DNA from: Leptolyngbya iicbica LK
Lineage (GTDB): Bacteria; Cyanobacteriota; Cyanobacteriia; Phormidesmidales; Phormidesmidaceae
DNA: 64,000 bases
Direction: 5' to 3'
NCBI RefSeq assembly: GCF_004212215.1
Contig: NZ_QVFV01000001.1
Span: 52,606 to 116,605, forward strand
Made by a program: the position numbers and the translations under genes. This document shows, piece by piece, positions 1 to 64,000 of the stretch (positions within the stretch are counted from its first letter, which is position 1; each line of letters starts with the position of its first letter). The notes beneath the pieces were generated by a model that worked only from the letters and a program-made list of their open reading frames with translations, was not told the DNA's origin and did no database searches.

Positions 1-116
1 ACAATGAGGGCGGGCAGGGCGCGACCAGGCATCAGACTCAGGCCTCTAAAACTGACTCCTTAAGGGTATCTGCATTTCCGCCATGCGGTACTAGCTATTC
101 GCTTGCGCCCAATGTT

Positions 117-818
117 GTGCGACAAACAGAGCTGTGGGAATTTCCTGACGGACACTTCCTGATGGTATCCGAGTACTACTGCTTCGGACACCCAAATTAT
201 GGTCAGCATCGCTTCAAGCTAATCAGACCTTTTTCAGAATACTGGGAAGATTTGCGGGATATTGAAAGAAATTCTGGGATTGAAGAGCTTCGTGATGATG
301 CTTGCAACGCGCTACGAAGAGGAGCCTACGATTTAACTGGCATTGATGAATATGCACAACTCGCTTTCAATCTTCGATCCCAAAATCGTATCGCAGAAGG
401 CATTGAAGTCCTTCAACATGCAGTCGAGCTTTATCCTACAGAACCAATCCTCTATAACAATCTTGGTCTCTTGCTAAGGATTTCCCAAGACTTTGAGGGG
501 GCAATTTCCACCTACCGTCAAGGTATAGCCAGGGCTTTGGATTTTGAACTTAAAGCTCTTTTATACACAGGATTAGGGAACGCATTTGATGATGCAGGCA
601 GAACGGAAGAAGCCTTTGATGCATATCGTCAGGCGATAGTACTGGATCCGAAACTTGCGATTGTTCACTATGACTTTGCGATCGCCTTATGGCGAGCCGG
701 ACGCATTGACGAAGCTGTCGAAGAATGTAAAGAGGCTCTACAACTCGATTCAAACTTAACTGCAGCTCAAGAATTGCTGGCTGACTTGGAAGCAATGCAA
801 ATACCTGACAGCATGTAG
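117..818 (+). CDS. TPR-repeat protein
   Basis: A protein of about 233 residues with a GTG start; the first in-frame ATG is at 162, so the true start may be up to 15 residues later. Residues 1-60 resemble no family I know and are rich in aromatic residues. From about residue 75 to the end there are three tetratricopeptide repeats with the usual spacing: YPTEPILYNNLGLLL, then AFDAYRQAIVLDPKLAIVHYDFA, then AVEECKEALQLDSNLTAAQELLA. TPR superhelices bind partner proteins, so a scaffold role is inferred. There is no signal peptide, so it is probably cytoplasmic. It converges on the arsenite transporter gene at 926 with no evident functional link. The repeats are clear; the specific role is unknown. 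Confidence 0.75.
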   Translation: MRQTELWEFPDGHFLMVSEYYCFGHPNYGQHRFKLIRPFSEYWEDLRDIERNSGIEELRDDACNALRRGAYDLTGIDEYAQLAFNLRSQNRIAEGIEVLQHAVELYPTEPILYNNLGLLLRISQDFEGAISTYRQGIARALDFELKALLYTGLGNAFDDAGRTEEAFDAYRQAIVLDPKLAIVHYDFAIALWRAGRIDEAVEECKEALQLDSNLTAAQELLADLEAMQIPDSM

Positions 819-925
819 CCCCCAACGTGGAGATACATCAACACATGTAGAGACGCTCTAGCCCATTGCTGCCCCGTTCCCTTGGCCACTTCTTTAGCTT
901 GGCACTCAGCTCACGACATTCAAAT

Positions 926-2083
926 TTACCCCATTGGTCGCGCACAACGGGGATCTGGCAAAGTTGCTTTTTCAGGCTCTCGGGGGAACCAGAAAGCGGT
1001 TTTCTTGCAAAATTCCACCAGCATGAGCATCACGGGCACTTCGATCAGTACGCCGACGACGGTTGCTAAAGCAGCGCCAGAATTCAGGCCGAACAGGGTA
1101 ACCGCTGTGGCGATCGCCACCTCAAAGTGATTGCTGGCCCCAATCAGCGCCGCCGGAGCCGCATCTTCGTAAAACAGGCCGAGCTTTTGGGCTGCCACAT
1201 AGGTGATGAAAAAAATAAAGTTGGTCTGCAAAAACAGCGGTACTGCAATTAATAGGATGTGCAGCGGATTGCGCACGATCAAGTCGCCTTTGAACGCGAA
1301 CAGCAGCACCAGAGTAATCAGCAGCGCCGCCACGGAAATCGGGCTGAGATACTTCAAAAAGACGTCGTTGAACCAATCGCGCCCCTTGTGCCGCAAAATC
1401 CAGGTGCGCGACACGGCCCCCGCCAGCAGCGGCAACCCGACATAAATCAGCACCGACAGCACAATAGTTTCCCAGGGCACCGTCAGGTTATTCGCCGCCA
1501 GCAACCACCGCCCCAACGGCGCATAGAGAAACAGCATTGCCAGGGAGTTGATCGCCACCATCACCAGCGTATGGCCCTGATTGCTGAACGACAGGTAGCC
1601 CCACATCAGCACCATCGCCGTGCAGGGGGCAATGCCCAATAGAATGCACCCGGCAATGTAGGAATCCGCCAGCGCGACTTCCGTCCCACGAATCAACTCC
1701 GTACCGCTGAGCAATGGCCGAAACAGCCAGCCGAGAAAGAACTGCGCGAACACCACCATGGTGAAGGGCTTAATCAACCAGTTCACGACCAGGGTCAGCA
1801 CCACCGGCTTGGGCGTTTGGGCCGCTTTCTTCGCCTGGGAAAAATCAATTTTCACCATGATGGGATACATCATGAAAAACAGGCAGATGGCGATAGGAAT
1901 CGACACCTGAAAAACGCTCATCGCGTCGAGGGTGACAGCAATCTGCGGAAACACCCGCCCCAGCAGGATGCCCGCGACAATGCATAACGCTACCCACACC
2001 GTCAGGTAGCGCTCAAAAAAGCTGAGGGTGCCTCCGGCCTGCACGGCTTTAGGATTAGTTTCTGAGCTAGTCGACATGGGCAT
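926..2083 (-). CDS. acr3: ACR3-family arsenite efflux transporter
   Basis: An inner-membrane secondary carrier that exports arsenite (and possibly antimonite). The protein has 385 residues with about ten hydrophobic segments, the normal ACR3 length. The conserved Cys in [16 protein letters not shown] and the conserved Glu in [12 protein letters not shown], both known to be needed in characterised Acr3 proteins, are present. The start is ATG at 2083, or the second ATG at 2077. It lies downstream of arsR on the same strand, separated by 267 bp that contain a palindromic ArsR-type operator (2279-2298), so it probably has its own arsenite-inducible promoter. No arsenate reductase (arsC) is in the window, so arsenate detoxification must depend on a gene elsewhere. 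Confidence 0.93.
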
Positions 2084-2278
2084 CTAAGACATATACAGGG
2101 TAAGTGGGCAGACTTTTCTTGATGGGCCGGGGAGTGGGGGAGCAAGGGAGAACAGAGTTGGGGGGCGGATCGCAGTTGATGCCATCGAGAACGGGTGAAT
2201 CAATCCTCGGCAGGGGGGCGCGATCGCCTCACGCATCTCAACGGCTATGCACATCAGTCAGATGTTTCAAGTTCCATG

Positions 2279-2298
2279 ATTTCAAACCAGGTTGAAAT
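2279..2298. promoter_or_regulatory. Palindromic ArsR operator candidate upstream of acr3
   Basis: A perfect inverted repeat, ATTTCAA, six bases (ACCAGG), TTGAAAT. The core TCAA-N6-TTGA matches the ATCAA-N6-TTGAT form I recall for the cyanobacterial ArsR/SmtB arsenic operator. The same core with nearly the same spacer (ATCAGG) recurs at the arsR start (2679-2694). It is about 195 bp ahead of the acr3 start, so it would control a promoter in the arsR-acr3 gap. Confidence 0.6.
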
Positions 2299-2350
2299 AT
2301 CGCGGCAACGTCCAGGCATCGCCAGCGGTCCATCTCGATTGAGGTGGTTG

Positions 2351-2680
2351 CTATTCATCCGGTGAGCAGGTGCGAGCGGGGAGTCGGGGACTGTAGCGGC
2401 GGAAGTCTGACAGGTACTCTTCCAATTCCACCAGGCGGGACAGGTTGAGACGGTAATAAATCCAGCGGCCTTCCTGGCGCGATCTCACTAAGCCCGCTTG
2501 CTTCAGCGTTTTTAGATGAAACGAGAGTTTGGACTGGGCAACATTGAGGCGATCGCACAGGTCGCAAACACACATTTCCTTTTCCCGCAGCAATTCGATC
2601 ACCTCGACCCGTAGCGGCTCCGAAAGGGCCTTAAAGATGGCGATCATGTCGACCGCAGTGCTGGTGAGAACCGTTGACAT
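2351..2680 (-). CDS. arsR: ArsR-family metalloid-sensing repressor
   Basis: A winged-helix repressor of about 109 residues that releases DNA when it binds As(III) or a related ion. The recognition region reads NVAQSKLSFHLKTLKQAGLV, followed by the wing RSRQEGRWIYYRL. The helix before it carries MCVCDLCDRL, the ELCVCDL-type arsenic-binding cysteine motif of classical ArsR. The start is ATG at 2680, with TTG at 2683 just before it. An alternative ATG at 2647 (MIAIFKALSEPLR) begins where many family members start and would leave the operator at 2679-2694 outside the coding region. It is transcribed towards acr3 and probably represses both itself and acr3 through the paired operators. Confidence 0.92.
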   Translation of the reverse strand: MSTVLTSTAVDMIAIFKALSEPLRVEVIELLREKEMCVCDLCDRLNVAQSKLSFHLKTLKQAGLVRSRQEGRWIYYRLNLSRLVELEEYLSDFRRYSPRLPARTCSPDE

Positions 2681-2694
2681 CAAATCAGGTTGAA
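2679..2694. promoter_or_regulatory. ArsR operator candidate at the arsR start
   Basis: ATCAA, six bases (ATCAGG), TTGAA: an imperfect palindrome with a perfect TCAA-N6-TTGA core, matching the site at 2279-2298 in core and spacer. It overlaps the ATG at 2680. That favours either a leaderless arsR message or use of the internal ATG at 2647. Confidence 0.55.
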
Positions 2695-2896
2695 GTATGG
2701 AACGCCCCTAGCTTATCAAGTCCTGAACTGAGTGACCAGAGACCGAGAGCGCTGCCCCCTACGCCAAAGAAGGGGAAGTTTCCATGATTCAAAGGTGACT
2801 CTCACGGGATTTAGGCCACTGTTGCCTAGCCGCAATGACGTCACAAACCGCGCTAGCATCCTATGCTGTAGCCTTGTTACTCGTTTTGGGTAAACC

Positions 2897-3712
2897 ATGC
2901 CAATGCCCCTCTCCCTCAAGACGCTGCGCCTCAAGTGGCAGTTACTCTTCGGCATTTTGCCTTGGGCACTGCTCTTTGTGGGCAGCAAAGTCGGGCTGCA
3001 TCAGCTGCATTGGGATGTGTGGACCTTTGACTCGATGACGGGCACGCTATTCGCTGCCGCGTCTTTCATCCTGGCGTTTATGCTGAGTGGCACCCTGCGC
3101 GATTATCAAGCCAGTCTTTATATGCCGACCGAATTGGCGAATGCCGTGGAGGCGATCGCCGATACGAACCAACTCATCGCCCAAGCCCATCCCCACTATG
3201 ATCCCGCCCCGCTGAACCAAGCCCTCGCGCAGCTCACCCGACACCTCTTAGCCTGGCTCGAAACTCAGGCCGCGATCGCCCCCGTCGAGGCGACCCTTGA
3301 CCAACTCAACCATCACTTTGCCGACCTCTTGCGCCTGGGCGATGCGCCGCTGATTGGTCGTGTGCAAAGCGAGCAAGCCAAACTGCGCCTACTGATTCGT
3401 CGCATTCACATCATTCGCGATACTGATTTTTTGCAACCCGCTTATGTGCTGCTGGAACTCTTTTTGGTCAGCGCCGTAGTGACATTGTTATTGGTGCATA
3501 CCGCCCGATTTGAGCAAGGGCTCATCGTCTCGACCTTACTCTTCATTGCCTTTGCCTATTTGCTGCGTCTCATTCGCGATCTCGACAATCCCTTTCAATA
3601 TGGCGACCACTCAGTCTTAGATGCCGATCTCTCCGCCTTGCGCGAAGTCGTCGCCCAGTTGCCACAACTCAAGGCAGAGAAGGCCCAACCTCAAAGCGAT
3701 CCCCATCGTTAG
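2897..3712 (+). CDS. Uncharacterised integral membrane protein (possibly bestrophin-like)
   Basis: A 271-residue protein with two N-terminal hydrophobic segments (about residues 15-35 and 50-65) and two more near residues 175-215 (LVSAVVTLLLVHTA and LIVSTLLFIAFAYLL), joined by a long helical cytoplasmic or periplasmic region. The stretch FILAFMLSGTLRDYQASLYMPTEL, followed by a helical region and ending RLIRDLDNPFQYG, recalls the bestrophin-like/DUF4239 family of channel-like membrane proteins, but I cannot confirm this by eye. It stands alone, divergent from arsR and upstream of a long AT-rich gap. Treat any function as unknown. Confidence 0.65.
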   Translation: MPMPLSLKTLRLKWQLLFGILPWALLFVGSKVGLHQLHWDVWTFDSMTGTLFAAASFILAFMLSGTLRDYQASLYMPTELANAVEAIADTNQLIAQAHPHYDPAPLNQALAQLTRHLLAWLETQAAIAPVEATLDQLNHHFADLLRLGDAPLIGRVQSEQAKLRLLIRRIHIIRDTDFLQPAYVLLELFLVSAVVTLLLVHTARFEQGLIVSTLLFIAFAYLLRLIRDLDNPFQYGDHSVLDADLSALREVVAQLPQLKAEKAQPQSDPHR

Positions 3713-4132
3713 TCACCCCCCAGGGTGCGGCTTTGCCCGTCAGCGTGGGACCGCGACCTTGATTAACCGCAACGACACTCAGTCTTGAATGTGAATACAT
3801 CAGCGCAATTTACACATCGGCCAATCAATAGATAAATTTAAGATTTTATTCATCTTTTTTGTGTCTGCTTTTACACTATTTGAGAAAAGAAAGTGAAGTC
3901 GCTTTATTCAGATTATCGAAATCAAAGTTTCATATATCTTTCAGGGTATTTTGGTTTTTTTGGTTGCATATTCAATGTTGTTTGAAATACCATTTCTATA
4001 TGTCAAAGGATATTTTTGAATATTAAGTCTCTTTTGATCCCCGCAACTTTTCCTCGTCAGTCGGCTGGTTGATTGTAATCACCGCTACTGCTTGCCACCT
4101 GATAATCTCGCTTTGAGACCCAACTAAGATAA
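3713..4132. other. AT-rich intergenic region
   Basis: 420 bp without a credible gene on either strand. From about 3830 to 4030 the base composition is much more AT-rich than the surrounding genes, with runs such as TTTTTTTGG. It presumably holds the promoter of the zinc-ribbon gene at 4133. I see no repeat or recognisable RNA motif. Confidence 0.6.
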
Positions 4133-4321
4133 ATGAATTACTCACAGCACATTGTTAACTGCCCTAACTGTGGCGGCCATGCCTCTCGGCACTTTCTCGA
4201 TCCCGAAGCTTTGGTGCGCACTCAGTGCCCCCATTGCGATTACTTGATGATTACCTGTAGCAAGACTGGCAATGTAATTGAAGCTTATGCGCCAGGTTTA
4301 ATGGCGATCGCCGGTCGTTAA
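4133..4321 (+). CDS. Small zinc-ribbon protein
   Basis: A 62-residue protein with two CxxC knuckles, CPNCGG at residues 9-14 and CPHCD at 32-36, spaced as in a zinc ribbon. A further Cys follows in MITCSKTGN. Short proteins of this kind are common in cyanobacteria and are sometimes wrongly labelled PriA helicase because of the zinc-binding similarity; nothing here supports helicase activity. A strong terminator hairpin follows at 4367, so it is a single-gene transcript. Function unknown; zinc binding inferred from the cysteines. Confidence 0.8.
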   Translation: MNYSQHIVNCPNCGGHASRHFLDPEALVRTQCPHCDYLMITCSKTGNVIEAYAPGLMAIAGR

Positions 4322-4366
4322 TTCTGGCTTGCCCCATGCATTGGCGACCATACTGGTGCTGCACTC

Positions 4367-4402
4367 AGGGAGATTGTCATTGGACAGTCTCCCTAAATTT
4401 TT
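4367..4402 (+). terminator. Intrinsic terminator after the zinc-ribbon gene
   Basis: A 12-bp stem (AGGGAGATTGTC with GACAGTCTCCCT, one G-U pair), loop ATTG, then AAATTTTT. It also lies just past the end of the convergent amine oxidase gene, but the T-run is on the plus strand. Confidence 0.8.
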
Positions 4403-4428
4403 GGGCTGAGCGCTGGCAAGTGACGCCG

Positions 4429-5904
4429 CTAACGACCTTCGGTTGTCAGTGAGAACCCTGACTGACGACTTTGTTGGTAGTGCTGCAAACGCTGTTGCTG
4501 AGCGGCGATCGCCGGTTGATGTCCGATATCTTGCAAAATTGCCAGGGTCACCTGCTCGGCAGTTTCACAAGCCCCTTCCATATAGCCTTGGTAGCGACGA
4601 GAACAATGTTCTCCCGCAAAAAAGAGGTGCTCAGTACGCTGGCCTTCGAACCCATAAAATGCCGACCATTGCCCAACCTCGTAACAAGAGTAAGCGCCCG
4701 CTGAAAATGGATCCGTCAACCATTGGCTGCGGAGCCAGTCGGGCGTTAACTGTGCTGCGCAAATGCCGGGGAAAAGTTGAGCCAAATCAGCTTGCATCAT
4801 GGGCGCCAAATCCGCCAGGTCCAGTGTGGTGATCGCCTGTCCCGCAGCGCCCCCTGGATACGCCACCAGCAAGGCTATCTCGCTAGAGCGTAGGCTGTCA
4901 CAAGCTTCCCAGCAATGCTGCATCGCCAGATCGGTATAGGCCAACCCATTCAGCCCCTGCTGTCGCCACACTTTGGTGCGATAGGCGCTGATGACTTTGG
5001 TCGGCGTACTGTAACCCAATTGCTGAATCGCTTGCCGCTGCGAGGGGGGCAGGTCAACTTGTAGATCCAGGTGTCGCAACACGCTAAACGGCAACGTTAG
5101 CACCACCCGCCGATAGGAGCGATCGCGCACCGTTTGTCCCTGTCTCAGGGTCGCGACATATTGGCCATCGCGTCGAGCCGCTAAGGTTTCGAGTTGGGTA
5201 GCCAGCTGCACGCGATCGCCCACTGCCGCAAACAGTGCTTGGGGCAATTGAGCGTTGCCTCCTTGCAGGTAGTAGCGCTCGTCGCTGTTGCCAAACAACG
5301 ATTGACAATCCGCCGCCGACTTGAAATAGCTCAGCAAATTCAAACACGACTGGCGGGTGGAGTCCATGCCGTATTTGATGGTGTAGGCCGTCGTCAGTGC
5401 TTGATACAGCGATCGCGACACGCCATGTCGCGATAGGTAATCGGCGATCGATAGCGCATCTAAGGACTGGATGACCGGGGTACGCTCTCCCGTCTGTAAA
5501 AACTGCTGCACGGCCTGCCAGTCTTGCGGCTGTGCCCGTAGCAAAGCGGTGAACTCGGCCTGTATGGCCTGCGGATCGAGCCGCTGCTGCCCAAACCAAA
5601 ACAGGTCTTCGGCCCCGGCGTCCGCTTGCGACCACAGATCCACCACAGGTAGGCCGAGTTCTTGCGCGAGGGTGAGACAAGCCACATGGTCAGAGTCAAA
5701 GGCTTCGCCCCCCAACTCTGCCGTCAGCGAGGTGCCCAACGCATTCGTTACGCTGTGGATACGTCCGCCGGGGCGATCGCGGGCTTCCACAATGTCTACG
5801 TCGATACCAAATTGCTTTAACCTGTAGGCGGTGACCAAACCCGCCAAGCCAGCACCGACAATCAACGTCTCGGCTGGGGAAGCCACGGTCACAATTTCGG
5901 TCAT
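4429..5904 (-). CDS. FAD-dependent amine oxidase
   Basis: A 491-residue flavoprotein of the monoamine/polyamine oxidase family. Residues 14-45 form the dinucleotide-binding fold (LIVGAGLAGLVTAYRL, then DVDIVEARDRPGGRIHS, the family RxGGR motif). Near the C-terminus LFFAGEHCSRRYQGYMEGACETAEQV is the second FAD motif. It would oxidise an amine to an aldehyde or imine with release of H2O2; the substrate cannot be read from the sequence. It is divergent from the spermidine biosynthesis operon beginning at 6147, with about 240 bp between, so a polyamine substrate is a reasonable inference. Related enzymes also include L-amino acid oxidases and carotenoid desaturases, so the family call is firmer than the substrate. 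Confidence 0.85.
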   Translation of the reverse strand: MTEIVTVASPAETLIVGAGLAGLVTAYRLKQFGIDVDIVEARDRPGGRIHSVTNALGTSLTAELGGEAFDSDHVACLTLAQELGLPVVDLWSQADAGAEDLFWFGQQRLDPQAIQAEFTALLRAQPQDWQAVQQFLQTGERTPVIQSLDALSIADYLSRHGVSRSLYQALTTAYTIKYGMDSTRQSCLNLLSYFKSAADCQSLFGNSDERYYLQGGNAQLPQALFAAVGDRVQLATQLETLAARRDGQYVATLRQGQTVRDRSYRRVVLTLPFSVLRHLDLQVDLPPSQRQAIQQLGYSTPTKVISAYRTKVWRQQGLNGLAYTDLAMQHCWEACDSLRSSEIALLVAYPGGAAGQAITTLDLADLAPMMQADLAQLFPGICAAQLTPDWLRSQWLTDPFSAGAYSCYEVGQWSAFYGFEGQRTEHLFFAGEHCSRRYQGYMEGACETAEQVTLAILQDIGHQPAIAAQQQRLQHYQQSRQSGFSLTTEGR

Positions 5905-6146
5905 AGAAGTTAACGCACAAAAAAGACGAAACGCTTGATCAATCGGAACTCTGGGCAGATGAGTCGTGCCGCATAGCTACCAGCTAAGGGTGTTGGGAAA
6001 TGACTAAGACGAATTGAACCAAGACACCACAGCCGGGGATAGCTGCCAGCCAACCTGGGCAAATCCGCTTCATTTCATTATCAGGCTCGAAATCTATACT
6101 TTGTGATGGATATTTTGCTGCATATTTTGGGGGCATGGAGACAACG

Positions 6147-7430
6147 ATGAATTCTCTTGGACGTCATATTCTGGTTGAGTTTCACGGCTGTTCCAGCGAA
6201 GTGTTGAACGATGTGCCTCATATTGAGGCCAGCATGTTAAAGGCGGCCAAGGAATCGGGCGCAACCATCATCAGCTCAACGTTTCACCATTTTTCGCCCT
6301 TTGGAGTCTCGGGGGTGGTAGTGATTCAAGAAAGTCATTTGGCGATCCATACCTGGCCAGAATATCGCTATGCGGCGGTCGACTTGTTTACCTGTGGCTA
6401 TTCGGTCAATCCATGGGTCTCTTACGAAATTCTCAAAACCGAGTTTCAGGCGCATCATGGCTCGGCGGTGGAACTCAATCGTGGTCAGCTGGAACTGTTG
6501 GAAAAATCGGATATCGATTTGGGTGATTTACGCGATACGGCCACCCAAAAATTGATTTCGCCCCGCTATAGCCGCAACGTTTGGTTCACCGATCGCAACG
6601 AAAATATTGCCCTCTCCATTCGCCATAAGGGCGATCGCATCTTTTACGAAAAGTCACCCTATCAATCGGTCGAGATTTTCGACACCTTTGAATACGGCAA
6701 AATGCTCACCGTCGACAAGATGGTGATGTGCTCCGAAAAGGATGAAAAGGCTTATCACGAAATGATCATCCATGTGCCGATGTTGGTGCAGCCCGACATC
6801 CGCAATGTGTTGGTGATTGGCGGCGGTGACGGCGGCAGCGTGCGGGAAATTCTCAAACATGAGCAAGTCGAGTCCGTCACCATGGTAGAGATTGACGAGG
6901 CCGTAGTGCGGGCCTCGCGAGAATATCTGCCCACGCTATCGGCGGCGCTCGACGATCCGAAACTGGAGCTGATCATTGGCGACGGCATCGACTTTGTGCG
7001 TCAGGCGCCAGATGAAACCTACGACTTGATTGTGGTGGATTCTTCTGATCCGGTGGGGCCGTCAGAGGGATTGTTCAGTCAGGCGTTTTATCAGGATGTT
7101 TATCGCTGTTTGCGTCCCGGCGGGGTGATGACGGCGCAGAGCGAGTCGCCCCGGTTCAATCAGCGCGCGTTTGTCGAGCTGAACCATTGTCTCAAAGACA
7201 TTTTTGGCGTCGCCTCGGTGCACTGTTACCTGGCGTTTATTCCCACCTATCCCACGGGGATGTGGGGCTTCTCCTTCTGCGCCAAAGGCGATCGCCATCC
7301 GGTCCAGGATTTGGAGAGCGATCGCGCGGCCCAGTTCGCCACCGCCCACAACTTGCAGTATTACAACGCGGGTATCCACCAAGCCGCGTTTTGTTTGCCC
7401 ACCGCGATCGACCAGATGCTCAATGGCTAG
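6147..7430 (+). CDS. speD-speE: S-adenosylmethionine decarboxylase fused to spermidine synthase (SpeD-SpeE)
   Basis: A 427-residue fusion. Residues 1-125 are a complete class 1B AdoMet decarboxylase: [13 protein letters not shown] carries the self-cleavage site Glu62-Ser63, which gives the pyruvoyl group, with His68 and then Cys83 in DLFTCG, the same numbering as known stand-alone SpeD. Residues from about 139 on are an aminopropyltransferase with [16 protein letters not shown], the acidic TMVEIDEAV and [18 protein letters not shown]. One chain could therefore make decarboxylated AdoMet and use it at once. I chose ATG 6147 because GGAG lies six bases upstream; an ATG at 6135 has no well-spaced site. 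Its last eight bases overlap the ureohydrolase gene. The amine acceptor (putrescine, agmatine or another) is not certain. Confidence 0.93.
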
Positions 7431-8487
7431 CCGCGCTGAGATCATTCGCAATTTTGACCCCAGCGGCGTCGGGCTGGAAAATGGCAACTTTTGTGGTTTG
7501 CCTTTTGACTACGACACCGCTGACATTCTCTTGCTGGGAATACCGTGGGAAGTTACCGTGTCTTATCACGAGGGCACGGCAGCTGGTCCTGAAGCGGTTC
7601 GCCAGGCTTCGCCCCAGCTCGATTTATATGATCTGGATAATCCTGACGGCTGGCAGCAGGGCATCTATATGCCGCCGTCGCCAGCCTGGATCCGGGAACT
7701 CAACGATGAGTTGCGCCCCGTTGCCGCCGAAATCATTCACGCCACGGAGCAGGGGCTAGATATCACCAGTGATGAACGGCTTGCGGGCTTGCTGCAGCGG
7801 GTCAATGCGGGGGGCGATCGCGTCCATCGCTGGCTCTATGACACGGCCCAACGGGCGATCTCAGCGGGCAAACGGGTGGGGGCGATCGGCGGCGATCACA
7901 GCATTCCCCTCGGCCTGATTCGCGCTTTGGCGGATCACCACGGCAGCTTGGGGGTGCTCCATATCGACGCCCACGCCGATTTGCGCCAGGCCTACCAAGG
8001 TTTTCCCTATTCCCACGCTTCGATCATGCATCAGGTGATTGCCCTGCCGCCGATCGCCCGGCTGGTGCAAGTCGGCATTCGCGACATCTCCCACGGCGAG
8101 GTGGCGACAATTCAGCAATCCGCCGGACGCATTCAGACCCACTACGACGCCGTTCTCAAGGAGCAACGGTTTGCGGGCATCCCCTGGCGTGACCTCTGTC
8201 GCCAAATCATCGAACCCCTGCCCGATCGCGTCTACGTCAGCTTTGATGTGGATGGCCTCGACCCCAAACTCTGTCCCCAAACGGGGACGCCCGTGCCCGG
8301 TGGCCTGGAACTGGAAGAAGCCTTTGCCCTGCTGCGGGAACTGGTGCGGAGCGATCGCCACATTATTGGTTTTGACGTGTCAGAAGTAGGCGACGGCGAC
8401 TGGGACGGCAATGTCGGTGCCCGCATTGTCTACAAGCTCTGCAACTTGATGGGGCGATCGCGCCCTTCGGACAAGGGGCTTGCCTAG
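7423..8487 (+). CDS. Agmatinase/arginase-family ureohydrolase
   Basis: A 354-residue binuclear metal ureohydrolase. The metal-binding motifs are all present: GGDHS at about 156-160, HIDAHADLR at 180-187 and SFDVDGLDP at about 273-281. The long N-terminal extension before GGDHS (about 150 residues) and an insert around residues 75-125 exceed the E. coli agmatinase length. The ATG at 7423 overlaps the stop of speD-speE (ATGGCTAG), so the two are translationally coupled. This points to polyamine synthesis: hydrolysis of agmatine to putrescine, or of N1-aminopropylagmatine to spermidine as known in Thermus. Guanidine hydrolase is a related family, but no guanidine riboswitch precedes this operon. 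Family certain, substrate open. Confidence 0.85.
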
Positions 8488-8559
8488 TGCGGCAACGCGA
8501 CCTGTGGTAAAACTTGATTCCGATATCGTCTGTTGATCCATCTCGCCAGGTAACCGCCC

Positions 8560-9429
8560 ATGTCTGTCAAAGAAGCTGTCATCCAGGGCATGCGCACGGT
8601 AAGTCCGCTCACAGCCCCCTTCTTTGACACCCTGCTCGCCTGGTCACAAAAGCATCGAGAACTGCGCTTTTTGTTGCCCGCTGGCAAGCAGTTTGTGTAT
8701 GACCACTATCTGGGAAAATTCCGGGTCAATATTGATACGACTTACCCGATTGAAGTGGAGATGGCGACGGGCCGCTATGACCTCAAAACCTCGGCGGTGC
8801 TGCAAAAATTCATCACCGCCGACGCGACGGTGCTCGATATTGGGGCGAATGTCGGCGCTTTAACGTTATTGATGGCGAGTTTGGCCGAACAGGGGCGGGT
8901 GATTGCGATCGAGCCGGGACCGACCACCTTTGCCCGACTCCAGGCCAATGTGGAGCTGAATCCTCAGTTAGCCAAAAGGGTGGATATTTATCAGCTGGGG
9001 ATTGCCGACCAACCGGGAATGCTTTATTGGCAAGAAGACGCCAACGTTCCCGGTAATGCTGGGTTATTGAGCCAGGAGGGCGTCAAGGTCGAAGTTCAGG
9101 CTTTGGATGATTTCATTTCTCAGTTAGCACTTGATCGCCTCGATTTCATCAAGATCGATGTGGAAGGCATGGAGTACGAAGTGATCAAAGGGGGCTTGAA
9201 CGCGATCGCTCAATATCGCCCCATTCTCTATTACGAGACGTTGGAAAGCTTTCGCGTCAATCGCGGCTTCGATATTTACAACCAGATTTTTCAGCTCTTG
9301 CAAGATTTAGACTATCGCCAGTTTGCGATCGCCCCCAACGCCCAAACCATCGAAGTTCAAAATTTGAACCAGTTACTGTCTCCTAACACCCTCGCGATTC
9401 CAGCCGAGAAGGTGGACACAGGTCAGTGA
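8560..9429 (+). CDS. FkbM-family SAM-dependent methyltransferase
   Basis: A 289-residue protein with the FkbM domain over residues 75-260. VLDIGANVGALTLLMASLAEQGRVIAIEPGP is the SAM-binding glycine loop and acidic motif II. DFIKIDVEGMEYEVIKGG is the diagnostic FkbM signature. Members methylate O atoms in sugars, lipids or secondary metabolites; here no substrate can be assigned. It starts 72 bp after the ureohydrolase gene on the same strand and could be read through from it, but shows no pathway link. Nothing looks truncated. Confidence 0.88.
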   Translation: MSVKEAVIQGMRTVSPLTAPFFDTLLAWSQKHRELRFLLPAGKQFVYDHYLGKFRVNIDTTYPIEVEMATGRYDLKTSAVLQKFITADATVLDIGANVGALTLLMASLAEQGRVIAIEPGPTTFARLQANVELNPQLAKRVDIYQLGIADQPGMLYWQEDANVPGNAGLLSQEGVKVEVQALDDFISQLALDRLDFIKIDVEGMEYEVIKGGLNAIAQYRPILYYETLESFRVNRGFDIYNQIFQLLQDLDYRQFAIAPNAQTIEVQNLNQLLSPNTLAIPAEKVDTGQ

Positions 9430-9518
9430 TCAGGATTGGATGACTCCAACTTTTGTAGTCTCGTGTCTGTGCTTGAACAGCTGAGACGGCTGTCCACACG
9501 TCATTAAATCCTCCTTCC

Positions 9519-9953
9519 TTAGTCATTATCGTGATCGACGGGAACGGCTTGATCCGGTTGGGGCGCGATCGCAGTCTTGGAGTCACTGCTGGTGGGGGCT
9601 TCCCCCTGAATCAAGTCTTTGACCTGGCTGAGCACGGTCCCGAGTTTTCCCTCATCCAGCAGACTATTGATCAGCGATAAGTCGCCGGTCGACATCAGCA
9701 GCTTATTGATGTCGCCGGGGGTGCTACCGTTGCCATCGCCGTTCATGCCCGGAAAGGCATAAATCCGCGCATCGCCAATCACGCCGGGTTGCGGGGCCAA
9801 CGCACTGAGGACTTCGGGCAGGCGATCGACCAGTTGCGGCCAAATCTGCGCGATCACATCCGCCGTCAGGTTGGTGTTGCTGATGGCGTTGCGAGCTTCG
9901 ATATCAAGGTACTTAGGCAGCAAGCCGATGAAGCCTGAGAGATATCTAGCCCG
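9519..9953 (-). pseudogene. Flotillin/SPFH protein, C-terminal remnant
   Basis: The minus strand encodes about 145 residues, RARYLSGFIGLLPKYLD followed by IEARNAISNTNLTADVIAQ and PQLVDRLPEVLSALAPQPGV, ending near GDARIYAFPGMNGDG and a low-complexity tail. I recognise this as the C-terminal end of cyanobacterial flotillin-like band-7 proteins, which normally exceed 400 residues. The frame closes with a stop at 9954-9956, and nothing resembling the SPFH domain or coiled coil lies further upstream; instead there is 1.1 kb of non-coding DNA. The only in-frame starts are internal (TTG at 9923). The most likely reading is a deletion or rearrangement that left the 3' end. A short expressed protein cannot be excluded. 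Confidence 0.65.
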
Positions 9954-11034
9954 CTACAGCCAAGCGGCGGGAGACAATCCCTCCTCGCGCCCCCACGGTG
10001 CCCGTACGCCGAGAACCAGGGCGATCGGACATGGCGGACAGCCCCAACAAGAAGTCTTGCCACCTTCCTGAGATCCTATTGGCCGTACTTTGGCAAGTAG
10101 TTTTGAAAAAATAAACAAGCGTCAACCTTTCTTTAAAGCTGAATTAAATTGCATAAACCCACTTCCTTTCTGAGATGAGTGTGCTAACTTAATAGACAAG
10201 AAGCAAACAACTGAATACCTCGTTGCAAGAAACTTTCAATCACACTTTGAATTCCTTGCATACCCCAAAACCAAATTCAAATTGACGTAAACCAACACTA
10301 AAATGGGCTTTGAACAGTGTTCAAACAGGCCACCAAATATTTCAAAAGTGTTGCCAGGCGTTGTAAACCTTAGTAAGTAATAGTCCACAACAGCACTAAC
10401 TAAGTACATTTTGTAAGTTTGGAAGTCAACAATTCAATAATTTTCAAAAAGAGTTCGGCATTTGAGTCGAGCTCTTTTTGATTTTAAATGGCCGGGCTCA
10501 AAGCACAGCGCCAACGACAATTGATTTTCTAGCATTGATCGGTGTTGAGAGGAATCAGATTACTGAGGGAAAACTTTCCCATTGTCGAGAAGCTCACGGT
10601 CTCAATAAGTGAAACGTCCCTACGTTGTGTCCGGCATGCCGTCATCATCACCTTCGAAATATGTGTTTGCCCTAGAGTTGGCCCCAGATGAAGCGGACAC
10701 GTTATTGAGCGGCAGAAAGGGAACGGACAGAATTAGAGTCAGCTTGCGTGTTCATAGCATCAAATCAAACATGAGTCCTTGATCAGCCTAATGCTGCGAA
10801 TGGTGAAATTATCTTCCGTGAAATCTCTTCAAATAGTTAAAGATTTTACGGAAACCGCGATCGCTTGAATTCCAGGTAAATTTCCTCCCTCCGCCATTTC
10901 ACTGGGCTGACCCACAAACTATGGTTGTTTTAGTTACAGGGGTGTGTTGGATACGGAGAGCTTGGATGGGTTGATGCAAATTCCTATTCTGAGCAGCCCA
11001 ACGACAAACTTCACACTTAAACTCTAGGAACACT
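9954..11034. other. 1.1-kb gene-free region
   Basis: No credible coding region on either strand. The first 130 bp are GC-rich and end abruptly where the flotillin homology stops; after about 10080 the DNA is AT-rich. A hairpin with a 13-bp stem lies at 10445-10480. The last 100 bp should hold the promoter of the PEP-CTERM gene. I see no terminal inverted repeats or transposase remnants, so a mobile-element origin is unproven. Confidence 0.6.
10445..10480. terminator. Orphan terminator-like hairpin
   Basis: CAAAAAGAGTTCG pairs with CGAGCTCTTTTTG (13 bp, one U-G pair) around a 10-base loop, followed by ATTTTAAAT. The stem begins with an A-run and ends with a T-run, so it could terminate in either direction. 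No gene ends near it, which leaves open a small RNA ending here. Confidence 0.45.
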
Positions 11035-11805
11035 ATGACCACGCATTCACTCATTCGCTCGGTTCAAAAAGTCGGTTACGTCGTCCCAATTTTGGCGGCG
11101 TCTGTTATGGGAGTAGGAGCGATCGCGCCCGAGGCTCAGGCTAATTCTCTGGTTCCCCAAATGGAAGGGGAAGTCTATGTCGGGTTTGACAATTGTTTGG
11201 GCAAAGATTGCTCATATCTAAATTTGGACTCCCTAATTGAGTCGATCGAGAGCTTGACCGATAGCTCAACGCAGACTAAGAGTCGCTTGTTTGTCGATGC
11301 CGCTGGTAGCAGCAACACCTACGGTGGTGTGAAATTTCGGTCTCAAGATATTGGGACATCAGACGGCTCTGGCGACTACTGGTTTCGGCCTGTCGCAATG
11401 CAACAAAATGGCACTACTCCACTAGTCGAAAAGGGACAACTCGAAGTTGGCACCTTCAGATTTACCTTTAGCCAGATCCTCAGTGACTTAACTGTGAATT
11501 GGTTCGACACTGAGCGCCAAGGTGGCACCAGCTATACAGCCTTTGACGCTGACGGTAACAAAATTGCAGCCGGGACAATCGCCAAAGGCCCTAACAACAA
11601 TGTCCAAGAAACCACACTGACCGGGGTGAAGTCGATTATCCTCAATCTAGGTGAGCGCCATGGCGGCACAGGTGACGGGGTTAACTTCCAGATTGATGGT
11701 GCGGCCGCAGTGCCAGAACCAGGGTTGATGATGGGCTTGGGGGCCTTTGCAGTGGCCGGTGGTCTCGGTCTGCGCAAGCGCCAGTCTGATAGCACTGCCG
11801 CTTAA
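11035..11805 (+). CDS. LEVG-type PEP-CTERM sorting-signal protein
   Basis: A 256-residue exported protein. An N-terminal signal peptide (about residues 1-37, ending AQA) is followed by a beta-rich domain. It contains the string QLEVGTFRFTFSQ, which matches the name-giving motif of the LEVG family of PEP-CTERM proteins. The C-terminus is a textbook PEP-CTERM signal: VPEPG, a hydrophobic helix with LGAFAVAGGLGL, then RKRQ. Such proteins are cut and released or surface-attached by an exosortase, which is not in this window. The ATG has AGGAA upstream. A strong terminator follows at 11856, so it is a single-gene unit behind a long intergenic leader. Confidence 0.9.
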   Translation: MTTHSLIRSVQKVGYVVPILAASVMGVGAIAPEAQANSLVPQMEGEVYVGFDNCLGKDCSYLNLDSLIESIESLTDSSTQTKSRLFVDAAGSSNTYGGVKFRSQDIGTSDGSGDYWFRPVAMQQNGTTPLVEKGQLEVGTFRFTFSQILSDLTVNWFDTERQGGTSYTAFDADGNKIAAGTIAKGPNNNVQETTLTGVKSIILNLGERHGGTGDGVNFQIDGAAAVPEPGLMMGLGAFAVAGGLGLRKRQSDSTAA

Positions 11806-11855
11806 TCAGCTGTTCGTTCGACCAATTTGCCTCAACTATCGTTAAGCGTAACCAT

Positions 11856-11890
11856 ACTGCCGTTTCCGACCCAGAAACGGCAGTTTTTTT
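11856..11890 (+). terminator. Intrinsic terminator after the PEP-CTERM gene
   Basis: An 11-bp perfect stem (ACTGCCGTTTC with GAAACGGCAGT) with a 7-base loop, then seven T residues. Confidence 0.9.
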
Positions 11891-11964
11891 ATGGGTTCAG
11901 CTCACCAGGCACAAAAGCCAATGGAGCTTTCTAGAACTGAAAGCTGGAAGATTAATCATGGGGT

Positions 11965-12564
11965 TCAAATTGTTGGGGAGGAAACCGTTTGGGCGACTCC
12001 AGGAATGGGCGGTGCGGGGGCGGCGGCATTGGGCCAGGGGCCGGGCGATTCGGCAGGTAAAAGCACCACCGTTTTCTCAGTTTTATAGCGGGTAAACCCT
12101 CGCGCTTCGTAATTTTTGTAGGCGTGCTGACTGTCCAGCGAGCAAGTATGCAGCCATACCCGCTGATGGGTGAGTTCCCAAGCGCGCTCAATGGCACAAG
12201 TTAAGAGGTGCCCCCCGATGCCCTGCGCAATGAACTGCGGCAAGAGGCCGAAGTATTCAATCTTGACCCTCTGATCGGGTTGGGTAATCAACTCGCAATA
12301 CCCCGCCGGCGTTCCCGACAGATACGCCACCCAGGTTTCGAGTTCGGGGCGGTTAAGGTGGGCCAGCCACTGGTCATAGGTCCACGGCAGACGATCGCGC
12401 CAATACCAATGTCCACCCACGCTGGTATAAAGAAAGCGACTGAACTCGGGACTGGGAATGGCCGCCTGCTGCACCACCAATCCCGACAAGTTGGCCCGTT
12501 TTGGACGGAGGTCGGCAGGCGATCGCATTTCCAAATACCAGGTGGTGAGTGGGATTTTCATCAC
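11965..12564 (-). CDS. GNAT-family N-acetyltransferase
   Basis: A 199-residue acetyltransferase. The acetyl-CoA-binding motif A is visible as VKIEYFGLLPQFIAQGIGGHLLTCAIERAW (beta strand, then Q/R-x-x-G-x-G/A and helix) near residues 105-135. Motif B follows as VWLHTCSLDSQHAYKNYEARGFTRYKTE. The substrate is not evident. The last 30 residues are Pro/Ala-rich and lie outside the fold. The gene starts at ATG 12564 (a second ATG follows directly) and is 27 bp downstream of the hypothetical gene ending at 12592 on the same strand, so the two may be cotranscribed. Confidence 0.82.
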   Translation of the reverse strand: MMKIPLTTWYLEMRSPADLRPKRANLSGLVVQQAAIPSPEFSRFLYTSVGGHWYWRDRLPWTYDQWLAHLNRPELETWVAYLSGTPAGYCELITQPDQRVKIEYFGLLPQFIAQGIGGHLLTCAIERAWELTHQRVWLHTCSLDSQHAYKNYEARGFTRYKTEKTVVLLPAESPGPWPNAAAPAPPIPGVAQTVSSPTI

Positions 12565-12591
12565 GGCGATCGCCCTCTAACAAGTTTGGCG

Positions 12592-12918
12592 CTATTGATA
12601 ATACCGCCCCTCTAACCAGACCCGCACCTCCAGTTCTGAGTCAAAGGTGTAATGGCGACGGTCTACAGGGTCATACACTCGATAACAGAGCTGACCTTGA
12701 TGAGTGGTGTGAGTCGTAATGCGGGGCGCAGTGGACCCGACAAAATAATTCAACAAAGCTTGCCCCCATCGCTGCCAACGGGCACGGGGTGGCGGATCAG
12801 CTAAGGCAGATTGCGTGGGGTGAGGCTCTGTTTGCAGTAGTTCTAAGCGAGCATAAAGATGGTCAGATGGCATGAGGCTGTCCTCCGGGTGAAAGAGCAA
12901 CTCGAATCGATTCGGCAT
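12592..12918 (-). CDS. Conserved-looking hypothetical protein
   Basis: A 108-residue soluble protein with no domain I recognise. The C-terminal half (CYRVYDPVDRRHYTFDSELEVRVWLEGRYYQ) has the composition of a compact alpha/beta domain, and the N-terminus is charged. It is upstream of the GNAT gene on the same strand and divergent from the MocR-type regulator at 13212. The shared 290-bp intergenic region contains a palindrome at 12981-13005, so the regulator may also control this gene. Confidence 0.6.
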   Translation of the reverse strand: MPNRFELLFHPEDSLMPSDHLYARLELLQTEPHPTQSALADPPPRARWQRWGQALLNYFVGSTAPRITTHTTHQGQLCYRVYDPVDRRHYTFDSELEVRVWLEGRYYQ

Positions 12919-12980
12919 GAACTTAGTTTCCTCAATTTGCCCCTAGCCGCACAGAGGCAGTCACGCTAAATTGTTCTGGT

Positions 12981-13005
12981 AACAGTTTTAATTTCGAAAA
13001 CTGTT
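12981..13005. promoter_or_regulatory. Palindromic operator candidate for the MocR-type regulator
   Basis: AACAGTTTT, seven bases, AAAACTGTT: a 9-bp perfect inverted repeat. TGTTCTGG also occurs as a direct repeat on the flanks (12972-12979 and 13002-13009). It sits between the divergent gene at 12592-12918 and the GntR/MocR regulator. Autoregulation from such sites is common in the family; binding here is inferred. Confidence 0.5.
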
Positions 13006-13211
13006 CTGGCCAAAAGTGAGGCCAACTGTTTAGCCGCGCTCAATCCAGCACATCAAAGCCGCTTTTGGGGGCTCCTTGGCGCCGCTATTGCCAGTGATTG
13101 AAGCTCTAATTTGGGTCGCTGTATCTTGCGGCCCTATGGGCAATCAAGATGGCTGTTCCACTGAATAAAGTTCGATGCCTTAGTACTTTTCGCTCAGTCT
13201 CAGGTGACGTC

Positions 13212-14687
13212 ATGAAACTCTCGCCCATCACATTAGAAGCGGATCAAGTGCTGTATGAGCAGGTAGCCGAGCGGTTGCAAACCTTGATTATGGAAGGGAC
13301 ACTCAAGGCGGGCGATCGCCTCCCCTCAGTGCGCAAGCTGCGGCAACAACTCTCGGTCAGCATGTCAACGGTGTTGGAAGCGTATCGCCTACTAGAAGAT
13401 CGTGGACTGGTCACGGTGCGCCCCCAGTCTGGCTACTACGTCAAATCCACCGCGCTGAATGTGCTGCAAGAACCCGCTATCACTATCCCCACTACGGATG
13501 AGGCGCGTGAAATCGATACCCCGTTATCCCTGCGACTGATGCTCGCGGCCCAAAATCCCGAAATTGTGCAGTTGGGAACAGCCCTGCCCGCTCTATCGCT
13601 GATGCCGCTGTCCCAGCTCAATCGACTGACGGGCAAAATTTTGCGCGATCGCCCGGAATATGCCCACGCCTACGCCAGTCCGCTAGGCGATGAAGGACTG
13701 CGAACCGAAATCGCCAAACGCATGCTCAACACTGGCTGCGCCGTCGCCCCAGACGATTTGCTGATCACCAATGGGGCGTCAGAGGCGCTGTATTTTTCGT
13801 TGCAGGCGGTAACTCAACCGGGCGACACCGTGGCCGTGCAATCGCCCACCTATCACACCGTGCTCGAAAGTCTCAAAAAACTGAATCTCAAGGCTTTGAC
13901 GCTGCCGACCCATCCTCGCGATGGCATCAGTCTGGCGCACTTAGAGGCAGCGTTGCAAACTCAATCCATCAAGGTGCTGCTGCTGGTCTCCAACTTTAGC
14001 AATCCCCTCGGGAGCTGTATGGATGATGACAAGAAAAAGCAGCTGATGACCCTGCTCAACCGCTATGACGTGCCCCTAATTGAGGACGATGTCTACGGCG
14101 AGTTATATTTCACCGGCGATCGCCCCAAAGCCATCAAAGCCTTTGATACCGAGCACCGCGTCTTATACTGCTCGTCCTTGAGTAAAGTGCTGTCGCCCGG
14201 TTTACGCATCGGTTGGTGTGCCGCCGGTCGCTATCAAGCCGCCGTCACGGGTCACAAATCAGTCACCAATCTCAGCACGGCGATCGCGCCCCAACTCACC
14301 GCTGCCGCCTTTCTCGCCAACGGGGGCTTTGACCGTCATCTGCGCCAATTGCGCCGCGCTTATTACGAACAAATGACCCGTATGCAACAGGCGATCGCTG
14401 ACTACTTTCCCGCTGAGAGCCGCGTCACCCGTCCGAATGGCGGCCATGTGCTGTGGGTCGAAATGCCCGCCGGATTCGATGCCTTCGCCTTTTACAAGGC
14501 GGCCCTGGCGGAAAATATCAGTGTCGTCCCCGGCTTCATGTTTTCCGCATCGGGGCACGATTACTGCAACTGCTTCCGGCTCAATACGGCTGTGCCCTGG
14601 TCAGACTCACTCGATCAGGCCATGCAAACCCTGGGCCAACTGGCCAAAAAGCAGCTGGCTCAGCAATGGCTCAGCGACCTGCCGTAG
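13212..14687 (+). CDS. MocR-type GntR regulator / class I aminotransferase fusion
   Basis: A 491-residue two-domain protein. Residues 15-80 are a GntR winged helix (VLYEQVAERLQTLIMEGTL, then AGDRLPSVRKLRQQLSVSMSTVLEAYRLLEDRGLV). Residues 110-480 are a fold-type I aminotransferase domain, with the PLP lysine in YCSSLSKVLSPGLRIGW and the Asn/Asp/Tyr ligands in SNFSNPLG and IEDDVYGEL. All catalytic PLP residues look intact, so it may be a PLP-dependent regulator or a real aminotransferase with a DNA-binding domain. I chose ATG 13212 because AGGTG lies five to six bases upstream and the GntR domain begins soon after; an ATG at 13149 would add 21 residues. A palindrome at 12981-13005 is its likely operator. 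Confidence 0.88.
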   Translation: MKLSPITLEADQVLYEQVAERLQTLIMEGTLKAGDRLPSVRKLRQQLSVSMSTVLEAYRLLEDRGLVTVRPQSGYYVKSTALNVLQEPAITIPTTDEAREIDTPLSLRLMLAAQNPEIVQLGTALPALSLMPLSQLNRLTGKILRDRPEYAHAYASPLGDEGLRTEIAKRMLNTGCAVAPDDLLITNGASEALYFSLQAVTQPGDTVAVQSPTYHTVLESLKKLNLKALTLPTHPRDGISLAHLEAALQTQSIKVLLLVSNFSNPLGSCMDDDKKKQLMTLLNRYDVPLIEDDVYGELYFTGDRPKAIKAFDTEHRVLYCSSLSKVLSPGLRIGWCAAGRYQAAVTGHKSVTNLSTAIAPQLTAAAFLANGGFDRHLRQLRRAYYEQMTRMQQAIADYFPAESRVTRPNGGHVLWVEMPAGFDAFAFYKAALAENISVVPGFMFSASGHDYCNCFRLNTAVPWSDSLDQAMQTLGQLAKKQLAQQWLSDLP

Positions 14688-14749
14688 TCCAGCGTTTCTA
14701 GCCAGGCTCATAAGCGCCCGCACTAAAGCACGAATTTTGTCATCACTGG

Positions 14750-14765
14750 TGGGCAAGCATCTTGT
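14750..14765. repeat. Dispersed 16-bp repeat, copy 1
   Basis: TGGGCAAGCATCTTGT, identical to 36072-36087. Both copies are intergenic, just past a gene end. Two copies in 64 kb suggest a dispersed short repeat family; more copies in the genome would be expected if so. Confidence 0.45.
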
Positions 14766-14811
14766 TGTCCACGCACCTAAATCAACAACATTGATTGGAG
14801 TGCACTTGGAT

Positions 14812-16182
14812 TTACTCGGTCACCTCACCCTCTTTAGCTGACACAATGCGGGAAAAGATACGACAGGCTTCAATTTCTTCCAGCGTCCAGGTACGCTTCT
14901 CGTAATTGAAGTTATCTGTGTTTTGACGTTCCGGCGAAATCAGATTGTATTCGATATTGTCCGTATGGATAGCAAAGACGACTTGAAAGACTTCTAAAAA
15001 ATTGATCACCCAATTGCACTGCTCGCTGGGAAACTGATCATAATAGCGAATCAAATCAGCAATTCGAGCTTCCAAATAATGATGAGAGCTTCTGGAAACT
15101 AATACGATCTTCAGCAGCAAAATCGCCAACAAAATCGAGCTGCTTTGTGAGAGTAATAATGTAAATAGAGGCGAGGGCGATCGCTGATCTTCCGTCATGA
15201 GCGCATCAATGACACGGTTACAGGTGCGCAAACGGAGAGACGGATCAATGGGGTCGCGATCGTGCTCTACATAAAGCTGACTCAGCTTTTGACCCAGATT
15301 GTGCTTTAAAGTTTTGACTACGTCAGGATGCTTCACCGAGTAGGTTAAATACTCAATCAGGCTTTTCTTAAAGCTGCCATAGTTCAAGTCTTGAACTTGC
15401 TCTAAAAATAAGCTAGCTAAGCTTTTATAGCTGTACTGCCCCTTACGCGCCACGATCGCCTTAATCAGACGTAGCGCCCCATCACCAAGCACCGTCGGAT
15501 TCTTGAGTCGCTTCTGATTTGAGTTGGTGAAATTCTGGGAATGGGCGGTGTACATCGCCAAATCCATCTTGTACTGATCTTTCAGTTTTCGCGATAGCGA
15601 TCGCGCTGCTTCGCGCTGTTCTAAAGGATTATCAGTATTAATATATTGCTGAATGAGCAGATAAGAAGTATATCGAGAAGTCCATGGGGTTGCGGTCTCA
15701 GTAAATCGAGCCGCAAATAACTTCAGTTCTTCAAAATCGCTGCTCCGGGCAAAATTCGCAACCCAAGTCCTGAGCCGTTTTAGACTGGGGGAAACCGTAT
15801 ACTTATTGAGCGTTGGTTCATTAAAAAGATCGACCAAATCTTGGATTGCCTGATACTGACGGGCAACTTCCCAGTTATTGATCAGAATGTAGCAAGATCG
15901 CTTCAGCGTATTGCGAAATTCTTGCTCGTCATTGTTGAACAGTAAGGCGTAAATGCCTGAAGAAACCTCGGTGCTGGCGGTCTCGCCATGCTCAAAAAAT
16001 AATTGTTTGAACTGAGCTAAAACATCTTCAGTTTCCCAGGTTTTGACAATGTTAAGCAAGAAGCTAAAGATCGTTTCTTGAGCTTCTTGAACGCTGATCT
16101 GGGACCGTTGGTAGCGTTGCGACCCTGATTGTTGACTGCGATCCACCACAAAAGTATCAACCCTCGTCATATCAATCTTCAT
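14812..16182 (-). CDS. Protein of unknown function, alpha-helical
   Basis: A 456-residue protein that I do not recognise. Predicted composition is almost entirely helical, with charged amphipathic stretches such as EEFRNTLKRSCYILINNWEVARQYQAIQDLVDLF and one more hydrophobic segment near residue 350 (SSSILLAILLLKIVLVS), which could be a buried helix or a single membrane anchor. There is no signal peptide and no nucleotide-binding motif. The HIP1 sites and codon use are like those of the neighbours, so it does not look recently acquired. It stands alone between the MocR gene and a 660-bp gap. Helical-repeat scaffold is a guess from composition only. Confidence 0.7.
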   Translation of the reverse strand: MKIDMTRVDTFVVDRSQQSGSQRYQRSQISVQEAQETIFSFLLNIVKTWETEDVLAQFKQLFFEHGETASTEVSSGIYALLFNNDEQEFRNTLKRSCYILINNWEVARQYQAIQDLVDLFNEPTLNKYTVSPSLKRLRTWVANFARSSDFEELKLFAARFTETATPWTSRYTSYLLIQQYINTDNPLEQREAARSLSRKLKDQYKMDLAMYTAHSQNFTNSNQKRLKNPTVLGDGALRLIKAIVARKGQYSYKSLASLFLEQVQDLNYGSFKKSLIEYLTYSVKHPDVVKTLKHNLGQKLSQLYVEHDRDPIDPSLRLRTCNRVIDALMTEDQRSPSPLFTLLLSQSSSILLAILLLKIVLVSRSSHHYLEARIADLIRYYDQFPSEQCNWVINFLEVFQVVFAIHTDNIEYNLISPERQNTDNFNYEKRTWTLEEIEACRIFSRIVSAKEGEVTE

Positions 16183-16844
16183 CTACCCAGGACATCCTGC
16201 TGTTAAAGTGTCCATCGCCAATCAAGAATGTGCCGATTGTTGCTCCCAATACGTAGGCCGTGCAATGTCATTTGCATCTGGATTAGGGATAAAGCTGGTT
16301 TAACTCAGTAAAACCAACGATGACACCGTGTATCCATATCTTCAACGTCGATGACCACGAATCCGTTTAAAGTACCAACAAATTTAGAAAAACGGGCTGA
16401 TTCAGATCCCAACCAGATGAATAAAGTAAGGTTTCGGTGATCGATGATGGGTCACTCAAACACATCCCCACGGCTGTCAAATGCCTGCCCAGTGGGCACA
16501 TCGCGAATCGCGATCGCGTCCCCTACGACCATTTAGTTGGGCAGCAGGCAGCTCTTTGCTCAGCCCACCACCCCTCGCACAACCTTGACAAAGCATCATC
16601 AGGGATCGGGCGCGGCAGCACGGATAAAACACGGAGTCAACTCACTGCTTCCACCATTAAGCATCTGACCAATGCCCATAAACAGAGACTGGTCAGACAC
16701 CGTCAATCAATCAAGACGGTGGATGAACATGAGTTGTGAAATGCGAACTGTAGATGTCAAACCTGATGGATGCATTGTATTAGCACCCGTAACGGCGGAC
16801 AAATCGATTGCCCGCTCACGCGAAACTCAATAAGTCTTGAGGTA
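16183..16844. other. Intergenic region upstream of the unknown gene and downstream of tRNA-Leu
   Basis: About 660 bp. A plus-strand open frame at 16437-16739 and the opposite strand (interrupted by stops) were considered and neither resembles a protein I know. It may be decayed coding sequence. I see no RNA gene or clear repeat in it. Confidence 0.5.
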
Positions 16845-17215
16845 TGGGGGCGGAGGGACTTGAACCCTCACGACCTTAACGGTCAACGGATTTTCATCCT
16901 CCCGCAGCTTTCGCTGCTGCCAAAGGGGTCGCACAGGACTGCCCTTGGCTTTGAGAATTGGACCCTCCCTTTACCCTCGCCGCTAGCGTTAGGGTAGCTC
17001 CCGTCGGGCCTCTGCACCTTCCAACTCGGTCTGTCTGGCAGATGGTTTGAGTTGGCTTGGCTCAGGATTGCCTTGTCCTCAGCGGCACTGAGCGCAACTG
17101 CGCGGGCCAAGAGAGGATTTAGGTTTCCCTGAGTTTGAGAGCTTCCACTCAACAGATTTCTCCACTGAGGCTCAGTTTTCTAAGTCCGTAGCGTCTACCA
17201 TTCCGCCACGCCCCC
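16845..17215 (-). tRNA. trnL-UAA: tRNA-Leu(UAA), interrupted by a group I intron
   Basis: On the minus strand the 5' exon runs 17215-17182 (GGGGGCGTGG acceptor and D arm, ending CGGACTT at anticodon base 34). The 3' exon runs 16894-16845 (AAAATCCGT, a long variable arm, GGTTCAAGTCC T arm, CGCCCCC acceptor and discriminator A). Joined, they form a 7-bp acceptor stem (GGGGGCG/CGCCCCC), the anticodon loop CTTAAAA with anticodon UAA, and an 84-nt class II tRNA. The CCA end is not encoded. The split between anticodon bases 34 and 35 is the position used by the cyanobacterial and plastid trnL intron. Confidence 0.96.
16895..17181 (-). ncRNA. Self-splicing group I intron in trnL-UAA
   Basis: A 287-nt insertion at the U|AA anticodon site. 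It ends with G at 16895 just before the 3' exon (the terminal omega-G), and the 5' exon ends with U, as required for the U-G splice-site pair. There is no homing endonuclease frame inside; small open frames across it (16770-16997, 16883-17152) are chance. The size is within the range of cyanobacterial trnL introns. Splicing as an autocatalytic IC3-type intron is known for the family, not shown here. Confidence 0.93.
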
Positions 17216-17389
17216 GTCTGTTCCTAAGAGTCGAACCCTCAGGAATATCTATATTACAGATGAAACTCCACTATCGATCATCTTTCTACGAAGAATCGTC
17301 TTGCCCTTAGAATATATTTACGGAAGTTATGTCATGTTGGCGGTGAGGTCCGTGTCGCGTCTCGGCCCAGCCATTTACTGGAGAATTGC

Positions 17390-17635
17390 ATGTTGGAAAC
17401 GTTGCCCCTCTCTTTAGATACCTTGATCAGTCTTGGGCTATATGGTGGTTTGGCGATCGCATACTTGCTGGTGATTCCGGCAGCGATTCTGTTTTACCTC
17501 AAGGCCAAGTGGCATAAGGTCGGCTCGGTCGAGCGGTTTGTGCTGTACGGGTTGATGTTTGTCTTTTTCCCCGGCATGTTGCTGATGAGCCCCTTTCTGA
17601 ACTTTCGCCCCCAGCCGCGATCGCTCAATTCTTAA
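17390..17635 (+). CDS. ndhL: NAD(P)H-quinone oxidoreductase subunit L
   Basis: An 81-residue membrane protein with two transmembrane helices (about 15-36 and 48-68). The signature LLVIPAAILFYLKAKWHKVGSVERF followed by FFPGMLLMSPFLNFRPQPR is characteristic of NdhL (IctA), an oxygenic-photosynthesis-specific subunit of the thylakoid NDH-1 complex used in cyclic electron flow, respiration and inorganic-carbon uptake. It starts 174 bp after the divergently oriented tRNA-Leu gene and seems to be transcribed alone. The N-terminal 10 residues are a little longer than some homologues. Confidence 0.93.
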   Translation: MLETLPLSLDTLISLGLYGGLAIAYLLVIPAAILFYLKAKWHKVGSVERFVLYGLMFVFFPGMLLMSPFLNFRPQPRSLNS

Positions 17636-17846
17636 GCTCCATCGGGTTTAGCATCGATTTGTTCAACCCATGCCTTGGGCGGGCGAGTTCGGTCAATCAC
17701 TGGATATCAGATCGGCAGGGTATGATTTCCCTGGGTGCGGACTAGGTCAAAGCGATTCTCTCGGTTATTCATCCACTGGCAGCAGGACGATTGGCCGCTG
17801 CTAGTGCGTGAGAATGCTGGCTTTATCAGGCATCTGGGGCGATGAC

Positions 17847-19361
17847 ATGGGTATTCGAGCGAGCGGTTGGCGGCTCTGGTTATTGACAGCAGCACTCTTG
17901 CTTGGCGGTTGTCGTTGGGCCGCCGAAGCTGAGTCATTGCATGAGGCGAGCCCCCAAGAAGTGTCCCCGCCAGAGGCGGGCGTCATCGTGCATCTGTTTG
18001 AGTGGACTTGGCCAGATATCGCGCAGGAATGCGAGCAGGTCTTAGGTCCACGCGGCTATCACGCCGTGCAGATTTCGCCACCGCAAGAGCATGTCATCGT
18101 GCCGGAGCTAGGGTTTCCGTGGTGGCAGCGGTATCAGCCCGTGAGCTATCAACTGATTAGTCGCAGTGGCGATCGCGCCCAACTGGCCGACATGGTGCAG
18201 CGCTGCCAAGCCGTCGGGGTCGATATTTATGCCGATGCGGTGATCAATCACATGGCGGCGATGGATACAGAGCCGGGTTCAGCCGGGACGACTTTTCGCC
18301 GATATGATTATCCGGGACTGTACAGTTCTGAAGATTTTAATCGCTGTCAGCAGCCGATTAGCGATTATCAAGACGCTGATAACGTAACGCAGTGTGAGTT
18401 AGTTGGGCTGCCTGACTTAAACACCGCGTTACCGCAGGTGCAGACGCAGCTAGCAGATTATTTGGTGGATCTGGCGAGTCTGGGCATTGCCGGATTTCGG
18501 ATTGATGCGGCCAAGCATATCCGCAGTGACGAACTGGCAGCCATTTTGCAGTTGGTGCGCGATCGCGTCGAGCCGGCCCCGTTCATTTATCAAGAAGTCA
18601 TTGACCCTGGCACGGAGGCGATCAAAAAGCACGACTACTACGAGTCTGGTGCCGTAGTGGATTTTGAATATGGTCGATTGGTGGGAGAGGCGTTTTTGAA
18701 CGTGGGCGATCGCAGCCCTGCCGATTTGCACACCGTTCTATCCAGCGCTGATTTAGTCCCCAGTCAGCAGGCAGTGGTGTTTATCGATAATCACGACAAG
18801 CAGCGCGGCCACGGCGGCGGCGGTGACTACGTGACGTATCAAGATGGCGATCTGCATACCCTGTCAATGGTGTTTATGCTGGCGTATCCCTATGGTCAGC
18901 CCCGCATCATGTCGAGCTATGCCTTTGAAACGTCAGAGCAAGGCCCACCTGCAACAGCAACGGGGCGCACCCGTACGGTCTATCCGCCCGATCGCCTCGG
19001 CTGTGGCGGCGAATGGGTCTGTGAACACCGTCAACCCGCCATGACAGCGATGGTGGATTTTCGCGCGGCGACGCAGGCCCAGCCGATGGTCACAGACTGG
19101 TGGAGCCACGGCGGCAACCAAATCGCCTTTGGCCGCGGCGATCGCGGTTTTGTGGTGATCAATCGCGCATCAACGACGCTAACCCACACCTTTCAAACGC
19201 AACTGCCGGCGGGTGATTATTGCGAGTTGATGAGCGCAGAAATTAGCGCGACTGGCGACTGCGATCGCGTCATTCGCGTAGACGAGACGGGACAGTTTCG
19301 GACGACGGTGGCGGCCATGTCAGCGATCGCCTTACATCACGCCGCACGGGCGGAAGAATAG
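17847..19361 (+). CDS. Lipoprotein alpha-amylase (GH13, animal-type)
   Basis: A 504-residue GH13 amylase. I chose ATG 17847, which starts a lipoprotein signal (MGIRASGWRL, hydrophobic helix, lipobox LGGC with Cys22); a start at 17808 would bury it. VHLFEWTWPDIAQECEQVLGP, VQISPPQEH and WWQRYQPVSYQL are signatures of the chloride-dependent animal-like amylase subfamilies. The catalytic regions are present: nucleophile Asp in GFRIDAAKHI, acid/base Glu in IYQEVID, and the stabiliser in FIDNHDKQRGHGGGG. It would cut internal alpha-1,4 bonds of starch-like polymers outside the cytoplasmic membrane. There is no starch-binding domain and no sugar-uptake neighbour. Confidence 0.92.
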   Translation: MGIRASGWRLWLLTAALLLGGCRWAAEAESLHEASPQEVSPPEAGVIVHLFEWTWPDIAQECEQVLGPRGYHAVQISPPQEHVIVPELGFPWWQRYQPVSYQLISRSGDRAQLADMVQRCQAVGVDIYADAVINHMAAMDTEPGSAGTTFRRYDYPGLYSSEDFNRCQQPISDYQDADNVTQCELVGLPDLNTALPQVQTQLADYLVDLASLGIAGFRIDAAKHIRSDELAAILQLVRDRVEPAPFIYQEVIDPGTEAIKKHDYYESGAVVDFEYGRLVGEAFLNVGDRSPADLHTVLSSADLVPSQQAVVFIDNHDKQRGHGGGGDYVTYQDGDLHTLSMVFMLAYPYGQPRIMSSYAFETSEQGPPATATGRTRTVYPPDRLGCGGEWVCEHRQPAMTAMVDFRAATQAQPMVTDWWSHGGNQIAFGRGDRGFVVINRASTTLTHTFQTQLPAGDYCELMSAEISATGDCDRVIRVDETGQFRTTVAAMSAIALHHAARAEE

Positions 19362-19441
19362 TCCGTGACTGGGGCACAAGTTCTTAAAATCAATTTCGCA
19401 GATGAGCAAGCTAAAATCAGGGCGACTCCCAGCTGATTGCC

Positions 19442-20191
19442 ATGACCTTATCCGCACCAGGGACGACCCCGAATCAATCGGGGCTAATGACGCCGCTCAA
19501 ACCCGTTGTGCTGCTACAGCAGATTTCACGCATCTACGGCACAGGCGAGGCGATGATCAAAGCGTGCGATCGCATTAGCCTCACCATCCACCGGGGCGAA
19601 TATTGCGCCATTATGGGCGAGTCGGGCTCCGGTAAGACCACTCTGATGAATATTATTGGCTGCTTGGATCGTCCGAGTCGCGGTCGTTATGAGCTGGATG
19701 GCGTCAACGTGGCGCACCTGAGTAAAAATCGGTTGGCCCGGCTGCGCAACCGCCAGATTGGGTTCGTGTTTCAACGCTACGAACTGTTGAATAATTTGAC
19801 CGCGCTGGAAAATGTCACGTTGCCGTTGATGTATGCGGGGGTGGGCCGACGACAACGGCAGCGTTTAGCCATGGCGGCGCTGCAACGGATGGGTTTGGGC
19901 CATCGGCTCGACAAGCGACCCAGCCAATTGTCAGGCGGGCAGCAGCAGCGCGTCGCGATCGCCCGGGCCATTGTCAATCGTCCCCTGCTGCTGCTGGCCG
20001 ATGAACCCACTGGTGCCCTGGATACCCAGTCTGCCGAGACCGTCATGACGATTTTGAATGAACTGCACGCCAGCGGCATGACCATCATCATGGTGACTCA
20101 TTCCCATGAGGTAGCTTGCTACAGTAAGCGCATTATTCAGGTCAGTGATGGCCACATCGTGAATGATCATCTGTCGCCCCAAGAGGTTTAA
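19442..20191 (+). CDS. MacB-like ABC transporter ATPase
   Basis: A 249-residue ATP-binding subunit. Walker A is GESGSGKTT, the Q-loop VFQRYELL, the signature LSGGQQQR, Walker [14 protein letters not shown] and the switch His VTHSHE. The LolD/MacB subfamily is shown by [19 protein letters not shown]. Unlike E. coli MacB the ATPase and permease are separate proteins here. It is first of a four-gene operon, ATPase, membrane fusion protein, permease and outer-membrane channel, which together span the envelope. ATG 19442 follows a short gap from the amylase gene; an internal ATG at 19487 is possible. Confidence 0.93.
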
Positions 20192-20208
20192 CCCCCGATG
20201 GCGGCAGC

Positions 20209-21672
20209 GTGATGATTGACCGTGGCGGCCCCGGCCATGAACGATTGACGAAGGAAACTCAACGACCCAGACTTATGGTGGACGATTCAGGTGTGCCCCC
20301 CAATCAGGACAACATGGTGGAATCCCCCCTCCCCGAGGAGAGGCCAACCGCCTCGCCAGCCCCGCCAGCCCCTCAGCCCCTCGTGGAGGATGTGGATGAC
20401 TTAGATTTGTGGGCGGCAGAGGCCAAGGCCAAACGGTCCGCTGGCTTCAAATGGCTGCTGGCATCGGGATTGGTGGCGATTGTTGGCATGGGCGGCTGGC
20501 GGGGCTATCGGGCGGTTAGCCAGTCGTCGCCTGAGGCCGTCATGGTCAGCACCGCACCCGTGAGCCGCGATGATTTAGAAGTCGTCATTACCGAAGCCGG
20601 GGTGGTGGAACTGGGGGGACAGCAGACCTTCAAAGCGCCGCGCGATGTCACCGTACAGGCCGTGTTGGTAGAAGAACGGCAGCGGGTTGCCCAGGGTCAA
20701 GTTTTATTGGAACTGCGCGATCGCGAAACAGAGCAACGATTAGCCGATCGCGCAGTGCAGGCCCGCATTAATCAGCTCGACCTGCAGCGGAAGCAAGAGG
20801 TAGTGGCCGAGCGGCGATCGCGGGTGGTGGATGCCGAAACCCGACTGGCCGATTCGACCGACTTGCTGGCGCAGGGCTACATCTCCGAAGATGCCTTTCG
20901 CGATGACCAGCGAGCTTTAGAGGATGCGCGATCGGCGCTGCGGGATGCCGAGGTGGAACTCACCAAAGCCGAGTTTCTCGTGCAGCAAGATCAGCTCACC
21001 CTCGCCAGCCTGCAGCTAGAGCTCGAAGATAATCGGATCGTGTCACCAATGGCGGCGATCGTGCTCAAGGTGGATGTAAATCCGGGGGATGGGGTCGAGC
21101 GTGAAGGGCGCTTGCTCAGTATTGGCGACCCCACCCAAGAGAGCATTCGTCTAGAGCTGACCACTTTGAATGCGGCGAAAGTGGCCCTGGGGATGCCCGT
21201 CAGAGTAAGTGTGATTGGCCCTAATCCCGAGGTGTTTGAAGGGCGCATTGTGCGGGTTTCGCCCCAAGCGGTGACCGAGGATACCAACGCGGAGCAGTCC
21301 ACAGTGGAGGCTGAGGCCACATTGAATCAGCCCAGTGGTTCGTTGATTCCCGGCAGTGCCGTCAGCGTCGATATCGTTTTGGAGCAGCGGCAAAATGCCC
21401 TCGTCGTGCCCGTCACGGCGGTGCAACGAGATGGCGAGTCGCCCTATGTCTGGGTGCGGGATGCGGCTAATCTGGCCCAGCAGCGCGAAGTGACCATTGG
21501 CTTAGAGACCTTAGAAGCGGTGGAGATCACCTCGGGACTGCAGGAAGGCGATGAGATTGTCGTCTCGATTCCTCCTGAGGTGACGTTGTCGCCGGGGCAA
21601 CCGTTAAACACGGAGGCCGAGGATTCACCAGGAGTCCCTCCAAGTGATGGCAGAGCCGGAGGGGCAATGTAG
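20209..21672 (+). CDS. MacA/HlyD-type membrane fusion protein
   Basis: A periplasmic adaptor of up to 487 residues. An unusual Pro-rich cytoplasmic leader of about 80 residues precedes one transmembrane helix (WLLASGLVAIVGMGGW). Then come the lipoyl half-motif (VLVEERQRVAQGQVLLELRDRE), a long coiled coil rich in Arg/Glu/Asp (residues about 180-270), the second lipoyl half (IVSPMAAIVLKVDVNPGDGV) and beta-barrel and membrane-proximal domains. It links the ABC permease to the TolC-like channel. The start is unsure: GTG 20209, ATG 20212 or ATG 20275; none has a good ribosome site. It begins 17 bp after the ATPase gene. Confidence 0.88.
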   Translation: MMIDRGGPGHERLTKETQRPRLMVDDSGVPPNQDNMVESPLPEERPTASPAPPAPQPLVEDVDDLDLWAAEAKAKRSAGFKWLLASGLVAIVGMGGWRGYRAVSQSSPEAVMVSTAPVSRDDLEVVITEAGVVELGGQQTFKAPRDVTVQAVLVEERQRVAQGQVLLELRDRETEQRLADRAVQARINQLDLQRKQEVVAERRSRVVDAETRLADSTDLLAQGYISEDAFRDDQRALEDARSALRDAEVELTKAEFLVQQDQLTLASLQLELEDNRIVSPMAAIVLKVDVNPGDGVEREGRLLSIGDPTQESIRLELTTLNAAKVALGMPVRVSVIGPNPEVFEGRIVRVSPQAVTEDTNAEQSTVEAEATLNQPSGSLIPGSAVSVDIVLEQRQNALVVPVTAVQRDGESPYVWVRDAANLAQQREVTIGLETLEAVEITSGLQEGDEIVVSIPPEVTLSPGQPLNTEAEDSPGVPPSDGRAGGAM

Positions 21673-21674
21673 CC

Positions 21675-22871
21675 ATGGCCCTTTCCCCCACAGATCTAAT
21701 CTTGACCACTTTCCGCGACTTGGGCGGCAACTGGGTGCGTTCTGGACTTACCACCCTGGGCATTTTTATGGGCGTGGCGGCGGTTAATGCCACGTTAAAT
21801 ATTGAGGCGATCACGTCAGCCCAAATCCAGCAAAAGCTCGACCAGCGCGATAACCCGTTCGTCTTTACCTGGATGTACGACCCCACCTGGACGAAGCCCA
21901 CGCCAGAACTGGGGGAGGAAGATTTTGTAGCGATGGAACAAACTGTCCCCGGCATCGCGGGGGTGAGTCGTACGACGCGGGTGTTTAACGTTGACCAGGT
22001 GCGTCATCAAGGGCAGGTGTCTAATGAGGCGGACATTGAAGGGGTCTCGCTCAACTTTCAACAAATCACGGGCAGGCAAATCACGGCTGGACGTTTTTTT
22101 CAGCAAGCCGATTTCGACGAATATTATCCTGTTGCAGTGATTGATTCGGTGCTGGCAGAGCAGCTCTTTCCTGACAGCTCGCCAGTGGGCCAGGGGTTAT
22201 TTTTAGACACCGTGCGGCTGACGGTCGTCGGGGTGGTGGAGACCAAGCAGTGGCGGGCCGACCAAGAACCGACGGGATTGGTTTGGCTGACGCAAAATTA
22301 TGCCGATGCGATCGCAGGACGCTCAACCTGGGGTCGCACCCAAATCGCCCTTGCCGAACTCGACGATTATGAGACGGTGGAAGAGGGTGTGCGGACATTT
22401 TTAGAACAGCGGTATCCGGGCTTTACTGTGCAGGTATTTGGCAATGCGGAAGACCTGTATCGCGAAGAGCAGCAGCAGCGCACGAGCACCCGGATTTTGA
22501 AAGTGGTGGGACTACTGGCGCTGGTGATTGGTGGGGTGGGGATTGCCAACATCACGATCGCCGCCGTCATGGAGCGCACGCGGGAGATTGGCCTACGCCG
22601 CGCCATTGGGGCGACCGATTGGGAAGTGATGATGCAGTTCATCGCCGAAGCCGCGTTGCTGAGTTTGATTGGGGGCACAGCGGCGATCGCCTCCATCCAC
22701 GGCTTAACTAAAGTCGCCACGACCCAAGTGTTTGAAGCCCCCTATACGTTTCGCGTGCAAGACGCAGCCATCTCCATGGGGGCGGCTTTTGCCGTGGGGG
22801 TGGGGGCGAGCTTTTTTCCGGCCCTGCGCATTACGCAAATCGATGTTGTCCAAGCCCTGCGAGGAGAGTAG
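21675..22871 (+). CDS. MacB-like ABC transporter permease
   Basis: A 398-residue permease. One N-terminal transmembrane helix (LTTLGIFMGVAAVNATLNI), a periplasmic MacB-PCD domain of about 230 residues, then three helices in the FtsX core (KVVGLLALVIGGVGIANITIAAVMERTREIGLRRAIGATDWEVMMQF is the FtsX signature). It begins 3 bp after the fusion protein and ends 2 bp before the TolC gene. Efflux of a peptide, lipid or antibiotic is possible; the substrate is unknown. Confidence 0.9.
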   Translation: MALSPTDLILTTFRDLGGNWVRSGLTTLGIFMGVAAVNATLNIEAITSAQIQQKLDQRDNPFVFTWMYDPTWTKPTPELGEEDFVAMEQTVPGIAGVSRTTRVFNVDQVRHQGQVSNEADIEGVSLNFQQITGRQITAGRFFQQADFDEYYPVAVIDSVLAEQLFPDSSPVGQGLFLDTVRLTVVGVVETKQWRADQEPTGLVWLTQNYADAIAGRSTWGRTQIALAELDDYETVEEGVRTFLEQRYPGFTVQVFGNAEDLYREEQQQRTSTRILKVVGLLALVIGGVGIANITIAAVMERTREIGLRRAIGATDWEVMMQFIAEAALLSLIGGTAAIASIHGLTKVATTQVFEAPYTFRVQDAAISMGAAFAVGVGASFFPALRITQIDVVQALRGE

Positions 22872-22873
22872 TC

Positions 22874-24529
22874 ATGGTGTTTCGTCCTCAACTCGTAGGA
22901 AGTCTAGCGGGCAGTCTGGTACTACTGGGGGCGATCGCGCCAATCCCTGCTGCAGCGAATTCCCCGCTTCAGCCTACATCCACGTTGCCAGCAATGGAGG
23001 CCAGCAACGATCCCCCTCCGGTGGATCAGCTCCCAATGCTAGAGAGCGAGTCGTCAGGGAGTGCGGGAGATCGCCCCCAGGTGGCGTTGAATCTCACCGA
23101 TTTAATTCAATTGGTGGTGGTGGGCAATCGGGATTTGCGCGATCGGCAATTGCAGCGACTGATTGAGCAGCAACAACTGGTCGAGGCCGAATCACGATTC
23201 GATCCGCGCTTTACCCCGGCGGTGGGCCTCGGCGTCACCCAAACCTTTGAGGACGATGTCACGCTGGAGCGGAATCTGCGCGGCAGCATTGGCGGTAGTT
23301 CGACCGAGATTGGCGATCGCGCCACCCTGACTCAAAGTGCAGGTGTGCTGGGCGAAGTCACCACTCGGCAGGGCACGCAAATTGGCCTCACCCTCGATGC
23401 TTTGGGCGATACCCCCATCGGCTTACGACTCACTCAACCCCTGTTACGCGGGGCGGGCACGGCCATCAACGAAGCCCCGGTCGAAATTGCTCGATTGCAA
23501 GAATCGCAAAACGGGTTGGGGTTGCAGCAAACGTTGATCGAGACCGTGAGCACCACCGTAACCCAATACACCAGTCTGATTCAGGCGCAGGAAGCGGTAG
23601 CGATTCAGGCCCAAGCGTTGGCCCGTCGCCAGCAGCAACTCGAAATTTTGACGGCCTTGGTCGAAGCGGGTCGCCGGGCAGCAGTGGAACTGGCTGACAC
23701 CCGGCGGTCAGTGGCAAATGCCGAGCGGGATTTGTTAGTAGCGCAGACGGGACTAGAGGCCGCCAACACGGCTTTGTTAGATCAGTTGGGGACCGATCAA
23801 GCGGTCTTGTTTGTTGCGGCGGCGGATACCGTTCGCGATCTCTTTCAAGCAGCGGTCGCGCGGGTGGAGCCCTATGACGTCGAAACCCTGGTGGCGATCG
23901 CCTATCAACAGCGCCCCGACTATCGCCAAACGCTGCTGGCGCAGGATGTGGCCGAACTCAACTTGGCGGTGGCGGCGGATGACTTGCGCTGGCAATTGAA
24001 TCTTGAGGGAGATGCCGATCTGGGCGATCTTTCGACCACGACAGTCGGGCTGGTGGCTCGCCGCACCTTTGATGATCCGGCGTTAGAAACCGCCCAGGTA
24101 CGCCGCGAAGTCGAGCGCGCCCAACAAGCCAATCGCCTTGCGCAACAGCGCATCGCCATCCGGAATGAAATTACGAATCGACTCAACACGGTGCAAACCA
24201 ACCTGGTGCGAGTAGACGCCGCCCGTCGGGCCACTGAAAATGCTCGTTTACAGTTAAACGCCACCCGCGAACTGTTTGAGCGGGGACGTCCCGGCGGCAA
24301 TTTATTTCAAGTCATCTCTCAAGAAGAAAACTTGGTCGAAGCCCAAAATCAGGAACTCCGTGCTGAAATCGAATTTCTGAACAGCGTTGTCGCTCTAGAT
24401 CAGTCCGTCGGCATCACGCTGGAAATTTGGCAGGATGAGGTGAACTTTGCGCCTGCATTGTCACCATCCACCGCCACTGAGCCGCTGGCCCCGACCGATG
24501 TGACTGAAATTGAGGTTGAGGCACCGTAG
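22874..24529 (+). CDS. TolC-family outer-membrane channel
   Basis: A 551-residue outer-membrane efflux protein. Signal peptide of about 28 residues (LVLLGAIAPIPAAAN), then a TolC-type repeated architecture of long helices and barrel strands: LNLTDLIQLVVVGNRDLRDRQLQRLIEQQQLVEAESRFDPRFTP opens the first half, and YQQRPDYRQTLLAQDVAELNLAVAADD starts the second. GGAG lies upstream of the ATG. Being part of the same operon as the ABC proteins completes a tripartite exporter. It converges on lpxB with only 2 bp between the stops. Confidence 0.9.
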   Translation: MVFRPQLVGSLAGSLVLLGAIAPIPAAANSPLQPTSTLPAMEASNDPPPVDQLPMLESESSGSAGDRPQVALNLTDLIQLVVVGNRDLRDRQLQRLIEQQQLVEAESRFDPRFTPAVGLGVTQTFEDDVTLERNLRGSIGGSSTEIGDRATLTQSAGVLGEVTTRQGTQIGLTLDALGDTPIGLRLTQPLLRGAGTAINEAPVEIARLQESQNGLGLQQTLIETVSTTVTQYTSLIQAQEAVAIQAQALARRQQQLEILTALVEAGRRAAVELADTRRSVANAERDLLVAQTGLEAANTALLDQLGTDQAVLFVAAADTVRDLFQAAVARVEPYDVETLVAIAYQQRPDYRQTLLAQDVAELNLAVAADDLRWQLNLEGDADLGDLSTTTVGLVARRTFDDPALETAQVRREVERAQQANRLAQQRIAIRNEITNRLNTVQTNLVRVDAARRATENARLQLNATRELFERGRPGGNLFQVISQEENLVEAQNQELRAEIEFLNSVVALDQSVGITLEIWQDEVNFAPALSPSTATEPLAPTDVTEIEVEAP

Positions 24530-24531
24530 CC

Positions 24532-25773
24532 CTAGTGATCCCTTGGGCTGGGAAGCGCCGCTGCTTGTTTGCGGGCGATCGCAAACTCTAGCAAGTGAGC
24601 TGCGACGCGATCGCAGACCCCCAGTTCACCCATTTTTGAGCGCATGTCAGCATAGCCCGATTGGACTTGAGCCCGAGCGGTTTCGTCCTGCAAAAGTTTG
24701 AGGCTGGCTTCGGCGATCGCCGCTGGGGTCGCTTCCCATTGGATGAACTCCGGTACCACAGATTGATTGACAAACAGATTCACCGGGGAAATAAACGGGA
24801 TATCGACTTTGAGCAAATAGTAGCCGAGGCGAGCCGTCACCGGATTCAAGCGGTAAACCACAATTTGCGGAATATCCATCAACGCAACTTCAAGGTTGAC
24901 GGTGCCGGACTTATTAATCACGAGATCAGCGGCAGCGATCGCGTGAGCACTCCCCCCATCAATCAGTTCGGCGTTGAGCTGGGCTTGGGCAACAGCAGTG
25001 GCGATCGCCGGACGCAACTTCTCCATCGAAATGGGTACCAAAAATTTAGCCTGCGGCAACGCGGCTTGTACCTTCACCGCCGCGGCGATCACCACCGGCA
25101 AAACGCGCGCCACTTCTTGTTGCCGGGATGCGGGCAACAGCGCAATCACCGTCTCCGTATCGGTCAATCCCAGCTGCTGACGAGCCTGAGTTCGACTCGG
25201 CGGTTGCGGAAATTGATCGACCAAAGGATGGCCAAAGTACTGCACCTCAGCCCCAAAGCGGCGGTAATAAGTCGCTTCTTCCGGAAATACGGCGACCATT
25301 TGATCAGAAATCCGCGTCAGCCATTGGGTGTCTTTGTCACTAAAGGCCCAAACCCACTGCTGTGGGGCAATGTAGTAGGCCGTAGGTACCTCAGGAAACT
25401 GACGATGGAGAAACTTCCCCAAGGCCAGGTTTGGCCCCATGTAGTCAATAAAAATCGTCAAATCAATCGGGGTTTGACGAAAAAATGTCTGCGCCCGGCG
25501 CTGCATCTTGAAGGATGGAATGAGGAATGGTAAAGCCTCGAAGATGCCGACCGCGCCAATAGGGGTCGTGTTGCCAATTAAATGAGTCCCGGCGGCGGCC
25601 ATGCGCTCGCCCCCTAAGCCGGATAGAGTGAGGGTGATATTTTTAGCTTGGGCTTGGCGGTGCAGCGCTTGAGCAAGGTAGCTGCCCTGTAAGTCCCCCG
25701 AGACTTCGCCAGTGCTAATAAAAAGATGAAGGGAGGTGGGGCGATCGCTAGCAGCGGTAGAAGGAATCGTCAT
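24532..25773 (-). CDS. lpxB: Lipid-A-disaccharide synthase
   Basis: A 413-residue GT19 glycosyltransferase that joins UDP-2,3-diacylglucosamine and lipid X to make the lipid A disaccharide on the inner membrane. FISTGEVSGDLQGSYLAQAL at the N-terminus is the LpxB signature, GPNLALGKFLHRQFPEVPTAYYIAPQQWVWAF follows, and ALLPASRQQEVARVLPV plus INKSGTVNLEVALMDIPQIVVYRL form the nucleotide-sugar site. Its ATG overlaps the lpxA stop by 4 bp. The position at the end of bamA-lpxC-fabZ-lpxA-lpxB is typical of cyanobacteria. Confidence 0.96.
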   Translation of the reverse strand: MTIPSTAASDRPTSLHLFISTGEVSGDLQGSYLAQALHRQAQAKNITLTLSGLGGERMAAAGTHLIGNTTPIGAVGIFEALPFLIPSFKMQRRAQTFFRQTPIDLTIFIDYMGPNLALGKFLHRQFPEVPTAYYIAPQQWVWAFSDKDTQWLTRISDQMVAVFPEEATYYRRFGAEVQYFGHPLVDQFPQPPSRTQARQQLGLTDTETVIALLPASRQQEVARVLPVVIAAAVKVQAALPQAKFLVPISMEKLRPAIATAVAQAQLNAELIDGGSAHAIAAADLVINKSGTVNLEVALMDIPQIVVYRLNPVTARLGYYLLKVDIPFISPVNLFVNQSVVPEFIQWEATPAAIAEASLKLLQDETARAQVQSGYADMRSKMGELGVCDRVAAHLLEFAIARKQAAALPSPRDH

Positions 25774-26657
25774 TCTCCCCGCTGAGTTGCTTTAGTGCGA
25801 CTGCTGCCAACCATTGGCCCCCGCCGCCCCGCCCCGTTAGAAGAGGTGAGCAAGAACTGCTGCAAATGTTGCACAAAGTCGTTTTGCTGGGCTGAAGTTT
25901 CGAGCTGTGACAGGGCCGTTTGCAGCGGCAGGTCAGACCGATAGAGCAGCCGATACGCCTCTTTGAGTTCGCGATAATAGCGCCCTCCTTCCAGGCCGGT
26001 AATGCCCGCCCGCTTGAGCCCGATCGCATTCAGCCCCCGGACTCGGCAGGGGTTACCTTCCACCACCATGTAGGGGGGCACATCGCGATCAATGCGACTC
26101 ATGCCGCCCAACATAGCGTATCGCCCAATGTGCACGAACTGATGAATGCCTAATACCCCGCCAATCACCGCGTTGGACTCAATTTCGACATGGCCAGCGA
26201 GGGAGACCGCGTTGGCGATGATGATCTGGTCCGCCAGGATACAGTTGTGGGCGACATGGACGTAAGCCATCAACAAATTGTCATTGCCGACGACGGTCGC
26301 CTCTCCGGCATGGGTGGCCCGGTTGATGGTGACATATTCGCGAATGCGGTTATTGTCGCCAATTTTGACCAGACTCACTGAGCCGTCATATTTCAAATCT
26401 TGGGGTTCGATACCGATGACTGCGCCGGGGAAAATTTGGTTATTAGCCCCAATTTCGGTGTGGCCGTCAATCACCACATGCGCCCCAATTTCAGTGCCGG
26501 GGCCAATGGTGACCTTCTCTCCAATCACAGCGTATGGCCCAACTTTGACCGTTGGATGAAGGGTTGCCCCCGCGTGAATCACCGCTGTTGGATGGATAAG
26601 CGTAGTCAAGGACATGCCTCCGGAACCCCGAGTATCAGTAAGATGCACAGTCATCAT
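25770..26657 (-). CDS. lpxA: UDP-N-acetylglucosamine O-acyltransferase
   Basis: A left-handed beta-helix acyltransferase (295 residues from 26657) that starts lipid A synthesis. Hexapeptide repeats run from about residue 20 (IHPTAVIHAGATLHPTVKVGPYAVIG) to 195. The catalytic His lies in MAYVHVAHNCILAD, and HQFVHIGRYAMLGGMSRIDRDVPPYMVVEG closes the helix. The C-terminal tail after residue 265 is longer than in E. coli and low in complexity. The start is unsure: ATG 26657 or ATG 26615 (MSLTTLIHPTAV), which fits the usual N-terminus better. It is between fabZ (18 bp gap) and lpxB (4 bp overlap). Confidence 0.95.
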   Translation of the reverse strand: MMTVHLTDTRGSGGMSLTTLIHPTAVIHAGATLHPTVKVGPYAVIGEKVTIGPGTEIGAHVVIDGHTEIGANNQIFPGAVIGIEPQDLKYDGSVSLVKIGDNNRIREYVTINRATHAGEATVVGNDNLLMAYVHVAHNCILADQIIIANAVSLAGHVEIESNAVIGGVLGIHQFVHIGRYAMLGGMSRIDRDVPPYMVVEGNPCRVRGLNAIGLKRAGITGLEGGRYYRELKEAYRLLYRSDLPLQTALSQLETSAQQNDFVQHLQQFLLTSSNGAGRRGPMVGSSRTKATQRGE

Positions 26658-26675
26658 GCAAAATTGAGGGCAAGA

Positions 26676-27188
26676 TTAATCAACTACAGAAAACATCAGT
26701 TCGCCCTCGCACACGAGTTGTCCATCAACTTCGGCCCGCGCTTGCATTTTGCCAAATCGCTGCCGTTTGATGGCCAATAGTGTGACAGTCATGACGAGTT
26801 GATCACCCGGGACGACGGGTCGACGAAACCGGACTTTATCAATGCCCGCAAACATGCATAAGCCATCGACGCCGGGCATCTGGGTCAACACGATGCCGCC
26901 GACTTGGGCCATGGCTTCGACAATCAAGACTCCGGGCATGATGGGCCGCCCCGGAAAATGCCCTTGAAATTGCGGTTCGTTAAAAGTGACATTTTTAATG
27001 CCCGTCGCTTTTTCGCCGGGAACGTAGTCGATGATGCGATCAACCAACGCGAAGGGATAGCGATGGGGCAGTAACTTTTGAATCTCTTCGACGGAGTAGG
27101 TCGTTTTGACCAGGGCATCTTCTCCAGCGGCGATCGCAGCTGCCGGAGCGGTACTGGAGTTTGGGTTGGTGCTGACCACGGTTGTCAT
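26676..27188 (-). CDS. fabZ: (3R)-hydroxyacyl-ACP dehydratase
   Basis: A 170-residue hot-dog-fold dehydratase of type II fatty acid synthesis that also balances hydroxyacyl-ACP between membrane lipids and lipid A. The catalytic His is in [14 protein letters not shown] and the Glu in [24 protein letters not shown] is also conserved. ATG 27188 has AAGGAA four to five bases upstream and is preferred to ATG 27212. A 35-residue Ala/Ser-rich leader precedes the domain. It lies between lpxC and lpxA. Confidence 0.95.
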
Positions 27189-27273
27189 GGGTTCCTTCAC
27201 AACTGGCTGCATCAGCCAAGGATGTCTACTTTTACAAAATCTTCACTATTCTCCCACTTGAGGTGCATCCTTG

Positions 27274-28161
27274 CTAGATGCTGTGGGCAGTTGCGATCGC
27301 TTTCGCGAGCTGCACATGTAGATGATGGCTGGCCTTATAGGCCATGATGTGGGCCTGCGGCAAAGTGCCCAACAGACTCAAGTCACCCAGCAAATCTAAG
27401 AGTTTATGACGCACAGGTTCATTCTCAAATCGCAGGGGCGGATTCACCCACCGATCGCGATCGCACACCAGAGCATTCTCTAAGCTGCCGCCTTTAATTA
27501 AGCCCTGCGATCGCAAATACTCAATTTGATGAGCCAGGCCAAAGGTACGAGCCGGGGCGATCTCGGTAGCAAAAGTGCCCGCCGTCGGCGTCCAGCTATG
27601 CCACTGATTACCAATCGGCTCCACCTCAAAATCAATGCCGTAGGTAAGTCGGGTTTCAGCCGCTGGCATGGCTACGACAAAGGCGTCTTGATCGCGGACC
27701 CAAATAGGTTCGGTCACGATAATTGCAGTTCGTTCCGCTGCCTGGATTTGCAGGCCAGCCGCCGCGATCGCCGCCACCCAGAGCTGAGCTGAGCCATCGA
27801 GCAAGGGCATCTCTGGCCCCGTGACCTCAATGTAAGCATTATCCACGCCCAAGCTCACGAGGGCGGCCAACAAGTGCTCAACCGTGCGGACGGTAGCGGC
27901 ACCGCTCCCCAACTCAGTCGACAACAGGGTTTGCCCAACCGCCTCAACCCGAGCAGGAATCTCTGGGTACTCCGGCAAGTCGCTGCGCCGAAACACCCGC
28001 CCCGTATGCGGCGGCGCGGGGGTAATGTGAACCTGGACTTCGACGCCCGAGTGGAGCCCAATACCGGACTGCATCACCGGTTTGGACAGGGTCTGCTGAC
28101 TGCGAGTAGCCGTCACTGGGCTCGCAGTCGCCGTATCTGTGGGTGACGGGGACTGGGTCAT
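27274..28161 (-). CDS. lpxC: UDP-3-O-acyl-N-acetylglucosamine deacetylase
   Basis: A 295-residue zinc deacetylase, the committed step of lipid A synthesis. [35 protein letters not shown] holds the first zinc His and substrate loop; [17 protein letters not shown] holds the second His and the zinc Asp; and the basic His of the C-terminal [16 protein letters not shown] is also present. The first 25 residues are a Ser/Thr-rich extension before the fold starts at [15 protein letters not shown]. It starts 3 bp after bamA, so the two are clearly cotranscribed. Confidence 0.96.
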
Positions 28162-28164
28162 GGG

Positions 28165-30498
28165 TTAAAACCGCTCGCCGATACCAAAGTGTAGCCGTCC
28201 ATCACCCTCGTCGCTAAAGCCATAGTCAACCCGAATGGGGCCGAGGGGAGTCTGCACTCGAACGCCGGCCCCGTAACCAAAGCCACTACCCGGCTTACCC
28301 CGGTCCGGCCCGGGCGAACCAATCACCTCACTTCCAGTTCCCAGGTCAGTACCCGCATCTAAGAAGAGCGCCCCGCCGATAAACGAGAACAGCGGGAAAC
28401 GATATTCCAGCGAAGCTTGCAGATAACTCTGGCCTGTGCCAAGTTCGCCTTCGTCGTAGCCGCGCACCGAGTTAGTGCCCCCGATAGAAAAGGCTTCGTA
28501 AGGGGGGAAGTCGCCGATGATGCTGCCACCCTGAACGTTGACGGCCAGAGCCTGCGGTCCTTCACTAAAGTTGAAGAAAGAGACGGGGAAGTAGTAGCTG
28601 TAGCTAGCTCGCACCCGATTGAAGAAAATATTGCCGCTGCCGAGGGGAATGGACTGCTCGGTCCCGAGCCGCAACACGGACCCGCTGGTGGGGGTCAGAC
28701 TATTGTTGCGCTGGTCTTGCACTACGCTAAATTGCACTGTCCAGAGGTCATCCGCCCCGGTATCACTCAAAGTCAACTGGTTGTCGTCAGCAGTGCCAGG
28801 AATCTGGTCAGGGCCCACGTCTCGCGTCACGATTTCCCCATCGCCATCGGTGGTGCGGACCCGCTGATAGAGGGTGCCGAGGGAAGCACTCCAGCCATTG
28901 TCGAGGGGTCGCCGGAAGGTAACGCCAGAGCCAAAGCGATTAACCCGCACGCGATCGCCATTCGCCAAATCAATTTGATTATCGCCGCCGTCAAACACTA
29001 GCGAGATGGATCGACGGCCAAAGCCATTGAGGGTGTAAGAGGTGCGATAGGGGTCACCGGCAATCCACGGATCGGTAAAGCTGACATCAAATAAGATGTC
29101 GCGGAAGCTGAGCTGAGCTTCCGCAGAGAACTTCTGGTTATTGCCGCCGAAGTTGTCTTGGCGATAGCTCAGGGTCCCGAACAGATCGCCAGTGAAGTTA
29201 AAGCCAATCCCGGCCGCAACGGAACCCGTATTGCGCTCAATCACGTTCACCGTGACATCAACCTCGCGGGGATCTTTCTGCCCCGGATTCAGCTCAATCG
29301 TCACGTCATCAAAAATGCCCAAGCCAAACACCCGCTGTAAATCAGCCTGAATTTGACTCTGCTGGAACACATCGCCAGCTTCCGTTTCAAACTCTCGCAG
29401 GATGATGTAGTCGTGAGTTTTGCCGTTGATGGGATTCCCCTCATCATCTTCGGCCAGGCCATCTTCGGTGAGGAACTGGACATTAATATCCTCAATCACC
29501 CCTTCGGCGACCTGCAAGGTGACCACGCCGTCTTCTCCCACCTCGGGCGCGGCAATGACCTGCGCCAGCACGTAGCCGTTGTCTTGATACCAGTTATTCA
29601 GCTCTAGGATGCCGTCTTGAAATTCCAGTAGGTTGATGATTTCGCCATATTGCGGCGAAAAAATGTCGTCGATCACTTCGTCAGGAATGACGTCACCGCC
29701 TTCGACTGTCACTTGAGTTAAGACGGGGTTAGGGGAGACGACATAAGTCACCCGCACCCCCAACGGCGTATCCGTAGGCACAGCCCGCACATTAGAGAAA
29801 AAGCCGGTGGCGAAGATGTTATTGATATCTTCTTGAATTTGCGATCGCGTCGTCGTTTGTCCTGGCCGGGTATCAATTGCGTTGTAAACGGTGTCTTCTA
29901 AGTCGGGTTCGATGTCTGCACCATCGGGGTCGGTGACTGCGACTTCTGCGACCAAAACCTGGGTTTCGCCAGACGACTCTTCGTCAGTTGCGGTGGCATC
30001 TTCGTCTTCATCTGATGTGGGCTCTGGCAAGGGTTCAGTGTCGCCCGCCGCTGGAGCTTCGTCATCAGTATCGGTCGCCTGACCAATTTCCAGGGCGGCA
30101 GAGCGGGCCGTTGCCGCGGTTTCGGCTGACTCCACATCGGCGGTCAGCGCCTCAGTGCCGAGCTGATGCACTTCCACCAGGGCCGTCTGGTTGCTCAACT
30201 CGCGCCGCACCAATCGCGAATCTTTGGCCTCTGTGTCGGTCTCAGGGGTCTCAACAGCAGCGGCGTTGGGCTCTTCAGCGGTTTGTTCCAACGTGGCAAT
30301 GCCGCCATCGAGCCGCAGGGTGTCGGTGGCAAAGGGGGCTCGATTGGCGTCGGCGGCAGCCGTTAACTCGGCGATGCTGATGCTAGGCGAATGGGGCGAT
30401 TTGGCACTCGTTGACAATGTCTCCCCCCGCGCTTGAGACGCAAGTCCCAAGGTGGCAGACAGGGTTAAGAGGGCGACGAGGCTATGGGTTTGGCGCAT
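28165..30498 (-). CDS. bamA: Omp85/BamA outer-membrane assembly protein
   Basis: A 777-residue Omp85 protein, the cyanobacterial relative of plastid Toc75, which folds beta-barrels into the outer membrane. A signal peptide (MRQTHSLVALLTLSATLGL, cut after ARG/E region) precedes a long, acidic, low-complexity segment of about 170 residues. Three POTRA domains follow (starting VLVAEVAVTDPDG, NPVLTQVTVEGGDVIPDE, GVVTLQVAEGVIEDINVQF), then a 16-strand barrel ending GPIRVDYGFSDEGDGRLHFGIGERF with the terminal Phe. NSVRGYDEGELG is the VRGY barrel motif. ATG 30498 starts the signal peptide; 30540 would add 14 residues. It lies between purC and lpxC. Confidence 0.95.
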   Translation of the reverse strand: MRQTHSLVALLTLSATLGLASQARGETLSTSAKSPHSPSISIAELTAAADANRAPFATDTLRLDGGIATLEQTAEEPNAAAVETPETDTEAKDSRLVRRELSNQTALVEVHQLGTEALTADVESAETAATARSAALEIGQATDTDDEAPAAGDTEPLPEPTSDEDEDATATDEESSGETQVLVAEVAVTDPDGADIEPDLEDTVYNAIDTRPGQTTTRSQIQEDINNIFATGFFSNVRAVPTDTPLGVRVTYVVSPNPVLTQVTVEGGDVIPDEVIDDIFSPQYGEIINLLEFQDGILELNNWYQDNGYVLAQVIAAPEVGEDGVVTLQVAEGVIEDINVQFLTEDGLAEDDEGNPINGKTHDYIILREFETEAGDVFQQSQIQADLQRVFGLGIFDDVTIELNPGQKDPREVDVTVNVIERNTGSVAAGIGFNFTGDLFGTLSYRQDNFGGNNQKFSAEAQLSFRDILFDVSFTDPWIAGDPYRTSYTLNGFGRRSISLVFDGGDNQIDLANGDRVRVNRFGSGVTFRRPLDNGWSASLGTLYQRVRTTDGDGEIVTRDVGPDQIPGTADDNQLTLSDTGADDLWTVQFSVVQDQRNNSLTPTSGSVLRLGTEQSIPLGSGNIFFNRVRASYSYYFPVSFFNFSEGPQALAVNVQGGSIIGDFPPYEAFSIGGTNSVRGYDEGELGTGQSYLQASLEYRFPLFSFIGGALFLDAGTDLGTGSEVIGSPGPDRGKPGSGFGYGAGVRVQTPLGPIRVDYGFSDEGDGRLHFGIGERF

Positions 30499-30623
30499 GC
30501 TGGCAACAGCTCTAGTGAGTAGAAGAACATCAAAGGGCATCAGACAGGCCGAAACGGCTAGGGTTTCGGCAATTCTTCTGGGCTTTTGTCTTAAACGGAA
30601 AGATTCTACCGCATTGGGTGAAC

Positions 30624-31361
30624 TTACTTTAAGTTGACCTGCGCCAGAATCCGCTTGAGCACCTCTTGGTAAGCCTCGGCGACGTTACCCAGGTCTTGAC
30701 GAAAGCGGTCCTTGTCGAGCACCCGCTCGGCTTGGTCGCTCTTGGCTTGGTCCCAGAGTCGGCAGGTGTCGGGGCTGATTTCGTCGGCCAGAAGAATTTG
30801 CCCCGTCTGATCCAGACCGAATTCCAACTTGAAATCGACCAGGGTAATCTGGCAGCGCTGGAAGAAGGTCTGCAACAGCGTATTGATTTCTCCCGCTAGA
30901 CGAGTCAACTCGTGAATTTGTGCCTCATCGGCCAGATTCATGGCGCGGATGCGATCGCGGGTCAGGAGCGGGTCGCCCAAATCATCATTTTTGTAGTAAA
31001 ACTCCACGAGCGGCGGCGTCAGGGGCGTTCCCAGAGCCAGGCCCGTCTGCTTGCACAGGCTGCCAGCGGCAAGATTGCGCACCACCACTTCAAGGGGAAT
31101 GATGTTGACCGCGCGGACGACCATTTCGCGATCGCTGGGGGTTTCGAGCCAGTGGGTCTTGACCCCTTGGGATTCTAAAAGCTGAAACAAATGAGTCGCG
31201 ACTTTGCAGTTGACGACCCCTTTGTCGGCAATTTGTCCCCGTTTTTGGGCATTGAACGCGGTGGCATCGTCTTTGAAATAGCTGATCACAATATTCGGGT
31301 CAGCCGTCGCGTACACAATTTTGGCCTTGCCTTCGTATAACTTGGCTTGACGCTCCACCAT
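30624..31361 (-). CDS. purC: SAICAR synthetase
   Basis: A 245-residue enzyme of de novo purine synthesis, joining CAIR and aspartate with ATP. LYEGKAKIVYATADPNIVISYFKDDATAFN is the PurC N-terminal signature; VNIIPLEVVVRNLAAGSLCKQTG and LVDFKLEFGLDQTGQILLADEISPDTCRLWD are the two PROSITE-type regions. ATG 31361 (MVERQAKL) is preferred: GGGGG lies seven bases upstream and family members start there; ATG 31388 adds nine residues. It is the first gene of the purC-bamA-lpx set, though 125 bp separate it from bamA. Confidence 0.96.
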   Translation of the reverse strand: MVERQAKLYEGKAKIVYATADPNIVISYFKDDATAFNAQKRGQIADKGVVNCKVATHLFQLLESQGVKTHWLETPSDREMVVRAVNIIPLEVVVRNLAAGSLCKQTGLALGTPLTPPLVEFYYKNDDLGDPLLTRDRIRAMNLADEAQIHELTRLAGEINTLLQTFFQRCQITLVDFKLEFGLDQTGQILLADEISPDTCRLWDQAKSDQAERVLDKDRFRQDLGNVAEAYQEVLKRILAQVNLK

Positions 31362-31561
31362 GCGATCGCCCCCAAAAAACAGCTTCATTATCTTACTGGC
31401 AGACGGAAAACCCGAGTAGGTGGGGGCGATCGCTCGCCGTTAGGGACGGGGACATAATCGGTTGATATCAAATGATATCGGGTGATTATCCCAGCCAAGA
31501 TTTGAGGGTATAGTTCTGAAGCGGTTAATCCTTTGGTCAGGCGATATCGGGAGCGTACAAG

Positions 31562-33610
31562 ATGAGTCAGCAAGCCGGGATAGTTGAAAGCACGTCAACA
31601 CCAGACAAATCGCTGGCCACAGTGTTGCTGCTAGCGCCAGCGTCACAACTCGCAGCCTTGACCGACCTGCTCAGCCAACACGCCGACATTTTGGCGCGTT
31701 ATCATCTCGTTTCATTCCCCGACTTAGCGGCTACGCTACATCAGCAGAGCAAGCTCCCGATCGATACCTGGCAACCCGCTGAGCTCGAGACGGCGATCGC
31801 CACCAACAATATGCTGGCAGTGGTGTATTTGCTCGCCGCCGAAACAGGGCCGCCCAACTTTCCCGACGTCGCGACACTATCGCGCCTATGCAGTGACCAC
31901 AACATTCCCTTGGCGCTAAATGCGGCGACGGCGCACCCCATCATCAACTCATTCATGCAGACGCGGGTAGCCCATTTGATTTTCAACCCGGTGGCAGGGC
32001 AGCGCGATTCGACCCAAGACCTGCTGCAAATTCGCCAAGCGCTGTCCCCCTGGATGCACCTCCATATCCATTTCACCAGTCGCGAGGTGGATGCCGACCA
32101 ACTGGCCCAGGAGGCGATCGCCGCGCAGCCCGATCTGATCATTGCATCTGGTGGCGACGGCACCGTGTCCCTCGTGGCGAGTCAAATGCTGGGCACGGGC
32201 ATTCCCCTCGGGGTGATTCCGCGCGGCACGGCCAACGCCTTGTCGGTGGCGATGGGCATTCCCACCACGGTGGCCGGAGCCTGCAAGCTCATCGTCGCGG
32301 GCACCACGCGCCGCCTTGACGCCGCCTATTGCAACGAGCAGCTGATGACTTTGTTAGCGGGCGTGGGGTTAGAAGCAGGCATGGTGGGCCGCGCTACCCG
32401 CGAACTCAAAAATCAGTGGGGCGTGCTGGCATATCTCATTGCCGGTTGGGAACAGCTGGGCCAGCAGGAACTCTTTACGGCTGAACTCGAAATCGACGGT
32501 CAGCTCCACACCTTTCCAGCCTTTGCCGTCACCATAGCGAATGCGGCACCGCCGACCTCCGTATTAGCCCAAGGGGTGGGCGAAGTCGTCTTTGATGATG
32601 GGCTGCTAGATATCACCATCATCACGAAGCAAAACGTTCAGCAACCCAAAATCAACAGTAAGCTGCGGGCAGCCCGTGACCTGATCAATCTCTATGGTTC
32701 GGCGTTGGTTAAAACCAAAGCCGAACTGCCCAATCTGTATCACTTCCGAGCTGAACAGCTAACCCTTCAGACCGCCTCCCCCGAGCAAATTGTGGTGGAT
32801 GGTGAGATGGTGGGCGATACCCCGCTGGAAGTCACTTGTTTGCCTGCGGCGTTGACCGTCGTGGCCCCCGCGAAGCGCCGCCCCAATGCCGTAGAAAAAG
32901 TGGCGGGGTTTTGGGTGAACAAGGTCTTTCCCAGTGTCTCGACGTTGATTGCGGCGATCGGCGTGACCGGACTCATTGGTCTGCCCCTCATTTTTTGGCT
33001 AGCGCAGAAAATCACGACCGAATTACTGCCCGCGCAAACCGAGGCGTATGAAACGCAGCTGGTGAATACGGTGCAGCAATGGTCGACGCCGTGGCTGGAC
33101 CAACTGATGCTGTTGCTCTCCCGTTTGGGCGGCGGCAGTATCGTGATTCCCCTCTTTTGTATTGTGCTGGCGCTGCTGTTAACCAAGCGGCGGTATTGGC
33201 AAGCCTTTATGGTGCTGCTGGCTTTCGTCGGGGGATGGGTGATTAATATACAGCTCTTTTATTTTGTCGAAGCGGCCCGTCAGGGCATGCAATTGCCGGT
33301 TTTGAACGATCAGGTCTCCAATATTGCTAGCCGCAATTTTCTCCAGGGCACGGTGCTGTACAGCGTCATCGCGTACTTACTTGCACTGGCATTTCCCCGG
33401 TTTAACCGATGGTTCTATGGGGGGGCAGCTTGCTTGGTGGTGGCGATCGCCTTTAGCCGACTTTATCTAGGCATGCAGTGGCCCTTCGACATTTTGGCGG
33501 GACTGGTCAGTGGCTTGCTCTGGGCGATGATTTGTATTGTGCTGTTGCGGCTGCAAACGATTCGCAGCGCCGCCAAACGCCAAAACAAACAACTGCTCGA
33601 AGGCTCCTAA
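31562..33610 (+). CDS. Diacylglycerol kinase-type lipid kinase flanked by MGS-like and PAP2-like domains
   Basis: A 682-residue three-part protein. Residues 20-135 resemble methylglyoxal synthase (NFPDVATLSRLCSDHNIPLALNAATAHPII), but the phosphate-binding TGTTG motif and catalytic GGD are replaced. Residues 136-435 are an intact lipid kinase of the DAGK/YegS class: LIFNPVAGQRDS, IIASGGDGTVSLVA, GVIPRGTANALSVAMGIP. Residues 470-670 have five or six hydrophobic helices and look like a PAP2 phosphatase: SRLYLGMQWPFDILAGL fits the third motif except that the catalytic His is Gln, and the PSGH motif is ASRN. Only the kinase seems active; it would phosphorylate a lipid or isoprenoid alcohol at the membrane. 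Divergent from purC. Confidence 0.85.
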   Translation: MSQQAGIVESTSTPDKSLATVLLLAPASQLAALTDLLSQHADILARYHLVSFPDLAATLHQQSKLPIDTWQPAELETAIATNNMLAVVYLLAAETGPPNFPDVATLSRLCSDHNIPLALNAATAHPIINSFMQTRVAHLIFNPVAGQRDSTQDLLQIRQALSPWMHLHIHFTSREVDADQLAQEAIAAQPDLIIASGGDGTVSLVASQMLGTGIPLGVIPRGTANALSVAMGIPTTVAGACKLIVAGTTRRLDAAYCNEQLMTLLAGVGLEAGMVGRATRELKNQWGVLAYLIAGWEQLGQQELFTAELEIDGQLHTFPAFAVTIANAAPPTSVLAQGVGEVVFDDGLLDITIITKQNVQQPKINSKLRAARDLINLYGSALVKTKAELPNLYHFRAEQLTLQTASPEQIVVDGEMVGDTPLEVTCLPAALTVVAPAKRRPNAVEKVAGFWVNKVFPSVSTLIAAIGVTGLIGLPLIFWLAQKITTELLPAQTEAYETQLVNTVQQWSTPWLDQLMLLLSRLGGGSIVIPLFCIVLALLLTKRRYWQAFMVLLAFVGGWVINIQLFYFVEAARQGMQLPVLNDQVSNIASRNFLQGTVLYSVIAYLLALAFPRFNRWFYGGAACLVVAIAFSRLYLGMQWPFDILAGLVSGLLWAMICIVLLRLQTIRSAAKRQNKQLLEGS

Positions 33611-33689
33611 CCGCTCAATTGATAGGATCGTCCTGTGCCTGCTGCCCCCGCCAATTTGGTGCGATGCTCATCCCTGGGGCTAGCTGTCG

Positions 33690-34730
33690 CTAGGGCTGCG
33701 GCATCCCTGATGCAGTGTCGAGCTGGGTTGCCTCTAAAATGGCCTGAGTCTCCAGTGTCACCACTGACAAAAAATCGTAGCCCGTAGCAAGTTCGATCCG
33801 ATCTACCGTCGTTTGATAAACGCGCCAGTCTTCGATCGCGGTGTCGCGGTTCGGCATATCGACCGCAATGATGGGCGTTTCGACATCAATGTCGGCAATG
33901 GTTTCCCCCGGCGCGATCGCCACAATAATCTTCCACAAACGCGACGGCACCGTGACTCGCCCCGCCGCCAGGGTGCCCTGATTCCCATAGCCACCCGCCA
34001 AGATATACAGCGTTCCGTCAAACTGATATACCCAGTCGCGGCTGTACTCTTCGAGCTCGCGCCACACCCCGCGATTGTTTTGCGGAGCCTGGGGCAAAAT
34101 GTTGGTCATTAAAAACGTAGCGCTGTTGTCGGCGACGCTGCGGGTGCGATCGCCCGAGGGGACGATGTGGCCCCGGTCATAGCCGGTGTTGCGATAATCG
34201 TTGGGCGTCACCTGATACACGCCAGCAGGCAATCCCCCATCCTGCCGAAAGTTATCTTGACGCTCCGTGTCACCAAGCCAATCAGCATTCAACTGCCAAC
34301 TGACCCAATTTGCCGTGCCGCGATCGCCGTTATATGAGAGGGCATATGGCGATCGCGCCAGCAAGAAATTAGTGCGATCGGTCGCCTGGGCATTGGTCGG
34401 ATTTCCTAAAGCTAAATGTCCATTCGCCGCACCGTTCGATGCGGTGTAGGCAGCCCCGCCTGTCAGCGGCAACGTCTCACAGGCCACCCCACTACCATCG
34501 CTGTCCAGTTGAAAGGGGTCATCAGGCAGGGCGTCTAGCACTTTCTGGGCCAGGGTGCGATCGCGAAAGTCGCCACAATTGCAGTCATCCGCCACACAGG
34601 GCGGCAATTCCGAGGTGTCGACCGAAGACAGCGTCGCACCATCACTCAGGATGGGCAGCAAACTACAGCTCCCCAACGCCCCCGCCAGCAAGCCTAAAAT
34701 CCATCCCTCATATCCAGTTTGGCGGTTCAT
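33690..34730 (-). CDS. Secreted DNA/RNA non-specific endonuclease (NucA-like lipoprotein)
   Basis: A 346-residue exported nuclease. The N-terminal helix ends in LGSC (Cys22), a probable lipobox. Residues 44-85 carry CNCGDFRDRTLAQKVLDALP and FQLDSDGSGVACETL, an Excalibur-like calcium-binding domain. Residues 100-330 are the NUC1 fold, with the catalytic motif YDRGHIVPSGDRT, the Asn in MTNILPQAPQNNRGVW that binds magnesium, and the LLARSPYALSYNGDRGTANWVSW opening region as in Anabaena NucA. It would degrade DNA and RNA at the cell surface. No NuiA-like inhibitor is adjacent. It converges on the lipid kinase gene. Confidence 0.9.
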   Translation of the reverse strand: MNRQTGYEGWILGLLAGALGSCSLLPILSDGATLSSVDTSELPPCVADDCNCGDFRDRTLAQKVLDALPDDPFQLDSDGSGVACETLPLTGGAAYTASNGAANGHLALGNPTNAQATDRTNFLLARSPYALSYNGDRGTANWVSWQLNADWLGDTERQDNFRQDGGLPAGVYQVTPNDYRNTGYDRGHIVPSGDRTRSVADNSATFLMTNILPQAPQNNRGVWRELEEYSRDWVYQFDGTLYILAGGYGNQGTLAAGRVTVPSRLWKIIVAIAPGETIADIDVETPIIAVDMPNRDTAIEDWRVYQTTVDRIELATGYDFLSVVTLETQAILEATQLDTASGMPQP

Positions 34731-35004
34731 GCGGTGCCCTTCTGACGTGTCCCCGGTTCGATCATTTCATCATTGCGACCATGGGCTGACGCCCTCGAGT
34801 CTGACCTACGGTAGATGTTGCGCTTCATACATTGCAACCTTGCCCCAAAGTATTGGAGAATAAACACCAGATGAAAATGCAAGTAATGTTGATGGCTTTG
34901 AAGACCTGCGGCAGATGCCCTAATCCATCTAAAGTCATACAGACACATTGACATCTCGAACATGCTTGCCCCATCCTTTGAACACAATCACGACGCAAGG
35001 CACT

Positions 35005-35463
35005 ATGCTGAAGCAAATTATTTCCAAATACCAAAATCAGTTTCCCGCTGCGACTGTCAGCGCTCACTGTGACGGCCCCTGTGGCGTTTATGATCCTTCC
35101 TCCGCTAGAATCGCGGCAGAAGCCGTGGTTTCGATGACCAAAAAGCTGTTGGATCTTGAAGCCAAGCCCGGCGACCCCGCCTACGAAAACACCTTTGCTC
35201 GCTACGTCGCGATCAAAGAAGAGCAAGCTCAAATCACTAAAGATGAACTGCTCATTCTCTGGACTGACTACTTTAAGCCTCAGCACCTAGAGCAGTTCCC
35301 CGACTTGCACGACACCTTCTGGAAAGCCGCCAAGCTCTGCTCTGCCTGCAAGGTTGAAGTCAGCGCTCAGCATGCCCAAGAGTTGATGGCCGCAGTTGAG
35401 AAAGTCCACAAGATGTTTTGGGCGACCAAGAACCGCGATATCACTTGGTACACCGCTAGCTAG
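35005..35463 (+). CDS. sodN: Nickel superoxide dismutase
   Basis: A 152-residue precursor. A 20-residue leader (MLKQIISKYQNQFPAATVSA) precedes HCDGPCGVY, the nickel hook: His1, Cys2 and Cys6 of the mature enzyme bind nickel after cleavage before His. The usual hook is HCDLPCGVY; here Leu4 is Gly. The rest is the four-helix bundle of NiSOD (ARIAAEAVVSMTKKLL, WTDYFKPQHLEQFPDLHDTFWKAAKL). ATG 35005 has AAGG four bases upstream. The maturation protease gene follows at 35645 after a terminator. The hexameric enzyme removes superoxide in the cytoplasm. Confidence 0.96.
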   Translation: MLKQIISKYQNQFPAATVSAHCDGPCGVYDPSSARIAAEAVVSMTKKLLDLEAKPGDPAYENTFARYVAIKEEQAQITKDELLILWTDYFKPQHLEQFPDLHDTFWKAAKLCSACKVEVSAQHAQELMAAVEKVHKMFWATKNRDITWYTAS

Positions 35464-35489
35464 TGGTTGCTGCTGGTTTTATCGAGCTC

Positions 35490-35521
35490 AAAGGCGGTCA
35501 CACAAGCGTGGCCGCCTTTTT
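35490..35521 (+). terminator. Intrinsic terminator between sodN and sodX
   Basis: AAAGGCGGTCAC pairs with GTGGCCGCCTTT (12 bp with one U-G pair) around ACAAGC, then TT. It lies between two genes that work together, so sodX either has its own promoter or depends on partial readthrough. Confidence 0.85.
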
Positions 35522-35644
35522 GGTGTCTAAGCAGATCTCCAGAAAAAATACCCGCTGCGGTGCATTGCGCTGTGCTCATGACACCCTACGAGTGGGAAAT
35601 TCTTTTCCAGCAATCTCCTAATTTGTTTGTTCACTGATTGGCCC

Positions 35645-36001
35645 ATGCGTTCAATCGTTTTGCCCCACGCCACCACCACCGATATTTGCCTGTGGCTGCT
35701 CCGTCGCTATCGGCGCTTTCGCGTCCAGGGCAATTCCATGACTCCCACCTTGCAGCCGCACCAAGAAGTGTTGATTAATCCCAGAGCTTATCGCCGAGCT
35801 CTGCCTGTGCCTGGCGAAATTGTTGTGGTGCCGCATCCACATCAAGCGAACCTGCTCATCGTTAAGCGGATTCTGTTTGTAGAGTCCGATGGGCGCTGCT
35901 ATTTGCAGGGCGATAACGCCAACGAAAGCACCGATAGTCGCCAGTTTGGCCTGGTTCCCCTCAGCCAAATCGCGGGCAAAGTGCACTGTTTGCTGCCTTA
36001 A
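35645..36001 (+). CDS. sodX: NiSOD maturation protease (signal peptidase I-like)
   Basis: A 118-residue S26-type serine protease that cuts the SodN leader so that His1 can bind nickel. The catalytic Ser is in FRVQGNSMTPTLQPHQEVLINP and the Lys in NLLIVKRILFVESDGRCYLQGDNANESTDSR, the two conserved signal-peptidase boxes. It lacks a transmembrane anchor, as expected for SodX, which acts on a cytoplasmic substrate. ATG 35645 is chosen; an upstream TTG at 35627 has no support. It follows sodN by 180 bp. Confidence 0.93.
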   Translation: MRSIVLPHATTTDICLWLLRRYRRFRVQGNSMTPTLQPHQEVLINPRAYRRALPVPGEIVVVPHPHQANLLIVKRILFVESDGRCYLQGDNANESTDSRQFGLVPLSQIAGKVHCLLP

Positions 36002-36008
36002 GCGATCG

Positions 36009-36068
36009 CCTCTGCCCACGTTGCCGCAGAGGACTCTTAGAATTCAAACTTGGACCAAATCCAAGTTT
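36009..36068 (+). terminator. Two successive hairpins after sodX
   Basis: CCTCTGC pairs with GCAGAGG (36009-36032), then AAACTTGGA pairs with TCCAAGTTT around CCAAA (36046-36068), followed by TG and a G-rich segment. The second has a T-run of four at its base, so termination is likely but not strong. Confidence 0.55.
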
Positions 36069-36071
36069 TGT

Positions 36072-36087
36072 TGGGCAAGCATCTTGT
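36072..36087. repeat. Dispersed 16-bp repeat, copy 2
   Basis: TGGGCAAGCATCTTGT, identical to 14750-14765. Located just after the sodX hairpins. Confidence 0.45.
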
Positions 36088-36296
36088 CTGCTTTGGTGCA
36101 CCAGCCTGAGTTAATTCGCACCGACCTCCGTTCATAGAATGGTGCGATCGCTGCTTGTTCGGTGAGATATTTCCATTAAAATCAGGATGCTTTTGCAAAA
36201 GCAAGTTCCCATCACTCGGGGCTTCACAGTTGCCTAGCTGAGCTATCGGATGGGCGCTAGTCAATCGGCTCTATTCACCCCTTATCGATAATCCTG

Positions 36297-37358
36297 ATGG
36301 CTCAACGATTAGAAACGCATGTGTACCCGGTTCTGTGGCACGAAGATCATGTCTTGCTGATTGACCAAAGAAAGCTGCCCAAAGAATATTCGGTCGTTTC
36401 CATTAGCCGTTGTGAAGATATTTTGACGGCGATCGCCTCCCGCATTGTGCGCGGTGGGCCAGCATTAGGCATGGCGGCGGCTTATGGGCTGTATCTGGGT
36501 GCCACCACCATTCAAACCGACGACCGCACAGCGTTTCTCGAACGGTTAGAAGCGATCGCCGAACAGCTCAAGAGCGTCCGCCCCGACAAGGCCAATCTGC
36601 TCTGGTCAGTCGATTATCTGGTCAAGCAGGTGCAGCAGAGCAGCGCCAGCGTTGATGAGCTTAAAGCCAACTTGTTGAAACAGGCCCAAAAAATTCAGCA
36701 AGAGGACTGGGAAATCTGTGTCGCGATCGGCAAACATGGCCTCGCCGCGTTACCGCAAACGCCTGCCAAACTGACCCTCTACACCCACTGTAATCACGGG
36801 GCGTTAGCGACTTCGGGCTTTGGCACTTCCCTGGGCATCGTTCGCACCGCCTGGCAAGAGTCGCGGTTGGAAAAAGTGATCGCCGGGGAAACGCGGCCTT
36901 GGCTGCAGGGCTCCCGCCTCACGGCGTGGGAATGCGTGCAAGAGCAAATTCCCGTCACGATTGTCACCGACAGCATGGCTGCCCACTGCATGAAACGGGG
37001 CATGGTAGATGCCGTCGTGGTGGGAGCCGATCGCATCGCGGTCAATGGTGACACGGTGAATAAAATTGGCACCTATGCCCTCGCGATCGCCGCTAAAGCG
37101 CACAACTTGCCCTTCCTGGTGGCGGCTCCGTTATCGACCGTAGACTTCGGACTGGCGACCGGGGACGGCCTCGACATTGCCCAGGGCCAAGGTACCGATG
37201 TTTGCCGCCTGGGCGATACGGTCACCTGTCCCGAAGACGTGGCGACCTACAATCCCCTGGCTGATGTCACCCCCGCTGACCTGATTACGGCGATCGTCAC
37301 CGAGCATGGGGCGATCGCCCCGGCTGACCTCGCTAACTTTGCCCAGCGTCAAGCCTGA
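36297..37358 (+). CDS. mtnA: S-methyl-5-thioribose-1-phosphate isomerase
   Basis: A 353-residue aldose-ketose isomerase of the methionine salvage pathway. It recycles methylthioadenosine, the by-product of spermidine synthesis, so it supports the SpeD-SpeE route. VSISRCEDILTAIASRIVRGGPALGMAAAYG is the N-terminal signature, the catalytic Cys lies in LYTHCNHGALATSGFGTSLGIV, and the catalytic Asp in VVVGADRIAVNGDTVNKIGTYALA. The ATG is at 36297. The last 10 bp overlap the end of the convergent cysteine synthase gene. No other mtn gene is in the window. Confidence 0.96.
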   Translation: MAQRLETHVYPVLWHEDHVLLIDQRKLPKEYSVVSISRCEDILTAIASRIVRGGPALGMAAAYGLYLGATTIQTDDRTAFLERLEAIAEQLKSVRPDKANLLWSVDYLVKQVQQSSASVDELKANLLKQAQKIQQEDWEICVAIGKHGLAALPQTPAKLTLYTHCNHGALATSGFGTSLGIVRTAWQESRLEKVIAGETRPWLQGSRLTAWECVQEQIPVTIVTDSMAAHCMKRGMVDAVVVGADRIAVNGDTVNKIGTYALAIAAKAHNLPFLVAAPLSTVDFGLATGDGLDIAQGQGTDVCRLGDTVTCPEDVATYNPLADVTPADLITAIVTEHGAIAPADLANFAQRQA

Positions 37359-38350
37359 AAGTTGGCAGGCAATAACTCATCTGACCAGAGGTCTTTCTGT
37401 TTAAGCCAATCGCGGCTAAACAATCGTGACTGATAGCGGGCTCCACTGTCGCACAACACCGTGACAATGGTGTGTCCCGGCCCCATTTTTTTGGCCAGTT
37501 TCACAGCGGCCCCTACGTTGATGCCCACCGAGCCGCCCATAAAGAGCCCGTCTTTATAGAGCAATTGGTAAACCGTTTTCAACGCTTCAGGATCCGTGAC
37601 TTGAATGGCATCATCCGCCGGAGCTCCCTGCATGTTAGCGGTGACTCGGCCATTGCCAATGCCCTCGGTGATCGAGTTGCCTGATGAGCTGATTTCCCCC
37701 GTTTTGACGTAACTGTAGAGCCCACTGCCCATCGGATCTGCCACCACACACTGAATATCAGGATTTTGATCTTTGAAGAACATGGCAGTCCCCGCATAGG
37801 TGCCCCCGGTTCCCGTCGCGGCCACCCAGGCATCCACCTTACCGTCGGTCTGAGTCCAAATTTCGGGACCCGTGGTTTCATAATGGGCGCGGCGATTGGC
37901 CAAATTATCAAACTGGTTGGCCCACACTGCATTCGGGGTCTCCTCCGCAATGCGTGCCGAGACTTTCACATAGTTATTGGGGTTTTTATAAGGCACTGCA
38001 GGCACCGGACGGACTTCTGCTCCGAGAGTACGCAGCATGTCCATTTTTTCTTGAGATTGAGTATCGGGAATCACGATCAGGCACTTGTAACCCTTGGCGT
38101 TGCAAATGTGAGCCAGCCCGATACCTGTATTCCCGGCGGTGCCTTCCACCACGGTGCCACCGGGATGCAGTACTCCCCGTTCTTCGGCATCTTTGATGAT
38201 GTAGAGTGCAGCCCGATCCTTCACCGATCCACCGGGATTCAGAAACTCCGCCTTACCGAGAATTTCGCAGCCCGTTTCTTCGCTAAAACTGTTCAGCCGA
38301 ATCAGGGGAGTGTTGCCTACGGTGCCGACAAAGCCTTGTTTGATATCCAT
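37349..38350 (-). CDS. cysK: Cysteine synthase (O-acetylserine sulfhydrylase)
   Basis: A 333-residue fold-type II PLP enzyme that makes cysteine from O-acetylserine and sulfide. The PLP Lys is in NPGGSVKDRAALYII, the phosphate loop in GTGGTYAG, and the substrate loop EGTAGNTGIGLAHICNAKG. That loop reads EGTAGNTG, not the bacterial EPTSGNTG, and the middle region PYKNPNNYVKVSARIAEETPNAVWANQFDNLANR resembles the longer fungal and cyanobacterial cysteine synthases. No SAT (cysE) is adjacent. It converges on mtnA with a 10-bp overlap. Confidence 0.93.
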   Translation of the reverse strand: MDIKQGFVGTVGNTPLIRLNSFSEETGCEILGKAEFLNPGGSVKDRAALYIIKDAEERGVLHPGGTVVEGTAGNTGIGLAHICNAKGYKCLIVIPDTQSQEKMDMLRTLGAEVRPVPAVPYKNPNNYVKVSARIAEETPNAVWANQFDNLANRRAHYETTGPEIWTQTDGKVDAWVAATGTGGTYAGTAMFFKDQNPDIQCVVADPMGSGLYSYVKTGEISSSGNSITEGIGNGRVTANMQGAPADDAIQVTDPEALKTVYQLLYKDGLFMGGSVGINVGAAVKLAKKMGPGHTIVTVLCDSGARYQSRLFSRDWLKQKDLWSDELLPANFQA

Positions 38351-38590
38351 CCTGGGTGCTAACTAAAGGAGCGCAAGTCACTACATTTGCCATCCTAAAG
38401 GGTAATGGTGACAGCAACCGGGATTGAGCCGGAAATGTTGGGGCACAAACCCCCGAGGACTCAAAACCGCTACCGAACAGCGCCACCGAGAGCGAGCTCA
38501 GACGCCACCGTCGCATTCAAAGCAGGGTGGAAATTAGGGTGAGGCATTGATTATGCTGAAGCCTGTAGCTGCTCGTTTCGGGAAAGGCAA

Positions 38591-39097
38591 ATGGTCGCTG
38601 TGCAACGCTGGTTAATTCTGCTCGTGATGGGGATTTTGAGTCTGGTCTGGATGCCGTCGGTGGCCCTGGCCCAAGCCAACAACTACGCCCCGCCGCTGTC
38701 GTTCAGCAATGCCGAACTGCGGGGACGAGACTTTCGCGGCCAAAACCTGCAGGCAGCCGAATTTTCTAATGCCAATCTATCAGAAGCTGATTTCACCGGA
38801 GCCGATGCCCGAGGCGCGATTTTTAGTGCATCGGTGGCGCGGGAAACCAACTTTCACGGGGTCGATTTTTCCACTGGCATGTTAGATTCCAGCAATTTCA
38901 CCGGGGCTGACTTTTCCGATGCGCTGCTGATCGATACGATTATGCTGCGTTCGACCTTTGACGATGCTGACATTACGGGCGCAGACTTTTCCGGCGCGCT
39001 GCTAGACGGGGTGCAGTTCCGTAACTTGTGCGCGATCGCATCGGGCACCAATCCCCAAACTGGGGTTGCAACACGCGATTCGTTGGGCTGTCGTTAA
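38591..39097 (+). CDS. Pentapeptide-repeat protein, probably thylakoid-lumenal
   Basis: A 168-residue protein. A signal peptide of about 30 residues (LILLVMGILSLVWMPSVALAQ) is followed by A(D/N)LXX repeats from LRGRDFRGQNLQAAEFSNANLSEADFTGADARGAIF to ADITGADFSGALLDGVQF, forming a right-handed quadrilateral helix. The end, LCAIASGTNPQTGVATRDSLGCR with two Cys, matches the C-terminal cap of cyanobacterial and plant lumenal pentapeptide proteins (TL17/TL20.3-like). The molecular role of this group is unknown. It stands alone, 4 bp from the convergent gene at 39102. Confidence 0.9.
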   Translation: MVAVQRWLILLVMGILSLVWMPSVALAQANNYAPPLSFSNAELRGRDFRGQNLQAAEFSNANLSEADFTGADARGAIFSASVARETNFHGVDFSTGMLDSSNFTGADFSDALLIDTIMLRSTFDDADITGADFSGALLDGVQFRNLCAIASGTNPQTGVATRDSLGCR

Positions 39098-39101
39098 GGG
39101 C

Positions 39102-39878
39102 TTACGCCGGCACTGACCGAGGGGTGAGGGGCAGTTCGAGGCGATCGCCGACGGCGGATTCGAGAACTTGAATGGCCTTGCCCTGAGCCGCAAACTGCTC
39201 TCGCACCGTGGCTGGCCCTCCCGAAGCCGACAGCACGGAGACAAGCAGTCCCTCGTAGGTGGTCTCTTGGGCATCGGTAGTGGGCAACATGACCTGTGGC
39301 TGTAACCAATCAGCCAATTCGTTAGCACTTTTGACCCCGCGAATGACTGGGCCCACCAGCGGCAGCGACAAAGTCAGCATGGGCGTCAGCACCACATCGA
39401 CGGGTGCTTCTTGCTTCAGCGACTCGGGATGATAGCCGTGGGGCTCATAAAACAGCTTCAAACCAGTCGCGTTTTCCGTGACGATGTACCCGTTTTCTAG
39501 CAGAGTCGGACCAATGGGCGAGCCTTGAACCGCTTTCACGATCACGCCGCCGCGCGTCGTCGATTCACCATGATCGAGGGCCGTGACATCGGTAAAACCA
39601 AACTCGCGCACCACCTTCGCGGCATTGGGCGAGCCCACAACCGGAATCGATTTGTCCAGCGCTTTCAAGGTTTCAGGATGAGCGTGATCCGGCAAGCCCT
39701 GGGTCAGCAAGATAAAGTCAACGTCGCTGGGCAGGGGAATGGTTTTGGTCTTCTCGCCCTTGAACAGCCAGTCGGCATTGCCAAAGGTCAAAGCCCCGAT
39801 GAGCCAAGGGTCAACTAAAATCTTTTGGTCAGCGATTTCCCACAACCAACTGTTGTTGTCGAGCCAGGTCGTAAACAT
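39102..39878 (-). CDS. Metallo-beta-lactamase-fold protein with an altered metal motif
   Basis: A 258-residue protein of the UlaG-like MBL fold: WLDNNSWLWEIADQKILVDPWL opens the fold and DFILLTQGLPDHAHPETL is at the place of the HxHxDH motif. Both leading His residues are replaced (TQGLPDH), but the Asp-His pair remains. EPHGYHPESL is at the next conserved His position. Similar proteins with the same substitution occur, as I recall, in cyanobacteria and plants, suggesting a conserved variant rather than a decayed gene. It may use one metal or none. There is no signal peptide. Function unknown. Confidence 0.8.
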   Translation of the reverse strand: MFTTWLDNNSWLWEIADQKILVDPWLIGALTFGNADWLFKGEKTKTIPLPSDVDFILLTQGLPDHAHPETLKALDKSIPVVGSPNAAKVVREFGFTDVTALDHGESTTRGGVIVKAVQGSPIGPTLLENGYIVTENATGLKLFYEPHGYHPESLKQEAPVDVVLTPMLTLSLPLVGPVIRGVKSANELADWLQPQVMLPTTDAQETTYEGLLVSVLSASGGPATVREQFAAQGKAIQVLESAVGDRLELPLTPRSVPA

Positions 39879-40020
39879 GACAAGCCAGGTTTTACATCTC
39901 TTTACAGTCTAAAGGGTTGGTGGCGTTATGGTCGCGATCGCTCACCAGCGGTGAGCCTGTTGGCAGATGATGGATGGTGTTTGAGGCGCTGTTAAAGCGT
40001 TTTTGAGTCAGGTAGCCGCA

Positions 40021-40980
40021 ATGTCTGAGCCTTCCAAATCACTCCCAAAGCTAGCGGCAAGACTATTTGCGGAGACGGGCGATCGCGCTGCGTTTATCCA
40101 GTCCTTGACCGCCCCACAGCCACTCGCGCCAAGCATTTTGTGGACCCGCCCAAAGCCACCAGATCTGGACTGGCCCACGCTGCCGTCGTTGTCCTGGCAA
40201 CCGAGCCAAGTGGATCGGCTAGCGGGCGATCACCGTCCCGGTCAGCATCCGCTGCACGAGCAGGGCTATTACTATTGCCTAGATTTTTCGTCAGTGTTCG
40301 CGGTGTCGCTGCTGCAAGCGATCGCCGAACCCATCGAAGTGGCGATCGACCTTTGTGCGGCTCCCGGTGGCAAAAGCCTATGCACCTGGGTCATGCAAAC
40401 CCCCCAGCGGTTACTGTGCAACGAAGTGATTCGCAAGCGGGTCAAAATTCTGATTGCCAATCTCAAACGCTGCGGGGCGATGGAGGCGATCGTACTTAAC
40501 CAAGATCCCGCCGTTTTAGCAGAGCATTTGCCCTACTCAGCGCAGCTCGTACTGGTGGATGCCCCCTGCTCCGGTCAATCACTGTTAGCCAAAGGCCAAG
40601 AGGTGCCCGGTTGCTTTCACAAGGTCACCATCAATCGCAACGCTAATCGACAAAAGCGGATTTTGGCCAACGCGGCTCAACTGGTTCAAGCCAACGGCTA
40701 TCTGCTGTACTCAACCTGCACCTACGCACCGCAGGAAAACGAACAAGTTTGCCAGTGGTTTCTCAAACGATTTCCTGACTTTCAAGCCGTTCCGGTGAAG
40801 GCGATGGCGGCATTTCAGTCGCATCTTACCCCGTCGCCCTGCTATCGCCTCTGGCCGCAATCTGGCTTGGGGGCAGGGGCGTTTGCCATGTTGTTGCAGC
40901 GCCAACAAGGAAGCCGTCAACCGCTCAATGAAGATTTTTTGGCACAGTCGCAATTCAAACTGCATCCCAAAAACCTTTGA
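40021..40980 (+). CDS. RNA (cytosine-5)-methyltransferase, RsmB/NOL1-like
   Basis: A 319-residue SAM-dependent methyltransferase. AIDLCAAPGGKSLCTWVM is the SAM-binding motif I, VLVDAPCSGQSLL the motif IV with catalytic Cys, and LLYSTCTYAPQENEQVCQWFL the motif VI with the second Cys. These define the NOL1/NOP2/Sun family, which methylates C5 of cytosine in rRNA or tRNA. There is no NusB-like N-terminal domain as in RsmB, so it may be an RsmF- or tRNA-type enzyme. The ATG at 40021 is preferred to an in-frame TTG at 40003. Confidence 0.88.
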   Translation: MSEPSKSLPKLAARLFAETGDRAAFIQSLTAPQPLAPSILWTRPKPPDLDWPTLPSLSWQPSQVDRLAGDHRPGQHPLHEQGYYYCLDFSSVFAVSLLQAIAEPIEVAIDLCAAPGGKSLCTWVMQTPQRLLCNEVIRKRVKILIANLKRCGAMEAIVLNQDPAVLAEHLPYSAQLVLVDAPCSGQSLLAKGQEVPGCFHKVTINRNANRQKRILANAAQLVQANGYLLYSTCTYAPQENEQVCQWFLKRFPDFQAVPVKAMAAFQSHLTPSPCYRLWPQSGLGAGAFAMLLQRQQGSRQPLNEDFLAQSQFKLHPKNL

Positions 40981-41072
40981 CATCAAGCAATTGACGGCTT
41001 TGAGGCCATGACGGTTGTCTTTACCGGACAACCATCAGGGTAGGGGGACGATGTGGCGTCACCCCGCCCCGA

Positions 41073-42818
41073 TTATTCTGCGATCCGCGAGACTTGGGGG
41101 GCATCTTCAGCCGCAACGGCTTCCAATGCCTGCATCTCGAAGCTGGCAGTCGGGGTATTGAAATCGACGCGCAGTGGGAACGCCACCGGATTGCTGGAAT
41201 CTACAGCAGGGTTGATTTCGCTCACCGTGAACTGAGTCACCCCGCCATTCACCAAGCGATCGCCCAGCTGATCCGCATAATCGCTGAAACTCAGGATATC
41301 GCCAGGGCTAAAGTCGCCTAACACAATCCCGTCAACCGACACCTCGAAGGTGTCATCGGCATCAATTCCCGTGGGGAAGCCGCTGACTCGGGTAAAGACA
41401 GAATCATCGGCTTCGCCCACACCGGTCATGCCCGGAAATACGCGACTAGCGACACCGACCGGCACATCGCGTGACGTCATGGTGTATTCAAACCCGTCAG
41501 CAGCTGGGGGATCAACCCAACGACCTGAGGGGACGTTGTTGAAGACAAAGACGCCGATCGCAATAAAGCGCGTGGGCAAAACGGGACGAAACTGGTTGCT
41601 CCCATCATTGGGGTTCACTACGATGCCGTCATCATCATCATCATCGTCATCGTCATCGTCGTCATCGTCGTCGTCATCGTTGTCATCGTCGCCGTCGTCA
41701 TCACCGACTAGGCCATCGTCGTCATCGTCATCGTCGTTATCGCCGAAATCATCGTCGTCACTATCAGAGATGCCGCCAATGAGACCATCATCGTCGTCGC
41801 TCAAGTCATCATCTAGGTCATCATCGTCGTCGAAGTCATCGTCATATTCGATGTCGTCGAAAGCGGGCAGATTGATAATGGCGATGTTGTTAAAGATGCT
41901 GATGGACTCAATGCGAGTGCTGCTGGTAAACGCGCGACTCACCAACACGCGATCGTTCACCTCGACAATGTCATCATCGTCGAAGTTATCGCTTTCGAAA
42001 TCATCATCAAAATCATCATCATCAAAATCCCGGTTGGGACTTCCCCCCCGAGCAAATAAGCCCGGTGGCGCAAAGATGTTGCCATCCTCAAAGGAAAATT
42101 CCACCGAGTCCGCTTCGTAGCTCACGCCTTCCCGCACCGCTTCATACTCGCTAGCCGGAATGAAATTGTTGAGGACGATTTGATCAACCGCTTCGCTAGT
42201 ACCCTCTTGATATTGCACCAGAGTTACAGGAGTACGCCGACGCACAACGCCCACGCCCGATGCTTTTGTGACAAATCCGGTTTCACGCAGAATGTAGTTT
42301 TCCGCCCGATATTCGTTGAACGGATCACCGCCCATCGTGAGCATGTCAGGGCTGAGCACCTCAAACTGCAGTTCAGTCGGCACGTTCACAAATTGCGCAC
42401 CAGAGGGACCGATCGCTCGAAAAGACAAAGTCCCCAGCATTTCGCCCTGAGCACCGACAAAATTATCGGCAAAGCCATTCTCTTCGGTAGCCGATAAGCC
42501 ATTGCCGCCAATGCTAATCGTTGGGAGTGTGCTGAGGCGAAAGATCGCATCGGCGGGAATATTACCCCGACGGGTTTCGATCATTAAGGTGCCGTCATCG
42601 AGCTCGCTGTTGTAAATAACCGCACGGGTGTCGGTCGCATTGGGCGTTTGGCTATTGTCGATAGTGCCGTCTGTAGGCACGAAGATTTCAGCATCGTTGA
42701 GGACAACGCCGCCGCCGGTGACTCGGAGCTGCGCCCAGCCAGGGCTAGCTGCCATTGCCAGGGCCAGACTACTGGCCAATCCCACGAGAGGAACTGTGCG
42801 TGATCGAGAAAAACTCAT
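41073..42818 (-). CDS. Secreted Asp-rich protein with long poly-Asp tract
   Basis: A 581-residue exported protein. MSFSRSRTVP, hydrophobic core and GWAQ form a signal peptide from ATG 42818; an upstream ATG at 42857 would spoil it. The two flanking regions (about 30-240 and 405-581) are beta-rich with no family I recognise. Between them lie several acidic blocks (DFDDDDFDDDFESDNFDDDD and others) and a run of 17 consecutive Asp. Such segments can bind calcium in bulk; a role in the extracellular matrix or in mineral nucleation is an inference. The acidic stretch is encoded by GAT/GAC trinucleotide repeats prone to length change. No operon partner; the porin gene upstream at 43057 is on the same strand but has its own promoter space. 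Confidence 0.85.
   Translation of the reverse strand: MSFSRSRTVPLVGLASSLALAMAASPGWAQLRVTGGGVVLNDAEIFVPTDGTIDNSQTPNATDTRAVIYNSELDDGTLMIETRRGNIPADAIFRLSTLPTISIGGNGLSATEENGFADNFVGAQGEMLGTLSFRAIGPSGAQFVNVPTELQFEVLSPDMLTMGGDPFNEYRAENYILRETGFVTKASGVGVVRRRTPVTLVQYQEGTSEAVDQIVLNNFIPASEYEAVREGVSYEADSVEFSFEDGNIFAPPGLFARGGSPNRDFDDDDFDDDFESDNFDDDDIVEVNDRVLVSRAFTSSTRIESISIFNNIAIINLPAFDDIEYDDDFDDDDDLDDDLSDDDDGLIGGISDSDDDDFGDNDDDDDDDGLVGDDDGDDDNDDDDDDDDDDDDDDDDDGIVVNPNDGSNQFRPVLPTRFIAIGVFVFNNVPSGRWVDPPAADGFEYTMTSRDVPVGVASRVFPGMTGVGEADDSVFTRVSGFPTGIDADDTFEVSVDGIVLGDFSPGDILSFSDYADQLGDRLVNGGVTQFTVSEINPAVDSSNPVAFPLRVDFNTPTASFEMQALEAVAAEDAPQVSRIAE
41628..41702. repeat. GAT/GAC trinucleotide repeat within the Asp-rich gene
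   Basis: On the plus strand an uninterrupted series of ATC and GTC triplets (17 from 41628 to 41678), then one GTT and further triplets. In frame it encodes poly-Asp. The mixing of ATC with GTC reduces, but does not remove, the chance of slippage. Confidence 0.9.
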
Positions 42819-43056
42819 ATGCCGAACTCCTTTAACAGTGCTCAAATTTGGGGACAAGGGGGTTAATGGGTGTAATTTTTAACTCAAAATACTCAGACGG
42901 GCTCGCAATTGGCAACCGACAAAACCGTTAGGTTTACCAGACGTAACCTCGGCCACTAGGGTTCCGCACAAGCCAAAATCACTTTTCATCCAATGTGCTT
43001 TGGCTAGTCAAAAAAGCAACTGCCGGTTACCAGCGTTATGCCTGAGCAAGCGATCG

Positions 43057-44940
43057 CTAAAACCGGAACGTCGTTCTTAACGCGCCGATAGTAATCGTGT
43101 CGCTGCCTGCCGTGTTGTCAGGATTAACCAACACAATCACGCCAGGGGTGAGGCTGATATTGTCAGTCATCTGATAGCGATAAAACGCCTCGATATGCAA
43201 GGTGGCATCGGGTTGCCCCCCCGGATCGCCCAAATTACCCGCCAGCAAGTCTGGAATATTTTGCCCTTGGCGCAGATCGCTGTCAGTAATGCGCGGAGGT
43301 TGCCCCACATACAGCCCGCCTAAATTCCCTGGACCAAATAGGTCTGGAAAGTTCAAAAAGGTCATCCAGTTCACCGTTTCCACCGAACCGTCTTCTCCGG
43401 GCGTGACGGAGGTGGTGTACCCCCCCCAACCGCCGATGGTGAATCGAGGCGTCACGTCCCATTCGACCGTAGCGCCAAAAGCATTGGTCGTGAGGGCATC
43501 GCCAGCAGAGAGTTGGCTATCGCCAATGCCGGTGCCAATGTTGCCGTTTTCGCTATAGCTGTTGACGTAGTTCAACGCCAGGTCAACCGTGTCAAGGGGA
43601 GAGGCCGTGAGCTGAAAGCCCAAGGTGCGATCGCCCGCCAACAAGCCCGTATCTTCGCCAGGGTCGTTACCATCCGCCACGGCATAGACCCCTTGCAGAC
43701 TCAGCCGATCAATAATTTGCCAGTCAAACCCGACCCCAGTGTCGCCATTGCCAATACTGAGAATGGGATTGCGTTGCGCCAGCAAAGACAGCGGGCCAGA
43801 ACCGGCTCCTTCGGCTTCACTCGGCCCGCGAAAGACACTGACCTGGTTGACGCCAGCCGCCCCCGCGACCAGCGCAAAGCGATCGCCGATCAAGCGGCGA
43901 TAGGTCAAATCCGTGAGCTCAACACTCAAGTCGGTTTCCCCTTCGTAAGCCAGGCGAATGTTGTTGGTGAGACCGAGCGCCCCGTTGCTGCCGGGATCAA
44001 ATAGACTGTTGCCCTGCCCTGCCTGCAAGCTAATGAGCAGCAGATCGCGGCGACTCAAGCGACTGAGTAAAGACAACTGAGCATTTGAGTAAAACGTCAG
44101 GCTACCACCGCCGGGATCCTCCGTTTCAGCCACGCCATCGACGGGAAAGAAGTCTGCGGTGTTATTTGAGCGGCCTTGGAGGCCAAACACGACCTGCCCA
44201 AAGAGTCGAGTGGTAGAAGAGAACTGATTGGCCCGCAATTCTGCAACCGTGGCCTCCAGTTCATCCACTCGGGTCGTCAGCTCGGTATCAAATTCCTGCA
44301 CCAAAGCTGCCACCGTTTCTTGATCTTCCGGCAGCAGCCTCACCACTTGATCCAGACAGGCATTCAACGCGGCGGCAAACTCATATCGAGTCATCGCGCG
44401 ATCGCCCCGAAAAGTGCTGTCAGGATAGCCTTCTAAACAACCATAGTCCTCGACCAATGACTGCACTGCGCCAAAGGACCAATGATCGGGGTTGATGTCA
44501 GATAATTCGTTAACCGTGACCGTTTGCGCCACAGGCCGCGGATTACGAAGCTCTAAGGCAGGCTCAGGCTGCGCAGTATCCGTACGCTCAGTTGGCGAGT
44601 CATCAGCGCTCCCAGATGACGTTGACTCAGCATTCGGCGTCAGCCAAATATCCGTAGTCCCCCCAGTATTCTGCCCGGTTGTTTCGGTTTCTAAATCGGT
44701 GAACGGCAGCCCCGCCATGAGGGCAGCGTCCCTGGCGGACAGGGGTGACAAGTCGGTGAGCTGGGGCAGGGTCGCCGACGAGATGGACTGATCAGCCGCC
44801 GCGTCAGTCAGCGGTCGGTGAGTAGTCACAAGGTCATTTAGCGATGCAGTTGTCGGGGCTGCGATCGCGCTTGGACTAGCCCAAACGCCCACAGCCAGCG
44901 TCATCGCACCCCAAAGCGGTCCGTTGAAGGTCATCGACAT
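43057..44940 (-). CDS. SLH-domain carbohydrate/iron porin (OprB-like)
   Basis: A 627-residue outer-membrane porin of the cyanobacterial SLH-OprB type, often labelled iron-uptake porin. A signal peptide from ATG 44940 (MSMTFNGPLWGAM, cut after SAIAA) precedes an acidic linker. One SLH domain follows (INPDHWSFGAVQSLVEDYGCLEGYPDSTFRGDRAMTRYEFAAALNACLDQV), which binds peptidoglycan-linked polymer, then a short coiled coil (EFDTELTTRVDELEATVAELRA). The barrel runs from FSSTTRLFGQ to the terminal Phe of GALRTTFRF. GAGG lies five bases before the ATG. Substrate uncertain: the family includes both sugar and inorganic-ion porins. Confidence 0.9.
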   Translation of the reverse strand: MSMTFNGPLWGAMTLAVGVWASPSAIAAPTTASLNDLVTTHRPLTDAAADQSISSATLPQLTDLSPLSARDAALMAGLPFTDLETETTGQNTGGTTDIWLTPNAESTSSGSADDSPTERTDTAQPEPALELRNPRPVAQTVTVNELSDINPDHWSFGAVQSLVEDYGCLEGYPDSTFRGDRAMTRYEFAAALNACLDQVVRLLPEDQETVAALVQEFDTELTTRVDELEATVAELRANQFSSTTRLFGQVVFGLQGRSNNTADFFPVDGVAETEDPGGGSLTFYSNAQLSLLSRLSRRDLLLISLQAGQGNSLFDPGSNGALGLTNNIRLAYEGETDLSVELTDLTYRRLIGDRFALVAGAAGVNQVSVFRGPSEAEGAGSGPLSLLAQRNPILSIGNGDTGVGFDWQIIDRLSLQGVYAVADGNDPGEDTGLLAGDRTLGFQLTASPLDTVDLALNYVNSYSENGNIGTGIGDSQLSAGDALTTNAFGATVEWDVTPRFTIGGWGGYTTSVTPGEDGSVETVNWMTFLNFPDLFGPGNLGGLYVGQPPRITDSDLRQGQNIPDLLAGNLGDPGGQPDATLHIEAFYRYQMTDNISLTPGVIVLVNPDNTAGSDTITIGALRTTFRF

Positions 44941-45406
44941 GGTTTCCTCACACAGCATTCAATCGGAAAAGACAAACCCTGACGCCATCTCCCACCCAGA
45001 ACCCAGGCAAATGCTGTCAGAGTTTCCTCGGTTGCTGTAAATGTATAAGATCTAACTCGTTCAAGCCAGTCTATCCAACCCTTTTTTTTGACTTGCGGCT
45101 CAAGTCAGTGGCATCTCCAGACCAGCAAAGCCATCTTTCATGAGCCCCAAGTCGCTTCGGGGTCGCATCTTGAGCCCTGAGAAGGTAGCGTAAACTTTAC
45201 ACAGTAATTTTGTACACGTGAACGGTTTGCAGCATTTCAGCAGCAGCACGCAACACTCAGTATGCCGGGCTACCTGATCGCGATCGCTCCGACCTTTGTC
45301 AGAGCCTCAGTTCATCGAGTACTATTAACGAGCATCTAGCAATAATCACTAATTTAAGCGCTCAATAATTGAGCTTTCACTTAGCAAATAATCATATTTA
45401 TTAATT
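44941..45406. other. Intergenic region between porin and glycosyltransferase genes
   Basis: About 460 bp separating divergent genes, so both promoters should lie here. A T-run of eight occurs at 45082-45089, and AT-rich DNA near 45310-45400 precedes the glycosyltransferase start. I see no clear operator or RNA motif. Confidence 0.5.
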
Positions 45407-46561
45407 ATGAAAAACTTAATGTTCTCGGTTCGCGACTTTGCGACCCTAGTGGGCTACAGCTACTTATATGAGTTCGAAGACGCTTGCGCAAGTGTGCTCG
45501 ATGCCAAGCTCCTTAAGTTGTCCCATTACGATGAACTTAACTTTTACAGAAGGCTTTATAAGTACGCCAGTCGAATCAAGAAATCAGGTGGTCAGCCTGG
45601 AGCTTTTGCCAACTCGCTGGTGAAATCTTCTCTTCAGCAACCGTTGGATGGGTCTTATGACTTTTTCTTTGCCACCTTTAACCATGTGTTTGAGTTATTT
45701 ACTTTAATGGTGTTGGGTGACTGGCGAAAAAACTGCAATAAAGCTGCTTGCTACATTACCGAAGTCAGAGTCAACGACTTCCCAGAGTGTACTTACCTGT
45801 TAAATTTTTTGCGCGACTTCGAGCATATCTTTTTAGGCACTCGTCAATGTGTTGATGATGTCGCATCCATCACCGGTCGCCCCTGTAGCTATTTGCCCAT
45901 TAGTGCAGACACATTAAGATTTCGTCCGTTTGACTTGCGATCGAGGCCCGCTATCGAGTGTGCCAACTTAGGGCGCCGTTCGGCAATTACTCACCAAGCG
46001 CTGATGGACTATGCTCAGTCACACAATCTTTTTTATTATTACGACACCGCTAGCATTTCCAATGTTGTGAATGCCAAGCAGCAACAAACCTTTGTGGTTA
46101 AAGATCCTGCAGAGCACCGCATGCTTCTAGCTAACATCCTTAAGAATAGCCGCTACTTTATCGCCAACCGCTCCCGAGCAAACGAAACTGAAGTTGCCTA
46201 CAGTGAGATTTCTTCTCGCTTTTTTGAAGGCGCAGCAGCAGGCACCATAATGCTCGGAATTGCCCCAGATACAGAAGAGTTTCACCAGAATTTTGATTGG
46301 CCAGACGCCGTGATTCCAACCCCCTTTGATTGTCCAGATATCGCTGATTTGATTCAGTCACTCAACAATCAACCCGAGCGATTAGAAGGCATCCGCCGTC
46401 AAAATGTCTCGCAGGCCATGTTACGTCACGACTCTGTTCACCGACTTCAAACAATTTTTGATGCCGTGGGCTTAACACCGACTCCTAAAATGTCTCAGCG
46501 TGTCAATACTTTGCAAGAGATTGCTCACTCACTTTATCAACCTCAGCCAAAATTTGAGTAA
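45407..46561 (+). CDS. Glycosyltransferase-like protein (GT-B, DUF-type)
   Basis: A 384-residue protein. The C-terminal third has the outline of a glycosyl transferase of the GT1/DUF3880 kind: SRYFIANRSRANETEVAYSEISSRFFEGAAAGTIMLGIAPDTEEF, then IPTPFDCPDIADLIQSLNNQPERLEGIRRQNV. The E-G-A-A-A-G-T segment sits where nucleotide-sugar binding is expected. The N-terminal half is unusual, with no signal peptide or transmembrane helix. With the flippase at 48472 it may act in surface polysaccharide or glycoprotein synthesis. Lower GC around the gene than in neighbours hints at a different history, but this is impressionistic. Confidence 0.7.
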   Translation: MKNLMFSVRDFATLVGYSYLYEFEDACASVLDAKLLKLSHYDELNFYRRLYKYASRIKKSGGQPGAFANSLVKSSLQQPLDGSYDFFFATFNHVFELFTLMVLGDWRKNCNKAACYITEVRVNDFPECTYLLNFLRDFEHIFLGTRQCVDDVASITGRPCSYLPISADTLRFRPFDLRSRPAIECANLGRRSAITHQALMDYAQSHNLFYYYDTASISNVVNAKQQQTFVVKDPAEHRMLLANILKNSRYFIANRSRANETEVAYSEISSRFFEGAAAGTIMLGIAPDTEEFHQNFDWPDAVIPTPFDCPDIADLIQSLNNQPERLEGIRRQNVSQAMLRHDSVHRLQTIFDAVGLTPTPKMSQRVNTLQEIAHSLYQPQPKFE

Positions 46562-46802
46562 ATCTCAAAAAAGCTGTGAGCAAACTTAGTTTATATCTGG
46601 CTCAAAGAGAAAGCTCCAGGCCTGAAACTTTTTCCTAAGCAGGCGTCTTCAGATACTGACACGCAGTGCTTGTAAACATACACTTAAACGTCGATATCGT
46701 TGTGCCGGTTGTTGAAATGGCTAATCGATCACACAATCTGCGATCAGCTTAGCCATAGGTTGACAGTATGGAATCGCCGAAGTATCCAAAGCTCATCCGA
46801 TA

Positions 46803-47564
46803 CTAAGGTAAAGTCTTTTTCGGTTCACGATAGACGCCGTAGGCCGCAAATACCCCCAGTATGAAGCCAATCAAATGGCCCCACCAAGCCACCATCGGAT
46901 TGGTGGGAAATATGCCCCATAAAGTGGCGCTGTAATTGAGCAAAACAAAGACTGAGATAAGCAAGGGAATAACCCGCCGCTCGAGCCAGCCGATGACTAG
47001 CAAATAGCCAAAAAGGGTATAAACAACTCCACTGAGCCCATGGACACTTGTGGGTCCGACGAGCCAAGAAATCGCACCGCCGCCGAGCCAGCCGATCAGA
47101 AATACCGTCCAATAATCTCGTCGACTCTTAGCTAAAATCAGCCAGCTAAAGATTGCAAACCCAATGGTGTTGCTAATGAGGTGAATGAAGCCGCTATGGG
47201 AGAATGCCGACAGAAAGATCCCTGGGATGCCAATCAGACTACGGGGATGGAGAATCAAATTCCACTGCCCACCAAAAAATACTTGATCAATAATTTCCTG
47301 GGTCCAAGGGATTGCCAAAATCCACAGAGGCAGAAAAAAGTTGGCTTTAATTTGTGCCAATGCACTGCTCTGGTTAGACGTTTTAGCCGGCGAAGCGGCT
47401 GGCTCCGATGAATAGTTAGCGGCGGGCGGCGCATCGGCTTCAACTTCCGCCATCAGACGCTGCAATTCTGCTTTTAATTCGCGATCGCTTTTTTCTGAAG
47501 TCACGATTGACACTGCCTCCGACTGACTGCCATGCTTTGCGGCATCAAGCACGCTCCTTATCAA
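46803..47564 (-). CDS. Rhomboid-family intramembrane serine protease
   Basis: A 253-residue protein. A 75-residue cytoplasmic N-terminus precedes six hydrophobic segments. The HSGFIHLISNTIGFAIF element gives the His/Asn oxyanion residues, the catalytic Ser is in HGLSGVVYTLFGYLL (GxSG) and the catalytic His in WWGHLIGFILGVFAAY. All key residues are present, so it is probably active and cuts single-span membrane proteins. The substrate is unknown. It stands alone between two long gaps and on the strand opposite to its neighbours. Confidence 0.9.
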   Translation of the reverse strand: MIRSVLDAAKHGSQSEAVSIVTSEKSDRELKAELQRLMAEVEADAPPAANYSSEPAASPAKTSNQSSALAQIKANFFLPLWILAIPWTQEIIDQVFFGGQWNLILHPRSLIGIPGIFLSAFSHSGFIHLISNTIGFAIFSWLILAKSRRDYWTVFLIGWLGGGAISWLVGPTSVHGLSGVVYTLFGYLLVIGWLERRVIPLLISVFVLLNYSATLWGIFPTNPMVAWWGHLIGFILGVFAAYGVYREPKKTLP

Positions 47565-48471
47565 GCTAATTCAGGTTTTGGGCAATCACTTTAGCCCCCA
47601 GACTGGTTGTGAGCGTTCACGTTGCGCAGCTTTGACGGCTGCCCTTAATTCAAACTTTATCCGTCACTAGTCTAGGCCATGCCAGCGGCGAGAATGAAGT
47701 GGCAGTAAGCATCAATGGGTTCGGTTCTTACACCAATACGGCTTATGGGAAGCCGTTGTAGCGATCGCCCTTGCGGACTGTCTCGTCATTGCGGACTGTC
47801 TCGTCATAATGATGATCATCCAAGCGGCTGAAAGCTCATCATAGCCAGATATCCATCCTTGTGTAACCGTGCGTGACTACCCGGAAGGTTGGCGAAAAGA
47901 AAATCAAGTCTTTATATGACAGGCTCAGAGTTTACCGAATCCTAATACAACTTCAGGGCATCGAATGTTATGAATAGGTGGAAGTACGTACATGAAACTG
48001 AGTGGAATCATCACTTGAATGAAATGGACTCAGTTCGAACCAGAGCTAGATGCCGTGAAGATTGGCGACTTAGACTGTTGCCATGGCCCAGATAATAGCA
48101 GCGGCTGCCTACATATTGGCTGATAGTTGCCTTGCAAATCACTCTCAAAATGACTGCCATGAGCAAAAGTAATTCCGCACTTGTAGGCACACTGGCTAAC
48201 GCTGAGCTTAGTCCCAGTTAAATCGATTAGTGACTTTAGACGGCTTGACCAACTTAGACACATCAGCAACCCAGGCGGACACCAGCAGGTCTCAAGATTC
48301 AGTTAATACGTCTTCAGAACCTACTTATTTTGTCCAGCGTCAAAGTTTGCCCAAAAACGTTGCTCTAGGTTGATGTTGGTGTCGCTCCACCAAGGTCATA
48401 GTCACTAATTATCAGCTAGAGTCTTCTGGCACAGGAAACTTCTGCAAGCAAGAAACCTAACTCCTATATTT
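47565..48471. other. 0.9-kb gene-free region
   Basis: No credible gene on either strand between the divergent rhomboid and flippase genes. It contains a perfect 18-bp tandem duplication at 47771-47806 next to a HIP1 site. The rest has no recognisable repeat or RNA motif. Small open frames such as 48030-48269 (minus) lack family features and a ribosome site. Confidence 0.55.
47771..47806. repeat. 18-bp tandem duplication
   Basis: TTGCGGACTGTCTCGTCA occurs twice head to tail without a spacer. It follows directly a GCGATCGC site and is non-coding. A recent slippage event is the simplest explanation. Confidence 0.9.
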
Positions 48472-49779
48472 ATGTTTTCCAAGAGTCTAACTCAGCTCAA
48501 AGACAAGGCCTCTAAAATCCGTACTAGCTCTTTGGCCAAAGATTCTTTCTGGCTGTTGAGTTCGAAAGGATTAAATATTTTTATCCAGACAGCCTATTTT
48601 GTGATTTTGGCTCGAACTTTGGGGCCATCAGAATATGGTGTGTTTGTCGGGATTACAGCCCTCGCAACAATGATTAATTCATTTGCAAGCTGGGGCTGCA
48701 GCGAAATCTTGGTGAAGCATGTCTCAGTGGATCGCTCCCTTCTGAAATATTACTGGGGCAATGCTCTACTAACTGTTTTTGTCATGGGCACCTTGTTAAC
48801 GGTGCTGTTTACCGCCATTGGGCCAGCTTTGTCAGGGGGCAACTTTCCACCTGTTGTGATTGCTCTAATCTTTATCGCTGATCTCATCGGCTTTAACATT
48901 AGCTCGGCTTCGAGCGCAGCCTTTTTGGCTACGGGGCAAGCCAAAGTAACCGCCTTTAAATCGATTTTGATCGGCTTTACTAAGTTGTTGGCAGCGATCG
49001 CTTTAGCCCTGGTTCTTGAGCAAACGACTTCTTTACAATGGGCCTACCTTTACTGTTTTTCCACTATGTTGCCAGCCATTCTTTCTATATGGATGGTGAA
49101 CGCTTGGCTAGACAAACCGCAAGTGTCGATTCCAAGGCTCAAAAAAGAATTTGTGCAGGGATTTTACTTCTCAATCAGCCAATCCTCTGACTTTATTAAT
49201 GAGAACATCGATAAAATCATGCTGGCTAGTGCCGCGTCCTTACAAGCAACCGGGCTTTATGGGGCTGGCTTCCGCATCTTAACCGTCTTTAAGATCCCGA
49301 TTCTTTCGGTAGCCGGAGCCACTTTTCCTCGCTTTTTTCAACATGGTGCAGAGGGCATTAGCGGTAGCTATCGATTTGCCAAAAAGCTTTTGCCCATGGC
49401 CTTTGCCTATGGCTTGGGCATGGCCGTCATTACGGTTGTGATGTCGCCTTATGTGGAGCCTTTAATCGGTGAAGGTTACGCTGAAATTGATGCCCTCTTA
49501 AAGTTACTCGCGCCGGTGCCGCTCTTAATTGCCTTACAAATTGTGGTAGGCGATACCTTGACGGGGGCAAATCATCAAAGCTATCGCACTAGTATTCAGG
49601 TTTTTGCCGCGGCATTAAATGTAGTACTGAACCTGTGGCTCATTCCCAGATATTCCTGGCAAGGAGCGGCTTGGGCCACCCTCATCTCCGAATCGACCAA
49701 AGTAGTCGGTTTTTCAATCGCGATATTCTATCTACACAATCAGCAATCAAAAACGCCAAAAGTGGATGAGGAAGAGTAG
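48472..49779 (+). CDS. Polysaccharide flippase (Wzx/MATE-like)
   Basis: A 435-residue integral membrane protein with about 12 to 14 hydrophobic segments, the normal size for the Wzx/RfbX family. FWLLSSKGLNIFIQTAYFVILARTLGPSEYGVFVGI is the typical first helices, NENIDKIMLASAASLQATGLYGAGFRIL the central motif, and APVPLLIALQIVVGDTLTGANHQ lies in the C-terminal half. It would move lipid-linked oligosaccharide across the inner membrane for O-antigen, exopolysaccharide or sheath. A glycosyltransferase lies upstream at 45407. No polymerase gene is in view. Confidence 0.9.
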   Translation: MFSKSLTQLKDKASKIRTSSLAKDSFWLLSSKGLNIFIQTAYFVILARTLGPSEYGVFVGITALATMINSFASWGCSEILVKHVSVDRSLLKYYWGNALLTVFVMGTLLTVLFTAIGPALSGGNFPPVVIALIFIADLIGFNISSASSAAFLATGQAKVTAFKSILIGFTKLLAAIALALVLEQTTSLQWAYLYCFSTMLPAILSIWMVNAWLDKPQVSIPRLKKEFVQGFYFSISQSSDFINENIDKIMLASAASLQATGLYGAGFRILTVFKIPILSVAGATFPRFFQHGAEGISGSYRFAKKLLPMAFAYGLGMAVITVVMSPYVEPLIGEGYAEIDALLKLLAPVPLLIALQIVVGDTLTGANHQSYRTSIQVFAAALNVVLNLWLIPRYSWQGAAWATLISESTKVVGFSIAIFYLHNQQSKTPKVDEEE

Positions 49780-50322
49780 GTCAGAATCTGACTCTTTGCT
49801 CCGTCACGGGCCTGAGGAGATGTCAGCAGGGCGCCCGACGATGGCTTTCCTCGCGTTAACTTAGCCGCAGATGGCTGATTAATCCTGGGTTTGAGTAACT
49901 TGCTCAACTTTCCAAACGGCTCATCGTTCTCACTAACAGGCATTCTTTCTCAGTCACCCCTTTGACTAACGAAGACTATCCGAACCTCACTTCCCTGCCG
50001 ATGGCGCATGGGACACCAAGCGGGGTTATATGGGTGACCTCAAGTTTTGGCATCCTCCTACCCAGCCTAAAATTACAGTTTTAGATTGACTGGGCGATCA
50101 AAGGTGGCAATAACGATCGCACTTTTCACGTTATTGATAGCGATCGCTTCATCCCCTGCATCTTGGGGAGTTGCCGCAAACGGATTTCCGTACTGATAGC
50201 TGGGCTTAAGAATTCGGCGCAAATTTCTATACTGAAATAGTGTGTGATTGGTCCGGTATCTGGCAAGAGTCTCCATGAGCGACTGAGCCGACGCCCCGCA
50301 GTGATTGGAAGGAGCAGCAAAG
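49780..50322. other. Intergenic region before the two-module membrane protein
   Basis: 540 bp. Open frames on the minus strand (49740-49943, 50073-50333) do not resemble proteins. GGAAGGAG at about 50307-50314 is the ribosome site of the next gene. No clear terminator for the flippase. Confidence 0.5.
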
Positions 50323-51666
50323 ATGGCCCACAATACCGCTGTTATGACAGCCGTTGAGTCGCTAAACTACCGCGTTACCGTAGGGGATGTGGCGGCCCAG
50401 TCTGGCTTAGAGTTGGCAGTGGCCCAGCAGGGGTTGAATGCGTTAGCGGCCGATACCCAGGCCCACTTGCAAGTGTCGGACGCTGGCGAAATCGCGTACG
50501 AATTTCCAAAAAGTTTTCGGGCGATTCTCCGCAACAAGTATTGGCGTTTGCGTTTGCAGGAAACTTGGGAACGCATTTGGGGTGTCCTGTTTTATCTCAT
50601 TCGGATTTCCTTTGGCATTCTGCTGATCCTCTCGATTTTGGTCATTGTGGCGGCAATTATTATTTTGGTGATTGCGGCTCAGAGCGCTTCTCAGAAAGAC
50701 GACGATCGCGGCGGCGGGGGTGGTTTTGGCGGCGGCATGGTCTTTTTGCCTCGCTTCTGGATGGGTGATTTATTTTGGCTGTTTCACTACGACCCTTATT
50801 ACAGTCGCCGTTCGACGACTCGTCGGGCGTCACGGCCCAACCGCCAAGGCCGCTCTGATGATGAGATGAACTTTTTGGAAGCCGTCTTTTCTTTCCTCTT
50901 TGGGGACGGTGATCCCAACGCTGATTTAGAAGAACGTCGTTGGCGAGAAGTGGGTGCCGTCATTCAAAACAATGGTGGAGCGATCGCCGCTGAGCAGGCG
51001 GTACCTTACTTAGACGACTTGGGCAAAGGCTGGGCACAAGAAGACGAGGACTATATTTTGCCGGTACTGACCCGCTTTAATGGGGTTCCCGAGGTCAGTC
51101 CAAAGGGCGAGATTATTTATCACTTTCCTGAATTGCAGGTGACGGCTAAAGAGCGAGGCCGCATCTCCGTACCGGCTTATCTCAAAGAGACGCCCCAAAA
51201 ATTTAGCGAGGCCAAGTTAGGCCAACTATCGGGAGCCATCGCGTTGGGGATCTTTAACTTTTTGGGCGCGATCGTGCTCGGCTTTATGCTGCAAGACCAG
51301 GCGTTAGTCGCCGAAATTGGTGGCTTTATCGGGTTTGTCAACGCCATTTATTGGTTGATTTTGGCCTATGGCACCGGATTTTTAGCCATTCCGGCCATTC
51401 GCTACTTTTGGGTGAAACGCAAGAATAGTCGCATTGAGCATCGCAACGAACAGCGCCAAGAGCGGGCATTAGCGCTGAATGCAGCAGGGCCAGAGCTCGA
51501 TGAAAAAATCGCCTTTGCCCAGCAGTTTGCCGCCCAAACCGTAGTCTCGGCGGACGATTTGGCCTACACCACGGCTAAGGAACTCACGGAACAGGAATAC
51601 GAGCAGCGTGAAAAGCTGGATGCTGAGTGGCAAAAACGCCTTGACGCCTCTGATGACGTGACTTGA
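50323..51666 (+). CDS. Cyanobacterial membrane protein with two similar winged-helix-like modules
   Basis: A 447-residue protein. Module 1 (residues 10-65, ESLNYRVTVGDVAAQSGLELAVAQQGLNALAADT, then SDAGEIAYEFPKSF) and module 2 (about 205-275, IQNNGGAIAAEQAVPYLDD, then SPKGEIIYHFPELQ) look like the same fold: a winged-helix-like unit ending GEIxYxFP. They flank one transmembrane helix (VLFYLIRISFGILLILSILVIVAAIIILVI) and a Gly-rich linker; two further helices lie at about 305-365. Similar proteins occur, I believe, in other cyanobacteria, with no assigned function. ATG 50323 is preferred to TTG 50305 because GGAAGGAG precedes it. It ends 120 bp before hypE; no functional link seen. Confidence 0.78.
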   Translation: MAHNTAVMTAVESLNYRVTVGDVAAQSGLELAVAQQGLNALAADTQAHLQVSDAGEIAYEFPKSFRAILRNKYWRLRLQETWERIWGVLFYLIRISFGILLILSILVIVAAIIILVIAAQSASQKDDDRGGGGGFGGGMVFLPRFWMGDLFWLFHYDPYYSRRSTTRRASRPNRQGRSDDEMNFLEAVFSFLFGDGDPNADLEERRWREVGAVIQNNGGAIAAEQAVPYLDDLGKGWAQEDEDYILPVLTRFNGVPEVSPKGEIIYHFPELQVTAKERGRISVPAYLKETPQKFSEAKLGQLSGAIALGIFNFLGAIVLGFMLQDQALVAEIGGFIGFVNAIYWLILAYGTGFLAIPAIRYFWVKRKNSRIEHRNEQRQERALALNAAGPELDEKIAFAQQFAAQTVVSADDLAYTTAKELTEQEYEQREKLDAEWQKRLDASDDVT

Positions 51667-51786
51667 TCAGACAGGGCGCGGCCCCTTTAGATGGGATAAC
51701 TGAGGGCGATCGCGGCTCCACTCTGCCTCGTTAAATTAACCTGTATTTATCTCCAGCCCGTCTCAGGTTGCCTTTAGCCTGTGGGC

Positions 51787-52845
51787 ATGACTATCTCTTC
51801 CTCCGCGCGGGCCAAACTGCCCCGCCTGCGAGACAAAACCATTACCCTGGCCCATGGCAGCGGCGGTCAAGCCATGCAGGATTTGATTGCGGCGCTGTTT
51901 GTCAGCCAGTTTGAAGGGCAGCTACCGACGGCGCTGGAAGATCAGGCCCGCATTCCGTTGGCTGAATTGACAGCGCAGGGCGATCGCCTCGCTTTCACGA
52001 CCGATTCTTATGTGGTGGACCCGCTGTTCTTTCCCGGAGGCGATATTGGCTCATTAGCGGTCAACGGCACGGTGAACGATCTGGCCGTGAGTGGGGCAGT
52101 GCCGCGATATCTCACCTGCGCCATGATTTTGGAAGAAGGCTTGCCCATTGACGTCTTAAAGCAAGTGGTGGCCAGTATGGTGACCGCCGCCCAGCAAGCT
52201 GGGGTCAAAATCGTCACTGGCGACACCAAGGTAGTCCCAAGGGGGGGGGCCGATAAGCTCTTTATCAATACCGCTGGGGTGGGGGTGATGCGACGTGGCG
52301 TGACGCCCGCAGCAGTACATATTCAGCCGGGGGATGCGGTGCTAGTCAACGGCCCCATTGGCAACCACGGGGCAACGATTTTAGTGGCGCGTGAGCAGTT
52401 TGCCCTAGAAACGGAAATTCACAGCGACTGCCAGCCCTTGAACGGATTGGTGGACGCGATCGTCACCGCTTGTCCAGCCGTGCGGGCCATGCGCGACGCG
52501 ACGCGAGGGGGCCTGGCGACCGTGTTGAATGAGTTTGCTGAGAGTGCGCAGGTGGGCATTCGCCTGATTGAAGATGACCTTCCCGTGGATGAGGCCGTGC
52601 GCGGGCTCTGCGAACTGCTGGGCCTGGACCCGCTGTATTTGGCGAATGAAGGGAAATTGGTGGTAGTGGTGCCGCCGGATCAGGCCGATACCGTGCTGGC
52701 GGCGATGCAGACGCACCCTGCCGGGGTTCACAGTCGCGTCATTGGCCATGTCATCGATGGTCAGCGAGTGGCGTTAAAAACAGGATTTGGCACCGATCGC
52801 ATCCTTGATCGCCTTGTCGGTGACCAGCTACCGAGGATTTGCTAA
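51787..52845 (+). CDS. hypE: Hydrogenase maturation protein HypE
   Basis: A 352-residue PurM/ThiL-fold enzyme. With HypF it dehydrates a thiocarbamoyl group on its own C-terminal Cys to provide the cyanide ligands of the NiFe centre. The C-terminus is the expected PRIC. TDSYVVDPLFFPGGDIGSLAVNGTVNDLAVSGA is the ATP-binding N-terminal motif, and DATRGGLATVLNEFA the PurM signature. An upstream GTG at 51781 is an alternative start. The TAA stop overlaps the hypA ATG (TAATG). hypF, hypC and hypD are not in this window, nor is a hydrogenase. Confidence 0.95.
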   Translation: MTISSSARAKLPRLRDKTITLAHGSGGQAMQDLIAALFVSQFEGQLPTALEDQARIPLAELTAQGDRLAFTTDSYVVDPLFFPGGDIGSLAVNGTVNDLAVSGAVPRYLTCAMILEEGLPIDVLKQVVASMVTAAQQAGVKIVTGDTKVVPRGGADKLFINTAGVGVMRRGVTPAAVHIQPGDAVLVNGPIGNHGATILVAREQFALETEIHSDCQPLNGLVDAIVTACPAVRAMRDATRGGLATVLNEFAESAQVGIRLIEDDLPVDEAVRGLCELLGLDPLYLANEGKLVVVVPPDQADTVLAAMQTHPAGVHSRVIGHVIDGQRVALKTGFGTDRILDRLVGDQLPRIC

Positions 52846-53186
52846 TGCATGAATTTGCCATTACGCAAAACATTGTGGAGATCGCCACTGAACACGCCGA
52901 AGGGGCTGCCGTGCGCCGCATCAGCCTGGAAATTGGGCAACTCACCGCCATCATGCCGGATGCTATCGCCTTTTGCTTTGACGTCTGCGCCCAGGGCACG
53001 CTGTTAGAGGGCGCCACGCTAGAGATTATCCAGCGACCTGGACGCGGCCAGTGTCAAGACTGCGGACGAGAAATTCCCCTTGAGCAACCCTTTGGCGTTT
53101 GTGACTGCGGTTGCACCCACCTCACCATCATTCAAGGCGAAGAACTCACGATTAAAGAATTGGAAACGGAGGCCCTATGTGCGTAA
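52845..53186 (+). CDS. hypA: Nickel chaperone HypA
   Basis: A 113-residue nickel and zinc protein. The N-terminal MHE (His2 is the nickel ligand) and the zinc-binding pairs CQDCGREIPLEQPFGVCDCG at about residues 68-88 are intact, so both metal sites should work. It hands nickel to the hydrogenase large subunit together with HypB. ATG 52845 is the last base of the hypE stop; the last 10 bp overlap hypB. An upstream in-frame TTG at 52839 is rejected because it would displace the MHE motif. Confidence 0.95.
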   Translation: MHEFAITQNIVEIATEHAEGAAVRRISLEIGQLTAIMPDAIAFCFDVCAQGTLLEGATLEIIQRPGRGQCQDCGREIPLEQPFGVCDCGCTHLTIIQGEELTIKELETEALCA

Positions 53187-54097
53187 CCTGTGGCTGCTCC
53201 GATGGGGCACAAGCAACCTATACCCGACCGGGCGCAGCGACGACTGGCGCGACGGAGTCCCCTAGCCATAGCCATGTGTTGGCCGATGGGACGGTGGTCA
53301 CCCACAGCCATGATGAGCACGACCATGCCCCTCACGAGCACGCCCATCATGGCAATGGTCATCATCAGGTCAGTCACCCAGCGATCGCGATCCCCGCAGC
53401 CTCCCAACCATCGGCCGAGACCCATGCGCTGGCCCACGGCACGACTCTAACGCTGGAGCAAAATCTACTCGCGAAAAACGATCGCCTCGCCACCCAAAAT
53501 CGCGACTGGTTTAGGGCTCACAGCATTACGGCGCTGAATCTCGTGAGTTCACCCGGAGCGGGCAAAACGACCCTGCTCGTGCGGACGATCGCTGACCTGC
53601 AAGCAGAAATCCCCATCACGGTGATTGAAGGCGATCAGGAAACCGCCAACGATGCCGAACGCATCGCGGCGACCGGCTGCCCGACCATTCAAGTGAATAC
53701 CGGGACAGGCTGCCACCTCGAAGCCGCCATGATCGATCGCGGCCTGCAAGCCCTCAATCCTCCGGACCATTCCCTCGTACTGATTGAAAATGTCGGCAAT
53801 CTCGTCTGTCCTGCCCTGTTTGATTTGGGCGAACACGCTAAAGTCGCGATGCTCTCCGTCACCGAAGGCGAAGACAAACCGCTGAAATATCCCCACATGT
53901 TTCGCGCCAGCCAGGTGATGGTGCTAACCAAAATTGATTTGCTGCCCTACGTCAATTTTGATGTGCAGCGCTGTCTCGATTATGCCCGTCAGGTCAATCC
54001 TCAATTGCGCATCTTTCAAGTCTCAGCCACTACGGGCGCTGGCTTAGCCGACTGGTATGACTGGCTTAAAGCGACGGTGCAGAGCGCTGAGGCTTAG
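53177..54097 (+). CDS. hypB: Nickel-inserting GTPase HypB
   Basis: A 306-residue SIMIBI-class GTPase. The N-terminus MCVTCGCSDG carries a CxxCGC nickel site. A His-rich region of about 70 residues (HSHVLADGTVVTHSHDEHDHAPHEHAHHGNGHHQ) can store nickel. The GTPase motifs are SSPGAGKTTLLVRTI (G1), VIEGDQETANDAERI, IENVGNLVCPALFDLGEH and VMVLTKIDLLPY (G4). GGAGG lies five bases before the ATG. It is the last gene of hypE-hypA-hypB. The long His tail is typical of hydrogenase-linked cyanobacterial HypB. Confidence 0.95.
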   Translation: MCVTCGCSDGAQATYTRPGAATTGATESPSHSHVLADGTVVTHSHDEHDHAPHEHAHHGNGHHQVSHPAIAIPAASQPSAETHALAHGTTLTLEQNLLAKNDRLATQNRDWFRAHSITALNLVSSPGAGKTTLLVRTIADLQAEIPITVIEGDQETANDAERIAATGCPTIQVNTGTGCHLEAAMIDRGLQALNPPDHSLVLIENVGNLVCPALFDLGEHAKVAMLSVTEGEDKPLKYPHMFRASQVMVLTKIDLLPYVNFDVQRCLDYARQVNPQLRIFQVSATTGAGLADWYDWLKATVQSAEA

Positions 54098-54392
54098 CTG
54101 GCGAGCCTGATAACCAAAGAGATAAAGGCTGCTCACACACACCGCCAGGACCTCAAGAGTCTAGCGGCGCGAAGGCACCATCGTCCAATATTTTGGTGGT
54201 TTTTGGCGATCGCCCCCCCAAGCGCTCTGAGCAAAAATTTCAACAATTTTTATCGCGTTCATCCCGATGCTCAATATTTAGTTGGGAAGGGTAAATGCTG
54301 GCTGAATCAGTTTCCGAGTCTACAGCGACAAACCTGACCACTCGGCGGCGCTCAGACAGCAATGTTGCCAGTTAACAGGACTTTGATGAGCT

Positions 54393-54812
54393 ATGAACGC
54401 TTGCACCAAAGCTGCCATATTCACGGTGGGTTCGACGGTTTCTTTTTCGATGATGAACGCTGGGGCTCATGCTCAATCGACGGGCACAGCCGCCGATTTG
54501 TTGCCGCTAGATAACCACGGCGTCTCGATGGATACTTTGCCCGATCAACTGAAAGCGGTGGGCCAAGTCAGCGCACATGTCAAACCTGAAGCCACCTACA
54601 GTCCTGAGATGCTGAATGCCGTGGCCAGCAATATCAACCATACCAACCAGCCGAGTCCAGAAGATCATGCCCCTAACCTGGGTGACATCGTAGATCTGGG
54701 CTTTGTTGAACAATTCATCGATGAAGATGGCAATGTTGACTTGCCTCTAGGCATCACCGTTTATGAAGCCATGGGCCAAACCTCGATTGGATTTGGCCTC
54801 GAATTTCGCTAG
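54393..54812 (+). CDS. Small secreted protein of unknown function
   Basis: A 139-residue protein with a probable signal peptide (MNACTKAAIFTVGSTVSFSMMNAGAHAQ). The mature part is acidic, without cysteines or recognised domains, and ends LPLGITVYEAMGQTSIGFGLEFR, which looks like a beta-hairpin with a terminal aromatic-x-Arg. I do not recognise the family. It stands alone between hypB and the riboswitch-controlled symporter. Confidence 0.55.
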   Translation: MNACTKAAIFTVGSTVSFSMMNAGAHAQSTGTAADLLPLDNHGVSMDTLPDQLKAVGQVSAHVKPEATYSPEMLNAVASNINHTNQPSPEDHAPNLGDIVDLGFVEQFIDEDGNVDLPLGITVYEAMGQTSIGFGLEFR

Positions 54813-55199
54813 TCAATTGTCAACAGAACCAGCGAGGCGAATAGTCAAATAACGAGACTCGCAGTGAAATTCCCCAATCGTAGCAACGGTTGTGGGCCAT
54901 CAAAGGTCCAGAATTTGGCCCGAATTGCTCGTCAGACTGCGGATATTTAAACTGCTGTTGACGGGTAGCGATCGCTCGCCAGCGAAATCCCCTAAACCCC
55001 AATGTCATGCAATCAAAACATTCCGGCAGCAAGCGTATCAGCAACTACTAAACATTAATTGATTTGCTGTTAAAAACCGTTTATTGAGCTTGCAATATAG
55101 CTTGCTTGGGAAATCGATGATTTCTGCTTTCGCAGATAAGTCTAGAAGTCTTATTTTTATACGCCAGAAGTTTTTGGTGTGCAGAAAAATTGAAGAACT
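54813..55199. other. Intergenic region upstream of the riboswitch
   Basis: About 390 bp. The promoter for the symporter transcript should lie near 55080-55190, where the DNA becomes AT-rich. A HIP1-like site occurs at about 54968. Nothing else recognisable. Confidence 0.5.
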
Positions 55200-55310
55200 T
55201 AGCGTCTAGGGTTCCGGCTTGGTTGATTTAACAAGTGTCTGGTCCGAGAGATGCAGTTAGGCTTTTGTTAATCAAGCCTAATTCACGGAGGGATAAAAGC
55301 CCGGGAGGAA
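55200..55310 (+). promoter_or_regulatory. Guanidine-I (ykkC) riboswitch aptamer
   Basis: The conserved sequence blocks of the guanidine-I class occur in order: CTAGGGTTCCGG (55206-55217), CTGGTCCGAGAG (55239-55250), and CACGGAGGGATAAAAGCCCGGGAGG (55285-55308, allowing for one base). Between the last two, TTAGGCTT pairs with AAGCCTAA (P2-type hairpin). This class binds guanidinium and turns on the downstream gene. The downstream gene is an SSS-family symporter at 55417. This is pattern recognition by eye; covariance search is needed for exact limits. Confidence 0.88.
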
Positions 55311-55352
55311 TGGGTCAACTTAAGTTGACTTGCTGTTCTGTTCCCGGGCTTT
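55296..55352 (+). terminator. Riboswitch expression platform: hairpin overlapping the aptamer
   Basis: AAAGCCCGGGA (55296-55306, the 3' end of the aptamer) pairs perfectly with TCCCGGGCTTT (55342-55352). Inside the loop a 16-bp palindrome (GTCAACTTAAGTTGAC, 55314-55329) gives a second hairpin. Because the 5' strand belongs to the aptamer, ligand binding would prevent this stem, as in guanidine-ON switches. The T-run after it is weak, so the exact mechanism (termination or another) is uncertain. Confidence 0.7.
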
Positions 55353-55416
55353 GCTGTATTTAAATGCTCAATTTCAAAGCTGCTAATTTTGACTCTAGCT
55401 CTAGGAGACGAAGAGC

Positions 55417-56919
55417 ATGGAAAATACTGCATTTTCGTGGGGAATTATCACATTTCTCCTCGGTACTTTAGGCATTGGGGTCTGGGCCTCACAACAAATT
55501 AAAGGGGATAGCGTTAACTTTTTAGTCGCTGGTAGAGGGTTGGCATTACCCTTGGCGGGCGCGACTTTGATGGCTCAATCGGTTGATTCTAATGCCACTT
55601 TGGGGAATACCGATCTTTCTTCTGAATTTGGCTTTTGGGCGGGGGCAGCCCTGCCAGTGGGCCTGTCTTTATGTCTGCTGCTAACGGGCTTATTTTTAGC
55701 CAAACCCATGAACCGCATGGGGCTCATCACCATTCCAGATTTTTATCGCGTGAAATATGGGCGCACGGTAGAGCTGCTGGCAGCCTGCATTATGACCGTC
55801 AGCTTTTCCTTTTTGCTGGCGGGTAATTTGGTGGCTGGCGGCTTTATGTTTGAAAACTTTTTGGGGTTGAGCTACTTCGGCGGTATCACCCTGTTAGCGG
55901 TGTTGGTGTTTGCTTACACGGTGTCTGGGGGGCTGTTTGCGGTCGCCTACACCGATTTTATTCAAGTCTTTATTGCGCTACTCGGCGCTTGGGGGCTGTT
56001 GCTTTATGTCTTATTTAACTTTGGCATCGATATTGCGCCTGGCATGGGGCCTTTGGGCTTTGAGCAATTAACGTCGGTGGGGTCGGGCGCAGCGATTAAC
56101 TGGGCCAGCATTATTGCCCTGGGCTTTGGCAACATGGTGGCGATTGATTTTATGGCCCGTATTTTTGCGGCAGAGAGTCCCAAGACAGCTCAACGAGCTT
56201 GCTTTGTAGCGTCTTTAGGCACTCTGATTGTGGGCATTCCGTTCTCCGTTCTGGCGTTGGGGGCAGGCGGTATTTTTGCCCAAGCTGGCGTCACGGCAGA
56301 TGGCCCTGTGCTCTTTGCCTTGCTGGAAAATGTGGTGCCACCCGTGTTGGGTTTGTTGGTGTTGGCGGCGATTTTGTCGGCATCGTTATCCACAGCGGAT
56401 GGGGCCATTTTGGGCACGTCTTCGGTGTTAGCGCATAACGTATTGGGGATTCGCCATGCGTCAGCCCATGATGCGAGCGGGGGCGATCGCCTGTTGCTCA
56501 TCACCCGGTTAATGGCGATCGTCATTACTATATTGGGGGTCTTTTTGGGCCTGCGGGTGCCCCAGACCGGCGTGCTCCTGCTGCTGGCGTTTGATATGAG
56601 TTTTGCGGGCTTGGTCGTGCCTTTGATTGGGGGGCTTTATTGGGCTCGTTCAACGCGGCAGGGGGCACTGGCCTGCATCATTGTCGGTTCGCTTACCCGC
56701 TTTGCTTTTTTCATTTTTATGCCGACGATGTTTGGCGTCGACAACACGCTGCTATATATTCCCAACAGTTTGTTCACGATCGACTTTGATGGGTTTCCCA
56801 CGCTGATTAGTCCGATTGTGGGACTCGTGGCATTTTGGGTGGTGTCAAATCTGACCTACCGGCCTCAAAGTCCGGAAGAGCAACGGGCCAAAGTCTTGGA
56901 GAAGACTCAGGCCCTGTAG
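55417..56919 (+). CDS. Sodium:solute symporter under guanidine riboswitch control
   Basis: A 500-residue integral membrane protein of the SSS family with about 13 hydrophobic segments. The SSS signature appears as FLVAGRGLALPLAGATLMAQSVDSNATLGNTDLSSEFGFWAGAALP and in the later YTVSGGLFAVAYTDFIQVFIALLGAW; SASLSTADGAILGTSSVLAHNVLG is the sodium-site helix 8. It most likely couples sodium entry to solute uptake. The guanidine-I riboswitch in its leader suggests that the solute is guanidine, a guanidino compound or a breakdown product; this is inference. AGGAG is at 55396-55403 region, ten bases before the ATG. It is followed by a HIP1-based terminator. Confidence 0.88.
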   Translation: MENTAFSWGIITFLLGTLGIGVWASQQIKGDSVNFLVAGRGLALPLAGATLMAQSVDSNATLGNTDLSSEFGFWAGAALPVGLSLCLLLTGLFLAKPMNRMGLITIPDFYRVKYGRTVELLAACIMTVSFSFLLAGNLVAGGFMFENFLGLSYFGGITLLAVLVFAYTVSGGLFAVAYTDFIQVFIALLGAWGLLLYVLFNFGIDIAPGMGPLGFEQLTSVGSGAAINWASIIALGFGNMVAIDFMARIFAAESPKTAQRACFVASLGTLIVGIPFSVLALGAGGIFAQAGVTADGPVLFALLENVVPPVLGLLVLAAILSASLSTADGAILGTSSVLAHNVLGIRHASAHDASGGDRLLLITRLMAIVITILGVFLGLRVPQTGVLLLLAFDMSFAGLVVPLIGGLYWARSTRQGALACIIVGSLTRFAFFIFMPTMFGVDNTLLYIPNSLFTIDFDGFPTLISPIVGLVAFWVVSNLTYRPQSPEEQRAKVLEKTQAL

Positions 56920-56946
56920 CCAACCTCACGGGAATTGCCTCCACTG

Positions 56947-56981
56947 CCGCGATCGCTCTCAACCAGGAGCGATCGCGGTTT
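56947..56981. terminator. Bidirectional terminator built on HIP1 sites
   Basis: CCGCGATCGCTC pairs with GAGCGATCGCGG (12 bp, perfect) around TCAACCAG, followed by TTTCG. Both stem arms contain a GCGATCGC palindrome. It lies between the convergent symporter and cheB genes. Confidence 0.75.
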
Positions 56982-57021
56982 CGTATTGGGGAGCTGGAGC
57001 CCTGAACCGCCTTATCAGGGG

Positions 57022-58110
57022 CTAAAAATTTTGGAGAGCGGAGGCAAACACGCGATTGAGTAAAAAGGGCGCGATGTTGTCGATGGGCAAAATATGCTGC
57101 GCTGCGTTCAAGGCGATCGCTTCTTTCGGCATGCCAAACACGACACAGGTGGCTTCGTCTTGGGCGATGGTGGTGCCCCCCGCGAGGGCGATCGCGTGTA
57201 AGCCTTCAGCGCCATCGCGACCCATCCCCGTCAACACGATGCCCACAGCCGAGCGGCGATAGTATGCCGCTACCGACTCCAGCAGTACCGTCACCGAAGG
57301 ACAATGCCCCGCCACCGGGGGCGACTGCGTGAGCTCAAACCGACCGTAGCGATCAATCTGCATGTGATGTCGCTCGGGGGGAAAGTAGACCGTACCAGGG
57401 GCGGGCATTTCTCCGGCCACGGCAATTTTGATGTGCAACGCACTTTTGAGATTGAGCCAATCAATCAGTCCTTGCAAAAAGCCGCTGCTGATGTGCTGCA
57501 CACATAAAATCGGCACCGGAAACTGTTTGGGCAAGGCTTGCAAGATGGTCTGCAGCGCCTGTGGCCCCCCAGTCGAAGCCCCAATCGCCAGCACGCGGGG
57601 GGCGCGAATATCAAGTTGATGGGAGGCCGCGATCGCCGATGCTGGCGGCGGGGGCGGCAGTGGGGTGGGACGCACCTCGCGCCGGTGCTGGGTAAACACT
57701 GACACGCCCGAGAGTACGCGAATTTTGTTGATCAGCTCCTGCTGAACTTTTTCATATTCAGCCGCCAGCCCCGTACGCGGCTTGGGAAAAATGTCGAGGG
57801 CGCCTGCTTCCAGCAGGCGAAACACATTTTGCGTGTCTTCGTCTTGTACTGATGCGCTCACCACTAAAATCGGGCGGGGGAAACGGGCCATCACCTCACG
57901 GGTCAGGGTCAGGCCGTCCATTTTGGGCATGTGCAGATCGGTACAGATAATCTGCGGATCGACCTGGGGAATCAGCTGCAGCGCCTCAACGCCGTTAGCG
58001 GCAATCCCCACAATTTCGATCGCCGGATGGTCGCGCAGCAGCCGCTGCAAAATCGCCAGCGCAACGGGCGAATCTTCCACCAATAACAGCCGAATCGGGC
58101 GCGATGCCAT
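57022..58110 (-). CDS. cheB: Chemotaxis protein-glutamate methylesterase CheB
   Basis: A 362-residue response regulator. Residues 1-125 are a receiver domain (RLLLVEDSPVALAILQRLL with the acidic pair, LQLIPQVDPQIICTDLHMPKMDG with the phospho-Asp, and VVSASVQDE). Residues 165-360 are the methylesterase: catalytic Ser in GASTGGPQALQTIL, His in CVQHISSGF and Asp in LTGMGRDGAEGL. It removes methyl groups from chemoreceptors. It begins directly after the cheA stop (no gap). No cheR is in the window; it may lie beyond the right end. Confidence 0.96.
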   Translation of the reverse strand: MASRPIRLLLVEDSPVALAILQRLLRDHPAIEIVGIAANGVEALQLIPQVDPQIICTDLHMPKMDGLTLTREVMARFPRPILVVSASVQDEDTQNVFRLLEAGALDIFPKPRTGLAAEYEKVQQELINKIRVLSGVSVFTQHRREVRPTPLPPPPPASAIAASHQLDIRAPRVLAIGASTGGPQALQTILQALPKQFPVPILCVQHISSGFLQGLIDWLNLKSALHIKIAVAGEMPAPGTVYFPPERHHMQIDRYGRFELTQSPPVAGHCPSVTVLLESVAAYYRRSAVGIVLTGMGRDGAEGLHAIALAGGTTIAQDEATCVVFGMPKEAIALNAAQHILPIDNIAPFLLNRVFASALQNF

Positions 58111-60990
58111 CTAGATCAGCCTCTGTAAAGTTTCGAGGAGAACTTCTTGGTTGAAACTGCCTTTGGTGATGTATGCATTGGCCCCAGCCTCTGCCCCTCG
58201 TTGGCGATCGCGATCGCTCGCCAAGGTCGTCACCAACACCACGGGCAACTCATTATATTCGCGGTGCTGGCGAATGCGTTCGGTCAGCCCGAGGCCATCT
58301 AAATTCGGCATTTGCACGTCCGAAACCACCGCGTCAAACGCCTGTAGCTGTAACTTGTTAAAGCCCTCCATCCCGTCCACAGCGGTGACCACCTGGTAGC
58401 CCGCCGCTTCGAGAATGCGCTTTTCTTGGGTGCGGGTGGCGATGGAATCTTCGACCAACAAAATGCGGGCCGGACGTTCTGGCGCTTGCTGGGGCATGGC
58501 GGTGGCGGTGGCAGCCAAGCCCGGACGACTGCTGCGTCGCCGCACCGATTGCATCAAATCCTGGGGGTTAAGCACCATACAGACCTCCCCCGTCCCGAGA
58601 ATCGTCGCCCCGGAAATGTTGCGCACCCGCTTCAATAGCTGGCTTTGGGGCTTGAGCACAACATCTTGTTCATCGACCAGCGCATCGACAAAAATGCCCA
58701 AACTGTCTGCCCCCGATCGCAAAATAATGCAGGCGAGGGAGGGTGACTGCCGACGGGCGATCGGGACCTTGCTGGGGGCCAGTTCGAGCAGGTCGGAGAG
58801 CTGCACCACCGAAATGGGACGATCGTCGTGCAGGATGGTGTTGCGTCCTTCAATGGTGAAAATGTCGTCCGGCTTCACCAGACAAGCCGTTTGCACAAAC
58901 TCTACCGGAATGGCATAGGTGTTGTTGCTCACCGACACAATCAGCACGTGAGCCGTGGCCAGAGTCGTGCCCAACTGGACTCGAATAGTGCAGCCTTGCC
59001 CCGGTTCTGAGCTGACCTCAATACTCCCCTTGAGCCGTTCCACATTGGTTCGCAACACGTCGAGCCCGACCCCGCGCCCCGAAATTTCCGTCACCATGGT
59101 GCGGGTCGAAAATCCCGGACTCAAAATCAAGTTTTGAATCTGCCCCGGCGTCATCGATTCCAGCTCTTCGGGTCGGCAAATGCCCCGACGCAGCGCCGTT
59201 TGCTTAATCGCTTCCACATTGAGTCCGCGCCCATCATCACTCACCTCAATCACGATGCTGGTGGGGGTTTGATAGCCGCGCAGGGTGATGGTGGCCGTTT
59301 CCGGTTTACCCTGACGCACCCGCTCTTCTGGGGACTCAATGCCATGATCGATCGCATTGCGAATCATGTGCAGCAGCGGATCCTTCATCTCTTCGAGGAT
59401 GCGCTTATCGGCACGGGTGTCGGCCCCAGCGATCGCCAGCTTGACGGACTTGTGTTCTTGACGCGCCAGATCGCGCACCAAGCGGGGATACAGATTAAAA
59501 ATGGTCGAGAGGGGCAGCAGGCGCAGGGTCCGAATGCCTTCTTCTAACTCACCGCTGATCATCTCCAGGCGGGTAGTGTCTTCGTACAGAGATCCCTGCA
59601 AGCGATTGATCAGGGTGCCGAGCTGTTCGAGATATTGCTCATTGCGGTGTTGAAAGGTTTCTAATTGATGAATGCCTTTGCGCCCTTGCTGCACCTCATG
59701 GAGCAAAAAGCGATGGGAAAAGAGATCGCGGCTCCAATCTTCCCAAAGGTTGCTGATTTCTTCGATTTCGCCCAGCCGATGGGTGACACGAATTTTGGTG
59801 ACCGTGAGTTCCCCCGTTTGGGTCATCAGGGCATCGAGGTTATGGGTCGGCACCCGAATGGTCTCAATGCGGTAAGCCGCTGACGGTGCCCCCCCGGCCG
59901 TCGAGTCGGCAGGCGGTGGCGGGTTCGCAGTGGCCGCCCTGTTAGCCGCGGGCGGTGCGCTACCGTTGGTGGACTCTGGCGCTGGCGTGGAGGACTCAGG
60001 AGGCACTGGTTTCGGAGCGGCGATCGCAACCGCTGCCGAATTGAGGTCGACCGGGACATCAGCGTTCGGGGCGGCGGTCGCAGGCACGCTAGCCCCCATC
60101 AGTTCGGCCAACACGTAAAACACATTCACATGAGCTGGTATCCCCGTCACGGCTTGGTGGGCCAGCTGGCGCATGGCGTCTAAACCGTGGGCGAGGCGAT
60201 CGCCCATATCTGGCGAAAAGCGCTCTTCGTGCCGTTGAATCGCCCCGAGCAGATGCTCTAACTGGTGCGCCAGGGTGCCCAAATCTTTGAGGCCCAGCAT
60301 ATTGCTGTCCCCTTTGAGGGAATGCGCCTCGCGCATCAGCAAGTCGAGGGTGACGGTGTCCTCGGGCTGCTGTTCGAGCTGCAAGAGGCCCGTATCTAAA
60401 GCCTGCAACCGTTCTTCACTGCTGGTTTTAAAGATGGCCCGCAGCTCAGCATCGGCAATCAGCAAATCGGTGTCGGTGTCGGTGTTGGGATCAGTGTCGG
60501 TATCCACCAGCGCAGCCGGAGCCGCCTCCGCCTCATCGTCTTCGGCCATTTCCCCAAAGAGTTCGACCCCATCGGGCTCAGACTCAGGGGGGGCTAGCGG
60601 AGCGGCAGGCAGCGGCGTGCCGTTCATCGCGGCGATCGCCCGCTCGGCGGTCGCATCACACGGGTCACCCGTCACCGCATGGTGAATCATTTGCCGCATC
60701 GCCGCGAGTCCTTGGGCGAGGCGATCGCCCAACTCTGCCGTAAAGGCTTGCTCACCCCGCTGCACCTGCTTCAAAATCGTTTCCAGAGAATGGGCGACTT
60801 TGCCAATTTCCGGTTGATCGAGCATACTGCTGTCGCCCTTGAGCGAGTGCGCCTCGCGCATCAGGCTATCGAGCGTGTCAGCATCATCTGGCTGCTGTTC
60901 TAGGTGCAGCAGTCCCGCGTCCAAGGTCTGCAACCGTTCTTCACTGGAGGTTTTATAAATGCCTCGCAGTTCATCATCTTCAATCCTCAT
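58111..60990 (-). CDS. cheA: Hybrid CheA histidine kinase with two Hpt domains and a receiver
   Basis: A 959-residue kinase. Two phosphotransfer domains carry HSLKGDSSML (His48) and HSLKGDSNML (His223), highly similar to each other. A Pro/Ala linker with a DTDTDPNTDTDTD patch joins them. The kinase core has HMIRNAIDHGIESPEER (N box), VSDDGRGLNVEAIKQTALR (G1) and GRGVGLDVLRTNVERLKGSIEV (G2), then a CheW domain (AHVLIVSVSNNTYAIPVEFVQT) and a C-terminal receiver (ARILLVEDSIATRTQEKRIL, VVSDVQMPNLDG). The receiver, and CheB downstream, fit the hybrid CheA type used in non-flagellar systems. ATG 60990 has AAGGG upstream; ATG 61032 is less likely. The last gene pair is fused without a gap. Confidence 0.95.
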   Translation of the reverse strand: MRIEDDELRGIYKTSSEERLQTLDAGLLHLEQQPDDADTLDSLMREAHSLKGDSSMLDQPEIGKVAHSLETILKQVQRGEQAFTAELGDRLAQGLAAMRQMIHHAVTGDPCDATAERAIAAMNGTPLPAAPLAPPESEPDGVELFGEMAEDDEAEAAPAALVDTDTDPNTDTDTDLLIADAELRAIFKTSSEERLQALDTGLLQLEQQPEDTVTLDLLMREAHSLKGDSNMLGLKDLGTLAHQLEHLLGAIQRHEERFSPDMGDRLAHGLDAMRQLAHQAVTGIPAHVNVFYVLAELMGASVPATAAPNADVPVDLNSAAVAIAAPKPVPPESSTPAPESTNGSAPPAANRAATANPPPPADSTAGGAPSAAYRIETIRVPTHNLDALMTQTGELTVTKIRVTHRLGEIEEISNLWEDWSRDLFSHRFLLHEVQQGRKGIHQLETFQHRNEQYLEQLGTLINRLQGSLYEDTTRLEMISGELEEGIRTLRLLPLSTIFNLYPRLVRDLARQEHKSVKLAIAGADTRADKRILEEMKDPLLHMIRNAIDHGIESPEERVRQGKPETATITLRGYQTPTSIVIEVSDDGRGLNVEAIKQTALRRGICRPEELESMTPGQIQNLILSPGFSTRTMVTEISGRGVGLDVLRTNVERLKGSIEVSSEPGQGCTIRVQLGTTLATAHVLIVSVSNNTYAIPVEFVQTACLVKPDDIFTIEGRNTILHDDRPISVVQLSDLLELAPSKVPIARRQSPSLACIILRSGADSLGIFVDALVDEQDVVLKPQSQLLKRVRNISGATILGTGEVCMVLNPQDLMQSVRRRSSRPGLAATATAMPQQAPERPARILLVEDSIATRTQEKRILEAAGYQVVTAVDGMEGFNKLQLQAFDAVVSDVQMPNLDGLGLTERIRQHREYNELPVVLVTTLASDRDRQRGAEAGANAYITKGSFNQEVLLETLQRLI

Positions 60991-61068
60991 GGCATATCCC
61001 TTCTCTCGCTCGCAATATGGGCACCCATACAAATCCCTGATTGAGGCCGGTCAAACCAGCGGGTGTGA

Positions 61069-62532
61069 CTAGATCGCGACCTTGAGCTGCATCGCGGATT
61101 CATTGAGTTGATGGGTGCCGGTGCGAATCTGGGTGATGCCGCTGGCCGTTTCCTGAGCGCCTTTGTTTAAGTTATTCATGGCGCTCACGACTTGCTCAAT
61201 GGCGACGGCTTGCTGCTTCACATTCAACGAAATTTGCTGACTATTCAGCACTACGTTGTTCACCGCATCGGCCACGCCACCAAAAGCGGCTGCCGTTTCT
61301 TCCGAAATCTTGACGCCCTCTTCCACGGTTTTGGTGCCTTCATCGGTCACCATCACGGTGGAATTGATCGCGGTTTGAATGTCGGCCACCAGCGCATTGA
61401 TTTTTTCCGCCGATTTTTTGCTCTGATCCGCCAGTTTGCGAATTTCGCCCGAAACCACCGCAAAGCCCTTGCCATGTTCACCCGCGCGGACTGCTTCCAC
61501 CGCTGCATTCAGGGCCAGCATGTTGGTCTGGTTAGCCAGGTCACTCACCAGGCCCGAAATGCCGCCAATCTGGTTGGTTTGTTCACTGAGCCGCAGGATT
61601 TGATCGGCGATCGCCTCCACCTTTTCTCGCAACGTGCCCATGCCGGCCATACTGCGTTCTACCGCGCGGGTACCTTCTTCCGCCAGCTTCAGCGCTTGTT
61701 GCGCACCGGCTGCCGCCGCTTCGGCCTGCTCTGCCGACTGCCGCGACGACGCCCCCAGTTCATCCATCGTGGTCGTGGTCTCGCTGACCGAGGCCGCCTG
61801 TTGACTGCTGGTACGTTCCTGCTGCTCAATGCTGGCGGCAATCTCATTGGCCGAACTCGCAATCACCCCCGCCGACTGATTCATCAAGCGCGATGCCTTC
61901 AGCACAATCCAGGTGCCCAGCAGCACTGACACGAGCACCGAGATAGCGGCAGCGAGCAACAGCGTTGTCTGTAGCCGCCCTAAAGCCGCAGTTTGAGCAG
62001 CCTCGTCCCCAGCCATGATCTCATGCTCTAGAGTCTCCATGTCCAGCAACAGCGCACTGATGGATTCCGCTAAGCCCCGACCACCATCGGCTTTCCAAGC
62101 ATTGATTGCTTCTTCCGGCTGGCCCGCATCCACGAGCGCAATTAAACCTTCGTTCAAGGCAATCAATTCCGCCGTTTGGACCTCTAGCTCTTTCAGATTT
62201 TGCAGTTGTTGCTCATTAGTGATCCACTCTTCTGTCGTGGCCAAGACCTCGGTGTAAGCTTCCTTGGCGGCATTGAAGGAATTCAGCGACACCGGACTTT
62301 TTTCGAGCAGATAACCCCGGGTCGTACGCGACATGGCCTGAATATGAGAGTCGAGTTCGCCAATATTGTCATTGACTTCCCAGGAACTATGGAGTTCTGC
62401 TGCGCTGTGTCTGACCTGGCGCACGTTGGCAACGGTCACAGCCGCCGAGATCACTAAGGCCACGACAGGGACCGAGTATCCCAGAATGATCCAGTGGCGA
62501 AGTTTCCAAATTCGTTGGGCGCTAGCTTTCAT
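61069..62532 (-). CDS. Methyl-accepting chemotaxis protein with CHASE3-type sensor
   Basis: A 487-residue chemoreceptor. A transmembrane helix ([19 protein letters not shown]), a periplasmic four-helix region of about 135 residues ([31 protein letters not shown]3-like), a second helix ([21 protein letters not shown]), and the cytoplasmic coiled coil follow. The signalling tip is [41 protein letters not shown]; the common EAARAGE reads EAVRAGE. There is no HAMP domain. It signals to CheA through CheW. It is 78 bp upstream of cheA in the same operon. Confidence 0.93.
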
Positions 62533-62650
62533 GACGGTTCTCCTTAAGCGGATAGGGACTCAATAAATCAAATAGGGAAGTCGAGACTTGGAATAGTCGG
62601 TGCGGCCAGTCAGAGAACTTGAAAAAGCACTCCACTGGGGCAAGAGGGGA

Positions 62651-63673
62651 CTAAGCGGCTTGGTCAACCACTAACTCGCCGTGGGTCAGCAGTTGCGTAA
62701 TATCTAAAACGCTTATGGTCTGGCCGTTATCACGCACGACGCCGCGAATATAAGCATTGTCAGTAGCGTGAATGGCCGTGGGCACCGCCGTGACATCGCC
62801 AGGATGCACGTACAGCACATCGAACACCGCATCAACGATGATGCCGGCCACAATGTCATTCACCCGCACAATGACGGCTTGCTGTTGGCGCGTGCTAGCG
62901 GTGTCCAAATTGACGAACTGCCGAATATCAATCAGCGTCAAAATCTCACCGCGCAGATTCATATTGCCGACGATATGAGGGGGACAACAGGGCACCGGCG
63001 TCACCTGGGCAATTTGGGTAAATTCTTGAATCACTTCCAGGTTTAGGGCAAACCGCTCGCCTTGCAGACCCACAATGGCGAGGGCTGTGAGCCCCACCCA
63101 GCTCTCACTTTCGCTTTGGTTGATGAGCGCATCGGCCCGGTTTTGCAACACCGCTTGATCGGCGGCTGAAAACTGGGCTAAAAACTCGTTGCCCTCTATG
63201 TTCGCGTCTATCGGCTCAGGCCGAGCAGTTCCAGTGGCCATGGACGAGCCCTGCACAAGCGCTTCAGGATTAAGCAGGGTGATTAACTGAGAATCGTGCT
63301 TGGCTAATCCGGCTGTGACTGCATGTTCGGCATCAGTAGTGAGGTGACTCCCCACGTCGATCGCCAGTTCTGACTCGGCAATGAATTCGACGTTATCGAC
63401 CTCATCGACGATGACGCCAACCGATCGCTCATGCAGCCTGATTAAGATGACGGAATGTTTGAGCGTATAGGGTTGTCGCGATCGCCCCAGTCGCTGCCGC
63501 AGGTCAATTACGGGAATGATGTGTCCCCGCAAATTGAGAATGCCCACCATTTCGGCAGTGGCTTCGGCAATGGGCGTCAGCGCCGGTAATAGAAACAGTT
63601 CTTGCACAACTGCGGCGGCAATGCCAAAGCGACTGCCGCTTAACCCAAAGATTAGGTAGGGTTGATATGCCAT
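62651..63673 (-). CDS. Double-CheW-domain adaptor protein
   Basis: A 340-residue protein with two CheW domains in tandem (about 1-140 and 195-335). YLIFGLSGSRFGIAAAVVQELFLL with MVGILNLRGHIIPVIDLRQRLG form the first, and ALAIVGLQGERFALNLEVIQEF with IVGNMNLRGEILTLIDIRQFV form the second. It links receptor and kinase; two domains could bridge two partners. ATG 63673 has AGGTGG five bases upstream and is preferred to ATG 63727. It is 118 bp ahead of the receptor gene and the first of the operon in view. Confidence 0.9.
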   Translation of the reverse strand: MAYQPYLIFGLSGSRFGIAAAVVQELFLLPALTPIAEATAEMVGILNLRGHIIPVIDLRQRLGRSRQPYTLKHSVILIRLHERSVGVIVDEVDNVEFIAESELAIDVGSHLTTDAEHAVTAGLAKHDSQLITLLNPEALVQGSSMATGTARPEPIDANIEGNEFLAQFSAADQAVLQNRADALINQSESESWVGLTALAIVGLQGERFALNLEVIQEFTQIAQVTPVPCCPPHIVGNMNLRGEILTLIDIRQFVNLDTASTRQQQAVIVRVNDIVAGIIVDAVFDVLYVHPGDVTAVPTAIHATDNAYIRGVVRDNGQTISVLDITQLLTHGELVVDQAA

Positions 63674-64000
63674 AAAGCCCACCTGCTGAAACAATGTCGC
63701 AAAATTAGCCCCAGCAGCGATCGCCATTATTGGCGATCAGTCAGTGATTAAGGACTAACTATACTTGCAGGCTTATCATTCCCTAAGCCAACAACAAGAC
63801 GGAGAATCAACACAAAAGTCAATTTTCTTGCAAACAACTTTACTCAACAAGGACAGGAAATAAGTGAGCCTTTTAAAATACCTCCCGTCCAACCTTCGCG
63901 ATCGTCAGGGCACAGCACTTGTCATCACATTTTCTTCCTGGTTGACATTCCATTATGCTTTCAATTTCAATTTATTTTGGCGGCGACTGAGAGGAAGCTA

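Follow-up and report, generated by a model that had tools for sequence, protein, structure and literature searches.

A guanidine-I riboswitch upstream of a sodium:solute symporter gene in Leptolyngbya iicbica LK: a probable single-gene unit for guanidine uptake

The stretch of DNA analysed here (64,000 nucleotides of contig NZ_QVFV01000001.1 from Leptolyngbya iicbica LK; hereafter the window) carries a guanidine-I riboswitch followed by one gene for a symporter of the sodium:solute symporter (SSS) family. The two quite probably form a single-gene guanidine-uptake unit, in which a Na+-coupled guanidinium importer would be made under nitrogen shortage when guanidine is present. Under nitrogen shortage NtcA would activate transcription, as a conserved box in related leaders suggests. 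Without guanidine, the 3' end of the aptamer would pair with a downstream arm and transcription would stop; with guanidine bound, the aptamer would retain its 3' strand, the hairpin would stay open and the symporter would be made, a sequence of events proposed from the anatomy of the leader and the ON behaviour of the class. The symporter would then import guanidinium on the Na+ gradient, and GdmH, whose gene lies elsewhere in the genome behind a guanidine-I riboswitch of its own, would by homology hydrolyze guanidine to urea and ammonium. The passages on the guanidine-I class in PMC11410670 and PMC11477304 describe it as permitting transcription only with guanidine.

Riboswitch and expression platform

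The original prediction placed the leader in the ykkC/guanidine-I class and suggested a search with the corresponding Rfam covariance model. This search (cmscan, Rfam 15, whole window) gave a significant match to RF00442 at 55195-55309 on the forward strand, with 86.3 bits against a cut-off of 63 and an E value of 4.9e-14. The match spans positions 1-107 of the model and hence covers the full-length aptamer, including the conserved block CTGGTCCGAGAG; it begins 5 bases 5' of the start given earlier. The score rules out a chance match. A different RNA family for this segment was also ruled out, as a permissive Rfam scan of 55000-55500 brought no other family near its threshold, the runner-up reaching 21 bits against a cut-off of 47. 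The class assignment is thus confirmed. Relatives of ykkC that bind ppGpp, PRPP or nucleotides exist. Thermodynamic folding of the aptamer alone (z -0.7) or of the whole leader did not recover the known aptamer structure, and therefore no switching energetics are claimed. ARAGORN found no tRNA around the group I intron match.

It had also been proposed that the 3' end of the aptamer pairs with a downstream strand, and this was borne out. The aptamer end AAAGCCCGGGA (55296-55306) is a perfect 11-bp complement of 55342-55352, and the two arms enclose an inner hairpin, GTCAACTTAAGTTGAC, in a competing terminator-like hairpin at 55296..55352 on the forward strand. An 11-bp complement was reached by none of 200 mononucleotide shuffles of the 110 nt downstream; the isolated hairpin has an energy of -32.7 kcal/mol (z -6.5), and again none of 200 shuffles was equally stable. 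The complement and the stable hairpin together give the leader a platform that competes for the aptamer 3' end, with a poor U tract: the sequence 3' of the hairpin is TTTGCTGTATTT, and the hairpin is therefore a weak classical terminator. A survey of 44 riboswitch copies, counting perfect pairing with G-U pairs excluded, found a complement to the aptamer tail of at least 7 bases within 110 nt downstream in 30, one of just 6 bases in 6 and none of 6 bases or longer in 8. For 20 of the 44 copies, no more than 5% of 200 shuffles matched the length; in the remaining copies the complement is therefore within chance by that test.

The symporter gene and its product

The gene at 55417..56919 on the forward strand encodes a protein of 500 amino acids, predicted to be a Na+-coupled guanidinium importer, and is preceded by AGGAG at 55403-55407 (+; located by eye). 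The protein matches PF00474 with 117.3 bits against a cut-off of 22.8, which agrees with the earlier identification of the controlled gene as an SSS symporter; this score and the SSS fold of its model place it in the SSS/SLC5 family. It passes none of the NCBIfam subfamily cut-offs, and the assignments to PutP (TIGR02121, 100.7 bits against 515.5), PanF (TIGR02119, 83 against 328) and ActP (TIGR02711, 39 against 1099) were rejected. In sequence it is closest to Leptolyngbya/Halomicronema proteins. The symporter gene is the sole gene downstream of the riboswitch, and the gene that follows is CheB-like and lies on the opposite strand; hence, the unit looks monocistronic. A consensus scan placed a terminator-like 14-pair inverted repeat 3' of the gene, at 56946..56979 (+), one of 7 such sites in the region against 3.8 expected. 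The HypE-HypA-HypB genes directly upstream were recognized as a hydrogenase set, distinct from the HypA/HypB-like genes of the gdmH operon (G000:C2) described below.

An AlphaFold2 model was built from 41 sequences, namely the window symporter and 40 of its 80 relatives, hand-picked for spread. It reached a pLDDT of 85.5 and a pTM of 0.86, with a pLDDT of about 70 near the first helix break (residues 51-70), and it superseded an earlier model from 6 sequences (pLDDT 39.8). On comparison with solved structures (VIA-align), the top match was the human choline transporter CHT1 (9bim), with Z 46.5 over 464 residues at 2.9 A and 24% identity, followed by SiaT, SGLT, NIS and DUR3; the best entries of these five and of vSGLT span Z 28 to 46.5. 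Sequence searches also rank choline transporters first.

Residues A322, S325 and T326 align with A, S and T of PutP, which we take to be its Na2 site residues, and are identical in 81 of 81 rows. The Na2 site is thus present at the level of residues, and Na+ dependence is predicted from it. SSS carriers with a conserved Na2 site normally import. Two aspartates mark the group: D57 is conserved in 79 of the 79 rows reaching that position and D244 in 81 of 81. In PutP, ActP and the two other SSS proteins of the genome, position 57 is occupied by S, S, S and G and position 244 by H, H, E and A, with loose alignments at the latter. The residues N59, T61, N64 and D66 are also conserved, and six symporters from the whole-protein search have them too; they lie within a motif used in the scan for relatives, so their conservation is partly by construction. 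D393 is common to the symporter and one paralogue of the same genome. The model has helix breaks at 56-57 and 242, which puts D57 and D244 at or beside the discontinuities of the LeuT fold, where such carriers bind substrate. Two carboxylates at the helix breaks of the model would suit guanidinium.

A guanidinase operon in the same genome

The original prediction had noted that the symporter lacks a neighbouring hydrolase. This holds locally, since none was seen among the ORFs of 50000-64000, but gdmH is present elsewhere in the genome under a second riboswitch. One further RF00442 match, of 74 bits, occurs in the genome (5.72 Mb, 16 contigs) and precedes an operon (L045, G000:C2) with gdmH, a HypA-like gene, a type III glutamine synthetase gene (TIGR03105, 579 bits, cut-off 469.6), a HypB-like gene and an ABC system whose binding protein, permease and ATPase were assigned by eye. 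The GdmH protein scores 833 bits with the solved Synechocystis enzyme (7esr/7oi1) and 582 bits with the solved Nitrospira guanidinase (9fek), and the next ureohydrolase gives 173. It barely passes the NCBIfam agmatinase model (177.6 against a cut-off of 174.3), and there is no guanidinase model among the NCBIfam models listed. By homology it is a putative guanidinase, and the genome hence has a guanidinase gene under a riboswitch of the same class as that of the symporter. With an ABC importer in the same genome, the symporter would be either redundant or different in affinity.

Relatives and their gene neighbourhoods

Among 386 genomes of the phylum, RF00442 was found in 120, gdmH in 58 and the symporter (E <= 1e-60) in 6. 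All 6 symporter genomes have gdmH, which for a random draw has a probability of about 9e-6 (calculated by hand, with kinship ignored), and 5 have RF00442. The order riboswitch-gdmH-HypA-like-HypB-like-symporter is seen in three of them (G011, G070 and G170), with two extra genes after gdmH in G070. In G159 the symporter and the riboswitch-gdmH pair are on separate contigs, and no riboswitch was found in G213.

When named genome contigs were scanned with the symporter alignment, 162 relatives were obtained and 80 were kept. The scan demanded one of two short motifs, ATLMAQSV or NAT[LM]GN[TM]D, and therefore cannot show the shape of the wider family. The neighbourhoods of these 80 were sorted with tblastn and a riboswitch model (R1), which rests on 23 copies, including 6 from loci to which it was then applied, and which replaced a hand-made pattern that missed many copies. 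Three of the loci (L084, L089 and L097) lie on contigs already counted in the phylum sample, those of G070, G213 and G159.

It was found that in 36 of the 80 loci the symporter either immediately follows a guanidine-I riboswitch or comes after a riboswitch and gdmH. The riboswitch directly precedes the symporter in 23, four of which also have a divergent gdmH (two cyanobacteria and two Mycobacteriaceae); the arrangement riboswitch-gdmH-...-symporter accounts for 13 (ten cyanobacteria, two actinobacterial MAGs and one MAG labelled Chloroflexaceae). Four loci have gdmH without a riboswitch, in the order gdmH-symporter in two and divergent in two; in one of the former (L135) the contig starts inside gdmH. 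Guanidine carboxylase genes lie by the symporter in one locus, that of Streptomyces regalis (L134), and another ureohydrolase (35-37%) does so in 26 of the 27 haloarchaeal loci. Neither a riboswitch nor a partner enzyme was found in the local DNA of 13 loci. For 11 of the 12 bacterial loci lacking a local link, gdmH is present elsewhere in the genome; in Hydrocoleum (L102), neither gdmH nor RF00442 was found in the genome sequence searched. Two direct assignments (L069 and L070) rest on weak R1 matches of 31 and 38 bits. In 16 rechecked loci, including L069 and the Streptomyces locus, no riboswitch reached the Rfam gathering threshold.

The loci led to 49 symporter genomes (L065 left out; three overlap with the phylum sample), of which 44 have gdmH and 42 have RF00442, 38 above threshold. 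Of 52 symporter genomes, 23 encode a protein with at least 50% identity to the ABC binding protein, so that the symporter and an ABC importer coexist in many. A search with this binding protein gave nothing at E 1e-30 in G170 or in G011, whose single contig is listed as 100% complete; hence, the symporter in their gdmH operons is the sole importer candidate seen there. A tree was made of 76 symporters and PutP, five sequences (L081, L090, L098, L119 and L132) being dropped because of stops or short length. On this tree the riboswitch-symporter and riboswitch-gdmH-symporter arrangements need 3 changes, against a shuffled mean of 9.5; PutP is on a very long branch and the root was therefore not used.

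The neighbourhoods of the relatives, both the operons with gdmH and HypA/HypB-like genes and the carboxylase neighbour, lend support to the suggestion, already made in the original prediction, that the protein is a candidate guanidine transporter. From these comparisons we strongly infer that guanidinium would be its substrate.

Proposed nitrogen control

NtcA-activated promoters have a -10 hexamer TAN3T some 22 nt downstream of the box. An NtcA-type box, GTATCAGCAACTAC (GTAN8TAC), is found at 55035..55048 on the forward strand, 160 nt before the aptamer, and 22 nt after it comes TAAAAA (55071-55076, +), a possible but inexact -10. The consensus for NtcA, according to PMC12282138, is GTAN8TAC. 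The window has 5 matches to it against 3.1 expected, so the box of the window alone is not significant.

The related leaders are more informative. Thirty-seven leaders of the cyanobacterial type were compared, including that of the window, the gdmH leader of the same genome and one MAG labelled Chloroflexaceae; the set excludes the four actinobacterial copies, the three oriented away from the symporter and L084, which duplicates L042, and it includes some close relatives. An exact box within 250 nt was found in 30 of the 37, against 1.8 expected from resampled sequence or 3.3 from plain shuffles of 300 nt; of 631 segments taken at random from these loci, 14 had one. Six of the seven leaders without an exact box have one with a single mismatch, a count made without a control. 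The position of the box is -57 to -64 in gdmH operons, with two at -83/-84, and mostly -114 to -165 at single symporters. A strict TAN3T follows 19-25 nt after the box in 12 of the 37 leaders (0.3 expected), the window having the inexact form. Among other guanidine-I leaders, one same-class set has the box in 9 of 14 (0.7 expected), a second same-class set has it in none of 7 (0.04 expected) and the other class has it in 3 of 23 (0.9 expected); it is thus not general to guanidine-I leaders. The Synechocystis operon sll1077-1082 is reported in PMC10094980 to be repressed by ammonium, which fits the proposed nitrogen control of NtcA type.

Alternative substrates and functions

Import of a different guanidino compound (methylguanidine, agmatine, guanidinobutyrate, creatine, etc.) by the symporter, with guanidine as the inducer only, is unlikely but has several points in its favour. 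The haloarchaeal relatives (52-58% identity) stand beside ureohydrolases that have Glu in 26 of 26 cases where all 25 bacterial guanidinase motifs found have Trp. Their best solved match is GdmH (4.9e-58), not far above guanidinobutyrase (5.5e-48). A Trp is discussed as an active-site residue of solved guanidinases in PMC11410670, and the bacterial motif Trp is probably the same residue, the two being equated by motif. With Glu in its place, one substrate need not be common to the whole symporter clade, and the substrate of the haloarchaeal relatives may be other than guanidine. Methyltransferase-like and glutathione-transferase-like genes also recur in gdmH-symporter operons. Among seven operons inspected for the gap between gdmH and the HypA-like gene, five have ORFs in it: a methyltransferase-like gene (PF08241) in L042, L076 and L094, and a glutathione-transferase-like gene (PF02798/PF00043) in L042, L085, L094 and L095. 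The Pfam assignments come from the L042 copies and the others were judged alike by eye. These five operons may therefore handle more than guanidine. In Vreelandella, according to PMC12508155, methylguanidine can enter the guanidine pathway. Against this reading, the bacterial partner of the symporter is the guanidinase itself, mostly with its chaperones, and the extra genes were seen in these five of the seven operons inspected; no ORF of at least 80 amino acids lies in the gap in L080 and L088, and no extra genes were seen in L040 and L041.

A role in urea transport, by which the symporter would scavenge or release the guanidinase product, is improbable. It would resemble that of the SSS urea symporter DUR3, which has the same fold (9vim_B, Z 32.4), and urea release by Sll1077 (GdmH) is reported in PMC8390497. 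The profile of the symporter is, however, far closer to CHT1 (about 1e-36) than to DUR3 (7e-6), and in three gdmH operons the symporter occupies the place of the ABC importer genes. In Streptomyces regalis it sits with genes of the carboxylase pathway, which ends in ammonia via allophanate (PMC12186494). The two conserved aspartates would also suit a cation better than neutral urea.

Many genes under guanidine riboswitches encode exporters, as stated in PMC12186494, but an exporter relieving guanidine toxicity is very improbable here: the Na2 site is conserved, the gene recurs beside assimilation enzymes, and a box of the nitrogen-starvation type in the promoter region fits feeding better than detoxification. 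That the RNA is a ykkC relative with another ligand, such as the PRPP riboswitch of PMC5912903, is scarcely credible given its RF00442 score with no other family within reach and the sister copy at the head of a guanidinase operon.

Guanidinium uptake thus remains the preferred function for the window symporter. For the group as a whole, it is somewhat likely that the cyanobacterial and actinobacterial members of the SSS clade marked by D57 and D244 are Na+-coupled carriers of guanidinium, that their haloarchaeal cousins would move a guanidino compound, and that the cyanobacterial members are gated by NtcA and riboswitch together.

Known systems and significance

Guanidine-I riboswitches are already known, as are guanidinase operons with ABC or APC importers. 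The Synechocystis operon sll1077-1082 (GdmH, GhaA, GhaB and an ABC importer) is described in PMC8390497 and PMC10094980 as having a guanidine-I riboswitch, a guanidinase and HypA/HypB-like chaperones. The genome of the window has a riboswitch-guanidinase-chaperone-importer operon of the same kind; unlike in Synechocystis, the importer candidate of the window is an SSS symporter, alone under its own riboswitch, and the operons of L040-L042 hold an SSS symporter without ABC genes. The riboswitch-APC permease-guanidinase arrangement of Nitrospira inopinata, as presented in PMC11410670, likewise has an ATP-independent importer candidate under a guanidine-I riboswitch; its permease is described as a member of the APC superfamily, and this description sets it apart from the window protein (PF00474/SSS). 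CHT1 (SLC5A7, the human high-affinity choline transporter) is the top fold, is among the top solved sequences and carries an organic cation, but has G and A where the clade has D57 and D244, apart from its low identity. PutP, the E. coli proline:Na+ symporter, also belongs to the SSS family and shares the A, S and T at 322, 325 and 326; it differs in its S at 57, its H at 244 and its substrate, proline.

In earlier work, ykkC was found before ABC genes and before potE (PMC2211319), and the TIGR03647 RNA motif was found upstream of a gene for a solute/sodium symporter, in a passage of PMC6429828 that does not connect it with guanidine. The word element 'guanidin' occurs 0 times in the accessible text of an SSS review (PMC7918813), and a 2025 paper states, in the section concerned, that no studies address guanidine importers (PMC12508155). 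The literature searched, including the available text of PMC12625717, names no SSS symporter under a guanidine riboswitch; the gene tables of the 2017 guanidine-I ligand, 2022 GdmH and 2017 NtcA regulon papers may list one. By this literature, an SSS carrier in the role of guanidine importer is apparently new.

With CHT1 as template, a single-gene, Na+-driven candidate should lend itself to expression and assay more readily than an ABC complex would, and in two genomes with a guanidinase operon it is the sole importer candidate seen. The conserved NtcA box would mean that guanidine is, for these cyanobacteria, a food under nitrogen hunger and not only a poison for export.

Genomic context and accessory genes

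The hydrogenase maturation genes hypE-hypA-hypB (window 51781-54097, plus strand) lie immediately 5' of the guanidine-I riboswitch-symporter unit, and this neighbourhood is also present in L059, one of the compared loci. The guanidinase GdmH is a nickel enzyme, and the gdmH operon carries HypA/HypB-like genes of its own, separate from those of the window. In L045, the second guanidine-I riboswitch locus of the same genome, a type III glutamine synthetase gene (4635-6080, minus strand; TIGR03105 above cut-off) is located within the riboswitch-gdmH operon, flanked by both chaperone-like genes, and its product possibly recaptures the ammonium set free. In the gdmH-symporter operons L042 (4393-5892, plus strand), L076, L085, L094 and L095, gdmH is separated from the HypA-like gene by a methyltransferase gene, a glutathione-transferase gene or both. 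A glutamine riboswitch (RF01739, 57.1 bits) is situated just 3' of the L042 operon on the other strand (9063-9138, minus strand).

The pairing of symporter and ureohydrolase is repeated across haloarchaeal loci in L105-L133 (e.g. L117 8986-12984), where no riboswitch accompanies it and the ureohydrolase motif reads GTGEPEPGG in place of GTGWPEPGG. An AbrB/MazE-like domain gene joins the pair in several of these loci (PF04014 in L117), and urease- or urea-transporter-like genes were read by eye in L105 and L107 too.

Riboswitches and other RNA elements

The window also contains a Group I intron (RF00028, 62.9 bits; 16942-17191, minus strand). ARAGORN found no tRNA around it, perhaps because the intron itself splits a tRNA gene.

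In the symporter loci L071, L072 and L078, guanidine-I riboswitches are paired back to back; one serves the symporter and the other points away, preceding gdmH in L071 and L078. An NtcA-type box was observed 5' of RF00442 in 9 of 14 other guanidine-I copies (L046-L058), which stand ahead of ABC, carboxylase and gdmH operons, whereas another same-class set had none (0/7). Hence, combined nitrogen and guanidine control may apply to one part of the cyanobacteria.
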